A program made the position numbers and the translations under genes. A stretch of DNA of 64,000 bases, from contig PTEX01000195.1 of the NCBI GenBank assembly GCA_003342815.1, forward strand, positions 132,200-196,199, read 5' to 3'. Shown here piece by piece: positions 1 through 64,000 of this stretch. The notes beneath the pieces were generated by a model, which saw only the letters and a list, made by a program, of their open reading frames with translations, did no database searches and was not told the origin of the DNA. How positions within the stretch are numbered: the first letter of the stretch is position 1; each line of letters begins with the position of its first letter. Source of the stretch: Eudromia elegans (lineage: Eukaryota; Chordata; Aves; Tinamiformes; Tinamidae).

Positions 1-299
1 TTTTCAGTCAGCCTTTGGACACTGGTAACCTTTCCCCACACCAGCAGAATGAGGGGTTTTGCACTGCTTTCTGCTCTCCTCCCCCTGCCTTTTTTCTTTT
101 TCTCTTTTCTTTATTAAAAAAACCCCACACCTTTCCAAGACTCCAAGTGACAGAGGTACAATAAAGAAAGCTGAATAATATTAAGCTTCCCTTTCATGTA
201 AAGGGACAGTATGTACTGTGGCTAATGCTCATCTATATTTCGCGTCAGGTTTTCTGAAAGAGATGAAATTATTACACTGCCATCAGAACAGACTGTTAC
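1..299 (-). other. VAMP3: VAMP3 intron 2, start of (runs off left edge)
   Basis: This stretch follows the exon 2 donor (GTAACA at 299-294) on the minus strand. I see no further VAMP3 coding sequence here. The next exon, which should start with the VDIMRVNVDKV part of the SNARE motif, is not in the window. The stretch is AT-rich with pyrimidine and A runs near 85-125 and is otherwise featureless. Confidence 0.75.
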
Positions 300-381
300 C
301 TCATCTACTTGGTGTTGTGTTTGCTGAAGACGACGATTACTGCCAACAGCAACATTTGAGCTTCCAGGGCCACTTGCTGAC
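300..381 (-). CDS. VAMP3: VAMP3 (cellubrevin) coding exon 2, N-terminal part
   Basis: The exon encodes the N-terminus of a synaptobrevin-family v-SNARE. The visible protein is SASGPGSSNVAVGSNRR followed by LQQTQHQVDE. The GSNRRLQQTQ-QVDE block is the start of the R-SNARE motif shared by VAMP1, VAMP2 and VAMP3. The acceptor is a pyrimidine tract ending TTATTGCAG (382-384) and the donor is GAG|GTAACA. The exon begins with a lone G that completes the start codon left as AT at the end of exon 1. The choice of VAMP3 over VAMP1/2 rests on its place directly downstream of CAMTA1, as recalled for other vertebrates. VAMP3 acts in recycling-endosome and constitutive vesicle fusion and is anchored by a C-terminal membrane segment that lies outside this window. 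Confidence 0.93.
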
Positions 382-1657
382 CTGCAATAAGGAAAGATAT
401 CACTACTCCATAGTATTTTGTATGCATATATGCATAGAAAGGTGATAAGCTTAAGTTCAGAAATTATCTGCCATTCCTGAAAACAATGAATTTGACTCCC
501 TGGAAGAAACATTTGGGTTTCCATTCCCCCAGGAGAAATAAGGTTTTAACAGCTGAGTTTCAGTGTAAATCAGGTCATGCTCCAAACATCTTGCTAATGG
601 GTAAATTGCTTGAAGTACTAAAAGAAAACAGTGGCTGGCTAATAACATAGCCTGTAATAAGGCATAGAGCAGCTCCTAAAATGTTTCACAGGGCTCAAAC
701 ATTCAAGACCTTGGATTGGGCTCAAACATTCAAGACCTTGGATTCAGCAAAAATGCAGACACTAAGTTTCAAGACTCAGTAGATTTCCAAAAATCAAATA
801 CAGAAAATTAATGGTTGCTCTAAATATGTTCTCTTCTAGTGGTTACCTGTTTCCTTTGGGACAACTGGCATTGAGTCAGAGAAAACACAAGGAGGAAACA
901 CCTACAGCACTCTACTCCTGGAGTCTGGCACCTTAAATCCTTTAACAGCCTCACAGTTTTCTTCCTTTTTAAATTAAACTGAACCAGAAGCCCTTCTATG
1001 CATTTCTGATGCTCTCTTCATTGATTTAACAACTTTTTCTTGATTTTCTCTAGGATTATCCATACTCATTTTGCTCTCTTGTATGTTTACCCATTCTGCA
1101 TTAGTTACAGTGCACCTTTTATATGAAGGGCTGAAGCTGAGCATTGACTCTATTTATACATGTAAGTTCACATTTATAGGGAGCAACTATATACATGCAC
1201 AAAGAGAAAACCAGGAAGTGCACAGTAACCAATACGAACAGGCCATATACACGACAAAATAACTGCTCCTGCGTCTTGGCAGGGTCCCTTTTGCACTCAT
1301 CGCTACCCCCTGCTAGGGAGGCTTGGGCAGGCCCCTCCAGCCGGGGGCGGGGGGAGGTGGGAGCCGTTCAAACACCCCGGGACGCAGCCACAGGCTCCCT
1401 CCCAGCTCCGTGGCGATCGGGGGCGCTTTGAGCGGGCGCACAGGCCGGGAGGAACCCGCCCACCCGCCTCAATGACTCCGGCATGAGGCGGCCGCCCGCG
1501 CAGAGACCCCAGGACCCGCCCTGGCGGCCGGCCGCCCGCCCGCCCGCCCGCCCGCCCGGGCGCGGCCCTCCCAGCGCCGAGCCGCTCCCCGCCGAACTGT
1601 GGGGCCCCTGAAGCGGCGCGGCGCGGCCTGTCCCATCCCGTCCCGTCCCCCGCTCAC
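382..1657 (-). other. VAMP3: VAMP3 intron 1
   Basis: A GT-AG intron of 1276 bases lies between the split start codon halves. The donor is GTGAGC at 1657-1652 and the acceptor is TTGCAG at 387-382. It holds a 27-bp tandem duplication at 691-744 and, toward exon 1, the GC-rich flank of the CpG island. No other gene is seen in it. Confidence 0.85.
691..744. repeat. Two-copy tandem duplication, 27-bp unit
   Basis: The unit GGGCTCAAACATTCAAGACC plus TTGGATT occurs at 691-717 and again, identical, at 718-744. Two identical adjacent copies suggest a recent slippage or duplication event, or an assembly artefact. It lies in VAMP3 intron 1. Confidence 0.9.
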
Positions 1658-2240
1658 ATGGTGCTTTCGGGTTCGAACTACCACCCGTCGGAACCGCCAG
1701 GCCGAGCCCAACAGGAAGCTCGCGCGGCAGCAGCTGCACTTGGGATGTGACGAGCGCACCCGGGGGGCGGGGCTAAGACGGGCGGGGATGGTCTTTGGGG
1801 GCGGGGCGATGCCATGTGAGGGCGGGGCGGGGCAGTGGGTGTGGGGCCATGCCGTTGGGGGCNGGGCAGGGGGCGGGGAGGGCGACTCCCTGCAGGCTCT
1901 CCGCTGGTTCAGGCGGAGCGGTGGCACTTTCTGCGCTGTGGGAGGCTGTGCGGCCATCGGGACTGGTTTATGGGAGGGGTCTGGAGCCCCTCCGAACTGT
2001 TGGCGCTGCCGCCAGGGAGGCCCAAGCGTGGCAGTGAGTGCACAAGCAGGCGCACGCTCGGAGGACTCGCGCCTCGCGCCGCTGCCTGGCGTAGCAGGCC
2101 AGCTGGGGGCAGCGCGCTGCGCAGCCTGCAAGCGGGCAGTGCTGGCGTCGGCCCCTGCTCGCGCTGCTCCTACTACGGGGTCTGGCAGGCAGCACTGCGG
2201 AAGCGGCAGTTTCCAGGCCGCTCTGCCTGCTGAGGGTCAC
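1300..2240. promoter_or_regulatory. VAMP3: CpG island promoter of VAMP3
   Basis: This stretch is rich in G+C and in CpG dinucleotides, with two dense parts (about 1330-1790 and 1990-2240). It contains repeated GC boxes (GGGCGGGG-type, about 1760-1880) and a CCCG simple repeat at about 1531-1558. An ETS-like AACAGGAAGC lies near 1710. VAMP3 exon 1 ends inside it, so it is the likely promoter and 5' UTR region of the minus-strand gene. The exact transcription start cannot be read from sequence. Long open frames across it on both strands look like products of GC-rich composition. Confidence 0.8.
1658..1780 (-). other. VAMP3: VAMP3 exon 1: 5' UTR plus first two bases of the start codon
   Basis: On the minus strand the sequence reads GAAAGCACCAT followed by GTGAGCG, so the exon ends AT (1659-1658) at a strong GTGAGC donor. 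Joined to exon 2, which begins GTCAGCAAG, it gives CACCATGTCAGC: a good Kozak context and the VAMP N-terminus MSAS. The 3' edge at 1658 is read directly. The 5' edge given is only a placeholder, since no start-site evidence is available. Confidence 0.75.
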
Positions 2241-3600
2241 GGAGCCCTTCCTCAGGCGGCAGGGACGCTCCTGCACTGGCTGTTCCAGGGACATGCTGGC
2301 CAGTCTCTTGCCTCAGAGAGCTTTTCTACTGCTGGAAGTTTTGCGGCACCCAGAACTCAGCCTATGGAAAGGAAAAAAATTTGTGCCTGCCCGTTCTCGG
2401 GGCAAGGGAGGTAAGGGGCCTCGGTTCCTCTACCNGGCAAGTCTTCCACGTGGGCTTTCTGGAACAGTTCCCTGCTGGAATGGCAAGTTGGCTGTCACCT
2501 GCGCACCCACATGGTGAACTGAAGCTACGTCTGCAGCACTCCATGTGCCCATGTTCTTGTTCACACTCCTAGGCACGTTCAGCAAAGGGAACGAGTACAA
2601 GAATAGCGGCTGCTAGCACGTGGCCCGGTTCTGCTGGGTCCCTGCAGTGATTTTTAGGATATCCCTGGTCTTGCACAGTGTGTGCGTGGTGTAGCCCACC
2701 ACCTTCTCAGGGAAAACTGACCTGAGCCCTGCTCTGAAAGTTCTTATCTATTTAAGATAAAAAGGTACTGAAAATAATCTGACCTCAGAGAAGCACCTCC
2801 ATACATGCCAGATACATACTGTGGGCTGCTTTGAGATAGAAAACTTACAGTTGGAGCCCATTAAGAGTTGGTCAAATATTTCTCAATGCTTTCCTGCTAA
2901 CCTGCTACTATTTTTTTTCTATTTTTATTTAATTAAAAAGGTACAAGTAACTGGATGTTGCAGGATTATTGTTAAATTACCAAGAGTAAAATGAGCATTT
3001 TGTTCTTGTATCAGTGTAACAGCAGCAAATTATGCTGCCCACACTGCAGATACAAGTAGGCAAAACTGGAACAAAATCATGCCTTTGTGCATAATCAAAA
3101 CGTTCATTCACCTAGTTTGAGTTATTCTGCACACATTGTTTTATTTTTAAGCTAGTGTTCCGTCACAGCATGGCAGAGAACATTTTCAAGACCACACTTG
3201 AAAAGTTTCTTCATGGGATGAGAACTGCAGGGGCAGAAACAGAAAATGTGACTGATGCCTTTGGCATGATTTCAGCAATGGCCTAGAGGCAAGGCCCAGA
3301 GCAGTGAAGAGGAGCACATTCCACAGCCACGTGCTGCCGATGGAGGAGGAAAGACTGGAGACACGAGGCCTGCGTCACTCTGTCCAGTGAGGGCTCCTGC
3401 CCTCCGGATGCTGCCCCGGGGCCAGTGCAGTCTGGACCACTCACGTTATACCCAGCAAGACACCAGGCATTATTTACAAGCAGGTTACGTAGTGAAAGTC
3501 ACACTTTCCTCCTCCCCCACCAGGTTATTAACAGCGACTGAAGTGATATGTTGCCCTATTTAACCAGAATGGAAAAGCATATGTTTTAAAAAAAGTCCAC
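2241..3600. other. Intergenic region between VAMP3 promoter and CAMTA1 3' end
   Basis: About 1.4 kb separates the VAMP3 island from the CAMTA1 poly(A) candidate. I recognise no gene in it. A moderately GC-rich patch lies around 3290-3430, and AT-rich tracts lie at 2910-2945. Short open frames at 2293-2572 have no recognisable similarity. Confidence 0.6.
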
Positions 3601-3627
3601 ACTTTGTATGGGGAAATTTTCTTTGTT

Positions 3628-3633
3628 TTTAAT
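3628..3633 (-). terminator. CAMTA1: Candidate CAMTA1 poly(A) signal (ATTAAA)
   Basis: The minus strand has ATTAAA here. It is followed about 30 bases on by GTGTGGAC and a T-run (3602-3586), a typical GU-rich then U-rich downstream element. This predicts cleavage around 3600-3615. Other AATAAA-type hexamers occur on the minus strand upstream in the UTR (for example near 5438 and 5338), so shorter UTR forms are possible. Confidence 0.45.
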
Positions 3634-4620
3634 TTACAGCAGAAAGAATATAAAGCATTCAGAAAACATTTTCCATATTTTAAGGGCAATTCAAAACATT
3701 TGCATGGTTCCAGCAGCTGAGTTCTTCAACAGATCCATTGATTCAGTGATGCTTTACATGCACGGTTACAAAAATAAAACTTACAAAAGAGAAGACATCT
3801 ATACTAGTTTTACATGCAAGTCTTGGGGACCCCCCATTGGGCACCAACTACTGTGTGGAACTGCCGTAAGCGTGCAACCAGAGAGGGGGTTCATGTTATA
3901 TTCTGCATTTCCGTCACACAGTATTACTGCTGTTGAAAGTGTTTCACAAAGGAGCAATTCCATTATCAGAAGACTGCTCTGGCTCCTGGCACTTGGGAAT
4001 GTGGATTTTCCCAGAAAGCTGCACTCATGTACGCATCTTCCGTGAAAATGGAAGTTCCACAATCAAGAAAAGGGTGAGCAGAATCACTTCACTTCAGTGG
4101 GCGGCTTTTCAACGTGCCAGTGCTGCACTGAAGTGTTGTGACTCGACACAACAAAGCACTTCGAAGCCATACTTAACTTCAAGCATGCAAGTAGTTCAAT
4201 TGATCTTAGGGAATTGCTTGCATGTTTAAGAGTAAGTACATGCCTAAAATGTTTGGCTGAAGCAGGATCTAGATTAGTAGATACACCACCAGGCCCATGG
4301 ATCTGGAAGAGTAATTGGAAACGGCTCTGTATATTATTACTGAATCATTCTGTATAAATGTAGGGGGTTAAAATACTTCCACTGAGGTCATTACTCTTGT
4401 TAGGAAAAGATAATTCTATATTGTCGCATACTGGTTAATGGGAGCAACACTTCTGATTCAAAACATCAGAGTTCAGTATTAATACAGAGCATTCCAGCTC
4501 ATCCCAAAAGAGATTTTTCTGCAGTTCCCATTCCTTTTTTTAGGTGTGTGGAATATTTAATGCTTTAAGTCCCAATTCAATACAAGGCTACCCACAGCCA
4601 CCATGTGGGAGCCAGGCCAT

Positions 4621-4690
4621 TCTTCCTTCCTTTTTCCTTTTTCCTCCCTCCCTCCCTCTCTTCCTTCCTTCCTTCCTTCCTTCCTCCCTT
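4621..4690. repeat. (CCTT)n / (AAGG)n simple repeat
   Basis: An imperfect pyrimidine tetranucleotide tract of TTCC and CCCT units runs through most of this stretch. It lies in the CAMTA1 3' UTR, where the transcript would carry the AAGG/GGGA purine form. It is likely length-polymorphic. Confidence 0.9.
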
Positions 4691-5226
4691 CGAATCAGGT
4701 CGTAAAGCAGCAGTTCACAAATGTACAAGAGAATTCTGTTAATGAGCTATAGCATATCTACTGTAATTCAATGCTGGCAGTGAAAAGAAGTAATTAAAAA
4801 CAGGTACAATTATAGAAAAGGCACCAAGAGCACTGACCCCAGTATATATATGTATATATTTTTTGCCACAATCTTTGTTTTTACTCTTCTTTTAAAGACA
4901 CCAGTTTCAAAGCTTCTCACATGTGAATATTTTTAGGCTTCACACCAAGCCTTGCAGTTGGTGGCTGGGATCAGGTAAGAACAACTATTCCAAAAGTAAC
5001 AATCTCAAATTTACACCAGTCCATTCAGAACTTTTAACTGCTACTAGCAGCACAAACTCACAGGACCAGCTTCTGTTCTCGGACACATTTATGGAATCCA
5101 CAGCAGCAACACAGACTTGCGGAGTTACTTCCTTTACATTCCTGCATCATTTCAGATCAGACCCTGACTCCTACTGCCGATGCTCTGTGACAATTTTAAA
5201 TTATTTCAATTTTAAACCATCTAATT

Positions 5227-5233
5227 TCTTTGG
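5227..5233 (-). promoter_or_regulatory. CAMTA1: miR-9-5p seed match in CAMTA1 3' UTR
   Basis: The minus strand reads CCAAAGA, a 7mer-A1 match to the miR-9-5p seed (UCUUUGG). CAMTA1 is a reported miR-9 target in mammals. This is the only such match I found in the UTR. Pairing beyond the seed was not evaluated. Confidence 0.4.
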
Positions 5234-5922
5234 CTCCTCACAATGTGGAAATAGCAATATACCATGACACTCCTACAAGATCAGTTTGCATCTTTTTTTT
5301 TAAGTTTTCCTTTTTTTCCTGTGTGTGTGTGTAATTTTTATTACATTTTCTGAATTCCAGCAGGAGACATGAAAATGTGAAACATATTTTCTACTTTCAT
5401 ACTATTTTTTTTTCATTTTATATTCATTCTAAGTGTTCTTTATTGGAGTGAGTGTATGGTGTTAAGCTAGATACAGTTTTTGTACTCTTATGATTATCTG
5501 CTCTGCAAAAGTAACTTAATTTTCTTAAGCAATATTAGCATTCGCATTACTTGGCACCATTGGCAAAAAAAAAAAAAANAAAAAAAGAAAGAGGGAGGGG
5601 AGAAGAAGGAAGGAACAAATAAATTCAACAAAACCAAACTCCTGGTAGCCAAAATTAAATGTAAACATATTCTTCTTTTTTTTTCTTTTTTTTCCTTTTT
5701 TTTTTAAGTAATGTTGCTCTGCCTTTTTTTCCTAAGTCTAAATACAGTAGCTCTTTTTTTTGCCATTTAGTCATGCTTTAGCAAAAATGTTCTTCTAAAG
5801 AACATTTAAAATAAAGTTTCTTATAGTGAAATAAAGTTTTTGTTTCATTTTACAGACCATAGCCACTAATGCTTTGCTTTTTTTCATTTCTTTTTCTTGA
5901 GTTCATGCACATATCTCTTTAA

Positions 5923-5930
5923 TATATACA
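5923..5930 (-). promoter_or_regulatory. CAMTA1: Pumilio-type element TGTATATA, copy 1
   Basis: The minus-strand octamer TGTATATA fits the PUF-protein consensus TGTANATA in the CAMTA1 3' UTR. A second copy lies 166 bases away at 6096-6103. In AT-rich sequence such matches can arise by chance. Confidence 0.35.
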
Positions 5931-6095
5931 GTATGTACAAACAATACATCCACACTCTTCTCGTTCAGACAAAACTATACAAATAATAATTTTATCTTGC
6001 CAAGTTATTGACCCTTTGTGAATAAAATATTTAGTAATTAATCAATATATTCCCTTTCAAATATTTTTTTTCTCATTTTCCATTTCTACCTTCTC

Positions 6096-6103
6096 TATAT
6101 ACA
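6096..6103 (-). promoter_or_regulatory. CAMTA1: Pumilio-type element TGTATATA, copy 2
   Basis: This is a second exact TGTATATA on the minus strand of the UTR and pairs with the copy at 5923-5930. Function is inferred from the consensus only. Confidence 0.35.
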
Positions 6104-7040
6104 GAAACTGCCCAGATTTTGATGAGATAGCCAAAATAAGAAATTTACTGGCCAGAATGCAGCACCACTCTGATCTTTAGGTGGTATAAAATGTCCAGGC
6201 AACATATGCACATGACTCTACAAAATGACAAGGTTTGACAGTCACTCAAGATAAAAAGCTACATGTTTTACAAATTAAGAATGTAATTAAAATAATAGTA
6301 CATGGAAGTAAGGCTAGAAAATAAAGTGCCGAGTATGAGAAAAGTATGTGACAATCGATTTGCAGGTTCTAGTAAAAATACCAAAAAGAAACCTTTTAAA
6401 ACTTGCCTAAGCTGCTCTCTCCGTTTCTCATGCAGTACCCGTTTATCTCACATATCAAACCCCTCTGCACTCTCCCCCAGGATGTATTAAAAACCTGCAG
6501 ATTTAAAAAGTTGCATTAAGTGTGCTGTAGAGATTTAAATAAAACACAAAGGACAGAAGTGCGAAAGAGATGAGGACACGTGGACCCAATAACGATGTAC
6601 TGATCTAAGCCCCTCCACTGAGACTCCAGAAAGCTTCAGTTTCTTGGAGACGACCGACAGTGCAGGAATGGCATTCTTGTGTTGCTTGTGCATTCGCACC
6701 TTTCCTTAACAATATTTTTGGTATAGTATTTGTACAGTTCCACATGTTGTTTAATACAGCCCTATGTGAAAAGGATAATTAATTGCTTCTTCCTTCTTGG
6801 AGAATGAAGCAACTCTCATTTCTTCCCGGTGTCTTTTTTCTCCCGTGATCCAACAGAAGATTGAGTTCCAAGATGTCTTGCTGAACAAATTAAAAGTTGT
6901 CCATGAAAGTGCAAATGCAATGACCAAAACATTACTGTTAAAATCCTGCAGCTGCTATTTCCAGCACTGCAGTGGGTATTTTTGTTGTTGTTGCATGTCT
7001 CTGCTAAAAACAGAAAATGAAAACAGTCTGAAAAGCAATG

Positions 7041-7104
7041 TCACATTGCTACGGGATGCTGCTGCGTATCTTCAAGTTCCTTGGCCTTTTTCAATTCTTT
7101 CACT
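7041..7104 (-). CDS. CAMTA1: CAMTA1 last coding exon, read in two frames
   Basis: The acceptor is TTTTTTCAG (7105-7107). Joined to the cassette exon 16304-16334, it is read from 7104 as SERIEKGQGT and stops at 7072-7074, the C-terminus I recall for the canonical human protein. Joined straight to exon 19905-19979, its first A completes an Arg codon. The frame then reads VKELKKAKELEDTQQHPVAM and stops at 7041-7043. The second tail resembles the CAMTA2 C-terminus as I recall it (RMRELKQNQELEG...). Both tails are 21 residues counted from the divergence point. Sequence alone cannot say which form dominates in which tissue. Confidence 0.9.
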
Positions 7105-10100
7105 CTGAAAAAACAAAGAGGAGCTATATAATAATTCTATTCCCAAGGGCTCGAAAGGGAGCCAAAAATCAAAATGATTTTTCACTGTACCCTCCAGTGC
7201 AGAAGCCAACACCCAGAGAAATGACAAGAGGGCAACATGTTCCTGACCCCATATATAGTTGGAAGCGCAAGGATGGGACAGCAGAAATCTGACAGAGAAC
7301 ATAGTTGGGAGGATACACTAATTCCAAGCCACTGTTTTTTCCCTGATTTATTTTTTTTCTATGTATATGTCTGTCTGTCTATGCATTTAACTACAGCTTG
7401 ACTTCATTCTGGTATTAAGTTGTCCTATTCAATTGCCTGGGATTTTGAGGGGCTGCTTTTCATTAACCAGTTTGACACTGCTTCCTCCTCCAGCTGTTAA
7501 ACCTAAGTGGCTTTTCAGTGTTAACCTATTTTCTGCACAGATCAATGAAATAAGAGCCATTTTCTGTCATGCTAAGCACAGTGGGTAAATCCCTCCTTCA
7601 AACTCGCAAGGAAGGGCTGATCATAGCTGAGACATGGTTGGTCTCACGTTTAGAGACCACTGGCATGCAAGTGAAAGGATGCAGTGGGACCAAGGAAGAT
7701 AATCTGTATCTTTATCCTTGTTGCAGCCTCTGCAGCATCGTGCCCTGGTGCGGGGCAGGTCGTGGAGAGATGCTTTTCAGCACTAGCGGCAGCAGACTCT
7801 GCCTGCCGAGGAAGGTGGAGCTTCTGCGCAGGACAGTTTCTCGCCCTGAATGTGGCATGACGCAAGACACAGGGGTGTGTGACACCCGACCTCCTCTAAC
7901 CTGTGTGAGCCCAAGAAGCAAATCACTTCTGAAAGGGGAAAAGCACTAATAATTCTTTCTAAAAAGATAAATGCTTTGTTTCAAATCCAACAGGCAAGGC
8001 AGGATTTTCCATGGGCAGTGCAAAAGTAACGCAGAGCCAAGGCTGATGCCCTGCGAAGGCTCCCTACGGAGTGGCCGTGGATTCCACGCAGCCGCAGCCC
8101 AAGGCTCCTCACACTACTCAGGCACAGCCCAGGGCGACACTCGGGCCACCTGCACTTTGTGTCCATTGGGAGCTGCTTCGTGGCACCATCCCCTCTGTCT
8201 CAGAGGTGGCTGGTGGCCAAACGAAGACTTAACATGGAGGGGGCGGGCTTAACAGGGTTATCTTAAACAGTGCTGAAAGAGAGGCACCTTGCTTCCAGGT
8301 GAACCTGCAGGAAGTCCTTCTTTGGGCCACGAGGCACACGACTGACTTCGACCCCTTGCGCCCCTCAGAGATGCGCTGCCACACTGCTGGGGCCAAACAA
8401 CAGCTAGAGAAGGCCACACATATTGCACTAGAATAAGCTCTCTTGTGTGAACCAGTCCCTGCCTCCCCAGCTATCCTCTTGCAAGGGAAGCGCTGCCCCC
8501 AAAGGAGTAAGACAGGGCCTCAATTAAGGTGATTTAGCAGCCTGTGTCCATGCTCAGCTGGTCTAGCTGCAACTCAAAAGGACAAATGACAAGGGCACAG
8601 TACAAAGCACTGTGTCACAGCCACACATCTGTAACAGAATCCAATAAAAAGCGAATGTAACAAAGCTAAATCAAATAAAATGCAGATATTAAAAGGTGTC
8701 AGGAGAGGCAAGCACCAGCAGGACTATTTTGTAGCTGCTGTGCATAGGCTTTCACTCATACACCACCTTTTGGCTCTTGCACTAATCTGCCAGCACTGGA
8801 CTATGACAAAGGCTCTATAACTAACCTCTGTACGGTGCCTACAAACAAATTGCACTGGGTGTCCTCTTAACTTAGGAAACTGGGGGCAACAGAAGTCAAT
8901 GACTGCAGCGCACTAAGCAGCATGTGTCATGTCAGACCTTGCTATTTATCTGGATTCTACTGAGCTGTTTGAGATCTCTTGTGTGGTAGGACAGAGGGCT
9001 TTGCTAGTCCAAATGAACACCCTTTCTCGGCACTCGAAGCCTTTCTTCCAAGGGGTGATGGCACTCCTTTGGAATGGGGGAGTTGGCAGCGTCATTCTCT
9101 GCTCTGGGTCAGGCAGAGGAGATGTCTCGATGAAGGTTCCTCGGACTCTGGGAAGCGCCTGGAGCTCCCAAGGAAGGGCCTCCCCTTGGAGGCTGACAAG
9201 GGAGCAAGACAGCACCGCCTTTTCTGAATTTCTGCTTGGCTCATGCTGTACTGAGGCTAAGTGCCTGTAACAACTCCAGTTTCTGCAGTGAAGTCCTAGC
9301 GCTACACAAGCCAAAGCTTAGAAGAACCTTGCTGAAGTCAGGGTTCACCCTCAGAAAGCAGCAATGCTCCCTCACGTCTGGCTCTGACGTAGTCATGTTA
9401 CCTGCTTACTCGGTAAGTCCATCATCCTCTCATTAGAGAAAAAACTGCTATGCTAGAAAAAAGGGTGCATCTGTGCACTACAGGATTTTTAATGTTGAGA
9501 CTAACTATACATATGCTACAGGAACAATTGACTAATACACGATGCGCAGTGCAACTTCCAAGTGTTTCCGGTTGCACTTCCATACTATCATGTAAGATCA
9601 ATCTGGTGTTACAGATCTCATACTGAGAACATGCACAGTAGATAAGCTGGTGGCTCTTTCACTGAGACACATGCTATGTCTACATTTCGCACTTCAACAT
9701 GCAAACTCTATGCTAACATGGCACTTCTGCTGGAAGAATGCAAGACATGCTTCGCTGCAAACTTCAACCTACAGCATGCAGCATCTGTACTGGTGCAGAT
9801 CGAGGGAATCATTTTAGCTGGAACACACATGCCAATGGAAATTAGCGCAGCACTAAACTCTTGCACTAGTACAGATCCTATGCACAAATAAGCAGTGACC
9901 TCCTTGGTCAAATGTACTTTCCATGGGTTTACAGATGGATTTACAGATTTTCAGGTTTATAAAAAAAAAAAAATGTAAGTGCAATGATAATTCTTACTTA
10001 AAAACATAAGGATATGGCAGTATTGAATTTACCTAACCTTACTGTTGCAGGCGTAGAAATGTCATGGGTGCATTAGCGAAAGACACTGCAATGGCAGCCA

Positions 10101-13100
10101 GCTTCTAGGTGATGATCAGAGTTACTAACCTCCTGTATTTGTCTTAGACTAACCTGCCTGTCCAGCATTCCTCATCCTGTATGTGACATCTTAAAGGGCA
10201 ACACGGGTAGGCACTAGGAGTCACTTCCAAGGCACCGCTGAGCGGGTATGAAGACCCACAGCCTTGACCGCCACTATTGCTTGCTCCAGGGAGTGGCCAG
10301 GCTCTGGGGAGGCTGGCTGGCTCCCAGGGGCTGGACAAAGCCTGCGCCTCTGCAGGGCAGTGCGGCGAGCACCTGGGATCAGCAGTTTAACACACTCAAC
10401 TGCACTCATGAGTGCAGTTTAACACACTCAAGGCCACACAAACATTGGGGAAGAACTGACGTATTTTAAAAGCTCTGCTTCTTCCCCAAAACTAAAACAA
10501 TGTGTTTGGTGTGATCGTTAACCTATATGCAAGACCGAGGCCATCTGCTTAATTTGCCATTTAAAATAACTATCTTTTTTAGACAACCCACTGAATTGCT
10601 TTACCTAATACCGACTGCTTTCAACCCATTAGTTCTTCAACCCATGGATAGTCTGTTGCAGCCTTTCATGTGTCTCAGAAGACACGCAGGCTTTTAGATC
10701 TCATTTTACACCTTTTTGAGGAAGTTTCTTAGTGGTAGCCTGATTTGATTCAGTAACAGTGATAGAAAGTGTCAGCATTGTCTCTTCAGTATTTTACCTT
10801 TAGCTCAGTGTAGTAATAATAAACTCCCAAACAACAAACAAATCCCAAAACCAAAACTTTTCAAATGTAGTTAAATATGATTTAACCAGGCAATTTTTTT
10901 GACAAATAATGACCCCTGAAAATAGAAATTTGCTGAGTAAGGGCCACTAGCACAGCTCTGACGTGCCTTCCTACCAGGAGATAATCTACTACTTGTATTT
11001 TCCACACTTAAGTTCAAGTGTGGAAGAGAAGTGCAGCATTTGCAGTTACAAGCATTACTACTAAATCACTCTAAGGAAAAGAATGTGGTTGAGTTTTACA
11101 AAGTGGTTCACAGAAGCATATTCCTAGTGATGACATTTCCACTCTGGTTTGGGAGGTTTACAGTGAACTTACAGGGAGTATTTTTAAATATAAAAAATAG
11201 TAGTCATAATAATAATAATAAACAAAGCAAAAGCAGAAAACGAGAGCCCTGAGAGCCCATAACATCAGCAGGCCACACTCTAATGAATGGTGAGCAAACC
11301 TCACCAGAGGTCTACAAGCACTGCCTTGGATCACTTTGGAAAGTGCCTCCAGTTGCACAGGGACTGGAGGCGATGACTATTTCGGATGAGTATGGCTGTA
11401 AATCCGAGCACGCTGCAACGGGCACTGGGCTCTGGCTGTTGCAAGACTGCAAAGAAGAAAGACCATCCCACTGCAGGAGCTACTGAAAACTCGCACAGAA
11501 TTGCAAGGTCAGCATATTTCTTTCTATAGTGATAAAGCCTCAAGCAAAACCCTCCACAAAACCAGTTTCGTTGCGACGGAAAGCTTCTCTGAGGTATCAG
11601 GCTGCTCTCTCAGCATCAGCCTAAGAGCAGATGGATGGAAGATGTCTGAGCGCTAGAGGTCACCACTGCTAAGCTGTCCTGTTCACTGCCGTGGTGCCAA
11701 CACACTCCAAGAGAGAAGAGTGCTTGGACCACCAGCATCAAACCCTGACACCCTGGAGCTACATCCCAGTCCCCAGACTGCCACAGCCACACCAGGCTCC
11801 TGCCCTTCAAATTGTGTCACTCACTTGGGAGCTCTTAGGAAGTGGCATCCTTGTGTGCTGAAACAATGTAGAAAGCAGCAGCCCTGGGACTGAGCAGTGG
11901 CTTCATGGATTTGCTTTTGTTTTCTCCCCTCCTTCTGCCCCAAGTCCCATATGGGAGAGTGAGCACATGAATTAGGCCTACTTAAAAAATGGAACAGCAA
12001 ACGATGGCTCCATGGATAAAGCATAGCACAAAAATGCTTCATAAGATTTACTATGTGGTGCCCAGCCAGGGAAACGTTTAATGAATCTGTGAGGGTTGTT
12101 GCAAATTGGTTCCAGGAATGCTGAAGGATATATATCAATATAAAGGACAGGGTACACTGGGAGCCAGCAAAGGTTTTCTATCAAGTTACCTGCTGCTCTG
12201 AGAGCGGAAATGGCTTGTGGGACATTTAAGAAAAGGGACCTCTTGCCTTTTTCCAGGTATCTCATTTGGGTTGCAAAACAAAAAAGACAGAAAGGCCCAA
12301 TAAGTGTGACATCCCAGAGCATGCTTGTCTGCAATTTAACATGCACATTTGTGCTCTAAATACATTCCGCCACTGCAAGAAGTAAATGGAAAAAAAAAGT
12401 TATTTAGAAAACTTTTGCTGCATGCACAGTGAGGTGTATTGCAACATGAAATTTTCTCACTTTCTCCTGAACAGGACCAAGAAAGGGACTTCCTGATCCC
12501 TTATAATCTTCCCCTCTTAAAAGAGGAAAATGAGTGCTTAAAAAACCATAGCTGCTGGATAGTACATATTAAAAACAAACCAAAAAAGAAGTCCTAGTTG
12601 CATGAGAGCAGGGCATAGTTTACTGATGAAATGCCAAGAGACAGAAGGGCCTCCAAGGAGCAATAAAATATACCCTGCATTTCTTATTCAGGTATGAAAT
12701 GAAGTTGTACTTACCAGAGTAACTGACTTCCGATGTCACATGCACGCTCCCCAAAACAGAGAGCAGCATTTAATCAAATGTAAACACTGGGTAGGGGAAA
12801 GGGGGAAACCTATCTACAAAAGAAAGCTGCCATAAATTGTTATATTATTTATTATTCATGAGCACAGATAATTACAACTTTGATTTCTCTGCTCCTCAGC
12901 AGACAGAAGTTTCATTGTAGGCAGAAAGGGACTGGCTAATAGAAAAAGATCTGAAAAGACTTGCTCCTTGCCATTTGTCCCAGGTGCCCAGTCTGCCAAG
13001 AATCAGTCAGAGAGGCCCACGGTGCTGTGCATTTCTGCTTATAACTAACATCCACACTCTGAACACAGCTCGCCTCTGCTGGGGGTGGGTTATAACAGCT

Positions 13101-16100
13101 AAGTTTAACCAATGAACAGGGAAACATTCGCACAGTGGGCACTGCAGTCAGCTGAAATATGTGCACCGGAGTAGGTTTCCCCAAGATAAAAGTTATTACT
13201 TAAGGGCAATAACTCGATTTGTTTTTCCTAGAAAGTAGTCTCATTTCTGCTGCTAAAGGATATAAAGTTTGGTCTCACTTAGGCCAGCCAATAATCCTCT
13301 GCTCCTGCCCTGCTCTTTTCTGATCCTGGTACGATACAAGCCAAATAAATCCACAGAAATTCCACATTAAATGAGGAATTAGAAAGGAGGTTTTAAACCT
13401 GAAAGTTGGAAGCAAATACTCTGACAATCTATCTACTGAGGCAGGCTAAATAAGTGCAGTGTCAGAGTACAGAAGACATGAATTCAATATACAAACGTTT
13501 ACATGCATCCCTTCAGCACATACAGACACAAAAGTTCCTGCGGGGCAGAGGGCCCAGAAGTATTTATTTGCTTTCTAATACATGATGCACATGGACAGCA
13601 TATGCACACACGTTGCTGTAGGAACTCAAATCAGCAAAGAATCACTTGCCGTAATAGGTAACCTTTGGCAAAACAGCAGCTGAGGCACTTTTTGAGGTCT
13701 CATTGATTACTTTTCCGAAATGATTGGAGAAAGCACAGTTAAGCCTAATGGAAAAATCATCTGAATGCAAAACCAAATGCTCTTTAGTATGGAAAACAGT
13801 ACCTGTGCGCCTAGGACAGCTTTTGATCATCAGTGCTACGGGAGAGTGAAGCCCACTGGCTAGATTATGAGAAAATCTGGGATGCCAGCACAGGAGATCA
13901 GGGAACTGCTCTGCATAGCCTTTTAACTATACAACAGAACTGGATTCCCACATTTTCTTTGGAAAGGCTCCCAAACTCAGTGGCAATACAACTAAAGAGC
14001 GAACACTAAAACATATACAGGGGTAGAGTTTTGTTTGTCTGCTGTGAGCTACGCAAACTTTTTCACGGCATCAGGATCACCCAGTGGTTGAGCATGGAAG
14101 GGCTACACACGAGCTGGGGATGATCTAGTTCACCTGCCTGCTTGAGCAGGGCCACCCCCAACACAGCAGCAGGTATCATGCCTGGGAGGGTATCCCCCTC
14201 CACAGGAGGAGATCCCACAATCTTTCTGAGCACCCTGGACCCATGCCCAGTCATGCTCTTGTTGCTGACTAGAGAAAATTGCAGGGTACCCCATTTTTCT
14301 CAGTATTTTCAGCTACTTCCAAGTACCAACTTCCAAGAGCAGCTTTAACCATTGGTCTGTTACTGTTTATGAAACTCTGAGTAAGAGAGTTACGCCAAGC
14401 CATACGGGGCAAAATCTACAAATGCTCAACTCCCAGGATCTGGGCCTCTGCTTCCCAGGAGGTTCTGGTATGTTTCTGGGAAAGGTGCCCTGCTGGACCA
14501 GATCTAGCACTGAGCACCTCTGCCCTCCAGAGCAGAGCCTGAGGGGCAGCAGTAATAAATAAACAAACTGGCATCCAAATCTACAGCACTCACTAAAGCC
14601 CCCTGCACAAGGTAACTGATCCAGACAGTAAAGATGGATGACTTGCTTGCTTCTGTTAGAAAACAAGACAAATCACTTATTTATGTCTTTACATAAATAT
14701 GAAGATAGGTTGATTCACTTAATGAGAATTACATCTATTACTTTTCTTTTAGTTACTTAGAGTGAATTGTATTTTTCTAAACCCAATTATAGCTACTTCA
14801 AGAGGCTTTATACACCAGACATCCCAGTCTAGGCCAAAAATTACCAACGCTGATTATATAATATACAAAGCGTCTCACAGCAAGTACAAATGACCTGGTC
14901 AGCCCACCATTAAGAGAACACAGTTCTTGAATAAACTTGCATTAGTTGTAAAGCTGGTAATAGAACAAAGCACATTATCAGAAGTGCCATGAACTTCAGG
15001 TATGGTTTCCCAGCTAGCAGCTTCACCATGTTGCTGCCTCTGCAAATAAGGATGTTTCTCTTTCTCTGGGCAAGGTGCAAGGAAATGAAGCACTAAAACA
15101 GTTAAGGCACATCTAGGTCTTTATCCTCGTTTAATCAAAATATTGCTCCAGCTGTCAAGAGTGAAGAACACAAATTGCTACCTACACAAAGCTGAAGTTA
15201 GGCAAAAAAGGCACCACAAAAGTGACACTTTTGAAAGAAATGTTATTAGCTACTGCTTCATTAAGCAAAACAGTCAATCCAGCAGTAATGCCTTGACTTT
15301 TCCATGCTGAATGTTATGTGAAGCAGGAGTTCAAAGTGACCGCTTCCTCTGCCAAAACAACTCATTCTGTTGCCCTGCAGCCTCCCAAGCACCCAAGCCA
15401 GCACAGAGCAGTCCTTGCTGACAGCTCCTGCACGTCTGCCTGGAAAACTAAAGCATTCGGGGCTCTGCAGGGAACGGGACCTGTATGGGATCCCTTGGGT
15501 CTCCCCATCCTGCAGTAGGGAGCAAACTAGTGCACTGACGTGGCAGATCACCGAGGTCAGTGGACTTTTAATCCAAGGAGAACCCCCGCAGAAGCTCTTT
15601 GGGCAGTTCTGGAAACTGCCAAGTTACTGTACCGCAATTATAGTATCTTCATGTTAGCATTTTCTCTCTTTCTTCTCTGTAGATCAACACAAGCAACTGA
15701 GAGAGGCAGCTGGCAAAGAGCTGATCTTTGAAAAGCAACCAGATATGTAACTTACCTAAGACCAAATTCTAGGAGGTAAGAATTGGCGCTTACCATCTTT
15801 CACAGTAAAATGCAGTGAGAAGAGCTCTTCCCTGTCACTGGCTCGGGCAGAAACAAATACCTGTCTAGTGTAAGCTCCATCTGCACAGCAGCTTCCAAAA
15901 AGCTAACACAAATGCTGTCATGTCCTTATTATATAGAGAGAGCATAGTTACTCATTGAGCATGTGTCACTGCAGACCCACTCAAGTTCTAAAATTCACTG
16001 ATAGCCATTTTGGATGCTACAAAATTGCCCATCAACACCACCTTCTAAGCATGCCTGCGATGAATAAACAGGTCTTTTTTCACATAATCATGCACTGATA

Positions 16101-19100
16101 ACATCTACTGTGGAGCTCTGTCCTGTTATAAAAGCAGCAGTGTTAGTCATTGCAGTGGGGTTAGTTTATACACGATTCTGTTTCATATAATTTATGGAGG
16201 TGAAACTTACTGGCATATCTGGCTGCAGCCCCATGCAAGCAAGCAGAAAGCAAAAATACTTAAAATGGAAGAGAGAAACTGGCTAGCAGGCAGCTACACT
16301 CACCCTTTTGTATAGCCTATGGTCCACCAGAGGGCTTCAGACAGCAAAACAATACCAAAAAGCTATTAGCACAACGCGGCAGAAACGGTCCTTACCAAGA
16401 GCTGCACGTCAGTGAGGAGGAGGAGATGCACATGCGTGCTTGCCTGCAGAGAAAGACCCCTTCCCACCTCCTGCCTCCGGGCTCCTCCTTACCAGGAGGT
16501 AAAGCACCTTCCTGCGTTTAGGTATTTTAAGGCAGGAAATAAATAGGTAAAATAAGGCCAATCCTGTCATCCCGGTGGTATTTCCAGCCGCATTCAACCG
16601 TCCCTTGGAGTGACTGTCTTCTCTATCCCAGTCCAAAGACTCCTCTGCAAGAACCCACTATCAATCACAATCACAGCCTAGCAGTGGTGTAGCTTCTGTC
16701 TCTTAGAGAAATAAAATTTTCATGCGAATTGGACAAGGAAGAGGAAATTAAACATTGTCATTGAAAGATGATGGAATGGAGCACGTTCAGCTAATGCAGA
16801 GCCCCTTCAGAGCTTTCACTTTTCCTTATGGTTCTGAAGGATTGCTGTTTGGGAACCCCTTGGAAGACAGAGTACGGACAGAACCACTCACACCGAGCTC
16901 CCTCACATCTGCCTCCCGTGGGAGAGCGTGCCGGAAGGCCGGTCTGCTCCTGGCACAGGGACGGGCAATCACGGGTGGGAAGCTGATCGGAGCCTGCACG
17001 CAGCTATCCAAACTTGGCTCTCTTGAGAGGCAAGGAGTGTTGCTTCTCTTGTTTCAGTACTTTGTGATAAGTCGTGGTGATATCATGTTATGGCAGATGC
17101 ATGTTTTTTCCACCAGATTTTTGAGAATATGACAACGGATGGATAAATATATACTTTTTCAAGACCAAACGAAAACCATATATCCCTGACCATAAGAATG
17201 ACTGCTGCTGACAAATGAATACACTTGTTGCCCCAATGCCTGCTAATAATCAGCTATTAGAACTCCAACACCTTGGCTTTCTTTAACAATAGTCAGTCTA
17301 AACTTTTTTTTTTTAATCTTTTCTGATTTTCAGCAATTTCTACACAGCCTTTACTCAGAGAACCTAAGTCTTGAGACATCAACTGTTCCAAAGCATCTGA
17401 AATTGCGTCTGACCAGGCAACAAGAGTAGGTTCATGAGATCAGAAAATGGAGACCAACAAGCCTAGGAACTCTGCCCTGCAGCCTCAAGCTGATACAAAT
17501 CATGTTTGCTCTACTGAATATTTGCACCAATAAGATAAAAGAACAAAATAGGGCATGAAAACAATTTAAATTGTTCTGAATGCTAACAGAAAGGGATGTT
17601 TCATAAGTTGCTTAAAAGAGTCTTTGATGGATGTAAAATAGAAAAAAAAATCATGCAGNTGCTAGGAAAAAAAAGAGTAATTGATGAGAAAGGATACAGA
17701 GCTACATCCCAGTAAAGAATCACTTACTGGCGCAAGGATAGGGTTGTGGACAAAAAACAAAAGGTTTACAGTCTTAGCATTATTGATATTAATAATTGAG
17801 GCAAATTTTTATCTTAGTTGTGTTCTGGTATTGGCAAATGTTAGATGAAATAAGAGTCAAAAGAAAAAAAAAAGAGAACAAGAAACTATTTGACCTTGTT
17901 TTTTGTTGGAGAAATTACAGAAACATGTGATTATTTTCTGTTCAGAAGGAAAAGTGCCGCAGTTTTGAAAAGTTTTGAAATGCAGTTATATCTTCAATGG
18001 AAACATAACTGTTTGCTTCATCACATTCCAGCCAAGAACCACAGGCTAAGTCCAAAATAACCACAAGCTCTACCATAGTGTCTAAGGGCACAGAGGGGTC
18101 CGTGTGGTTGTAGAAACTCTAGTAGTCTGCTAGGAAAGGTAAAGACAGGGATTTTATCTCCTCCTTGATTTGATTTCCTATCTAAGAATATCCAAGTCCT
18201 TTATTTTTCTCCAGTGATGCTCAGCAGCAGCAACCACTCTTGCTACAGAGAGAACAGATCTGGCTACGGGCAAAGGGAAGGGACTCCCTCACAAACTTGA
18301 CTGATCCAATGAGCATGTCTCGCTCTAGAAAGGAAACGTGAAATGCTGAAGGAGAGGAAGTCAATGAGTTAAGAAATAAAAAATGCTGGAACCACAGGCA
18401 ATTTAAGCCCTAGAGAATCTAAGTTACCAGACATGTGGAGACTTCTCTGAACACAGTTTAAAGCTGCAGTGCATCCTGCAAACCACTGTGAAATCCACTG
18501 ATAGGGCTAGTTGCAGAAACTCTGTGGGTGCACATGTTTAAGGCAGCTCTAAGAGCCCCTGGCCATTTGACTCCAGAAGTCCCACAGATGGGAAAAGGCT
18601 ATCACTTCATAAAGGATGACCTGGACATCAAGCAGATGCCAGAGAACACAAAAGGTTGGAGTCTCTGCCTGCTTAAAAGGGACAAACTGGCTTATGAACT
18701 GGAAAATGGACCCTTCAGATCATCCACTTGCCTTGCTGAGAGCAAGAAGCCACCTGTGCTTCTTCATGAAATCCTGTGACTATTTTGGGTGCACTTGAAA
18801 TTGGTCTGGAAACCACAAAGCCCTCTTTTTTGTTCAGATGTGCTACTTCCCGCTGAACCTGCGGGTAAGAAATTCTTCCACAACCTGAGCTATACTAACC
18901 TCCTGCAGACTTCACCTCCGAACTCCAACAAAAAGGACCGAGTCTTTTCCTAAAACCAGTGCCCCTTATCACCTGCCTCTCTGACCTTGGTTTCTTCAAA
19001 TATCACCAGGTTGTACTAGATGTGCTTCAAACTACAGCAGGCATCAGGTCTGAACAGCTCTGCGTGCTGTTGGTGAATGAAATGCATGTGTGGTGAGAAT

Positions 19101-22100
19101 GGAGAAATCTGAATTTGTGTTTGCCTATGTAATGTTCCAGTCTGCAGTCTAATTACATACAGGACTCTTTCATCAACACATCATTTGCCTGCAGAGAGGG
19201 GAGTGTTGACACAGGGGAGCTCACTGCCACATGTCATCAGCCAGCACCTGACCTATCAGGCTCAGCTTCCCATGCTAGCAGGAGATGATTCCTGTTCATG
19301 CCTGTGGTTGGACTCCCAAGTTCACCGAGGCAACTGTGGGGCAACTAACATTTGAACCAACCTATCTACTGCTCTGCTGGCACATTCCACCCATCCACAT
19401 TAAAAAAGTCCATCTTTGATGAGACTCTACCATTAAAGTCATTTCCAATGTACAGCAGATGTTGTGGTGTTCTGTTCACCACGTACGAAGAACACTGTGT
19501 ACAGTGTGCAGGCCTGTTCAGCAATTATGAACTAACTAGCTATCATTCAGTGAACTTTTTCTTTCAGACTTCCTCAGGCCCAACCTTAGAAGTCACATGC
19601 CTTACTTTGCTCAGATTGGCTCAAAGTTTCCTTATGTGGTATCTGCCCAGCACAACTCGGGCAGCTTTACCAGGAATGGAGCTCAGCATGATAATTGTCT
19701 TTTAGCAACAGTCCTAACAGATTTCCTTTTTGCCAGTGTGTCTTGAAAGCAGCTGAGCTCTGCTTGATTAAAAGATGTGTAGTGAGCTAATCTATTGTCC
19801 TTTACACTGCAGTATCACTAAGGCTTTTGAATGTTACTACAATGCCCTTAGAAAAGTCAGAAATGAACAAAACTAATAATAATAAAAAGAAACCAATCTA
19901 ATACCTGTGGCGGCAGCGTCGTAAAAAACGCATAATCTTGCGAGCAGCTTGATCCTGCTTCTTGGTGAGCAGACTGCTTCTAAACAGGAAAAAAAAAAAA
20001 AAAGAAACATCAAGGCACAAGCGAGGCTAGGTAGAAGAGTGCTAAATATCAGAATAAGCACTCTATAAATTACTGTCTTTGTTTCATTGGCCTTTGTCAG
20101 CACAGTCCTGACTAATCATCACTGTACAAAGATCCCATCAGGGACTAACAGCCCAACGAGCTTACCTGAGTTTCTGCTGAACAATGGCAGCTGCTCGACG
20201 ATTTTGCCTCCTTTTCCCATACTCTTTGTAGCTGCGATAGTACTGCTGGATTAGCATTGCGGCTCGTCGGCTCTGCTGGAATTTCTTCTGCTCATAATAG
20301 CTTCGGAATTTGCTCTGGATAAGAATGGCAGCTTGCGTCATCTTTTTATAAAGTGCATACTATAAGAGAAACAAACAAACAAAGTTAAGACACTCCAATA
20401 AACCTAACAGGAAGACAGTTCCTGTAGTGAAAGACTCTGGAGCCACTAAGACATGATGATCAGCCAATGAGCATCTACTCTCTGATTGGGAACTGACTGA
20501 GAGATGAGCTACAACAAACTGAAAAACTGTGAAATTCAGTGCAGAACATAATCTGCATCAGGTAAGCAAGTAATTGTTCTGCAAGAGAATAGCTTGATGG
20601 GATTGAGTTTAACAAATAGCTGGCAGAAGCTGTGCAAACGCGCAGTAATGCTGAACAGATCCAGCTGTACTCTACTTGTGAACAACCTCAGAAAGACATA
20701 AGTTGATCCAGAGTCAGGTTTATATTGCTCTGTATTTGTACTGAAGTGCGTCTGCATTAGATTAGATGTAAACTAACTCAATTCAGAGGAACCATCTTTT
20801 TCCTTTGCATGCAGTAAAACTCATTAAAAGATGCAGAATACTATAAGACTCAATTCCACATAGCCATTGCTTGCCAGAATCATACCAACAAGAGCAAAAT
20901 ACACCCAACTAAGTAACAGCATGAACGACTATTCCAAAATATCAACAACCGAAATAAGGGAAATTACACACTATTGGACAAAAAAAAAAAAAAAGAGCCT
21001 TAAAAAATTTGCTGTTCACATGTGCATTTCACTTTCCTATGGCAATTAACTTTCAATAGCCAGCCTGAACAGTGTCACACTCTTGTTTCTATGCTACAGT
21101 ACAGTGCTGCAACTCTTGATTGCTCATATACCCTTTTAAATCCAAGTATTTCAGATAGAATGGCATATTATTCCAACTTAAAGAAAATATTTTAAACATG
21201 CAAGTCCAGTATCGAGGATAAGTTTTGTGAAAGTGTCCTTTTAACGATTATGCATTCATGCATATTTTTAAAGGTCATCATTATTAATAAACAGACATCT
21301 AGAATACTTTATCCAAGTTGTGTTTGCACCTCTGAACTAATATTATGACAGATGTTTTCGGTGGTTGCTGACCTTATTTGGGGAATTGTAACATGTTAAA
21401 AATGTTAGTATCTGTTGTTCAGGAAGTTTACCAGCTATGACTTCCTGCTCATTTAATCAGAACACTGCTGAGACAGAGAAACAGCAGACACTGCTCTGCA
21501 TTGGGCATTATCCTAAAATAGCTTAATGGAGTGCTTGAAAACTGATATTTGTCTATTTGAAGGAGGAAAAACAAAACAAAGCAACAACCCAGCACCCAAG
21601 GCAAGCAAAAGACTCTCTCATACCATTACAGATCCCCATTTACCAAATTTCACTTTTTGGAATTGAAGCAGTCATTAGGTACAGTTTTATTTTGTCATTA
21701 CTTATTCGCATTGGTTTTGTTTTGCTTCTTTTGCTTTTAAACATTTTTAGACAAACGGACCAGACTGTAGTTTATAAATAAACCTATTCATAGGCCAGTC
21801 ATGGCTTTCCTTCCAATTTTTAGCCCAGAGAGGACTTCTGTGGCTGAGTTACAAACCCCTGAACAGAAGGGTTCCAAGAAGTAGTGATCTGAGCCATTGC
21901 TACTCAAATCTCCTGTCCTAAGCCTGTGCTGACCTCAGTAGTAGTAACATAATAGAGGAATAAGGTGTGTGAGAGAGAAAAGCACAATCTCTGCATACCC
22001 TACACACCAGTATGTTTGCATTCAAGATCCACTTAGCTGATTATCTACTCAGGTACTGAGACCATGGTCCCTCCACAACTGCCCAAATGGGAGTCCCTCC

Positions 22101-25100
22101 CACTGCAAAGAGGATAAAGGGAAATATCACCTAGTATCCATGCAGAGAGTTCATTTGCCCTATTTCAATGGGTATAAAACCACAGTGCGTGAGGAAGCTG
22201 TGGATGAAAAAAATACCCGAGGACACTTTCTCTCCAGAAAGAGCATATCTTGTGCCCAAGAGAGCTTTGAGAAAAGCTGAGCTGATTCCAGTATCTGGTT
22301 AGAACAAGATGTTGCACCACTGGCAAATCCTGCTTTACAGGAGAAAGTTATTCATCATGCACCATTTAAGACCGGCATTAACACCCATATCTTCAATATG
22401 GGCAGCAATGTACATGAAGGTGATCAAGAAGTCTGAGCACAGGCATTTTACAGGTGGATTTTCAACTTACTTTCACAGGTAGGCAGAACACTAACCATAT
22501 TGCTGTACGAGTGGGATGTGAACGCTCCCTTATGCTCCCAGAATACTGAGGAAAGACTAAAAGCAGCAACAAAGGAAGGTCTGTCCTCTGGAAAGGGACT
22601 TCAGAACCCCTCTCCTCAGCCCATCACTGCTTTGCAAGGCATAAGAAGGAGACCTTTTTTTTTTTAAAAAAAAAACCAAAACACCCTCCCAACTCCCTAA
22701 CTCCCAAGAGAGGTTTGGTTTCTCACAGTGCTTCAGCTACCACAGCTATTTACCAGTGGATAGTATTAAAGCACTGCACTAAATGCCAGCTTCTTCTGGT
22801 TACTATGGAATATGAAGTCTTATGACCCAACGGGAATGGTTTCCAAAACAGTGTTTGTATTGTATTACCTTCAAGGCTATCCAAGTAAGCTTAGGGAGAA
22901 ACAGAAAATACAAGGTTAATATTAGTTCTGCAAATAAAGATTTGGAAAAAAAAAACCCCAACAACAACAACAAAAAAAACCAAACCAAACCAAAAAAGCC
23001 ACCAAAGCATCTTCTTTCAAAAAGAAGTGATTCCAGGATCCAAGACAGACTCTATATAACAGCTTTTGAAAGGTAGTAACTTAGCTTGCACAGGAAGCAA
23101 CACTTCAGAATGACAGCTGTAGGACAGTTTGAGGGTCAATTGTGAGGCACTCTACTAACACCAGAAAGGTTTCCCAACAATTGATTTTGAAAGCTGCAAA
23201 AGCACACAAGAATCTCCTCTTTCACTTCGAGTACTGTGCTTTGAGGCATCCATCAGACAGCCAAAGCCTGATGGGGCACAGGGAGACGGCTCTGGGCTCT
23301 AACTGCTAAAAAATAAAGCGGGGAAACAGGGGGGAAAGAAAAAGTATCTTCTTTTTCTGGGGTTGAGAACTCAGCCTAAAATCACCTCTCCAAAATATTT
23401 TGGAGAACAGTCTCAGTCCTGGAACAATTTGCAACAAGCTAAACCATTGGATTTTCTGCAGTTCAAAAGTTTGGCACGTGCAAAATAAAACAATCTATTT
23501 TTTCTTCTTCACCTGTGTCAGAGGCAAAACCAACTTCAATTTCACAATGAAATTTGGCAAGCAATTAGTGAGAAAACAGTCTCAGTAGATTACAGCATGT
23601 GTATAGGCCAATATGAAACACAACAGTCTCCTCCATCTCACAGTAAAAATGCAGGTATCATGACAAAATCCTTTCAAGGAAGTGCCCTCTGAGATTAGAC
23701 TCAGGATCTGAATTTTCTTCTCCTTCTAACTTTGTCTGATGAGGGTATCCTGCATATTGCAAGGCACACAGAAACACAGTGGCATAATTCCAGTCACAGA
23801 GGGTTACATTCATGACACTACTGTGTGTATTTTCTCAAAAAGCTCTCGTTTCCTCATTTACCTGTTTGTACTTTCGGTAGCAACGCTGAATGACAGCGGC
23901 AGCCACCTCTTGCTGTTCCCGGAGAGGACAGCCCTGTGCAGAGAAGCAAGAAGTAGTAAATACTCAGACTGCTCCAACAAAACAGGACAGATAAGCCCCT
24001 CACAGCCGCTTCAAGGGCTCCTACTTCTAAATCTCATCCACTAAAGTATGCGACCTAATTTCATTTCAGGTATTCACAGTGAATGTAAGAGACAAAAAAA
24101 GATCTTTACCAAGCAGGTGACAAAACGGCACCTCTGGAATGCACTTCTAGGATATACTTTGTGACTGCTACGCTCTAGCCCAGAGAGAATGCTATGGTAT
24201 GGCTTGGTGGTTGCTGAGTAAATGTCAACAAGAGAATGCTAAAAGCATTGCACAAGTTATGGTAGAAACTCTTTTCTTTGTCTTAGGAATGGATACTATC
24301 CCTCACCTACATTTTATTTCCTAAGGAACTAAAGAGGAAGACATGTTTCGGACACTTACCTTGTATTTCCTGAACACTGTCTGGACGAGTTTGGCAGCTT
24401 CATAGAGCTCTCTCTGCTCATGATCGGACAGAGTTAACTGTGCAAACTCATTCTCTACCTTCTCGCTGGTGGATGCACTCAGAAATTCAGACCAGTCTGC
24501 GGTCGAAGGAAGGCTGGGTTTCTCAAAAGATATTTCGCTGATCGGTGAGCCTGCAGGGCTCAAGCTGGTGTTTGAAGAAGGAGTCAGGGGTTCACTATAC
24601 AGATTTCTGAAACACCAATCACAGTAGGAATTACTGGGGTCACAAAGCAGCAGCACTGGCATCACAAATAAGAACTACAACATTTCTAAGTTCAGGGGAG
24701 AGACTTGTATTCCTCCACACCTCTCCAANCCAAATTCCTCGCTGCTGAGCCTGCTTGCACTGTCTTGCTTATGCTTAGCAAAAGACGACAACTCAAACTC
24801 TGCGGCCTTATGTTTCTGTTCTTTCNGAGATATATTTCCTATATTATCATGTGTAGTATTTGTAAAAAGGTTTAGGTGGGAAGATGACTGATAGATGGAA
24901 ATTCAGTGACAAGTGACTGAATGCTGTGCATACAGCTCATGCTTATTTTCTTCTCACAACTATTTTGTCACTACAGAAGCCTGTCTGCTGTTCAGCATTC
25001 ATATGCAATCTGTTTATTTCTCTACAGAAGATATGTTTGCCTTTTTCTTCTGTAAAAACAACAATCACATTTCTTTGAAGTTTGGTTTAGTGGGTCTTTC

Positions 25101-28100
25101 AGCATTTTTCTACATTTTTGACTGTGGTACTTCAGAACACACTGCTATCTCCTACAGATTTCCATCTATTTTTTTTTTCCCCACTGACAAAAGAGAGACT
25201 TCTCAATTCAAATTCTCTAAACTGTTTTTTACCTTCTGCTAGCCACATTTTCACATCTTTCCCAACAAGAAAACAGGCATGATGCTCACTGGGCAAGCTA
25301 CATATTTTCATTTCCTTGCTTCAGGCCCACAGCCATGAACTAACTCAGGAAGTCTGAATTACAACTGCTCACCAGCCTGGAGGTTCAGACACAGAAACTG
25401 ATGGCTTATGCAGCAGCGCTTAAACCTCCTCTCAGTGCGAAACTTTGCGTTTCTGCCTGCTTGTTGCAGCCACTTGCATTCCCATGAACTTACAGGTGTA
25501 CTGGCAACTTTATGTTCAGGTGCGTGAGAGAGACGAGACCCACCAAGCAGCACGTGCAGGCCGCAGAAGCATCCCATGCCCCTCAGCCTTCACACTACCC
25601 AAAAAGCCAGAGCTGTTCCGCAGTTCCTGCTAACCTCATCTGTGCAGCACTTGGCAGATGATCGACATCAGCAAGGTAACTGGCCAGCCAGCTCATCGTG
25701 GTGCTCATGGCAGTACTGTCCGTCCTCTCCACCAACAGTGACTCCATTGGCACAAAATTCTCCCGCTTGATCCTGTCAGGCGTAGCTTCAATGATGTGCT
25801 CTGCAAGTGTCATCATGTTGACCTGGAATGGAAAGCAAACATTCACTGCATGGTAACTGCAGCCTTACATGCTACAACCCAAGCTTGCATCTCAGGGAGA
25901 GAAGCCATCCTGTCCCTAGGTTCCGAAAACCTGCAGTACAGTCTCTCAGCATTAGAGAAAAAAAAACTGTTAATCAAAGGTCATCTGTTTTTATCTTCTG
26001 AAGAGAGTACTGCAGGGTTTCACCTTTTCCAGACCTCTTTTTCATCACACGCATGGGGAACCTATGCCATGATCCTTTGCTGTATGCTGCTGACAACCAT
26101 CAAAAATGAAAAGTCATTTTGCAACTTTCTCCTTGGAGGCAGAGAGGCAGGACAGGAAATGGATCAATGGCCAAGTAGAGTGACAGCCACAGGAATCTGA
26201 AATAGCACCTGTAGAGATTGGCACCAAAAGCCACTTGCATTGTCAGGTAGTTGGTGTCCAGGGACAGACGCACTGAAATTCTTGAGATTGTGCTATATTT
26301 GCTCTGCTGTAGTGAACATGCCTTTATGATATGACTTTGGAACCAGAGTGACAAAACAAAGGCACATTAGTGACAGTGAAATAGTGACCCCTGGGATCAC
26401 AGCTTCATTAGGAATTCTGCTGAACCTCACCCCCAACAAAGGAGGCATGTGAGGGGCTTGAAACACAGCAAGCAAACAGCAAAGAAAAAGCAGATGCTGT
26501 TTTGAAGAAATCTACTTCACCTATCACTATGCCTCCTTTACTAACGTGACCGGGGGAAGACAGGGGGGCTGCCTTCTTTTCCCTTGACACATGCCCCCTG
26601 CACCCCACTGATTGACAATCACTGACACAGGATCACTTACAATATGCAAGTGCACCAGGTTGGCTTCACAGGCTGCACATATTCCACATGACTCTTGCTT
26701 GCTCAAGGCTCCCCCACTGCCGCCAAATATAATCCATGCAAACAAGCAAATCCCATCCACAAAGCAAGAGGCAGGATCTCTGAATTATACCCATCTACGA
26801 CATGTGGTATCTCACCCCTAGTCGGCACAACATTTTNGGCTTTCTGTACACTGTCCCAGTATATGCCAGTGCATGAGCATAAACNTTGTCAACTCCGCAC
26901 CTGGGTTGACAGGACACCCCTTGGCAACAGAAGAAAGTGTGAGAAAGCTGCAGTTACTGTCTCTTTCTGCCAAGCACTGCTCAGTGGCCCTGATGTGCCT
27001 TCAGACAGCTAAAAGGTTTTCGCATAAGTTTCTCACAGTTATGTTCCTTAATGGAGAGAGAGAGCTCTCAGGCCAGATGATCTTGCTGCTGTGGTTATGT
27101 TTACCTGCAAGTCATCCATGTGGTGTAAGCAGTCCTCCTCCCCTACATTGTCCCTATAGGACAACAGCTCTGCATCCACCATCTCCCTGTCAGTCATCAA
27201 CAGCACATTCATCTGCTCTCGTTGGCATAGCCGATGAGCTACAGTGTCCTTCCCCAGTGCAGCCCCCTTCTGGGTCCCAGCCACCTGCACTGCAGACACA
27301 CCAATATAAATGTCTTTTGGGTTCCATTTGATTCCTTCTTGGCTGCCAGCGTCCCGGTACCCAGTGACTTCAGGGATGTGCTGGGAGAGCTCCTGGCCAT
27401 AGTCCCTTATCCCTTTGCTGGGGCTGATTGTCTCGGTGGTGGATTGCTTGGAGCTGGAGCTTTGCTTCCTGACACTCGGCTGTTCTAGGCTCAGTGCTGT
27501 AGAAAGCAGCTTTTCTTGCCGGGCTTGAAAATATTCAGGGCTCAGTTTATGCTTTTTGGGTGCTGGGTAATCCTTCTGAGTCTCGCTACTGTAGTAACTG
27601 GAAGGTTCAGATCTTGGTCGTCTCAGCTCTGAAAACAAGTGGATCAACAGTCAAAATGAAATAGGTGCCACACGATCACAGTAGGAACTACAAGAGCTCC
27701 TGCTGCTGGTGGAAGCTCATGCCACGTGCTAAAGCATACAGTGGTATGTGCAAAGGCAGGAACTGTCACCCAGGGAGGGCACCCCCACTCTGATCATTCT
27801 CAAGACATGCATCTTTCTAAACAGATATTCTCTCTTCTTCTCCATACTCACGCAAGTGTATGGAGCACGTGACAGAGAGACAGGGGAAAAAAAAGAAAGA
27901 ATATGGACAGCTGAGTTGCAAGGGGCATCAGGCACTCAGGTGAGCTCCTTGCACCAGATTTCTTTTTTTTTTTTTTTTTTTTTTAAAAAACCCACATCAT
28001 GCATCAGCAAAGCAGGACTTACCCTCAGGATTGTTTTACCTGTGTTTGTACTGGAAATCACAGTGACTCCCTTCTGAGGTTCTTGGGAGGCAATAAGCTC

Positions 28101-31100
28101 ACTCTGCCACTGGGACACCCAGTTCTCTGCACTGGAATCTGTGCTCGATGGGCACTGAATTCTGGGACTTTGCCCAAGCTGGGCTTGTTCATCTCGCTGG
28201 AGCTGCTCTAGGCACTCTGCCAACTTGACGTGGCCCCGAGAGCGGGCAATAGCCAAGGGCAGTCTCCCAAGGGAGTCCGGAATAGAGATGGCTCGGCGGT
28301 CCCACTTGTACAGCACAACAGCTGCGTCCATGTGGCCCAGGGCACATGCCCACATCTAAAACAGAGAAATGACCCACTGGGCGACCGGCCGACTTTTTTG
28401 TGGAGTCTTGTCTTCAACTCACAGAAAAACTATTCTTATTCTTACAAGCAAATCATGAAAAAACATTGTGTGCTTGAACACCAACAACTAGCATTTAAGG
28501 GTGTTCCATCTATACACAGGGCCATAAGAGAGGATTAGAGGGCGTTATTCTCTCCTTTGAGGTATCAGCTGCCAAAGGAAGCCAATAATTTCTTATTTAG
28601 TAATAAATAGAGGATTTTTCCTAACTGCAGCATACATTAGCATCACTGCCAAGGCTCAACAGCTTTGCATATGGGAATCCTGGAGTTCAGAAACATGCAG
28701 ACAGGGCTAAAGGTAGGAACCAGCAAGCTCCACATTCTGCTGCTCTAAATTGGGATATACTCTGATTCTGTCTACTTAAGCTTTTTGTTTCAACTCCCAG
28801 TGAATATGACCTCATGGTTCTAATGACCAAGACATGGTGATCAGGCTTTATAATCTCTACAGGCTATCAATCAAGCAGAGCAACTTGACAGAAGGCCCGT
28901 AAGGACCTCTCTCTTCTCAAGAGGGGAGACTAGCAGAAAAAAACAACTCAAAATGCTCTGCCTGCTTCCTTTCCTACAGCTACTCCATGACTGGGCTTCT
29001 GTGTGACCTCTCTCAGCAAAGCACCTGGAGGTAGATAGTGCCATGCCCATTTACATTACAATAAGGAGATACAAGGAACATCTAACTCTTTTAGTGCAGA
29101 AAGCACATCAGGGAAATAAAACACGTAGCCCTCAGGAGGATCCTTCAGACTCTCCCTGCTTACCAGAGGTGTGCAGGAGAAGTGATCCACATTCAGAGGG
29201 TCAACTTCCAGCTCCAGATCAATGCTGTCTGCATGTTTGGTGCTGCAAAGAGAACAAATGATGCTCTGTAGACACAACAGGAATTTTCCCAGAGCTACAG
29301 GTTTACTCAACACACAGCNCAAAGTTGTTGCCCACACATGTCCACAATGCCTATTTACTTCAGTTGGGGCCTCCACCAGGTGGGCTAAAAGCGTGGGAGT
29401 TCCAACAACCAGACTCTCTCTTGAGACAAGTCCTTCCAGAAAAGCGGAGAGGAACAAATTCTCACACTGGGCACAAGATGCAGTTTGCGAGGGACAACTG
29501 CACGCCTGGAGCAAGCACAGCTTATACACGCTTCTCTGATGTCTCTATTGAAACGCAAGAGTCCAAAGAGTTGGGTCTTACCGCCATTTGATGAGGGTCT
29601 GGATCAGTGTAGCATAGCCCTGGGCAGCAGCTAGGTGAAGCAGTGTCATTCCTCGGAAAGTCTTTGAATGGATCAAGTGTTTGGACTTTGCCCAGCAAGC
29701 ACGACTCATCATCTTCTCGCACACCACCACTATGCGACTCTCAAAGCAGCTGCCCAGTGTCCCAGTCCCAGAAACGCACTGCAACACCACACACATCCCA
29801 GTTCAGCTANGGAGGGCAGCAGTAACCTGCCCTACGCAAGTAATCATTCACTTTTAGAAATGCTGAGATAGTGGTAAATTGAACCAAAAGCTAATTGCCA
29901 TTAAAGACACCCATAAACTAGACGTGCTCTTTAAGAGAAACTATAATCCTTTCCAATCCCCCCAAAACCAAATTCTGGGAAGAATGCCTAATCCTTCTGT
30001 ACCAGGGCACAGCACAGTTCATACCTGCGCCTGAGTTCCTCCACTCCCGCTCCCATTGCCTCCTCCTCCTGCTCCTTGTTTGTGCTGCTGGGATCCTGTC
30101 ATTTCAGCCATTCTCCTCTCCATTTGCTCCAGTCGTTCCAATATTGACATCCTGAACTGGTTATCTAGGTTAAACAAAGACAGAATCAAGATAGTTGCAC
30201 ACAAAGTGAGCTCTTTTTTGGCAGCCTACTGGAGAAAGTCACAGATAACAGTCCTGCAAATCATGTAAAAGATTTGCTCCACTCGGTACCACACAGGGAA
30301 AGACTTCCCTTGCAGCACCCTGTCACTTCCAAAGCACTGATCAGCTCAGTCAAACCGTTTGTGTGCAGGTCAAATCAACACAGTCTGAGGAGCAGCAAAC
30401 ACAGAGCGCTCTTTTTGACTTGTTGCCCCCAAGCAGAAGCTTTGGGAGGTTGATGTGGGGCAAGAGGTTGAATGTCTGGACTGTCTTCCCGTAAAGCTAN
30501 GGTGCCTAGGCCACAAACATTACCTATCTCCATTACAAGTGTATGGACTAGAGATAACTTCTTCCTAATCCATATAGGGGATCCATGCTATGGGAGAGTT
30601 TCTTTTGCTTTGGGAGGATACCATCATCCTTGCTATTATGTTAAGAGTGCTTACAACAAGCTGCTGGGAAAACACAACACTCTTCCCAGCTGGCTGCTGT
30701 ACCTCTGGGCATGATGTGGTAGTAAAGAACACCAGCAATTCTGGAAACAGAGATAGTAACGGCAATCTGTGCATGAAAACAAAGTGACCATGTTTCAAAG
30801 GAGAAAGTCTTCTCTGAGTAACCTGCTTCTACACAGAGCTCTTCCCGGGATGCTGCAGGACCACTTGCTTCTCGGCAAGCTTGTTGATTGCTTTCAGCAC
30901 AGCCCTTTCACCTTCTGACCTTCCTGATGGACAAAGCATCCAACATACCCTCAATCAGGAAGATGCAACTTGCATTACAAAATATCAGAAAGACACCAGT
31001 CTCTTTGCATTGCGACCATACGCAGAGCAGTGGCAAAGACAGTTCAGGCCCCCCAGCTACACGCATTGCCTGCCCCTCCAAAGCTGCAGTGGTTTAACAG

Positions 31101-34100
31101 GGAGAACAGAGCACAGAGAGCTCCCCCGTGGCCACTTTCAATAGGGCTGCAATTTACCATGGCCCCCACCGCTGAATGTGAAGGGCGTGTGGGCAGCTAC
31201 CCACCTCTAGCCTCATTTCAGAGCTGAGCTCACTACTGTCTGCTCTTGCCTGGTCCAAAACACTAGTATCTAGCGTTAGCTCCTTATTAGTAGTTCAGCT
31301 AATGTGTTGACTGCAGGGAAAGCTCCTTCCTCTTGTACTGTCGGTTGTCGTCACACAGCAGACAGTCTCAGCATCCTGTTCCCGAGCTGCACTCGGCACA
31401 TAGAGCCACAAGGAGATATGTCTTCCCAGCAAGTCTTTGTTCTGGTAGTGCTGCAATGCGCTGCAGTGCGGTCTGTGCTGCGGCCTCCTCCTTCTCTGTT
31501 ACCATGCAGAGCACGTACTCTGGCAGCACTGGCAGCACGCGGCCCTAACTGCACGCCCAAGAGCCACAAGGACTCATGCTGGGGGAAGCGGCGGCGCTTG
31601 CTGCAGAGGCCAGCGGTGTGGCCTTCTGCACGCCGATGCTGCATGTCGAACGCTGCTCTGCCTGTTGGGTTGCTTCATTGGTAGGGGCTAAGAGAAGGAA
31701 CATGCACCACATATCTGAGTATCTGAGTTTCCAACCACAACCAGAGCAAGGCAACATAGTTTTTAAAATAAGAAATGTACGATGAACTGTTACTGCAGGG
31801 CAATAAACCCTAGGCTTTTACAATGCTTCCTTATCGCAGGGACTTGCTCCATTTAGTTGTTAAAAAGAAAGTAATTCTTCTGTGCAGTCCGAAACAGCAA
31901 GAGAAAATTATTCCAGAGAGGTACAGAATTAGTTAGATCACTTTTGATTTTCTTTCTCTCTTCCCCCTCCTTTTTTTCTGAGTGCTGTCAAACAGAAATG
32001 GGGGGACCCCATGCTTGTGTCAGTTTTCCAGACTCCTCTCCTCTCCTGACCTTAAAGAGAAAAGATCCCATCTTTCCTGATGGGGCAGCCAAGAACACTC
32101 AGGACTTCCTGGACACTTGTCCTTAGAGGAGTCAAGTTACTAAAGTGGAGATCTGTCAGTATCTCTATTCCCACCTGAGAACACAGAAACAAGGGAAGAC
32201 GTTGGGAACTTTTCTTAGGAAACAGATAGCAATTTGAATGGGACTAATCCCAGGTATTCCCATTCGGACACCAGGACAGTGCTCCTAGGGAGTATTTAGG
32301 ACAGGCCTACCTGTTTCCAGGCAATACAGGGTATCTGTTTGACCTACGAGATGCCTGAAGGCCAGGCACTAGGAATTTATGCAGTCTTAAATCCACACCC
32401 TTCGGTGCCTTACACAAACACGGATACTTTTCACAGGTGATAATAAACGGCTGTGCAGCATACAGGCAGGTCACACACACCCTGGCAGAAAGAGCAGTGG
32501 AATTCAACAGTGTGGAGCTCCACATCTCCAGCACACAGTGAATGAAGCCCCTCCAGTGTCTACTAGGTGTCAGGAAGCCCTAAACAGCAAATATGCTACG
32601 GGGTGCAGTAACACGCAAAGTGTCTCTACGCTGCCATTTCCCCATGTGGTTAAATTCACAGCATGAGCAGCTAGTACAAAACCACAACTGACAGAAGTGA
32701 CAAAATTCTTCACATACAACATTTCTGTAATGAATTCCTTGGGGATCCAGTACACCAAAGTGTTTACCTGGGGAAATTCTAATGGCCAAAAAGCATTGCT
32801 GGCAAAGACCAAGCAACAAAACAAAATGAAGTGCAAATTAAAATTAAAAGAAGAGAAAAAAAAGAAAAAAAAAAAGAGTTTGAAGATGCATAATTTTTTT
32901 TGCAATAATGAAGATAAGAACTATTGGGGCTATAAGGTAGATCACTGCAGGTATTACCCAGAGAAGTCTCAGGTCACTTAACCCTCATTGCCGTATACTT
33001 TGCTAAATTCTTGTGTAGAACCATCTGCTCACCAGGCAGTGAAGTTATACAAACACAGTTTCCACATCCTTCTCTTCTCGAGTCAGCAAAGGGTCCCATG
33101 ACAGACACCCACAAGGCACTGTAGACAGACTTAACAGCATACAAATCAGATTGTCAAATTCAGCTTTTTTTATGCTACATTATTTACTGGAAACCCAAAC
33201 TGCTCTTGTTTAGCACAGGGAGATTTCCTGCATTGGAAGCACCGTAACTCCCAAGCGAGGTCAAGATACAGGGCAAAAAGCCTGAAGGGAACTCGACTCT
33301 CAGCAGGAACAGAATGGGAACTGCTGCTTCATCAGATTTTGATTTGTACTATGAAATTTGTTTGAAATGGGAGAAACCAAACATCTTTTTCATTTCCCTA
33401 ACATCTGAACCATCCTTTGCATCTAGAATGAGCTTCTCTGTAGTATGTGTTCACAGGAAGCTTACTACTGATCACAGTAAGTAAAGCAAGCGATGAATAA
33501 AATACTCCTGGAGCTGCAAAACCACTCCGGTGGAAATTGTTTGGGGAGGAATGCCTATTGACATCAGTTACCATTTTACAGAGCTACAGCGCCTCCATGT
33601 GCAAGGTCAGCATCTCACAATCCAGGACAAAGACTGCTGTTAGTGTCTCTTGGCAGGATTGCTCTAACTGCTGGGCAGTGCTTTCTATAAGGGCAGATCA
33701 CTTCTGTGATTAAATCAAAGTGGAGCTGTACAAACAACTGTGGACAGCACAGAGGACAGCGGGAAGGGGAAATGGAATGAAGAGAGGAATTAGAGCAATT
33801 GTTTCTTTTAAACCCAGCTTTATTCCTTGAGAATGGTGTCAAGGATTCATACCTCCACTTTTCCTTTAGTGTCCCTCAATAAGGTAGATCAGAAATTTCC
33901 CAGTAAAAGCCCTAAATAGACTTAAACTACGTATCATTTCACTCGCAACTGTAAAAGCACTTTTACTAGGAAACTTAGAGCGACAGCTAAGAGCTCATGA
34001 CAACTCCTTACTACAGTGCATAGCACTTCAAAACACAAAGCTTTGTGCAAGTCAAGAGGCATGCAAAACCATCCCTGAAGGAAACTTGGATAACAAGAAA

Positions 34101-37100
34101 CAGTGGAATAACTTAAGGGAAAGGAATCCTTAACACTCTGAAGATAACACCAGGGAACTTCAGGCATTTGTGACCCAAGAACTGTAGGTGACTGCATTTT
34201 TGTACAAAATCCTGAACAGTACAGGCAGTAGTGGCATCTTTAGCTTGTCACTTGCTCGGTCCTTCTATACAGCACAAACTGCGAAGACATTCCCTAACAT
34301 GTTATCAGTTTAATTTGGTTAAGTACTCATTTCCGAAGAGCTGTCTCTGCAAAAACAAATATTTCTGCAAATGAACTTCAGTAGTGGACTGGACTCATTG
34401 TACAAAAAGGTCTGTTAAACAGTAAGAAATTATAGACTACAGTCTCTAGCAGCAAATCAAAACCAAGCATGAGCCTTTATATCAAAAGCAATAACATCCT
34501 GCTTTTTCTTCAGACGTCTCTTCCCTAGATCTCAGGGGCAGTGAGATTTGCAATGTTCAGTGACAGCTTTGTCAGCATACTCACTGGGAGATTTTAGAGA
34601 TACCAGGTGAGCCTGGAGCACTAGAAGAAGGTCACAGCGCTACAGACTGTACTACTGCCTGTGCTGTTCAAGATTTTGCATAAAAGCAGCCGGTTGTCTG
34701 CAGCCACCTGCATATCTTTGGGCCACAAACATGCTGTGCTTTCTCACAAAAGCAGCCACACTATAAAGGATGTGATTTCAGACACGTGCAAAAAGCAGCC
34801 TGGGCATCACGGCGTACTCCTCCTCACCGGCACTGTGTGCTGCCCGTGACGCTGCCCACATGTCAGGAGGCTCTCAAGTCTTGGGGAGTATCCTCCCAGA
34901 GGAGCACGCTAAAGGAGCCATGAGCAGTAAAACACCTTGAAGGACTCTATGCTATATCTGTGCCATGGAACTGGATATCCTGCAAAAAATTCTGAATCAC
35001 AGAAACTACAAATTCTAGAAAAAAAAAAAAAAAAGTCATAAATTCCCAGACTGACAGACAAAATAATCTAAAATGATATCCACTTCCTGTTAAAAACAGA
35101 TATAATGCAAGGTACAAACAAACAGAAAAGTAAAATACTTGACTAGTGAGCACAGGAGATGGAGATATCCTTCCCTGGGAGTTTTCAGTGACCGGTCAGG
35201 CATGGTCTGTATGTTTTCATACCGTCTCCAGACTGGGAATGGCCTGCGTGATCTCCTCAAGCCCCCTTTCCAGTCCTATTTTTGCAGTAACCTAGCCAGA
35301 ACTGGCACATGCTTGACTCTGCCTAAATTCTTCAGGCAAGGTTCTGGCTATCAACCTCATTATGCATCATATCAGCTACATTATGAAATTATGGAGTGGA
35401 GACACGGCTAAAAGGCCCGCTCTTTCTCCCGAGTCTGTGCTGCTGCAGTAGAAAAGCCTTCAAAAGCCTTGGTCTGCACCATACCATCCCCTCGGCAGGT
35501 TTTGGGAGCAGCAAGGTAGAGCGAGAAGATGGAAACATGACTCAGTCCCACAGCCAGGGCACATGGAAAGGAATGGCTGCCTCAGAAAGGGGTGCAGCCC
35601 TGTCCCAGGGAGAGCAGAGCAAGGCACAGCCCTGAGCCAACTTCAGGACAGGCCGACTGAAATTCAAAGCAGCACTGCACGTCAGCCTGTGGCACACACG
35701 GCAAGGAGTAAGCAAAGGTCTGAGGGGTTGGGCCCTATCCCAAGGTATCGAACCCGGCAACATCCAGGATGAGAGGACTGACCTGGGAGGCTGCAAAGGC
35801 TCTGGCGGAGCTCCGGATGGCTTCCCGTGCAGCTCCACACAGTGGGGACAGGGCCACAGGCCCCCCCAGGGCTCTGCTGGTCGTCTTCGGCATTCCCACG
35901 GCCAGCTGGAGTTGCTGTCTTCCCACAGCACCAGCTGCAGCCCCAGCTCTGCCTTCTCCCGCATTTCCATGATGGCACCGCGCACACTAGCGCTCAGTAG
36001 CCTATTCCAAAGGAAAGCCAAACCAAACGCCACCCCTGGGCCCTGCAAGGCAGGAAGCGCGCCCATCCAGCACTCGGGCGCTGTACTGAACGGCCCGCCA
36101 GCCCAACGCAACAGATGACGCGCAGATGTAGAGCAGCCTTTACCTGCCAGAAGAGCAGGACACAGGGAGGTCCCTGGTCAGCAGCGCGGCCCTGTGCGGC
36201 GACTCCAGAGATGCCCAAATGGCCCTGAGTGGGAGCAGCTGTGGGGTGCTCCTTGCCCGCTCCCCCTGCTCCCCACAGCCAGGCTGCGCACTGTCTCAGA
36301 GTTTCAGATGACTCATAACTACAAGGCTGAGATTGCCTCGGGCCTTAGCAGTAAATAATCTGCGTAAAGTTGTAAGCGAGTCCGTAAAACAGCAAAACGT
36401 GTAATCAAAGGAGTGGCGACGAGACAGCGGCGAGTGCGGCCGCCGGGGAGGCGGCCACATGAGGGCCCGGCGCCCGCCCGCTCCCGCGCTCGGCTCGCGG
36501 CTCCGGGCGGCTCCGTGGCGCCTCCCGCCGCCGCCCCCACGCACGCCAGGGCGGTCNNNNNNNNNNNNNNNNNNNNNNNNNNNNNNNNNNNNNNNNNNNN
36601 NNNNNNNNNNNNNNNNNNNNNNNNGGAGCCGCCCGCGCCCGCCCCATGCAGGAGCCACCGCCCCGCGCGACGCCGCTAGGGCGCGGCGGCCCGAGAGGGG
36701 CCGGACGCGAGCGCCCTGGGAGGCGGCGACGGGAAGCGGCGGCGCGCGGCTCGCTCCATTGTCCACCAGGGCGGGGCGGGCCCGGCCCCAATCCCTAGCC
36801 CCGGCCCCTCTCGGCCCGCTCTCCCCTGCGGCGCCACGTGAGCGCCGCGGCCAACCGCGAGCCCGCGCGGTGACATCAGCGGGGCTCATTGGCGGCCGCC
36901 GCGGTGTTTACAGCCCGCGCTCGCCATGGCAACGGTGCGCGCCCGCAGTGCGGCGCCGCAGCCCCGCCCCTGAGGCCAGAGCCGCTGCCCCCGCCCGGCA
37001 CCGCCGGGCCCCGCACCGGGGGCAGCCCCTGAACCCGGCCCGNGAAAGCGGCCGCTCCGCCCGCCGCAGCGCGAGGCCTGCGCGGCCCCAATATCAGTAT

Positions 37101-40100
37101 CGGGCTGCAATAACTGAACCACAAACTACTAAGGCCTCGGGAAAGACTCCTTCTGAGACGCGTTGTCTCCAGAAATCCTAGATTTTGCAACCTCTTCTGT
37201 AAGCCTTAAAAGCAGAGGTGACAGTACGCATCCTGCTTTTGAAATTCACTCCATACTCAATGTCTTGCCGTGCTTTTATAGCCCTCCATCCCTCTAGCAC
37301 AGGCTTTTTCCAGTAATTTCTTGAAGTGAGAATTTATTGATATTTATGAAAATGCTGTTAGAAATCTTTATTTGCAGAATATGCTGAAATAAGCGAGAGT
37401 GATTCTGAAGTGGGACATTTTCTCCGTTACTCCTTCCTGCTAGTGGCCCGGAGAAAGCAGACCCTGCTGCCCAGGCAAGCGGACAGATTTCAGGGCTTCA
37501 CGTGGCTCTGGAGCTGCAGCAGTGCTGCAGTAAATGCAAACATACAGTTCATATATTAAATGTCTTTGCCTTCCTGCTGAAGAGTTTTGTTAAAGCAGGT
37601 TGCTCGTGCAAACTTCGGAAGGATGGAAACTGGCCTTTACTAAGCCATCCTTGGGAGACTGCGGGCTTTATTAAACCTACCTCTCCTCCAGCAGTCATGA
37701 TAACTAAGATTGCTATCTGTGTTTAACAGTATAGAGCAAAAGAATTCAAAATGTTCATCTGAGCTAACTAAAAAGAACTTCAGAATTCTAGTCAATATTT
37801 CAGGGCTATGAATTTTCCTCGCAATCCTTTCTGCATGATTATGTAGCTGACTAGGGTAAGGATTTAAAGCACTGCAATTAAAGCAAACAGGGAAGACCAA
37901 GGAATTTGAGCAGTTATCCTACTGGTAAAANTCCCACTGGCTTATATGTTATCTAGCTAAGCCATTATTTGTTTTCTAAGAATGCACAGGGAGACGTTGG
38001 TGATCCTTTAAATAAGATGGTTATTTGCTGCCTTCGTAGCACTGTGCCTCAAGGCAGAGGCCTACAGTTCGTATAGTTATTCAGTCTTTTTTCCCTGAAG
38101 GGCCTCTGCATTGCAGCGGTCCTTTTATTTTTTTTTTCCCCTCCTCGCTTCTGCTTCCTGTTAGTAGCATCCTAGTTTGTTTGCTGCTGCAGTCCCCCTC
38201 CCTCCCACTACCACCATGTCATAACAAGCTCTAACTGAGAGCTTGCCTGGTCACCAGCAGCTCCCAAACAAACCACAGGAACACCAGAGACAGCAGACAG
38301 GTACCGTGCCACTGAAATCCCATCTGCTGCTATTTGGAAGGAAATTTTATTTACTGTCTTTCCCCCCATCCCCAGTCATTTCCAACAATGTCAGCTGACG
38401 TTCTGTACTCACTTCTATCTCATAATCCAGTTGGAAATGGCTCCCGCTGACCCAGTTCTGGCATCCACATTTTCAGAAAAGACGTAAGTGTGCTTTAATC
38501 ACCAGTGCGGGGGTGCTCAGAGGTCTGACTCTGTGACTAGTTCCTAGGCTCAAGGTTGCTAATGCTAACTAGTGGTATGATGAACACGCCTGTGAGTGTT
38601 CTAGTGAAGAAGGCTTCTACTGTCAGGGCATCCCAGAGAGAATAAGTTAGCCCAGCAAAAAACAGCCAAACACAACCTACACGGCTATTTAGCTGCTCTG
38701 AATTAAGCTCAACACTGTTCTGTGTTTCTCCAGCTAAACACTTCTGTGTTTGTCATGGCCGCCAAAGTATGTGCTATAACAGCAGAGCAACACCTGCTAC
38801 TTCAAATCTTTGCAATGCTAGCAATATTTTAAAGTTACTAAATTGATACCAAAAGTAATATCCACCATAGAGTTCTAGTTACATGAAGTGAACACCCCAG
38901 AATCCCCCTTCCTCCCAAATGAGTAAGACATTTTGGCAAGAGGTCTGACTAGCCGTGCAGCGAGCCACAAAGCTTCCCGCCAGCAGAGCCTCCCCTGTGT
39001 GCTTCCACCCTTTCCACCCGCCAGGAGCTGCTTCACTTGTGAAGGGCCCCACCATTCATTTGGCGAGCACTACTGAAGAACAGAAGGTGCTTCTTACCAT
39101 CCAAGGACAGCCAGTCATGCTGGGAGGAAGGCAGGGTTGGCAGAGCTCTGGCTTTATATTCAAACACCACAGAATTGGAGATGATCTGGTTGTTGAAGGC
39201 AACTTGCAAAGTCACAAGCCCCGTGTCATGAGCTGAAATGAAAGAATGGGCAGTGAGACAGAGGCTTCCCTGCAGAAATGCGATCAGATGTTAGTCTGTC
39301 AAGCTCCCCAGGTGCAAAGGGGCAAGGCAAGAATAGATGCAGTGAGAGCAAGTAATTATCTAAGCACAGTTTTTCTGATTAGACAAACTAAAAATGCCAA
39401 TCTGCTTTTGAAAGCACTAAAGCTGTAACCTTCTGAGCCAAGCCAACAGACAGTTTTGGCAGAAGGCAGAACCACACAGCAGGAAGCTGGTGCTTAATGA
39501 TAAGCTAAGTTATTCTGCATATACTTAAAGTCATGTACTGGGTGCCAGCACCACCAAAACCTAGGCAAGGATCCTGAAATTCTTCTTATTGTGTGAGTGC
39601 TAAAGAGAAACCACAGAATATGGGTGAATTACAAGGCAGGGAATGTCTGTCTCATATCAGTTAATGTTTATTTCAAAATGAAAGCACTGGTATCCAAATG
39701 ATACTCGCATGTATCTGTTATGTATCAAGACCCTAAATTGCTGTTCATGTACCTACAAAGATCAAAGAAAATGGAAAACTTCCTCAGTGTTTATATGCTA
39801 CCTTATAGAAAGGTCCATGAGATCAGTTAGGACATTCAGCACATTGATAAAAGACATTTAGCATTTTAAACTTTGTATATGGTCTAGCTTCTCCTAGCTT
39901 CAGCTCTCATTCAGCATCCTTTGAAAATGAATGTGGGCTAGCTAAATCCTATCATAGAAATGAAGTCTGTTTCCACAGCAGCAACATAACCTAATTCAAA
40001 ATGCAGCCAGAGGTGCATGAGTGCCCAACACACAGCTAGTTCTAGTGAGAAAGGAGTGAAAGACATGGGAACAATTTACCACGAGTTCCCCCCCAAAAAG

Positions 40101-43100
40101 CAGGTACTCACATGGCACTATGAAGCCAAGAACTTCCTCTGATAGCACCAGCTCTAGGAGAGGCATTCCTTACCTGGGCAGTAGCAGCGCAGCACCCCGG
40201 GCTGAATTAAAGATGCAGGCACTGAGATCTGATCAAACAGGCAGCTGTAATTATTGCTGGCTTCCTGCCACGGACCTGTGATTAGGACTTTCACTCCTCC
40301 CTACAAGGAAAAGAAAAAAATAGAGTGTTATAGGAAAATCTAAACTCAGAGAGGATCGTGCACTGAAATAGCATGAACAGCGCAGAGTGTGAGGCTGGTT
40401 AACAGAACTGCCACACCAGCATAGAACCACGGCACCGATATTCCAGTCTGACACGGGGTGACCTGGAACAGGGCAGTCCTTGCACTAGAGCCTGTCAGCC
40501 ACAACATCAGCAACGTGGGCTGAGCCTCACCAGGACCCTTCTCCTCCCTTGACAAGGATTTTAGCTGTGCTTGACCAGCCAGAGAGAAGCCTGACCTTGA
40601 ACAAACAGAACCTGGGAGCCCTGCTCGTACCACGGCTGCAACATCCGAGGGTCAGCACAGTCTGACACGCACCNGCAACAGCTGCCTCTGCGGCAGCTCT
40701 GGCATCTGCCCAGGACTGCACGGGGAGGCCCTGTGGTCCACAGTGACCAAATAGGTCCCCCCTTCACCCTCAGCATCTGTGTTGTGTGAATGCTTGGTCC
40801 TGAGCAGCATCCATGCAGTCTTTGTGGAAACCCGGCAGACGGGACATGTCCTTGGGACCCTGTCAGCTGTTGTGCTTGGCAAAGCTTCCAGCTGAGCTTG
40901 GCTACTAAACACAGCCAATGCACCACACACCAGAGACTAATATAAAGTGAAAACTGCACCACACCGGGAAGCAAAATGATTACAGCAACAAGCCAGGCAG
41001 TGCTGGATTCCAAGAATCCTGCAGCGCTAAGACAGAATTTGCTTTGGAGATGAGACCTCCTTTTTCATGGATTTTTCTCACCATTTTGTGAGTTCACAAT
41101 ATAAATTTGTCTATGCTTTGTTTATATATTAAAAAGAGCATGCTATGACATATTTTTATGATTTAATTGCAGCAACCAGGCAACTGCAACACTAGAAGGT
41201 AAAAGGTAAAAAGCGCCATATATGACAACAGCACAGTGCAATTCTGAGCAGTTCCCGACTAAAAGGAGCAATGCTCTGGGCTTGCTGTAAGACGAGATTC
41301 TCACGGCCCCACTGAGCAATCTGTGTATGGAGTATAAAATGCGATCATTGACAGGTAAGTTTCCTGGGAGCTCATGGTCCTGTCTGAGTGCCTTTCAGAA
41401 TAGCAGCACCTGATGTGTAGCCCCGTGCTGGAGGAACTCTGCACTGAGCACACTCAATTCTCAGCGAGTCTAGGACACAGAAATGTTAGGACACAGATGC
41501 GACAGCAGCATTCGAGATTCTTTTCTAGCAGCTGCAAATGCCAGAAAAGATCACTGTGTCTCATCACTGTGTCTCATTCTTCTATGTGGCAAATAGTGTC
41601 TATCAATAAAGAAAATGAGCAGTTGGTGTATTATACTCTGAGGTGCTTGCAAATTAAAATCTGGAATTCCAGACATGAATCCATGCAAAAAGAATGAAAC
41701 CCTGCATCCATGCAGGTTCCGAAAAATGTCCTGCCGATCATATGGCCCTCCTGGTCATATACAACAGAAATAACCTAAGCTCTGCTAGCAGGAGTTTGGC
41801 NACTCACTAACATAGTAATGGGATAATAAAAAAGGTTTCCATGGTAGCACAGCAAAAGGAAACAAATTGCAACAGAGAGGCTGCAGGGTTGCTGAGTAAT
41901 TTTTTTTCTTGAGTGTTGGGGCCTTCTACATAAATAAAAAGAGCGTAACAGGGTTGAAAGCAAACACAGGCAGAAGCACCGTCTGTGATGCTACACGGTT
42001 CCCAACCCTCCAAAAAATACTGCGCTTCTTGCGAATGAAACCTAATTGGAAAAATAAAAGAAAAAGACTAAGGATGATCTGTAGACTTGTAAGGCTACAG
42101 CGTGAAGACAACTGCCACTGTAAGACTAACATGACAATATCTGTATTCTTTGCAGGCCCTTGTCTGTGGTACCAAGTCCTGATCACAAACGCTTTCATCC
42201 TCCTGACGTTCTTGAGTTGTGGTGCATGCAACTGATTTTCAGCAATCCCTGGGAAGGACGTAAATGCTGACCTCATTAAGACAACGCAGGTCAGGAATTC
42301 CTCTAATAAATAATAAATTCCTCTATTAAAACCAGACATCTGGCTGGGTAGCATTGTGAAGCCATCACATGGGAAATGCTTTGCTTTTCAATGAAACAAA
42401 GCATTTCTGTTCAAGTTGCTTTGTAAGAGAAGGAAGCAGTCTTGTGAGGGTAATAAAGTGCTTAATAAAAAGCCTGCTCAGACACAGAAATGGCCTTGGC
42501 TGCTCAGGTTCCAAGGAAAATATCTGAAAGCCTTGTCAGAGGCTTTAACAGTTCCTGGAACCCTTACTAACAAAGCAACGCAAGATAAGGTAGCAACTGT
42601 TAATGAGTAAAAGCCCTACACTTACCTCAGGGTAAGACCACTCTGGTGAATAATCTGTCACCATGAACAAGCGCCCACTCTGCTGTAGCAGCCCCAAGGT
42701 GCCTTGTGCTGCAGCTGCTGAGACTACCTCAGCCACGTGCATGTAGGCCATGGTGCTGGCGCCGCTCTCTGTGTTGCTGAGCTGCATGCTGCCTTGCTGA
42801 GGNCTGCAGCAAGGAATGCACATCTCAGCCTGGCTGTACGTTGCTCTGTTACTGTCCTCAGGCTGAGACAGTCCGGCATTGTCGCCTGACACCAGTTGGT
42901 GTCCATAGAGAGCACTGCTCCCACCTTCCACAGATATGAAGTCATTAATTAGATCAGAAAACTGGTTGCTGAAGGAGATGTCAAAGTGGTCCAAGTTAAG
43001 CTCCATGTTGGAGGAGTTATTTAAGCTGGGGTGGGCCACAGGATAGAGTCCTTGTACCATGTTTCCTTGGAGAATAGGGAGATTGTTCCCATTCCTGATG

Positions 43101-46100
43101 CCCCCATTTGCCTCAGGCTGCAAGTAGTGTTCTGTGCTGCAGCTCTGAATATCCCCTGATTTAAGAAGATTTTCGCCTCCCTCCGCCTGCTGGGAGGTCT
43201 CCATGGGAACTTCAGCTTCTGCAGTCATAGCCTGGAAGTTTGCTTGGAACTGCATGAGCTGGAGAGAAGAGGTGGACTCTATTCGGGTTTCCACTGTGCC
43301 ATTACAGTTGGAAGTGGTTTGGGAGGAGGATTCTGTTTTCACATTGGGGATTCCTAATGTGCTCACAAATGAGCCGTTTGTATCACTCAAATTGTTGTGG
43401 GTGTTTTGCTCAAGGGGAAGAGGTTTGCTGGCATCCTGCAGGAAGAAGCTGGGGGAAGGGGTCTGATGAACATGAGGGCTCTGGACGGTCTGATTGAAAC
43501 TGGAAGAATAGTCCTTGTTGGAGTCAATGGCACTGAAGTCCATCTGCTCCAAGGTGGTGCTTGGGCTCAGACCTCCTCCAGATGGAAGCAAACCTGAACC
43601 CGTAGTGAGGGTGAGGGAGTTAGATGCAGAAGTGGAGGAAAATGCTTCTTTGGACAGCTGTTGCTCAAAAGATGTGTCCTCGGTTTTGATTTCTTTTGTG
43701 AGGGCTGTACTGAAATTGAAGCCACGCTCTGTTGTGGGTGACTGCCTTATATTGGTACTGATGCTGTCACCTTTCAGACCTCCTCCACCATAAGTCTGCC
43801 CTTGCTTGGGATTGTTAAGAAAACAGTCTGGGTCAAAATTCATGGTGGTTTCTGGAATTTTTCTGTTTCCATCTAAAGTTGTGGAGAGCACAAGCTCTTC
43901 AGAGACAGTGCTGGGTAACATCGACAAACTCTCTGAACTGCCTGTTGTTGGAAAAGCAAATTTGTGTCCGTCTGAACTCACAGCAAGTACCAGTCCTTGT
44001 GCAGCTGCATCGGACGATAGAAGGTGTTGATTCGGGCCAGAGGTGGGTGACATGGTGTACACAGCTTCACTGGTGACTTCTGACATAAATACTGTGGCAC
44101 TTTGTGACAAGCTTCCCATAACTGAGGCTACTGCCATACTGGACACGCCAGTGACTGCTGGGCTATCGGCCATATCCGGATCGCTATTTAATCCACTGCT
44201 GATGGACACAGGAGAGTTCTGGGTTGTGTCAGGAACTTCCACCTGGTTGGTAGAAGAAACCTCTGTACTATTTTGATGGAGCAACACTGGTTTTGCCACT
44301 TTGCCATTCCTCTTCTCCCGGCTGGAGGCCTTGCTGTGGCTGTGCTCATTCTTGCCTTCAGAGACATCGTTATTTTGTACCTCTGAATGAGCGCTGTACC
44401 CACCTGTCCTTGGCTCGACCTTTGGTGATATGATGCGATGTTTGGCACTGTTACACTTGTGATGCACGCTGCTTCCTGCCCCTGTTCCAGAAAAAAAAGA
44501 ACTTTGATTCAGCAAATACAAAGTTAAAACAACATTCATTCTGAATCTTATGGCTGAAGCAAAGGACAGCCATACTTATGGATGTGTGTGCAAGAGTGTG
44601 AGCATACACAGGAGAGAATAAGAGGGAGCTTAAAAATGAGATTAATTTCTTGCCAGGGCCAGACTTACAGCGCCCTTTTCATCTGATGCATCAATCCCTT
44701 TTTTGCAGAGGCAGTGACCTCCAAACGCTCCTGTGTGCACATGCACTCCTCTCACCTCCCATAGCATCCCCCTGCCTCTTTCCTCCCTGCCTGCATCAGA
44801 GAAGGTGTAACNAAAGGGAAGGGTGTCAGCATCTGAGTCCAGCTGCAGTCTTATTTAAGTATATGCTTGACCTCAGTATCATGTCTGTAAAGCAAGAGCT
44901 GTTTTTGTCAGACATGGCAGAGCATTTCTGCATTGTTGCTGTAATTCCATTCACATCACAAACAAGAATTCAACCTCCTGCAACACAGATCCTGCACGTC
45001 ACATTGGCTGATGCCAGATGGCTTGGATGGTTTAGCAACAGTTCATAGGGGTGTGATTCTGACTGATAATCTAGAGGAGACAGGTGCTGCGTTGCGCTCC
45101 TGTCCCTGGCATCATCCCGTTTCTCAACCATTTCCCTCATTCTCTTGTTCCCACTGTATCTCTTAAAGCTGCCAGGCCAGTCAAATCATTAGATTAAAAC
45201 TATGTCAGGCAGACAAAGAACATTTTCTCTCTTACAAGGATGGGGAGACATTTCTCTTGTCCAAGATGTTTGTATGTTGATAAACTTTTTATGCCTTGAG
45301 AGGTTGCATGCAGAGAGAGCAAGTGCTCATTAGAGAGGCAGAAGAATCTGCAAGGAAAGGTTGCCAGAAGGCAGCTCTCCCTAGGAGTTCAGCCAGCTGG
45401 TGCCTTTACTGGTCTGACAGAAAGTGAACATCACTAGAATTTCTGGGAGCTGGGAAATTAGGAAGCTTAAAGTAAATGATTCTTCCTGAGAAGGCGTCTT
45501 AACCACAAATTCTGGTGAGTGCCTTTTTTAAAGGAAGAACAGCCCATGAATTTTTGATATTTCTTTCTCTAATTGATACATTTTCCCCAGAATGAGGTAG
45601 GAGCATTAGTTAGTGTCCTGTATAATGACTAATGGGCCAAAGAAGCCTACTCCTTATAGCTAATAGCTATAATTATAAATGCCATCTTCTGGGTAACATA
45701 AAGTGTCTGTGTAGACACCATAATTTGCTAAATCTTTTGTTCCTTGTCCTTGAAGGGGAACTTCTCTATTATGTGCTCAAGATCTGAATCAGGTCACTTA
45801 AACTAGTTCAGGACAGGACTTTTGAGACTAAATATAATATTAAATCTCTCTGTTCTCCTAGGCATGGGGCAAACAAGAACAAGAGAGAGGCTTCTACATC
45901 GCAGTCATTGTGCGTGACTAAGAAATCAGGAATGTATCTGTCAATGTGCAAGCTGCTACATAGCAAAGTGACATTGCTCTTTTAAAAAGCATGCAGTGGA
46001 CTTAGCACAAGACAAAACATCAGAGAGAAGGAATAAAAGCATACATGTCCAGATCTGCAAGCCTGGATAAAGTGCTGAGCCTTAAGGGTTGAATTTTAAT

Positions 46101-49100
46101 CCACACTCAGATATTTCTGAGGTCATCATTCTTATTTAAATCACAGCTATATAAGGTAGCTGTCCCCAAAATGAAGGAAAAATAAATCCTATGAAACACA
46201 GATAGTTATTATTTATAGATTTCTCAAAAGTCTAACTAATGGACCATTTTACCTGACTAAAGTACCAGGAAAGGGTAGCTGTAATGCAGGTGAGTTGGAA
46301 TAGCGAGTCACTCACCTTCCCAATCACTGTAAAGTTCTAACAAGAAGGATCCTTTTTTTTGCTGCTTCTGTCCCACTCAAAGCAAAATCATCTTCCTCAT
46401 CAGGAACAGGATTTCCTTCTACATTTTTTTTCTGATATCTCAACAAAACTTGTGATTGTCTTATCCTAGTGATCCCACCTAAGCCCATTCTCTACAGTGG
46501 AAGTGGGCTGTAGGGTGAGGAGTTCGGAGTGTAAAGTTGGAAGAACAGCTAACTTAACCTCCGGTAACAAACCTCGAGAATACACCTTTCTGAGAAGACG
46601 AGGAATAGAGCAGATGCATTAGAATTTGTGTGCTACAAAGTGCTTGCATTTTTTCCCAGAAATTCTAATTACATCTTTGCACGGCTGCGACTCTTTCTAT
46701 CTCCTCACCTGAATTCTGATACACAGCTCATTGTGTCTCAACATTTCATGGTGCGACACTTCCAGCATTCTAGTACTACAAATCCTACACCAAGTCTGAT
46801 TAAGCTGCAGCCACTATGTGCTCTCAGCCTGACTCCTGCTACTCACCCAAGGTACCAGTGCAGAGACAGTTGTGTGTCCGAGGCTGTGGCTTGGTCTGGT
46901 GACTATCAAGGATCTGCTGCACAAGTTGTTCCACTGAGAACCCTGAACTGCTGTTTCCATTGCTGCATGTCCACTTAATGCCATGAACTGTGAAGAGAAC
47001 AGGAAAAACTTCCTATTGGAAACTTCAAAAACACTCCAGAAAATATCCCAAAAGAGCAGCAGCAAACCATTCCTCTGCTGCATTTTTCTCAGAACTGGAA
47101 AGCAGCTATAAAGAATAGTAACAATGATTACTATTTTGCTGTTCTCTACTTGCTGCTGTCCAAAAGGCTTTGGGCCTCACAGTGCAATTGCTAGATTAGG
47201 GCTCCTGATTAGTTGCTAAGTTAGTTGCTCTCACTGCTCTTCTGTAAACTGCTCAAGGAAACAAGTGGTTAAATCTGAATAAAGCAGTTGGTTTCAATAC
47301 TTTTCTATATTTTATTGCGATTAAATTCTCTAACACCCCATAGTTGCTGGTCCAGGATGAACCCCTCTGATTTAATGAACCATATGTAATGACATATCAT
47401 GTGACTGTGGAGTGAAACACCGGGCCTAGGCAAGTTTTTAGTAATCTGGAAAAAGGGGCAGAAGAATGATATTAGAGAACAGATTGCAGATTGAAGGTCT
47501 CTTTTACAGGGGACTCCCTTGGCTTGTGAGATGTTTGTTTAAATATGAGCACTACACTACATGCACAGAAACTGGTTATTTGAATAAAGGCTGTCTCAGA
47601 CTTTTTTAGTCGCAGAATTTCCCACGGCAGTGATATTCTTGACTTGACTCACAATGGAAATAACATTTATAAAATATTTTCTCCAGTATAACTGACTCAA
47701 AGAAACCTCCATCTCCTTCAGTTTCCTGCTAAGCAATTTATTTCTGGATATTGTTTATTTATCCTCTGTGTGCACTACAGAATACGTGCAGATTTTGGCA
47801 AGTTCTGGTTGCTGGCAATACCATTTCGAGAAGCTTGTTCTTTCCAGCATTTGTGACACTCTTGCAAAGCAAGCTCCTTGCACGCAGTGCTCTAAAATCC
47901 TTAACCCAATATCACTGAATCAAGGTGAAAAGTCTCCCTGACTTTTAACATAAGTCCATTTAACAAAATGTCTGTTATTATGTTTAAGTTTATATATGTT
48001 TCCTGTTTCAGTACCTCTACTCGCATTCATAGTATTATTCTATGACATAAACCTGTCACATGTGATGTTATGCTTTAAAAATTCTTGCAAAAAGCACAAT
48101 GGAAATGAGATAAAATGCAGCAAAATATCTGGAACTTTCTGCAGTGCTCAGATACAGTTACTCATCTGTAATTATTACTGTGAAACTTTCTATTATTTTC
48201 AGTAACTTCAGAAATACTTTGCTGCAGAAGCAAGCTATGAATTATTGTTATGTATAGACTGTTTTACAGCTCTATGTCATAATTTGTTTCCTACTGCTGT
48301 TAAATCCAATGATGGGCAGAGTATTACAGGTGGCACGTCTGACAAGTGAATCATGCCCCCGTTTATGTAAACATGATGATTCTTCTTGAGCCTGAATCGA
48401 GCTGTGGCCTGGAAGCTAAGAAAGGACGGCTTCATAGCCAGAGACACACTCTATTTTGTACTGTTCTCAGGTCNATGGAGTTTCAGGGCCGTGAAGAGGT
48501 GGCTCAGCCTTGGAAAGCTCCTGCCCTAATCATGCTTTGTCTTATAAGAACAGGCTACAGCTTCTGCCCAAAAACTGTGAGCTTTTTTAGAGCTTATGGT
48601 TCCTCCCTGTATATTGCTAAGGATAAAATGCCAGTGAAGGGTGATGGATTGCTAAAGCAAGGGTGCTTAATGAAAATTATCCACTACCTTGGCACATCCA
48701 ACATGGCAGATTTCTCTCCTTCCCCTTTTTAAAGCTCCTGTGAGATGGTGAATTTTCAGTACTGGTTACCCTACAGAGAACACTTTTTCTTGCCTCCTTG
48801 CTAATGGGAAGGAAGGTCCATTTTGCTTCCAAGATCCCACTCCACAAACTGTTGATTCTAGAAGGTTGTTTCCATAGAGACTGTCAATTGAAAAAGGCAG
48901 CCTCATCCTTTGAATTTTCATTGTGTTCTTGTCAACAGAAATAAAGGCTTTGCTCTGATTTCTCAGCTCAACAAGGAAATTTTCGTTAGATTCATCCTTT
49001 CGTATCCAGGCATCCACCTACAGTTCTATTTTCTTTTTTCCAACTTTCATTATTTACTGACTCTGAACACAAGATTTCCTGGATCTCAATGCTGGGAATA

Positions 49101-52100
49101 CAACCAGAGAAGACTCACCTTGCAAATCTGCCATTTCTTAATGTTACTTATGGAATTGTAATGACTCTGTGAGGACTTGCACAGTAGCTTCCCTCTTAGT
49201 CAATCTTCAGAGAGAAGTCTTTCTTTCAAAATGAAACCCTTCCCTGGAGAAATTGCTCAGATGCAACTGCAACTGGATACTTAACAGCAAGGAGGAACTA
49301 AATATAGTCAGATTACGTTTAGAAAGGGTGAGCAGTGTTACTTATATTCATGGAATATAGAGCTCAAAGTGAGTTTTTTGCAACTTCGATTTACTGCTGA
49401 AGCAATTTTCACACACAACACCTGAGGTTCAAGGCTGCTCACACATGAAAGAGCGTTGCTGAAGTAACTCCCTGGGATTGCTGTTGTAGCAATCCATGAG
49501 TTGCTTGCTTATAATAAAAAGCATATCTTGGTAAGAATTCCTGCCTCTAACAATGTTAATCAGGACAAAGTTGCTATCACTGGGTCATTCCCTTCTGTGA
49601 TACTTGGGATTTCTTATCTGATTTGCTAAATGGCCCCGTTATTGAGTTCTGGAATTGTATGCAGTGTAATAAGCGTAAAGGTGCTTGGCTCTGATTGTAT
49701 TTCAATTTAGCTACTATGTGAAGCTCAACTGGCAGGGACAGAATGAATGCTCACAAGAAAGGAATACAGCTTTGACTACGCACGTAGCATTTCACTGCCG
49801 GCCAGTGAAATGTTTGTCTTATCTCTTTTCTAGGCTTTTGTTTAAAACACATCTTTCGCAAAACTCTGCTCCCCTCAGCAAAGCCACTGCTCCGAGGAGC
49901 ACATGATCTGCCAGAAGCCCCAAGTTCCCATTGATACAATCCAGCACAAAGCTGACGTGTTCCATCTCACACCATTAGAGTCACCGCAGACGATGCTGGA
50001 TGCACCAGAAGCACCAGTGACCTGCGCTGATGGCCCAGCTGCTGACCATGGCTTCTGCACAGCCACTTCTTGCAGTCATCGCATCCTTATGACCTGTTCT
50101 TGGCAGCCTCTGTCCTCACATCTGCCTAGTGCTCCCATCTCATGATGCTAAATTTTACGCCATATTCTTTACTTGTGGGCACTGTCTTGCCCCAGTACTC
50201 ACAGGTCACATTACATAAAACAGATCAGACCTGGCGCTCTTAGTCCCAGAGGGGGCAAGTTCTGCACCTCCTAGCCTTAAACCAGGGCTGATGGCACCTG
50301 GGCTGACTGTGCACGGCCTGAGAGCTGTTCCCAAGGCTGCTCTAGCATGTGTGGACTGTGACAGGTGCCACAGCAGCAGAAACAAATGCTTCAATGTTTT
50401 AACAGCCTTCTTCTATGATAGGGAAACAGAATCCCAAACTATAGCAGAACCATCCCAGATCTGACCTCCACAGCTAATGCTCTTTATAGAAAAGGTTATG
50501 GTCCTTCTCTCACTGAAGATAAAGGTGAACACTTTGAAGCAAGGCCCATCTTTCCACTTAATGAAGTAATCTCGCCTTAGCTTCTGGACCATTTTTTTTC
50601 TCACTCTTTCCATTATTTTGCATCTGTTCCAATCAGTTTGGAACAAGAACATGTTTCCCTCACCAGTGTAAACTTTCAGTGAAGCAACCTTGGTGACCCG
50701 GCCACAGGAGCGTGGATTAGGGTCATCCTCGCCTTCAGGCGAGATCCAGCACACAGATGTCCATCCGAGCACCGGAAAGTCATGTCAGCAGCAGCAAACC
50801 GGTACGGGCCACCAGGTGGCACTGACTGATAAGCAGATGAAATCCAACTTTGCTGTGAAATGAGTCTTTGTTGGTTTCATTTCTCGATATTCTATAATCA
50901 CCAAGATTATAGTCCAGATATAAAGCCTCCAAACTCCTAATACTCTAATATCAGATATTTTGGTCTTTGTCCTGAAGAGAGAAGAATACTTGTACCATGA
51001 TTATGCTGCTGGTGGACTGCAGTTTCTACGGAGACCAGGGAGCAAGGGGGAGCTAGCCAGCTAGGCAAATTACCAAATACATAGGATAGTGCTTAAATGA
51101 ATTGTAATCTTGACGCTTCTTTTAGCATAATTTTCAGCAGTTAACATATATCTCTCTTAGAAGTTTTTTTTTTTTTTTTTTTTCCCCCGTAGCAAAATCT
51201 TGAAATCTTGCTGTTGAATATTTGGGAAAATGAGTTGCTCATAAACAGGGGGCACAGGAAAGGGCTGAGCTTCCAGCCCTCGGAACCCTAGTGCTGCACT
51301 TGGCTTCCGAGGTACAGAAACAAAGAGGAAGGCCCAAGGCTGCTCCAAGACAGAGGGTTCTGGGCTCTCCCTGCCTGCAGCCCTGCACTCTGGGCTTTGC
51401 TCCCCCCAGGACAGGAGCACGAGGGAAAGGAGCAGCAACTCCTCTCTTGTCACTGCTGTTCACAGCCACATACCCCGAGCATCGGAGAGGCTGAGTATGG
51501 CAGATATTGCTACTAAGCTTATGTAAGAGGAAGTTATTCAAAGGCAAGAGTGGTGGATATGAGAATCCATCCAGTATCTGNGGCTGTGTTCTTTTTATTA
51601 GAAAAAAAGGTCAATTATACTAACAAGTAAATATTATTCCAGCAAAACTGGACATTTGCATTACTAAAACTCAAACCATTTTAAAGAACCTAAGGTAATT
51701 TTTATGTTCGGGTCAGCTAAGGCCAGATGAAATACAGAAGAATCATCCTGCTAGAAGTGGACATAGATATGCAGCATATCCAGCCCTTTCCAACTTTTTT
51801 GCTTTCTTGCTAAGCAAGGAAATGAAGGAAACAACAAAAACATTGCATAGTTTCAGAGTGGAGAGGAATAAAACTAGATGGATCATGATCTGGTACAGGT
51901 AAAAAGACGACAGTCTGCAGATTAGACTCTCCCTTCACCAATGCCACTATGCACAACATTTTGATTGCTATTGACAAATCTTCCTTCAGGCAGACAAATT
52001 TGGAAACATCAGTAAATCAAATCGTGAAGACTTTGAAAAAATTTGATTAATGTGAAAATGTGATGAAACTAATGTGTTTGGTGCCATAATTTCAAGGCAC

Positions 52101-54833
52101 ACCCCACTGTGGAATCAAATCTGATGTCTTCTTGGCAAGCAGAGCTCCTCTGTGTTCGCCGAACATGGTTAGTTATGTACTCTGTTTTTTAAGTCCAACT
52201 GGAGTCTAAAGCTACATTTTATTTTAGCTATCTTCTACATATGTGTTTTCCACGCTATGTATCCATAAACAGAGATGTGCACATGCATATATAGTCTGAA
52301 TAATTGTGTAGAATTCCATCTCTCCTCCTGGGACATAAAAGAGCCAAGTGGTATTAAATTTATGGTTAGTTTGTTGTAGTTTTCATGTAATTTTCTTGAT
52401 GCACTGCAGATTTTTTAACAGGCTGTCACTTCCTCTCCTGTTTAATATTAAGGTACTTGCACAGTCTCAGCCATACCTTGAACAGCCTGCATTTCTGTCT
52501 AATGTAATTAGCCCCAGGGTAACAAGTTTTTGTTTTGTTTTCCTAGCTAATGCATCATTTTCTCCTTCTCCTCTACTTGAGGGTCTCTCCTCCAACTCTG
52601 TGCAGAAAAAGAATACATAATGGGCTAGCATAAAAAAAGGAGACATTCTCTTAGATGATCTTTGTGAATTAATACATAAAAATGGTATCAATCGCCATGT
52701 TTCTCTCTCTTGGACAATTAAAGAGAAAGCAGAAAGTGTAGGTGAGATGACAGACACAGCAGGGCCACTGATTTGGGAGAGGATCACTGGCTGCCTCCTC
52801 TTGCGGATGGTGCAGAGGCTCTGGAGAGCTCAGGCAAGGACACATTGAGCAGCGGAGCNCGCTTGGAGTTGACAGTCTTGTAGTCAGCGTGGTACTGATC
52901 ATTCACTGATGGCCGAGTTGCACCAGGGCTGTGTGCTTCATGTTTATCACACTTGTGACTCTCCAGTGAGGGTGACAGAGCCCTGGAACAGGTTGCTCAG
53001 AGAGGTGCTGGACTCTCCTTCTCTGGAGATCTTCAAAACCCACTTGGACACCACCCTGTGCCACATGTTCTAAGAGACCCTGTGTGTTCAGGGTGTTGGA
53101 CTAGATGACCTCTAGAGGTCCCTTCCAACCTTAAGCATTCTATGATTCTATGATAATGACTCTCAGCCTGGCATGATACCAGCATTCACCTGGTGGGGGG
53201 GTATGAGAGAGTACGGCAGGCCTGGTATTATGGTTGTGGAGTTCATTTTCTCCTGTTTATAGATATACATTATGTCTAATTTTTATATTTAATTGCAAGA
53301 AAAGGTGCTGATGTACATGATGGGACATATTACTATATAATCTTCTCAAGTGACAGCATGACACAGTGACAGCTGCTTAGCACCGAGAGGATCTGGCTGG
53401 TGTTCTGGGCAGTCTCCCCACATAGGCTTACAGAAGAGACTGGGGGACAAAACCCTGCTCTGAGATTCCCCCTGATCTCATTGGTTCATATCTGTCCATT
53501 TGTGGAATACCCAAGATCATGTAACTTCATAAAATATCATGACCTATGCCAGGTCTAGGCAAGGCTAAGTTACTGAGAGAGGTGGGTGCACCACTGTGCT
53601 CGCTGTATCATATCCTTTTCCTCAGGCCCCAAGATTAAAAGGGGAAAGTCAGAGCTGGATGGATCCTAAAGTGGAACAAGCAAAGCTGATCCCTCCTCTG
53701 CATCGTCTCCCTTGCTGGAATAGGACCTTTGGTGTTCTTGGCCTGTGCAAGGGGTAGTACAAGCTCTTGGTCTGATAAGTAACTTTAGGTGACAGGGACT
53801 GGCTCCAACAGATGGGAGCGTGAGGTAATTTTTTAGACAACTTAACTGTAGGGGAAAAAAAAAAAAGGTGTTTACAGTGTCAAGAATGTGTTGGCTGCCT
53901 GAAGCTACTTAAGACACATCTGTTTCATGTACTGAGTGTCACTGCTCTACTAATGATATCTTTGTAAATTAAATATTTTTATAATAATATTAGAAAGGTT
54001 CTAAAGCCAAGGGAGGAAAAAAGAAATCTTTTTTTTTTTTTTTTAAAAAAAGTGTTGTTATTCAAAGGGCATCTTTCTTCATGCAGTGCAGCAACCTTGT
54101 CAAAGAGAACTGTTAACTGTGACATTTTAACTGTGACATTTTAACTGTGACAATTTTTACCATATTTTGTTTCAGATAAAATGATCTCCATAAATTCATC
54201 AAGATGAGTTTTCTGTAGATAAAGCAAATCATCTTCCACACAGATTTGCAGAATAGAGCCCATCTAGTGCTAACATCCCTGTTCCATCACTATATTCATA
54301 GGCTGAACTTACTAGTGCACACAGAGAACAACATACTGACAGGTCAGTTACATGGTACTAGAAAAAATTCTGTTTCAAGCAGATGCAAAGAGGTCCACAG
54401 AGCTTCCTGTTTGCAGAACAAAATTCCTGATAACTCTGTACACCTAAGCAGCCTTCTTTTTAGACTATAAAGTTGAGAACTTGGGTAAATGAGTAGACGC
54501 TACTCATACTAAAGCACATCTTATCCATTGTTTTTTCTGCTGGGATAAAGAGATATGAGAAGGAAAATATACACAGATGCAAGTTTGCAAGTTGAGACTG
54601 AAGGAGACAAATGATTCATTTGAAGAGAAGATCAATGGAAGAGAAAAAAAAAAAAGGCAAAAAGCCTTCAAGTACTCACACATGGGTTTGAGCTGTCCAA
54701 TGAGTTCCTCTTTTGTCCATTTCGCCCACTCTTTCTTGTCTGTGTTTATTGAGCACAAGATCGGGCCGCACGGTTTTCCACAGTCCTCGATGGCTGGTAC
54801 ATTCAGGTAATGCACCAACACGATGTCTGGGTT
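7041..54833 (-). CDS. CAMTA1: CAMTA1, calmodulin-binding transcription activator 1 (gene span in window, 17 exons, 5' partial)
   Basis: The product is a nuclear transcription factor. The joined exons give 1502 residues in either splice form, which with about 171 missing N-terminal residues matches the usual length near 1673. Domains in order, numbered from the first residue in the window: end of the CG-1 DNA-binding domain (1-98), Ser/Thr/Gln-rich activation region (98-717), IPT/TIG fold (718-805), short coiled coil and Gly-rich linker (806-851), ankyrin repeats (about 888-1000), Ser/Pro-rich linker, IQ and IQ-like calmodulin-binding motifs (about 1357-1481), and alternative 21-residue tails. 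All splice sites are GT-AG and every phase agrees. The first CG-1 exons (about 171 codons) are beyond the right edge. Exon order is normal and no exon carries a disabling change. Confidence 0.97.
10382..10431. repeat. 22-bp perfect palindrome between 18-bp direct repeats
   Basis: GCAGTTTAACACACTCAA occurs at 10382-10399 and again at 10414-10431. The bases 10398-10419 between and overlapping them form a perfect palindrome centred on CATG. The direct repeats have a 32-bp period. It is intronic and belongs to no recognised element. Confidence 0.85.
14066..14258 (-). mobile_element. Old CR1 LINE 3' fragment
   Basis: On the minus strand the sequence contains GATTGTGGGATCTCCTCCTG, then GGTGGCCCTGCTCAAGCAGG, then GGTGAACTAGATCATCCCCA. 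These follow the order of the avian CR1 3' region (TTGTGGGGTCTCCTCC; GACCCTGCTTGAGCAGG; GGTTGGACTAGATGATCTCC). It has diverged clearly from the consensus as I recall it and has no intact tail repeat, so it is an old 5'-truncated copy. Edges are approximate. Confidence 0.7.
16304..16334 (-). CDS. CAMTA1: CAMTA1 31-nt cassette exon (alternative C-terminus)
   Basis: Flanked by an AAG acceptor (16337-16335) and a strong GTGAGT donor (16303-16298), it reads C + CCT CTG GTG GAC CAT AGG ... AGG, giving SPLVDHRLYKR once joined. That sequence and the following SERIEKGQGT match the canonical human CAMTA1 C-terminus as I recall it. Its length is not a multiple of three, so inclusion shifts the reading frame of the last exon. 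Confidence 0.92.
16335..19904 (-). other. CAMTA1: CAMTA1 intron upstream of the cassette exon
   Basis: The intron is 3.6 kb long. I see no genes or clear repeats in it. Short open frames around 16755-17132 and 18528-18798 resemble no known family. Confidence 0.7.
19905..19979 (-). CDS. CAMTA1: CAMTA1 exon: end of the IQ region
   Basis: It encodes SSLLTKKQDQAARKIMRFLR then RCRH, a basic amphipathic stretch with IQ-like character that ends the calmodulin-binding region. The acceptor follows a long pyrimidine run and ends TTTAG. The donor is CAG|GTATTA, weaker than most in this gene. It ends two bases into a codon (AG), which becomes Ser (AGC) with the cassette exon or Arg (AGA) without it. Confidence 0.95.
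20166..20359 (-). CDS. CAMTA1: CAMTA1 exon: IQ motifs
   Basis: The 194-nt exon begins YALYKKMTQAAILIQSKFRS. It carries two IQ motifs (AAILIQSKFRSYYEQKKF and AAMLIQQYYRSYKEYGKRR) plus the start of a third (AAAIVQQKLR). IQ motifs bind calmodulin, often in its calcium-free state. The donor is GTAAGC and the acceptor TTATAG. Confidence 0.96.
20360..23861 (-). other. CAMTA1: CAMTA1 intron between IQ exons
   Basis: The intron is 3.5 kb of AT-rich sequence with A-rich tracts (for example 20980-20995 and 22935-22995). No gene or mobile element is recognised. Confidence 0.7.
23862..23933 (-). CDS. CAMTA1: CAMTA1 exon: IQ motif
   Basis: The 72-nt in-frame exon encodes GCPLREQQEVAAAVIQRCYR then KYKQ. 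It includes one IQ motif (AAAVIQRCYRKYKQ). The boundaries are GCACAG| and CAG|GTAAAT. Both flanking phases are 0, so it could be skipped without a frameshift. Confidence 0.95.
24360..24606 (-). CDS. CAMTA1: CAMTA1 exon: linker and first IQ-like motif
   Basis: It encodes NLYSEPLTPSSNTSLSPAGS, then FEKPSLPSTADWSEFLSAST and SEKVENEFAQLTLSDHEQRE, ending with AAKLVQTVFRKYK. The Ser/Pro-rich first half is a linker. The last part is the first IQ-like segment. The donor GTAAGT is strong and the acceptor is TTTCAG. Confidence 0.96.
25635..25822 (-). CDS. CAMTA1: CAMTA1 exon: conserved helical linker
   Basis: It encodes VNMMTLAEHIIEATPDRIKR, then MSWLASYLADVDHLPSAAQM. TLAEHIIEATPDRIK and MSWLASYLAD are strongly conserved in vertebrate CAMTA1. 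The donor (GAG|GTTAGC) is weak compared with the other introns of the gene. The acceptor is ATTCCAG. Confidence 0.96.
25823..27104 (-). other. CAMTA1: CAMTA1 intron (1.3 kb)
   Basis: No gene is seen. Open frames on + at 25796-26200 and 26695-27012 lack recognisable domains and look like chance. Confidence 0.7.
27105..27628 (-). CDS. CAMTA1: CAMTA1 exon: Ser/Pro-rich linker after ankyrin repeats
   Basis: The 524-nt exon encodes LRRPRSEPSSYYSSETQKDY, then PAPKKHKLSPEYFQARQEKL, and ends with HMDDLQ. It is a disordered-looking linker with a basic patch (KKHK) that could help nuclear import. The second half (IPEVTGYRDAGSQEGIKWNP, KDIYIGVSAVQVAGTQKG) seems less conserved against human, as I recall it. 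The acceptor is GTTTTCAG and the donor CAG|GTAAAC. Confidence 0.96.
28040..28355 (-). CDS. CAMTA1: CAMTA1 exon: ankyrin repeats
   Basis: It encodes MWACALGHMDAAVVLYKWDR, RAISIPDSLGRLPLAIARSR and GHVKLAECLEQLQRDEQAQL, the core of ankyrin repeats 2 and 3, then a linker ending KGVTVISSTNT. Ankyrin repeats mediate protein contacts. The first ATG here is internal and not a start. The acceptor is TTTTAG and the donor GTAAAA. Confidence 0.97.
28356..29163 (-). other. CAMTA1: CAMTA1 intron (0.8 kb)
   Basis: This is ordinary intron sequence; nothing else is seen. Confidence 0.75.
29164..29242 (-). CDS. CAMTA1: CAMTA1 exon: between ankyrin repeats 1 and 2
   Basis: The 79-nt exon encodes TKHADSIDLELEVDPLNVDH then FSCTPL. 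FSCTPL starts ankyrin repeat 2, which continues as MWACALGH in the next exon. The acceptor is TTTGCAG and the donor CTG|GTAAGC. Confidence 0.96.
29582..29778 (-). CDS. CAMTA1: CAMTA1 exon: ankyrin repeat 1
   Basis: It encodes CVSGTGTLGSCFESRIVVVC, EKMMSRACWAKSKHLIHSKT and FRGMTLLHLAAAQGYATLIQ, then TLIKW. TLLHLAAAQGYATLIQTL is a classic ankyrin repeat. The acceptor is TGTTGCAG and the donor GTAAGA. Confidence 0.97.
30025..30164 (-). CDS. CAMTA1: CAMTA1 exon: coiled coil and Gly-rich linker
   Basis: It encodes NQFRMSILERLEQMERRMAE then MTGSQQHKQ and a Gly/Ser/Asn-rich run. The first half has heptad-like hydrophobic spacing. The ATG within FRMSIL has A at -3 and is the first possible start for any transcript initiating in the upstream intron. 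The acceptor is ACCTAG and the donor CAG|GTATGA. Confidence 0.95.
36410..37090. promoter_or_regulatory. Intragenic CpG island, candidate internal promoter
   Basis: This stretch is very GC- and CpG-rich, far from its AT-rich surroundings. It holds GC boxes (36769-36780), an E-box CACGTG (36835-36840), a CRE-like TGACATCA (36871-36878), an inverted CCAAT (36888-36892, forward on the minus strand) and an RFX X-box-like sequence (CGCCATGGCAACGG, about 36922-36935). The order of the CCAAT and GC boxes suits minus-strand transcription with a start near or below 36780, although the reverse is not excluded. A strong donor CAG|GTAAAG (exon end 36144) lies downstream on the minus strand. A 68-N gap sits in the middle. 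Confidence 0.6.
36557..36624. other. Assembly gap (68 N)
   Basis: The run of N lies at the most GC-rich part of the intragenic CpG island, a usual site of sequencing dropout. Open frames drawn across it are meaningless. Confidence 0.99.
39098..39232 (-). CDS. CAMTA1: CAMTA1 exon: second half of the IPT/TIG domain
   Basis: It encodes HDTGLVTLQVAFNNQIISNS then VVFEYKARALPTLPSSQHDW and LSLD. The VTLQVAFNNQ...SVVFEYK strands close the immunoglobulin-like TIG fold found in NF-kB-like factors and in CAMTAs. The acceptor is ATTTCAG and the donor GTAAGA. Phases agree with both neighbours. Confidence 0.97.
40174..40300 (-). CDS. CAMTA1: CAMTA1 exon: first half of the IPT/TIG domain
   Basis: It encodes GGVKVLITGPWQEASNNYSC, then LFDQISVPASLIQPGVLRCY and CP. 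The GGVKVLITGPW start and the VPASLIQPGVLRCYCP strand are typical of the CAMTA TIG domain. The acceptor is CCTTGTAG and the donor GTAAGG. Confidence 0.97.
40301..42625 (-). other. CAMTA1: CAMTA1 intron between the activation-region exon and the IPT exon
   Basis: The intron is 2.3 kb. A minus-strand open frame of 150 codons (40561-41013) runs through it but has no recognisable domain and contains an N. I treat it as chance. Confidence 0.7.
42626..44481 (-). CDS. CAMTA1: CAMTA1 large exon: transactivation region
   Basis: The 1856-nt exon encodes 618 codons, beginning AGSSVHHKCNSAKHRIISPK and ending FMVTDYSPEWSYPE. It is rich in Ser, Thr, Gln and Asn and is largely disordered-looking. Near the end is the conserved hydrophobic/acidic stretch FDISFSNQFSDLINDFISVE, a likely activation motif. 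Two SUMO-consensus sites are visible: IKTE (43676-43690) and VKTE (43328-43342). One N at 42803 leaves a codon AGN, probably Ser by comparison with human CCSPQQG. The acceptor is AACAG| after a T-run and the donor GAG|GTAAGT. The Met and 5' codons of the longer open frame upstream of 44481 are intron. Confidence 0.97.
44482..46846 (-). other. CAMTA1: CAMTA1 intron (2.4 kb)
   Basis: No gene or repeat is recognised. Confidence 0.7.
46847..46987 (-). CDS. CAMTA1: CAMTA1 exon: end of the CG-1 domain
   Basis: It encodes HGIKWTCSNGNSSSGFSVEQ, LVQQILDSHQTKPQPRTHNC and LCTGTL. The FSVEQLVQQILDSHQ helix closes the CG-1 DNA-binding domain. The acceptor is TTCACAG and the donor GTGAGT. It joins in phase to AGSSVHHKC in the next exon, giving CLCTGTLGAGSS. 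Confidence 0.97.
52968..53155 (+). mobile_element. CR1 LINE, 5'-truncated 3' end
   Basis: The stretch contains CCTGGAACAGGTTGCTCAGA, GGAGATCTTCAAAACCCACT, GGTGTTGGACTAGATGACCT and GGTCCCTTCCAACC. It ends with two ATTCTATG-type octamers (53137-53152). This is the classic avian CR1 3' end with its 8-bp terminal repeat. Only the last about 190 bp are present. CR1 is the dominant LINE of birds and supports an avian source. Confidence 0.93.
54113..54154. repeat. Three-copy tandem repeat, 14-bp unit
   Basis: TTAACTGTGACATT is repeated at 54113-54126 and 54127-54140, with a near-copy at 54141-54154. It lies in a CAMTA1 intron about 530 bp from exon 54680-54833. Confidence 0.85.
54680..54833 (-). 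CDS. CAMTA1: CAMTA1 exon: middle of the CG-1 DNA-binding domain (first exon in window)
   Basis: It encodes NPDIVLVHYLNVPAIEDCGK, PCGPILCSINTDKKEWAKWT and KEELIGQLKPM. DIVLVHYLNVP is a hallmark of CG-1 domains, the sequence-specific DNA-binding module shared with plant CAMTAs. The acceptor is CCCTGCAG and the donor CATGT|GTGAGT. The preceding exons (ending ...RRCYWLLQ in human) are not in the window. Confidence 0.97.
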
Positions 54834-57800
54834 CTGCAGGGAGAACAGAGGACAAACATTAGGCAGCGGGACCTCGCCCCCACCCAGTGTTGCCTGGATT
54901 TATTTTCCTTTTATAATTATCAAAATTAGGATAGAAAGAGTGATGAATAGATCCCATTACACTCCAGATTTCTCTGGGATCAGAACTATTCTTTTAAAGA
55001 GGTGGAAAAGACAACAGGACAGATTTTGCAAACAGCTTCCTCCTCCTTGAGTGCCTGGCATTTGCGGTCTCCTCATCCTCTTTGTTTGCTCAGTGGGAAT
55101 AATTTTCAACCCATGCAAGGACAACACGTGCAAGACTCCTGAAAATGCCAGTCACAACGAACACCAGATAATTTGCTCTGGCCCAAGGGTTATGTGATCT
55201 GCTTGATCAAGTGCTTCCACATTAGTTCTGGTCCACGTTAGACTACCTTGAATATATGACAATGCCCCCAAGAACATCAAAACCAGTCACACTTTCAGTA
55301 CGTTTGCAGAAGAGGAGAGAGAGGAGCCAAAGAAGGTAACAGTACAACAGAGCTCACCCAAGCACAGGCTCTTTCCAGGCTGCCCTACAATTTTTTGTCT
55401 CTTGAAGATCTCGCTGCTGTATGATAAAAGCAGCGACCTGCAGAAGCTTCTGAGTGGAACAGTGTCATCTGCAGAACTTGTGCAAAAAACGTTTAGAATA
55501 ATTGCAATTATTCCTGCAGGTTTGTCTAGTGCTCTGGTCTCTTTCCCACTTCACCCNCCTCTGAAGAGAGTCAAGAAAAAGAAAAGAAAAAGCAACTTTG
55601 CTTTGATGCACTGCAGCCCTTTCCCCTGACACCAGCCTTTCAAGTTGGAAGCTAAGTAGGACATTGCCACCATGTGAGTAAATGAATCATCTTAATAACA
55701 GTCACAGAAAAAATCAACCAGTTTCCCAACAGCATCCCAGAGAGATTGTACAATAGATAATAACATGATTGAGAACTTGATTTCTTTCCCTTAAGTCATT
55801 TACTCCCCAATTCACAAACTGTAATGATTGCTTTGGAATTATTTATAAAAATAAATAGGATAATGTTGTAATTAAAACTCTAATGTTTCATTAATGCTGT
55901 TAGAGCCCCGCTCTGAGCGGAACACAAGGCATCACTTGAAGAGTCTCACAGAAGAGCCACTGCTGCCAGCGACAGCACCAGATTCACGCTCATTGGAAAG
56001 CATGTGGAAGGCAAGTGTGCTCAGGTAACCTGCAGCAGCAGCTCTGTCGACGCTGCCCACGGAAAAACTGCACCGTTTTTAGGTCGAAGCAGCTCTGGGA
56101 GGCTCATAAAACACAAGCCCCAGCAGCTGGGAGATCCCTTCCAAACCCAGCAGGACAGCACACACTCTGCTCTGTGCCCCACCAAATGAGAACAGAAAAG
56201 GTTTGTTTGGGTAGGCTTTGGCAACCGATCCCCAGAGTGACTACGTTCAAGCACAGCACACTCTGAAGCCATGTCCAGCGTGCTAATGAATCGCCACACA
56301 ACTCCCTGCTGATTTCAGGATTTACAGTTATTTTGAATACATTGGAACTTAAATCACAAATCATGGGACAGTAAGTTTACACACTTTCCAGGGAAGTTTT
56401 ACAGGTTTTCCTAGGCATTTGCTCATTACTGAGATTTGTTCTGTCTGATAAACATGAAGGTTATATGTATGTCACTGGGTCTCGGATGCATTGCCGTGGT
56501 GGTTGGGTAAGCAGCCACTGCAGCCAAGTGACAGATTACTTGAAATCTGCCTAAGGCTGGAGTATAAAGGCACTAGATGGGCATACATGCCATGCTATTA
56601 GGGGATCTTTTCTGGCTATGGCATGGATTAAAAAGTAATCACTATCTTGTAGCTATGGAGCTGATTCTAGAGTGCACCTCAGCAAAGCCAATCTGATTTC
56701 CACACGTTGGAGCCAAAGCTGCTGCCGCCCTCTCCCTGCAATGGGACAACTGCTTGCTTACCAAAGCATTAGGCACCCAGACGCCCCTTAGTACTTTCTC
56801 CTTGAGCTCTGGGAGAATTTGCTCCAGCATTTCTGGTGTTGTAAACGGGGCAGACAGAAGACAGTGCAAGAAGTGGTTAAAAACATTTAAAAAAAAATTA
56901 GTTTTGATAAAGAAAAATGCAGCTACAACATCTGCTTGACTATTGTTTGTAGCTTCATCAGCACTAAGTGGTCAATAAATCAGACTGGCATGGTGTTATG
57001 CTTCTTCCATAGTTTAAGCATTAATCTAATTCCAGGTCTCATGAAAAATGAAAAACTATGTGATAGCAAAAATGTGCACACTATCCAGAAGGCAGTAATA
57101 GCATGTAATGGTGCTGCAGACCTCCCAGCATAACTGCTGGGGGAGAGATGCACCCTCCCTTGCTACTCACTTGTTACTTGGGCTAACCAGGTACACCAGC
57201 TGGTGCTGGTGCCACTAGTCCATCTCAGGACCTTGTTCCTTTTAGCACAATGGCAAGGCTGAGTTTCTCTAGCTCCCAGGCTCTCACTGAGCAGGGCGGG
57301 CAGATACAGCAGGGAAAGCATGTCCTGCAAAGGCTGTGGAAAGCCAGCGCAGAGAAAAGACAGCCACCAACAGCACATCAAGCAGGCAGGGCCAAGAAGG
57401 AAATCTTCCATTTCAACAGCTGCCCTCTGTCTGCTTCGTGCTGCACAAAATCAGTACGGAAGCCCTGTGCAAGGCAAAATCTCCCCGGTCAAGCAGAGAA
57501 TAACCCCAAGATCTCTCCATTCTCTTCCCCCATACTGCCTCCCTTCAGCCAAACCCACTTTCTCTTCGTTTGGTTCTTTGGGATTTTATTTTTTTTCTTT
57601 TTCTCTCAAGGGAAAACCAAAGGCAGTGTCTGGGCAGCTCTGGTGCAGCATTAGCTAGAATCCCATGTACTGACCAACTGGCCAAAAAGTTCCAAAATAA
57701 TTATTTTTCTTATTCAGTTTTTCACTCCCAAACCGTCTGAAGGTTCTGTGTGCACTTCGGTTGCTCCCAGTGTTCCCTGAAACCTGCACGCTTCTGGCAT

Positions 57801-60800
57801 TTGCCCCCTGTACCTCTCCTGCCCATGTTCTCCCAACAACACATGGGAGGCAAATTCCACTCTGAGGGAGTGCTCCTCTCAACGGCAGGCCTTCCAAGAG
57901 CATCCTCAGCTGAGATGCTGATTTGTCCTCAATGCACAGGCAGCCACGTCCTGAATACAAACATCAGTACCCTGCTCTCTAACGTCTTGTCCTTGATGGC
58001 TGCAGAAGCACCTCCTGTGGCTGCATCTCCAGCAGTGGCTAATGGCACAGGATCAATCATGACAAGCTCAGGAGAAGGCAGTCGGGAAGACGATAAAACC
58101 TTCTTATCTCCCTTAAAACTTTCGTATTTCTGGCCAGATACAAGTAGAGCTTGCTTAGCCCAGCACTAGAGCACGGAGCTGACCCAGGGCAATCGCCCTA
58201 TGGAGAGATCCTTTTCCACTCACAGGCTGCAGGAACTTCACACTGACAACATTAAAATCTGTGTCTGCTCTCACCTCAAAATCATCTTCATCTAATTATG
58301 CACAAACATACCACAAGGAAACATGAATAAATTCTAAGCTGTGACAGAGCATTTGAAACTTCCCAAGGGAAACATGGAGTGGTCAGAGCTAGACAGTATC
58401 ATTCCACATTAGAAATGGAGTTGCCGAGGTCTCTGCTGGTGCTCTGGATGCAGCAGTACATTGGTGCACAGCTAATTTGATTTGAATTGCCCCTAGACAA
58501 CCCCTGAAACAATCAGAGTCCAGTCCAGGGAAAAGTCAGGACATGCCTAAATAAGCCTTTTTTAGCTTTGGTATGGGAGTCTGGCAGCAATCCAGCAGAG
58601 GTTAAGCACAGCACATAGATTAGCCTGGGCATTAGAAGGTCACATTTAAATAGCACAGGCAGCAAAGCAGGAGAGCTGTAATAAAGAACAAAGACCAAGT
58701 ACTTACTACTACATCATCAGATGTGATATATTTGAAGGTGCTATATATGCAAAGAGCTGTCTGTGAATACTCCTGGGGATTGCGTTTCTTTACTTAATAT
58801 ATGCTTTGAAAGACAGAAAAAAAGCAGTACTGTAATTCCTGCTCTCCAAAGTTGCAAGAGGAAATTGATTTCCAAGTTGTTTATAATCTTTCATTGAAAT
58901 GTCTCTTATGCTAGTAGAAAAGAACAGTAGAAGATGTTACTNCATGACCACAAGTTCAAAACAAAGCAAAACAAAAAAAAAGCATTTCTGTTCCTCACAC
59001 AGAAGCTCTTAGTTGGGCAAATGGAAATTTCTTATCATGTGTCAGGGCTCCCAGCTGGAAGCTCTAGCTGACACAGGCTGCTGACAGGGACAAGATAATT
59101 CTGCCATGAGCTGGAGTTGCATTTGTTCATCTAGAAACACCCAGCTGAGCTGGGCTGCTGACGCAGCCCTCATGTATCTTGGCACTGGGGCTGGGAGTAG
59201 CAGGGAAATCCAGGGTCCTGTTTGCTGCTTTAGCGTCCTATTCAAAACAAGAGGAACATTTCCTGGGAATCTGTGCGAGGAGCTGAGTCTGTCAAGTATG
59301 ACTGGAGTCTGCAGGAGGACTTTACTGCCACTGTCTCTCCAGTTTTGCTGCACCTCCATCATACGTCATCAGATAAGTGGGGAGAATGAGAGAGATGCTA
59401 CAAGCCAACATACAGATGTAGGTGAAAGCAGAATGATTTAGAGTTTAGTTTTCTAAATTCTATTTAAATTCTAAATCTAGGTAAATTCTGCAGGAACGCC
59501 TTACTAGAAATTCTTACAGACTTATGTTTTAGCAGAGACAGCATGGGCTTTTGAAAGGAGGGATGATCAGCTGAGTATTTTAAGATGTTGAACAATGACA
59601 CAAATGTTTCAAAAATCTTCTTGTAATTAATGGAATACTCTATAGCAGTTTAAAATGCAAATCTTAACAAAATCTAAGTCAATCAAAAGGGAAGGGAGGA
59701 GATAATGTAAACAACTTTCAAGGAAAAATGGCTGCACTTCTATTGAAGTCCTGAAAATGGGTCTGATTTTACACCAGCATTTAGGAAAGGATGCTGCCTA
59801 ACCTAATTTAATAGCTTAAGACACAGGAACGTATTTTAATTATCTCATTCTCACAACGGGAAGGCAAACTGGTTCCTTAGGAGGTAAACACTGAAAGCGA
59901 CCAGTTCTCATGCAAATTACCAAGCTCAACCTGAGCCCCAGATAGCAAGATATAGGGCAAACTGGCGCTCAGCCTCCCATATTTCTCCCATGGGAACAGC
60001 AGAGCAAAGGCGGAAACAGGGGTTCCAGGTGACCGAGGAGGATAGAAGTGTGACCTTGATGCCTGCCCAGAGATATAGGAGAGAAATGCTATTTAATGTT
60101 CCACATACATCTATGGAGCATGGTAAACCAATCAGTCCTTTTTATTTCTATTGTTTGCTCTTGCTCTGAGGGCTTTGTCATTTGCAGTTTCTTTAAATTT
60201 GTTACTCCTGATATAAGTGACTGGTAGTACAATTTCCAGAGGAAGAACATCAGTAACGCTCAGAACGCTCTCATAATGTTGGCTTTGGTGGTTCTGCAAC
60301 ACCTTTGTTCCTGTGGTATAACCCTTATGTCACCTCTGTGCAGCAGACAGGCAATTCATCGAAGGTTTTTTTATGATAATAAGGCCAAGAACAGTCCCCA
60401 GCATCAGGGAATCCAAACTCCTCTTTCTGTGGTACAACTTTTTCTTTCATTTGAGAGTCCAACTTTGTCTTGGCACTGAAAGTTATGGTTCATAAGGATG
60501 TACAATTCCAAATCGCAGACGCACAGGAAGCCAAGCAACACTTGCTCCAGATTAAGGAGATCACCAGAGGCTGATAAGGACACACCTAGTGATATGCCAA
60601 ACTGGAAAATGAAACACACTGGCTCTCTCCTTTCTCAGCGAGCGGCACTCCTAGATTTACACTGCAACTGAAGACTTCAGCTTGATATGCCCTGAAACTG
60701 GGAAGCCCATGCAACACTTCNGGCTCAGAAGACTGAATTGCAAGACCAACACGCACAGTATCCGAGTTTCTTTTGAATTGCTAGAGAAAACTAATTATTA

Positions 60801-63800
60801 GAGACTTGTCTATCTCTCTTCTTTATATCATTCTGAAGTCTTGAACTCACCCAGACAGAGCAGATTAACAAGCACAGATTAGCATCTAAGAACTCCTGCT
60901 GTGGGCTGTGTTAGACTGAATCCATCTCACAGGGCTTCTTGCATAAATTTCTAGTCTCCCAAGAGATTGCCTTGAAATCTTAAAAGGAAATGCAAACCCA
61001 TCAGCGCCATGCTGCTCAGAGCAGCACATACGACCTGTTGTTGATAGCAGAATTAGCTCCTTGCTAGACCTTTTCAATGACTTTCTGAATCTTTTATAAC
61101 AGCGAAGTTACTCAACCTTTGGGAACAGGTTTCCTTGAGGAAGATCTTCTGGTATTTTGTGACATTTTTATTTTGTTTCTCTATTTAATGTTAGAGAGCA
61201 AACACAGAGAATGACATAAACGCAGCATCCTGGTCTACACAATCCATACCAAACGCAGCCCTTCAGCTCCACTGAGAACCAAACCTGCTGAAGTAGAGAA
61301 CCTTTCCCATCCATTCTCAAATATCCCCTCCTTTTTTTTTTTACTCCTCAATGGTTTCATTCTGATAATCACATTTTCTTACAAATGCCCTTTTCCAAAC
61401 CAAAATCTTCTCTCTAGCTAGTTATTTGTCTGGGGAGCCATTTGCCAGTGCTGTTTTGGTGGTGAATACCACCGGGGCTGTCCTAAGAGTCCTTCCTCGG
61501 TGCTCAGAGAACGTTCCACGGCCCATTGCACACAAACACGGGTCTCCCTCTGTATCTGCTGTTGTGCACAGCTTGGGACTGGCAGTGAAACTCCCTGGGT
61601 TGCTCTCCGGCAGGGGAGGGAGAAGGTGCTAGATATGCCACCCCCAGGTTTGTTTTGGGAAGCTTCACCCTTTCACATACTCAGTTAATTTTTAATAGTG
61701 ACCAGTAACTGTGACACCAGTGCCTGGTCAGCAGCCCACCAGTTTTNTTAATGATAGACTAAATTTGAGATACGAATGATGGAGAGAGTTGACCAATTTT
61801 ACTTAAGTGATTTCAGCCAAATGGAGCCTTGTCTTGAAAGGTGAAGAATCAAATTAACATCCCTAAATTTGTATCCATTAATTAGCCACACAGGGAAGAC
61901 AACTGAGNCTTCGGGTGTTGTGCTCTTGCCAGGCAAAACTTTCAATTAGCTAAAAGCAAGGTGCCCTGACTCCAAAATGATCAGGACAGCAACAGGGTTC
62001 CTGACGCTCTGCCNGAGTTTCAGGCTACTGACCTTCCTTCCTTCGCAGCGGAGCAACAGGCAGCACCGAGAGTATCTGCACGCGAGTGACAGTCAATCTT
62101 GCACCTTATCTCTGCCGCTGCACTTCTGTCCTTGGGGACATATTTGCACGTCCTGCAGGCTCTCCACCAGTTCAGATCCAGCCATGAGCTACTGTGACTC
62201 ACTTAAATAAGATTTATTTATAAAGCACAGCAAAAATCTGCTTTAGGCTTGTGTGCCCTGCCATGAAACTGTGATCCCTTTGGCAAGTCCATCAAANATG
62301 CGGACTAAGCCTTGCTTACTGAAAGTGAGCACCAGAAAGCATAACCTATCGCGACGGAGAAGTTAGGCTCCAAATGACACCAAATACCACCAAAGTCACT
62401 CTCAAAGGAAGCACAATAATGAAATCAATCATCAGCAGGATGCTGGCATCCGTGTGCTCCGGCAGGAAAGCAGCACGGCAGTCCAGCACTCAGAGATCTG
62501 ACTTGGGTCACAGGTAGGTTTTAAGAAACAAAAGGAGATAACAGAGTCTGTCCCAGCTGCAGACCCTTTCTGGGGGAGACAAGGAGAGCCAGGGTTAACA
62601 CTCAGGACTCAGGTGCTATGGCTTGAGGAGGATCATTGCTCTGGTGCATATTCACAGGACTATTGACAGAGCTAGCACAATTCTCAGCACAGAATGCAAC
62701 TGGTACAGGAAATACAGCTGGATAGATGTACCCTGAGGAATAGTAAAAAGCTTTTCATAAAACAACAGTACCGGGATGGTCCTTTCCCTGAATGTCAAGA
62801 CCTATGGGCATCAGCTCATCACTTCTGGGGCAGACACACAGCTCCAGTTAATGTGCCTGAACCCAGGGCAGCAGGACACGTTCCTTCCTGGGACTCTTTG
62901 CCAGCTGTCAGGCCACCTTCCCAGGTGCACTGAGCAACGGACTTCCATGCTCCGAGGGAGCAAATGGAAGAGCAGATAATGGGCCCTGTCCTGCCCCAAA
63001 TTCCCAAGGCAGAACAAGCAACTCAGCTGTGCTCCAGAGATACTATTATTATTATTTGCAGCGAGCAGACAGAGCTTTATCACCTGGCTACGGCAAAGTA
63101 AATTGCCCTTCAGCATAATATATCAGTCTCAAACCCACTGCATGTGAGCAGCCTGGTAATTTTCTAGCAGCTGACAGAACACTGATAACCTCAAGAGCTG
63201 CGTTATTTAAACAGAGCAAGGTGAGCTCTGTTTATCCCTCGGGCTCAGGTTGAACGGGTGACAGATGTAGAAGCTACAACCAATTAGATTTTTAAATAGT
63301 GAGAACAAATCTATCAGGCGAGCACTCGGAGATGGAGCACGTCAGTGTCAGCAGCTTCCTCCATGGCAAAGCCCGAGGACGGGAGGTGCCCCCATCTCGC
63401 AGAGCGCTGGGCAGGGTCTTGGTGAGGACCTGCCACGTGAAAGCNGCTTTCCATTTGTGTTACTCAGCTCTCTTTACCTCCACGTGTTTCTATAGCTGTC
63501 TCTCACCTCGCCTCTTCAGAGGCGAGCCAAGCAGTTGGGCACCCTGCCCAGACACTTTCTATGTGTGACCAGACTCCTGCGTCTTTACAGGCATCCAGCA
63601 ACAAATCTTTGCTTCCCATCAGTGCCAGGATGGACAGCTAGTGATACCCCAACAGCAGCCTGAGCCAGAGTGACCAGAACTGTGCCCCTTCACAGGCAAT
63701 CCCAGGTTTTCACCCTGCCATCNGCAGGGACACACAGGAGCCGTGACTGTTCTTTTAGCTCACCGAGAACGGGAATATCTCGCCACAGATACAGAGCACA

Positions 63801-64000
63801 AGAAACTGCAGGCATCACCTAAAGCAGGAATTTTCAGGTCGCTGATATTCCATGAATTACTGACTAGTGATTCTTAGAAAAACACATATTTTAAGTGGCA
63901 AATGCTCTGTGCAAAAGCAGATCCTAACATCAGCAAAGCTAGCATTCATCATCCATTTGAAATAGTTACAAATGCTGGTAAAATAGTTGCAAATACTAAA
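54834..64000 (-). other. CAMTA1: CAMTA1 intron within the CG-1 domain (runs off right edge)
   Basis: More than 9.1 kb follows without the preceding CG-1 exon; I looked for CYVHSSIIPTFHRRCYWLLQ and found nothing like it on the minus strand. There are no genes or clear mobile elements. Short open frames and single Ns occur throughout. A long intron here fits the known large size of the 5' part of CAMTA1. Confidence 0.7.

Follow-up and report, generated by a model that had tools for sequence, protein, structure and literature searches.

Microexons usually top out just below 31 nt, and most of the conserved neuronal ones keep the reading frame, whereas the 31-nt cassette exon of CAMTA1 considered here shifts it. 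A described parallel is the tnt-3 microexon of C. elegans, where, according to PMC13247117, a short non-triplet exon likewise sets the frame in which common sequence behind it is read; two different C-termini result, and nonsense-mediated decay (NMD) is not triggered there, just as it is not expected in CAMTA1. In worm and fly, CAMTA proteins have been linked to the level of calmodulin, and for the worm it was suggested that the IQ motifs of CAMTA let calmodulin repress its own gene; mouse and human CAMTA1 has been linked to memory and to ataxia (passages of PMC8428840). In the probably avian stretch of DNA analysed here (the window, 64,000 nt) the C-terminal exons of a CAMTA gene, encoding a transcription factor of the brain, can be joined in two ways. 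The reading that we favour, as reasonably probable from the sequence, is that a regulated, Rbfox-controlled 31-nt CAMTA1 cassette replaces a helix-compatible tail by another that begins with Ser-Pro.

Gene identity and exon anatomy

Two CG-1 matches above the curated cut-off are located upstream of the window on the same contig and strand (C107:237707-237865 and 217836-217925), and from their order and strand they would belong to the same gene as the IQ exons. The sequence thus supports a double-read, splice-switched last exon that belongs to a CAMTA gene, the CG-1 exons of which lie further upstream. Downstream, at 297-338, there is a VAMP3-like peptide, which would fit the neighbourhood of CAMTA1; Pfam found nothing in that frame, and no family exceeded the cut-off in the five single reading frames of the window that were searched, this one included. 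The assembly from which the window comes yielded no CAMTA2 and no other second CAMTA gene: the CG-1 profile gave two matches, both upstream on the same contig, and CAMTA2 was not among the 23 matches of the IQ-to-tail protein, where only the best candidates were scored (two fall in this gene, C688 has 16 in a region rich in IQ motifs, C114 has three, and C47 and C45 have one each). When the included tail was searched for as a degenerate DNA pattern, neither viral_contigs nor genome_contigs contained a match, which is no surprise for an exon of a vertebrate. The features of the region are as follows.

24360..24606, minus strand: exon A (NLYSEPL...VFRKYK), carrying the first IQ-like motif
23862..23933, minus strand: exon B, an IQ-repeat exon of 72 nt
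20166..20359, minus strand: exon C, an IQ-repeat exon continuing in frame into the penultimate exon
19905..19979, minus strand: penultimate exon (exon D), ending ...IMRFLRRCRH; junction CACAG/gtatta
16304..16334, minus strand: cassette exon, 31 nt; borders gaag/CCC..AGG/gtgagt
16232..16237, minus strand: first UGCAUG, in the downstream intron at 67 nt from the cassette
16089..16094, minus strand: second UGCAUG, 210 nt into the same intron
7041..7104, minus strand: coding part of the last exon, ttcag/AGTGAA; the skipped frame ends VAM and its stop codon ends at 7041
7072..7104, minus strand: double-read stretch; included frame SERIEKGQGT and stop, 10 codons plus the stop

The exon at 19979-19905 can join the last exon (at 7104) directly or through the cassette at 16334-16304, the length of which is not a multiple of three. 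With the cassette included, the last exon is read one base over, and this shared exon is open in two frames: the skipped form is RCRH-RVKELKKAKELEDTQQHPVAM with its stop ending at 7041, the included form is RCRH-SPLVDHRLYKRSERIEKGQGT with its stop ending at 7072, and the proteins would differ only in the final 21 residues. The exon coordinates and the canonical GT-AG sites of the initial annotation matched to the base at all joins, and translation reproduced its two open frames and its two tails of 21 residues after RCRH. The overlap that it had described is real, its extent, slightly corrected, being 7104-7072, i.e. 33 nt including the included-frame stop and comprising ten codons; the claimed difference in tail charge is weakened, the gap being small (net K+R-D-E of +1 in the skipped and +2 in the included tail). 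Since both stops lie inside the last exon, NMD is not expected for either mRNA, and either choice at this non-triplet cassette, one exon before the end, should give a stable message.

Chance and ancestry of the overlap

The weight that had been put on both frames being open was weakened by the recoding analysis. When the skipped tail was recoded 100,000 times with randomly chosen synonymous codons, the second frame was open for at least ten codons in 47% of the cases, so that an open second frame is no evidence for dual coding; random sequence of like composition gave 56%. Exactly equal tail lengths were obtained in 7.8% of the 100,000 recodings. The frequencies of an open second frame favour the alternative that the double reading is incidental: both forms would exist, the second frame would be open since ten codons is short, and one or both tails would be dispensable. 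The 33-nt stretch is furthermore under the 60-nt dual-coding threshold used in PMC13247117. We consider this alternative rather unlikely, yet worth keeping in mind; the joint score of the cassette splice sites and the motifs downstream of it suggest a maintained exon. If SERIEKGQGT were identical in mammals, the DNA of the overlap would have to be almost frozen, and this would count against incidental double reading. Each of the 99 single-base changes that the 33-nt overlap allows alters the product of at least one frame, therefore its conservation in other species would be decisive, and the overlap offers a compact test of double-frame selection.

It has an almost even chance, in our estimate, that the skipped frame is ancestral and common to CAMTA2, and that, as the initial annotation had suggested, the emergence of the cassette in CAMTA1 led to overprinting of the included frame. 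The skipped tail presumably fits a CAMTA2-like C-terminal pattern, and codon choice leans slightly the same way (+0.63 bits in the skipped versus -0.83 bits in the included frame, not significant), but the codon test has low power, the true frame beating the shifted one in 66% of the usable samples from this gene. Such an origin would be compatible with a regulated cassette.

Splice sites and putative Rbfox control of the cassette

The splice sites were scored with a generic, hand-entered weight matrix. Of all GTs on the strand, only 0.3% reach the rank of the 5' splice site of the cassette (AGG/GTGAGT); its 3' splice site (CTGAAG/C) is weak, being only in the top 6.5% of AGs, and the 5' splice site of the penultimate exon (CAG/GTATTA) falls in the top 10% of GTs. 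Among 1374 AG..GT pairs 20-42 nt apart in the same intron the cassette was the only one to reach the cassette scores at both ends, the bar in this count being its own scores; a chance pick among intron pairs is accordingly the less likely origin of this candidate exon. A UGC 12 nt upstream of the cassette was set aside as a signal, 14% of AGs having a UGC similarly placed. No mobile-element origin is visible, a 251-bp region matching only itself in a search that skips very common words, and no tandem repeats were found in 6000-20500.

The weakness of the 3' splice site is also what would be seen if the 31-nt segment were a pseudo-exon and the gene ended only with the skipped tail. This we hold to be very improbable, since the joint site score is unmatched by the other 1373 pairs, a UGCAUG pair lies downstream, and the reference human CAMTA1 protein ends SERIEKGQGT, i.e. 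with the included tail. The same human end and the same weak site could be explained by the included form being the normal one, with skipping as occasional noise at a short, easily skipped exon. This is a less improbable alternative, though still an unlikely one; against it stand the skipped tail itself, which makes a clean in-frame end and is helix-compatible, and the slightly better codon choice of the skipped frame (+0.63 versus -0.83 bits, not significant).

Under the favoured reading of a regulated cassette, inclusion would depend on the intron downstream. Two copies of UGCAUG, an Rbfox-type motif, are found within 300 nt downstream of the cassette, and none within the same distance downstream of exons A-D. 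At least two copies occur in 2.6% of 300-nt minus-strand stretches, an enrichment that is modest evidence, noticed only after looking. A (U)GCAUG in the proximal downstream intron is a mark of Rbfox-activated exons, and it is present here at +67 and +210. Binding of Rbfox at these sites would probably drive inclusion in neurons, perhaps also in muscle, over the weak 3' splice site.

An Rbfox1-regulated skipped exon in Camta1 is cited in PMC8975553, in passages that do not name the exon, so that it may be another one, and in passages of PMC6715404 the Camta1 mRNA serves as positive control for Rbfox1 binding. The Rbfox1 paper used two mouse primers: the reverse primer matches the penultimate exon in 17/20 positions (15/20 on the other strand), the forward primer matches exon C in 15/21, but the other strand in 16/21; with these fits the amplified product would end before the cassette is reached and would be silent about its inclusion. 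A CAMTA1 exon-skipping event in C9orf72 cerebellum is reported in PMC11031479, again in passages that leave the exon unnamed, and the new CAMTA1 exon found by RT-PCR in PMC2467489 was obtained, by our reading of the passages, with primers in the CG-1 region and not at the cassette.

The two tails and comparison with known systems

In the joined piece of C-terminal exons IQ-like motifs start at residues 74, 97, 120, 143, 166 and 186, forming an array with 23-residue spacing ahead of the tail. The last of these lies at the junction and is degenerate, with a core score of 7.5, whereas repeats 1-4 score 23-29. With Pfam IQ the joined C-terminal exons just reached the cut-off of 20.3 (whole-protein scores of 20.3 for the skipped and 21.0 for the included form), while the last 54 residues of either form gave no match even at E 10. 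Completion of a further IQ repeat by the tail is unsupported: neither tail resembles repeats 1-4, and the included form scores slightly higher on Pfam IQ. These scores speak in particular against the skipped tail completing the array.

On a hand-entered scale, the mean helix cost over the first 12 tail residues was 0.29 kcal/mol for the skipped versus 0.64 kcal/mol for the included tail, and over all 21 residues 0.49 versus 0.59 kcal/mol; the maximal helical moments are nearly equal (0.50 versus 0.46). The included tail starts with Ser-Pro directly after RCRH. The helix-compatible skipped tail could extend the last helix of the IQ array, and the Ser-Pro of the included tail would stop this helix; it would also be a possible site of proline-directed phosphorylation. 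The suggestion of the initial annotation that the tails could differ in calmodulin binding is possible but weak, the junction motif being degenerate and the last 54 residues lacking a Pfam IQ match; effects on partner binding would be conceivable in the same manner. In a PDB search (E up to 0.1) only myosin chains matched the IQ array, three with the skipped and four with the included form; a query of just the penultimate exon and the included tail weakly matched one entry, CBFA2T2 (E 0.82), and there was no CAMTA chain among the matches to either query.

If true, a clean switch between two tails behind the IQ array would provide an isoform-specific handle on CAMTA-calmodulin control. It is a speculative and rather doubtful extension that the overlap is selected in both frames across amniotes, and that the Rbfox switch makes neurons exchange an ancestral helical end for a phosphoregulated Ser-Pro tail, tuning calmodulin sensing.

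No description of the double-read CAMTA1 last exon was found in the titles and passages searched; searches with the tail strings gave no CAMTA paper, only matches to the short string KGQGT under unrelated titles. Among the CAMTA1 isoforms in databases and print, the included tail corresponds to the human reference end. With the class of Rbfox-activated neuronal cassettes and microexons the CAMTA1 exon shares its short length, the weakness of its 3' splice site, the presence of UGCAUG in the intron that follows and a nervous-system gene. It differs from the class surveyed in PMC13247117 in double-reading only 33 nt (10 codons) with tails of equal length, against a threshold of 60 nt there; the overlap therefore misses the count of that survey, the threshold being a chosen cut and not the definition of the class. 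Furthermore, the expression of both forms was measured in that study; the two CAMTA1 forms are predicted from the sequence. The CAMTA1 switch is probably a short new case of this known class of non-triplet, dual-coding splicing, produced by ordinary alternative splicing.

Exon structure and the two protein ends

The 3' end of the CAMTA1 gene lies on the minus strand of the window, where the following exons were considered.

C-terminal exons of CAMTA1
24606-24360, minus strand, exon A, joined in frame to exons B and C
23933-23862, minus strand, exon B, joined in frame to exons A and C
20359-20166, minus strand, exon C, joined in frame to the upstream exons
19979-19905, minus strand, exon D (penultimate), ends IMRFLRRCRH, then two further bases (AG)
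16334-16304, minus strand, 31-nt cassette
from 7104, minus strand, last exon

The in-frame joins of exons A, B and C are stop-free up to the tail. When exon D is joined straight to the last exon (skipped form) the tail is RVKELKKAKELEDTQQHPVAM and the stop ends at 7041, and when the cassette is present (included form) the tail is SPLVDHRLYKRSERIEKGQGT and the stop ends at 7072. GT-AG borders were found in all three possible introns between penultimate exon, cassette and last exon. The exon anatomy claimed in the initial annotation is real and had been read correctly. Reading through the 5' splice site of exon D (19904-19898, minus strand) gives the end RCRHRY and a TAG stop, possibly a third, short protein end in the case of intron retention.

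Farther upstream, the contig carries exons of the CG-1 domain in the same orientation. Downstream of CAMTA1, also on the minus strand, the peptide NRRLQQTQHQVDEV at 297-338 resembles VAMP3; a Pfam search of the reading frame around it found no family. Within the gene, upstream of the penultimate exons, the stretch 36296-37205 is apparently GC-rich, has numerous long reading frames in either strand and may represent a CpG island or promoter inside the gene; it includes a run of 68 N bases (36557-36624), besides which the window has 29 isolated single N bases, e.g. 42803 within the long reading frame 42545-44575.

The cassette and its probable regulation

Both frames being open had been taken as a sign of something special, and this found no support: when the skipped tail was recoded 100,000 times with random synonymous codons, the second frame stayed open for at least 10 codons in 47% of cases, and random sequences of its composition gave 56%, thus the double openness is no evidence. 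Exactly equal tail length was obtained by chance in 7.8% of the recodings. It is rather the joint site score of the cassette that stands out. The 12.8-kb intron holds 1374 AG..GT pairs with a spacing of 20-42 nt. When these were scored with a hand-made weight matrix for generic vertebrate splice sites, with the cassette's own scores as the bar, the cassette alone reached it at both ends. Its 5' site ranks among the best 0.3% of GTs on the strand, its 3' site only among the best 6.5% of AGs. The only match of the cassette region in the genome was itself, hence there is no visible mobile-element source.

Downstream of the cassette UGCAUG occurs at +67 and +210; none was found in the 300 nt that follow exons A-D or in the 300 nt that precede any of the six exons examined. 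Of 300-nt minus-strand stretches, 2.6% contain at least two copies, and at least one per 100 nt is seen in 6.1%, frequencies which are not clean probabilities because the motif was spotted after looking. Rbfox1 is known to regulate a skipped exon of Camta1 (PMC8975553), and Camta1 serves as positive control for Rbfox1 binding (PMC6715404); the passages seen of these papers do not name the exon concerned, which may be the present cassette. The cassette is probably a genuine exon under Rbfox regulation.

Age of the frames and properties of the tails

None of the 99 single-base changes in the overlap (7072-7104) is silent in both frames (18 are silent in the skipped frame only, 19 in the included only, 62 in neither), therefore identity of both peptides across species would mean nearly frozen DNA. 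In codon choice, with 807 codons of the gene as reference, the skipped frame scored +0.63 bits and the included frame -0.83. This gap of 1.46 is at the 55th percentile of the gene's true-minus-shifted differences, and the true frame beats the shifted one in 66% of 2752 usable draws (5000 made; draws with a stop in the shifted frame or a start at an exon edge were discarded), so codon choice slightly favours the skipped frame without being decisive. CAMTA2 was found in the genome assembly (944 Mb, 723 contigs) neither by a CG-1 family search nor by an IQ-to-tail protein search; it may be lost, absent from the assembly, or missed. Overprinting of the included frame onto an ancestral skipped frame is plausible.

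The IQ-like motifs encoded by the exons at 20166-24606 (minus strand) have an almost exact 23-residue period. In the joined C-terminal piece they start at residues 74, 97, 120, 143, 166 and 186 (spacing 23, 23, 23, 23, 20, not counting one more loose match at 133), and the last, IMRFLRRCRH, stops at the splice junction. Against the PDB the array matched myosin-V lever arms (E 2.2e-4 skipped, 4.2e-4 included), and all matches at E up to 0.1 were myosins. The included tail starts Ser-Pro, and its helix cost is 0.64 against 0.29 kcal/mol per residue in the skipped form over the first 12 residues, and 0.59 against 0.49 over the whole tail; maximal helical moments are nearly equal (0.50 skipped, 0.46 included), and net charges are +1 and +2. 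A simple calmodulin story is opposed by several observations: the final motif scores badly (core score 7.5, against 23-29 in repeats 1-4); the tails have no likeness to the other IQ repeats (-10.5 skipped, -10.75 included, reached by 85% and 62% of shuffles); a Pfam search of the C-terminal 54 residues, with E allowed up to 10, matched IQ in neither form; and the Pfam IQ score of the whole piece is slightly higher in the included form (21.0 versus 20.3, just at the cut-off of 20.3).

Comparison with known dual coding

The reference human CAMTA1 protein terminates in SERIEKGQGT, thus an annotation of the included form very probably exists already. In one open-licence literature collection, covered mostly at listing level, no description of the double reading of the last exon was found. 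Non-triplet splicing with dual-coding outcome is an established class (PMC13247117), and CAMTA is absent from the main text of that paper; compared with this class, the CAMTA1 overlap of 33 nt falls under the paper's dual-coding threshold of 60 nt.
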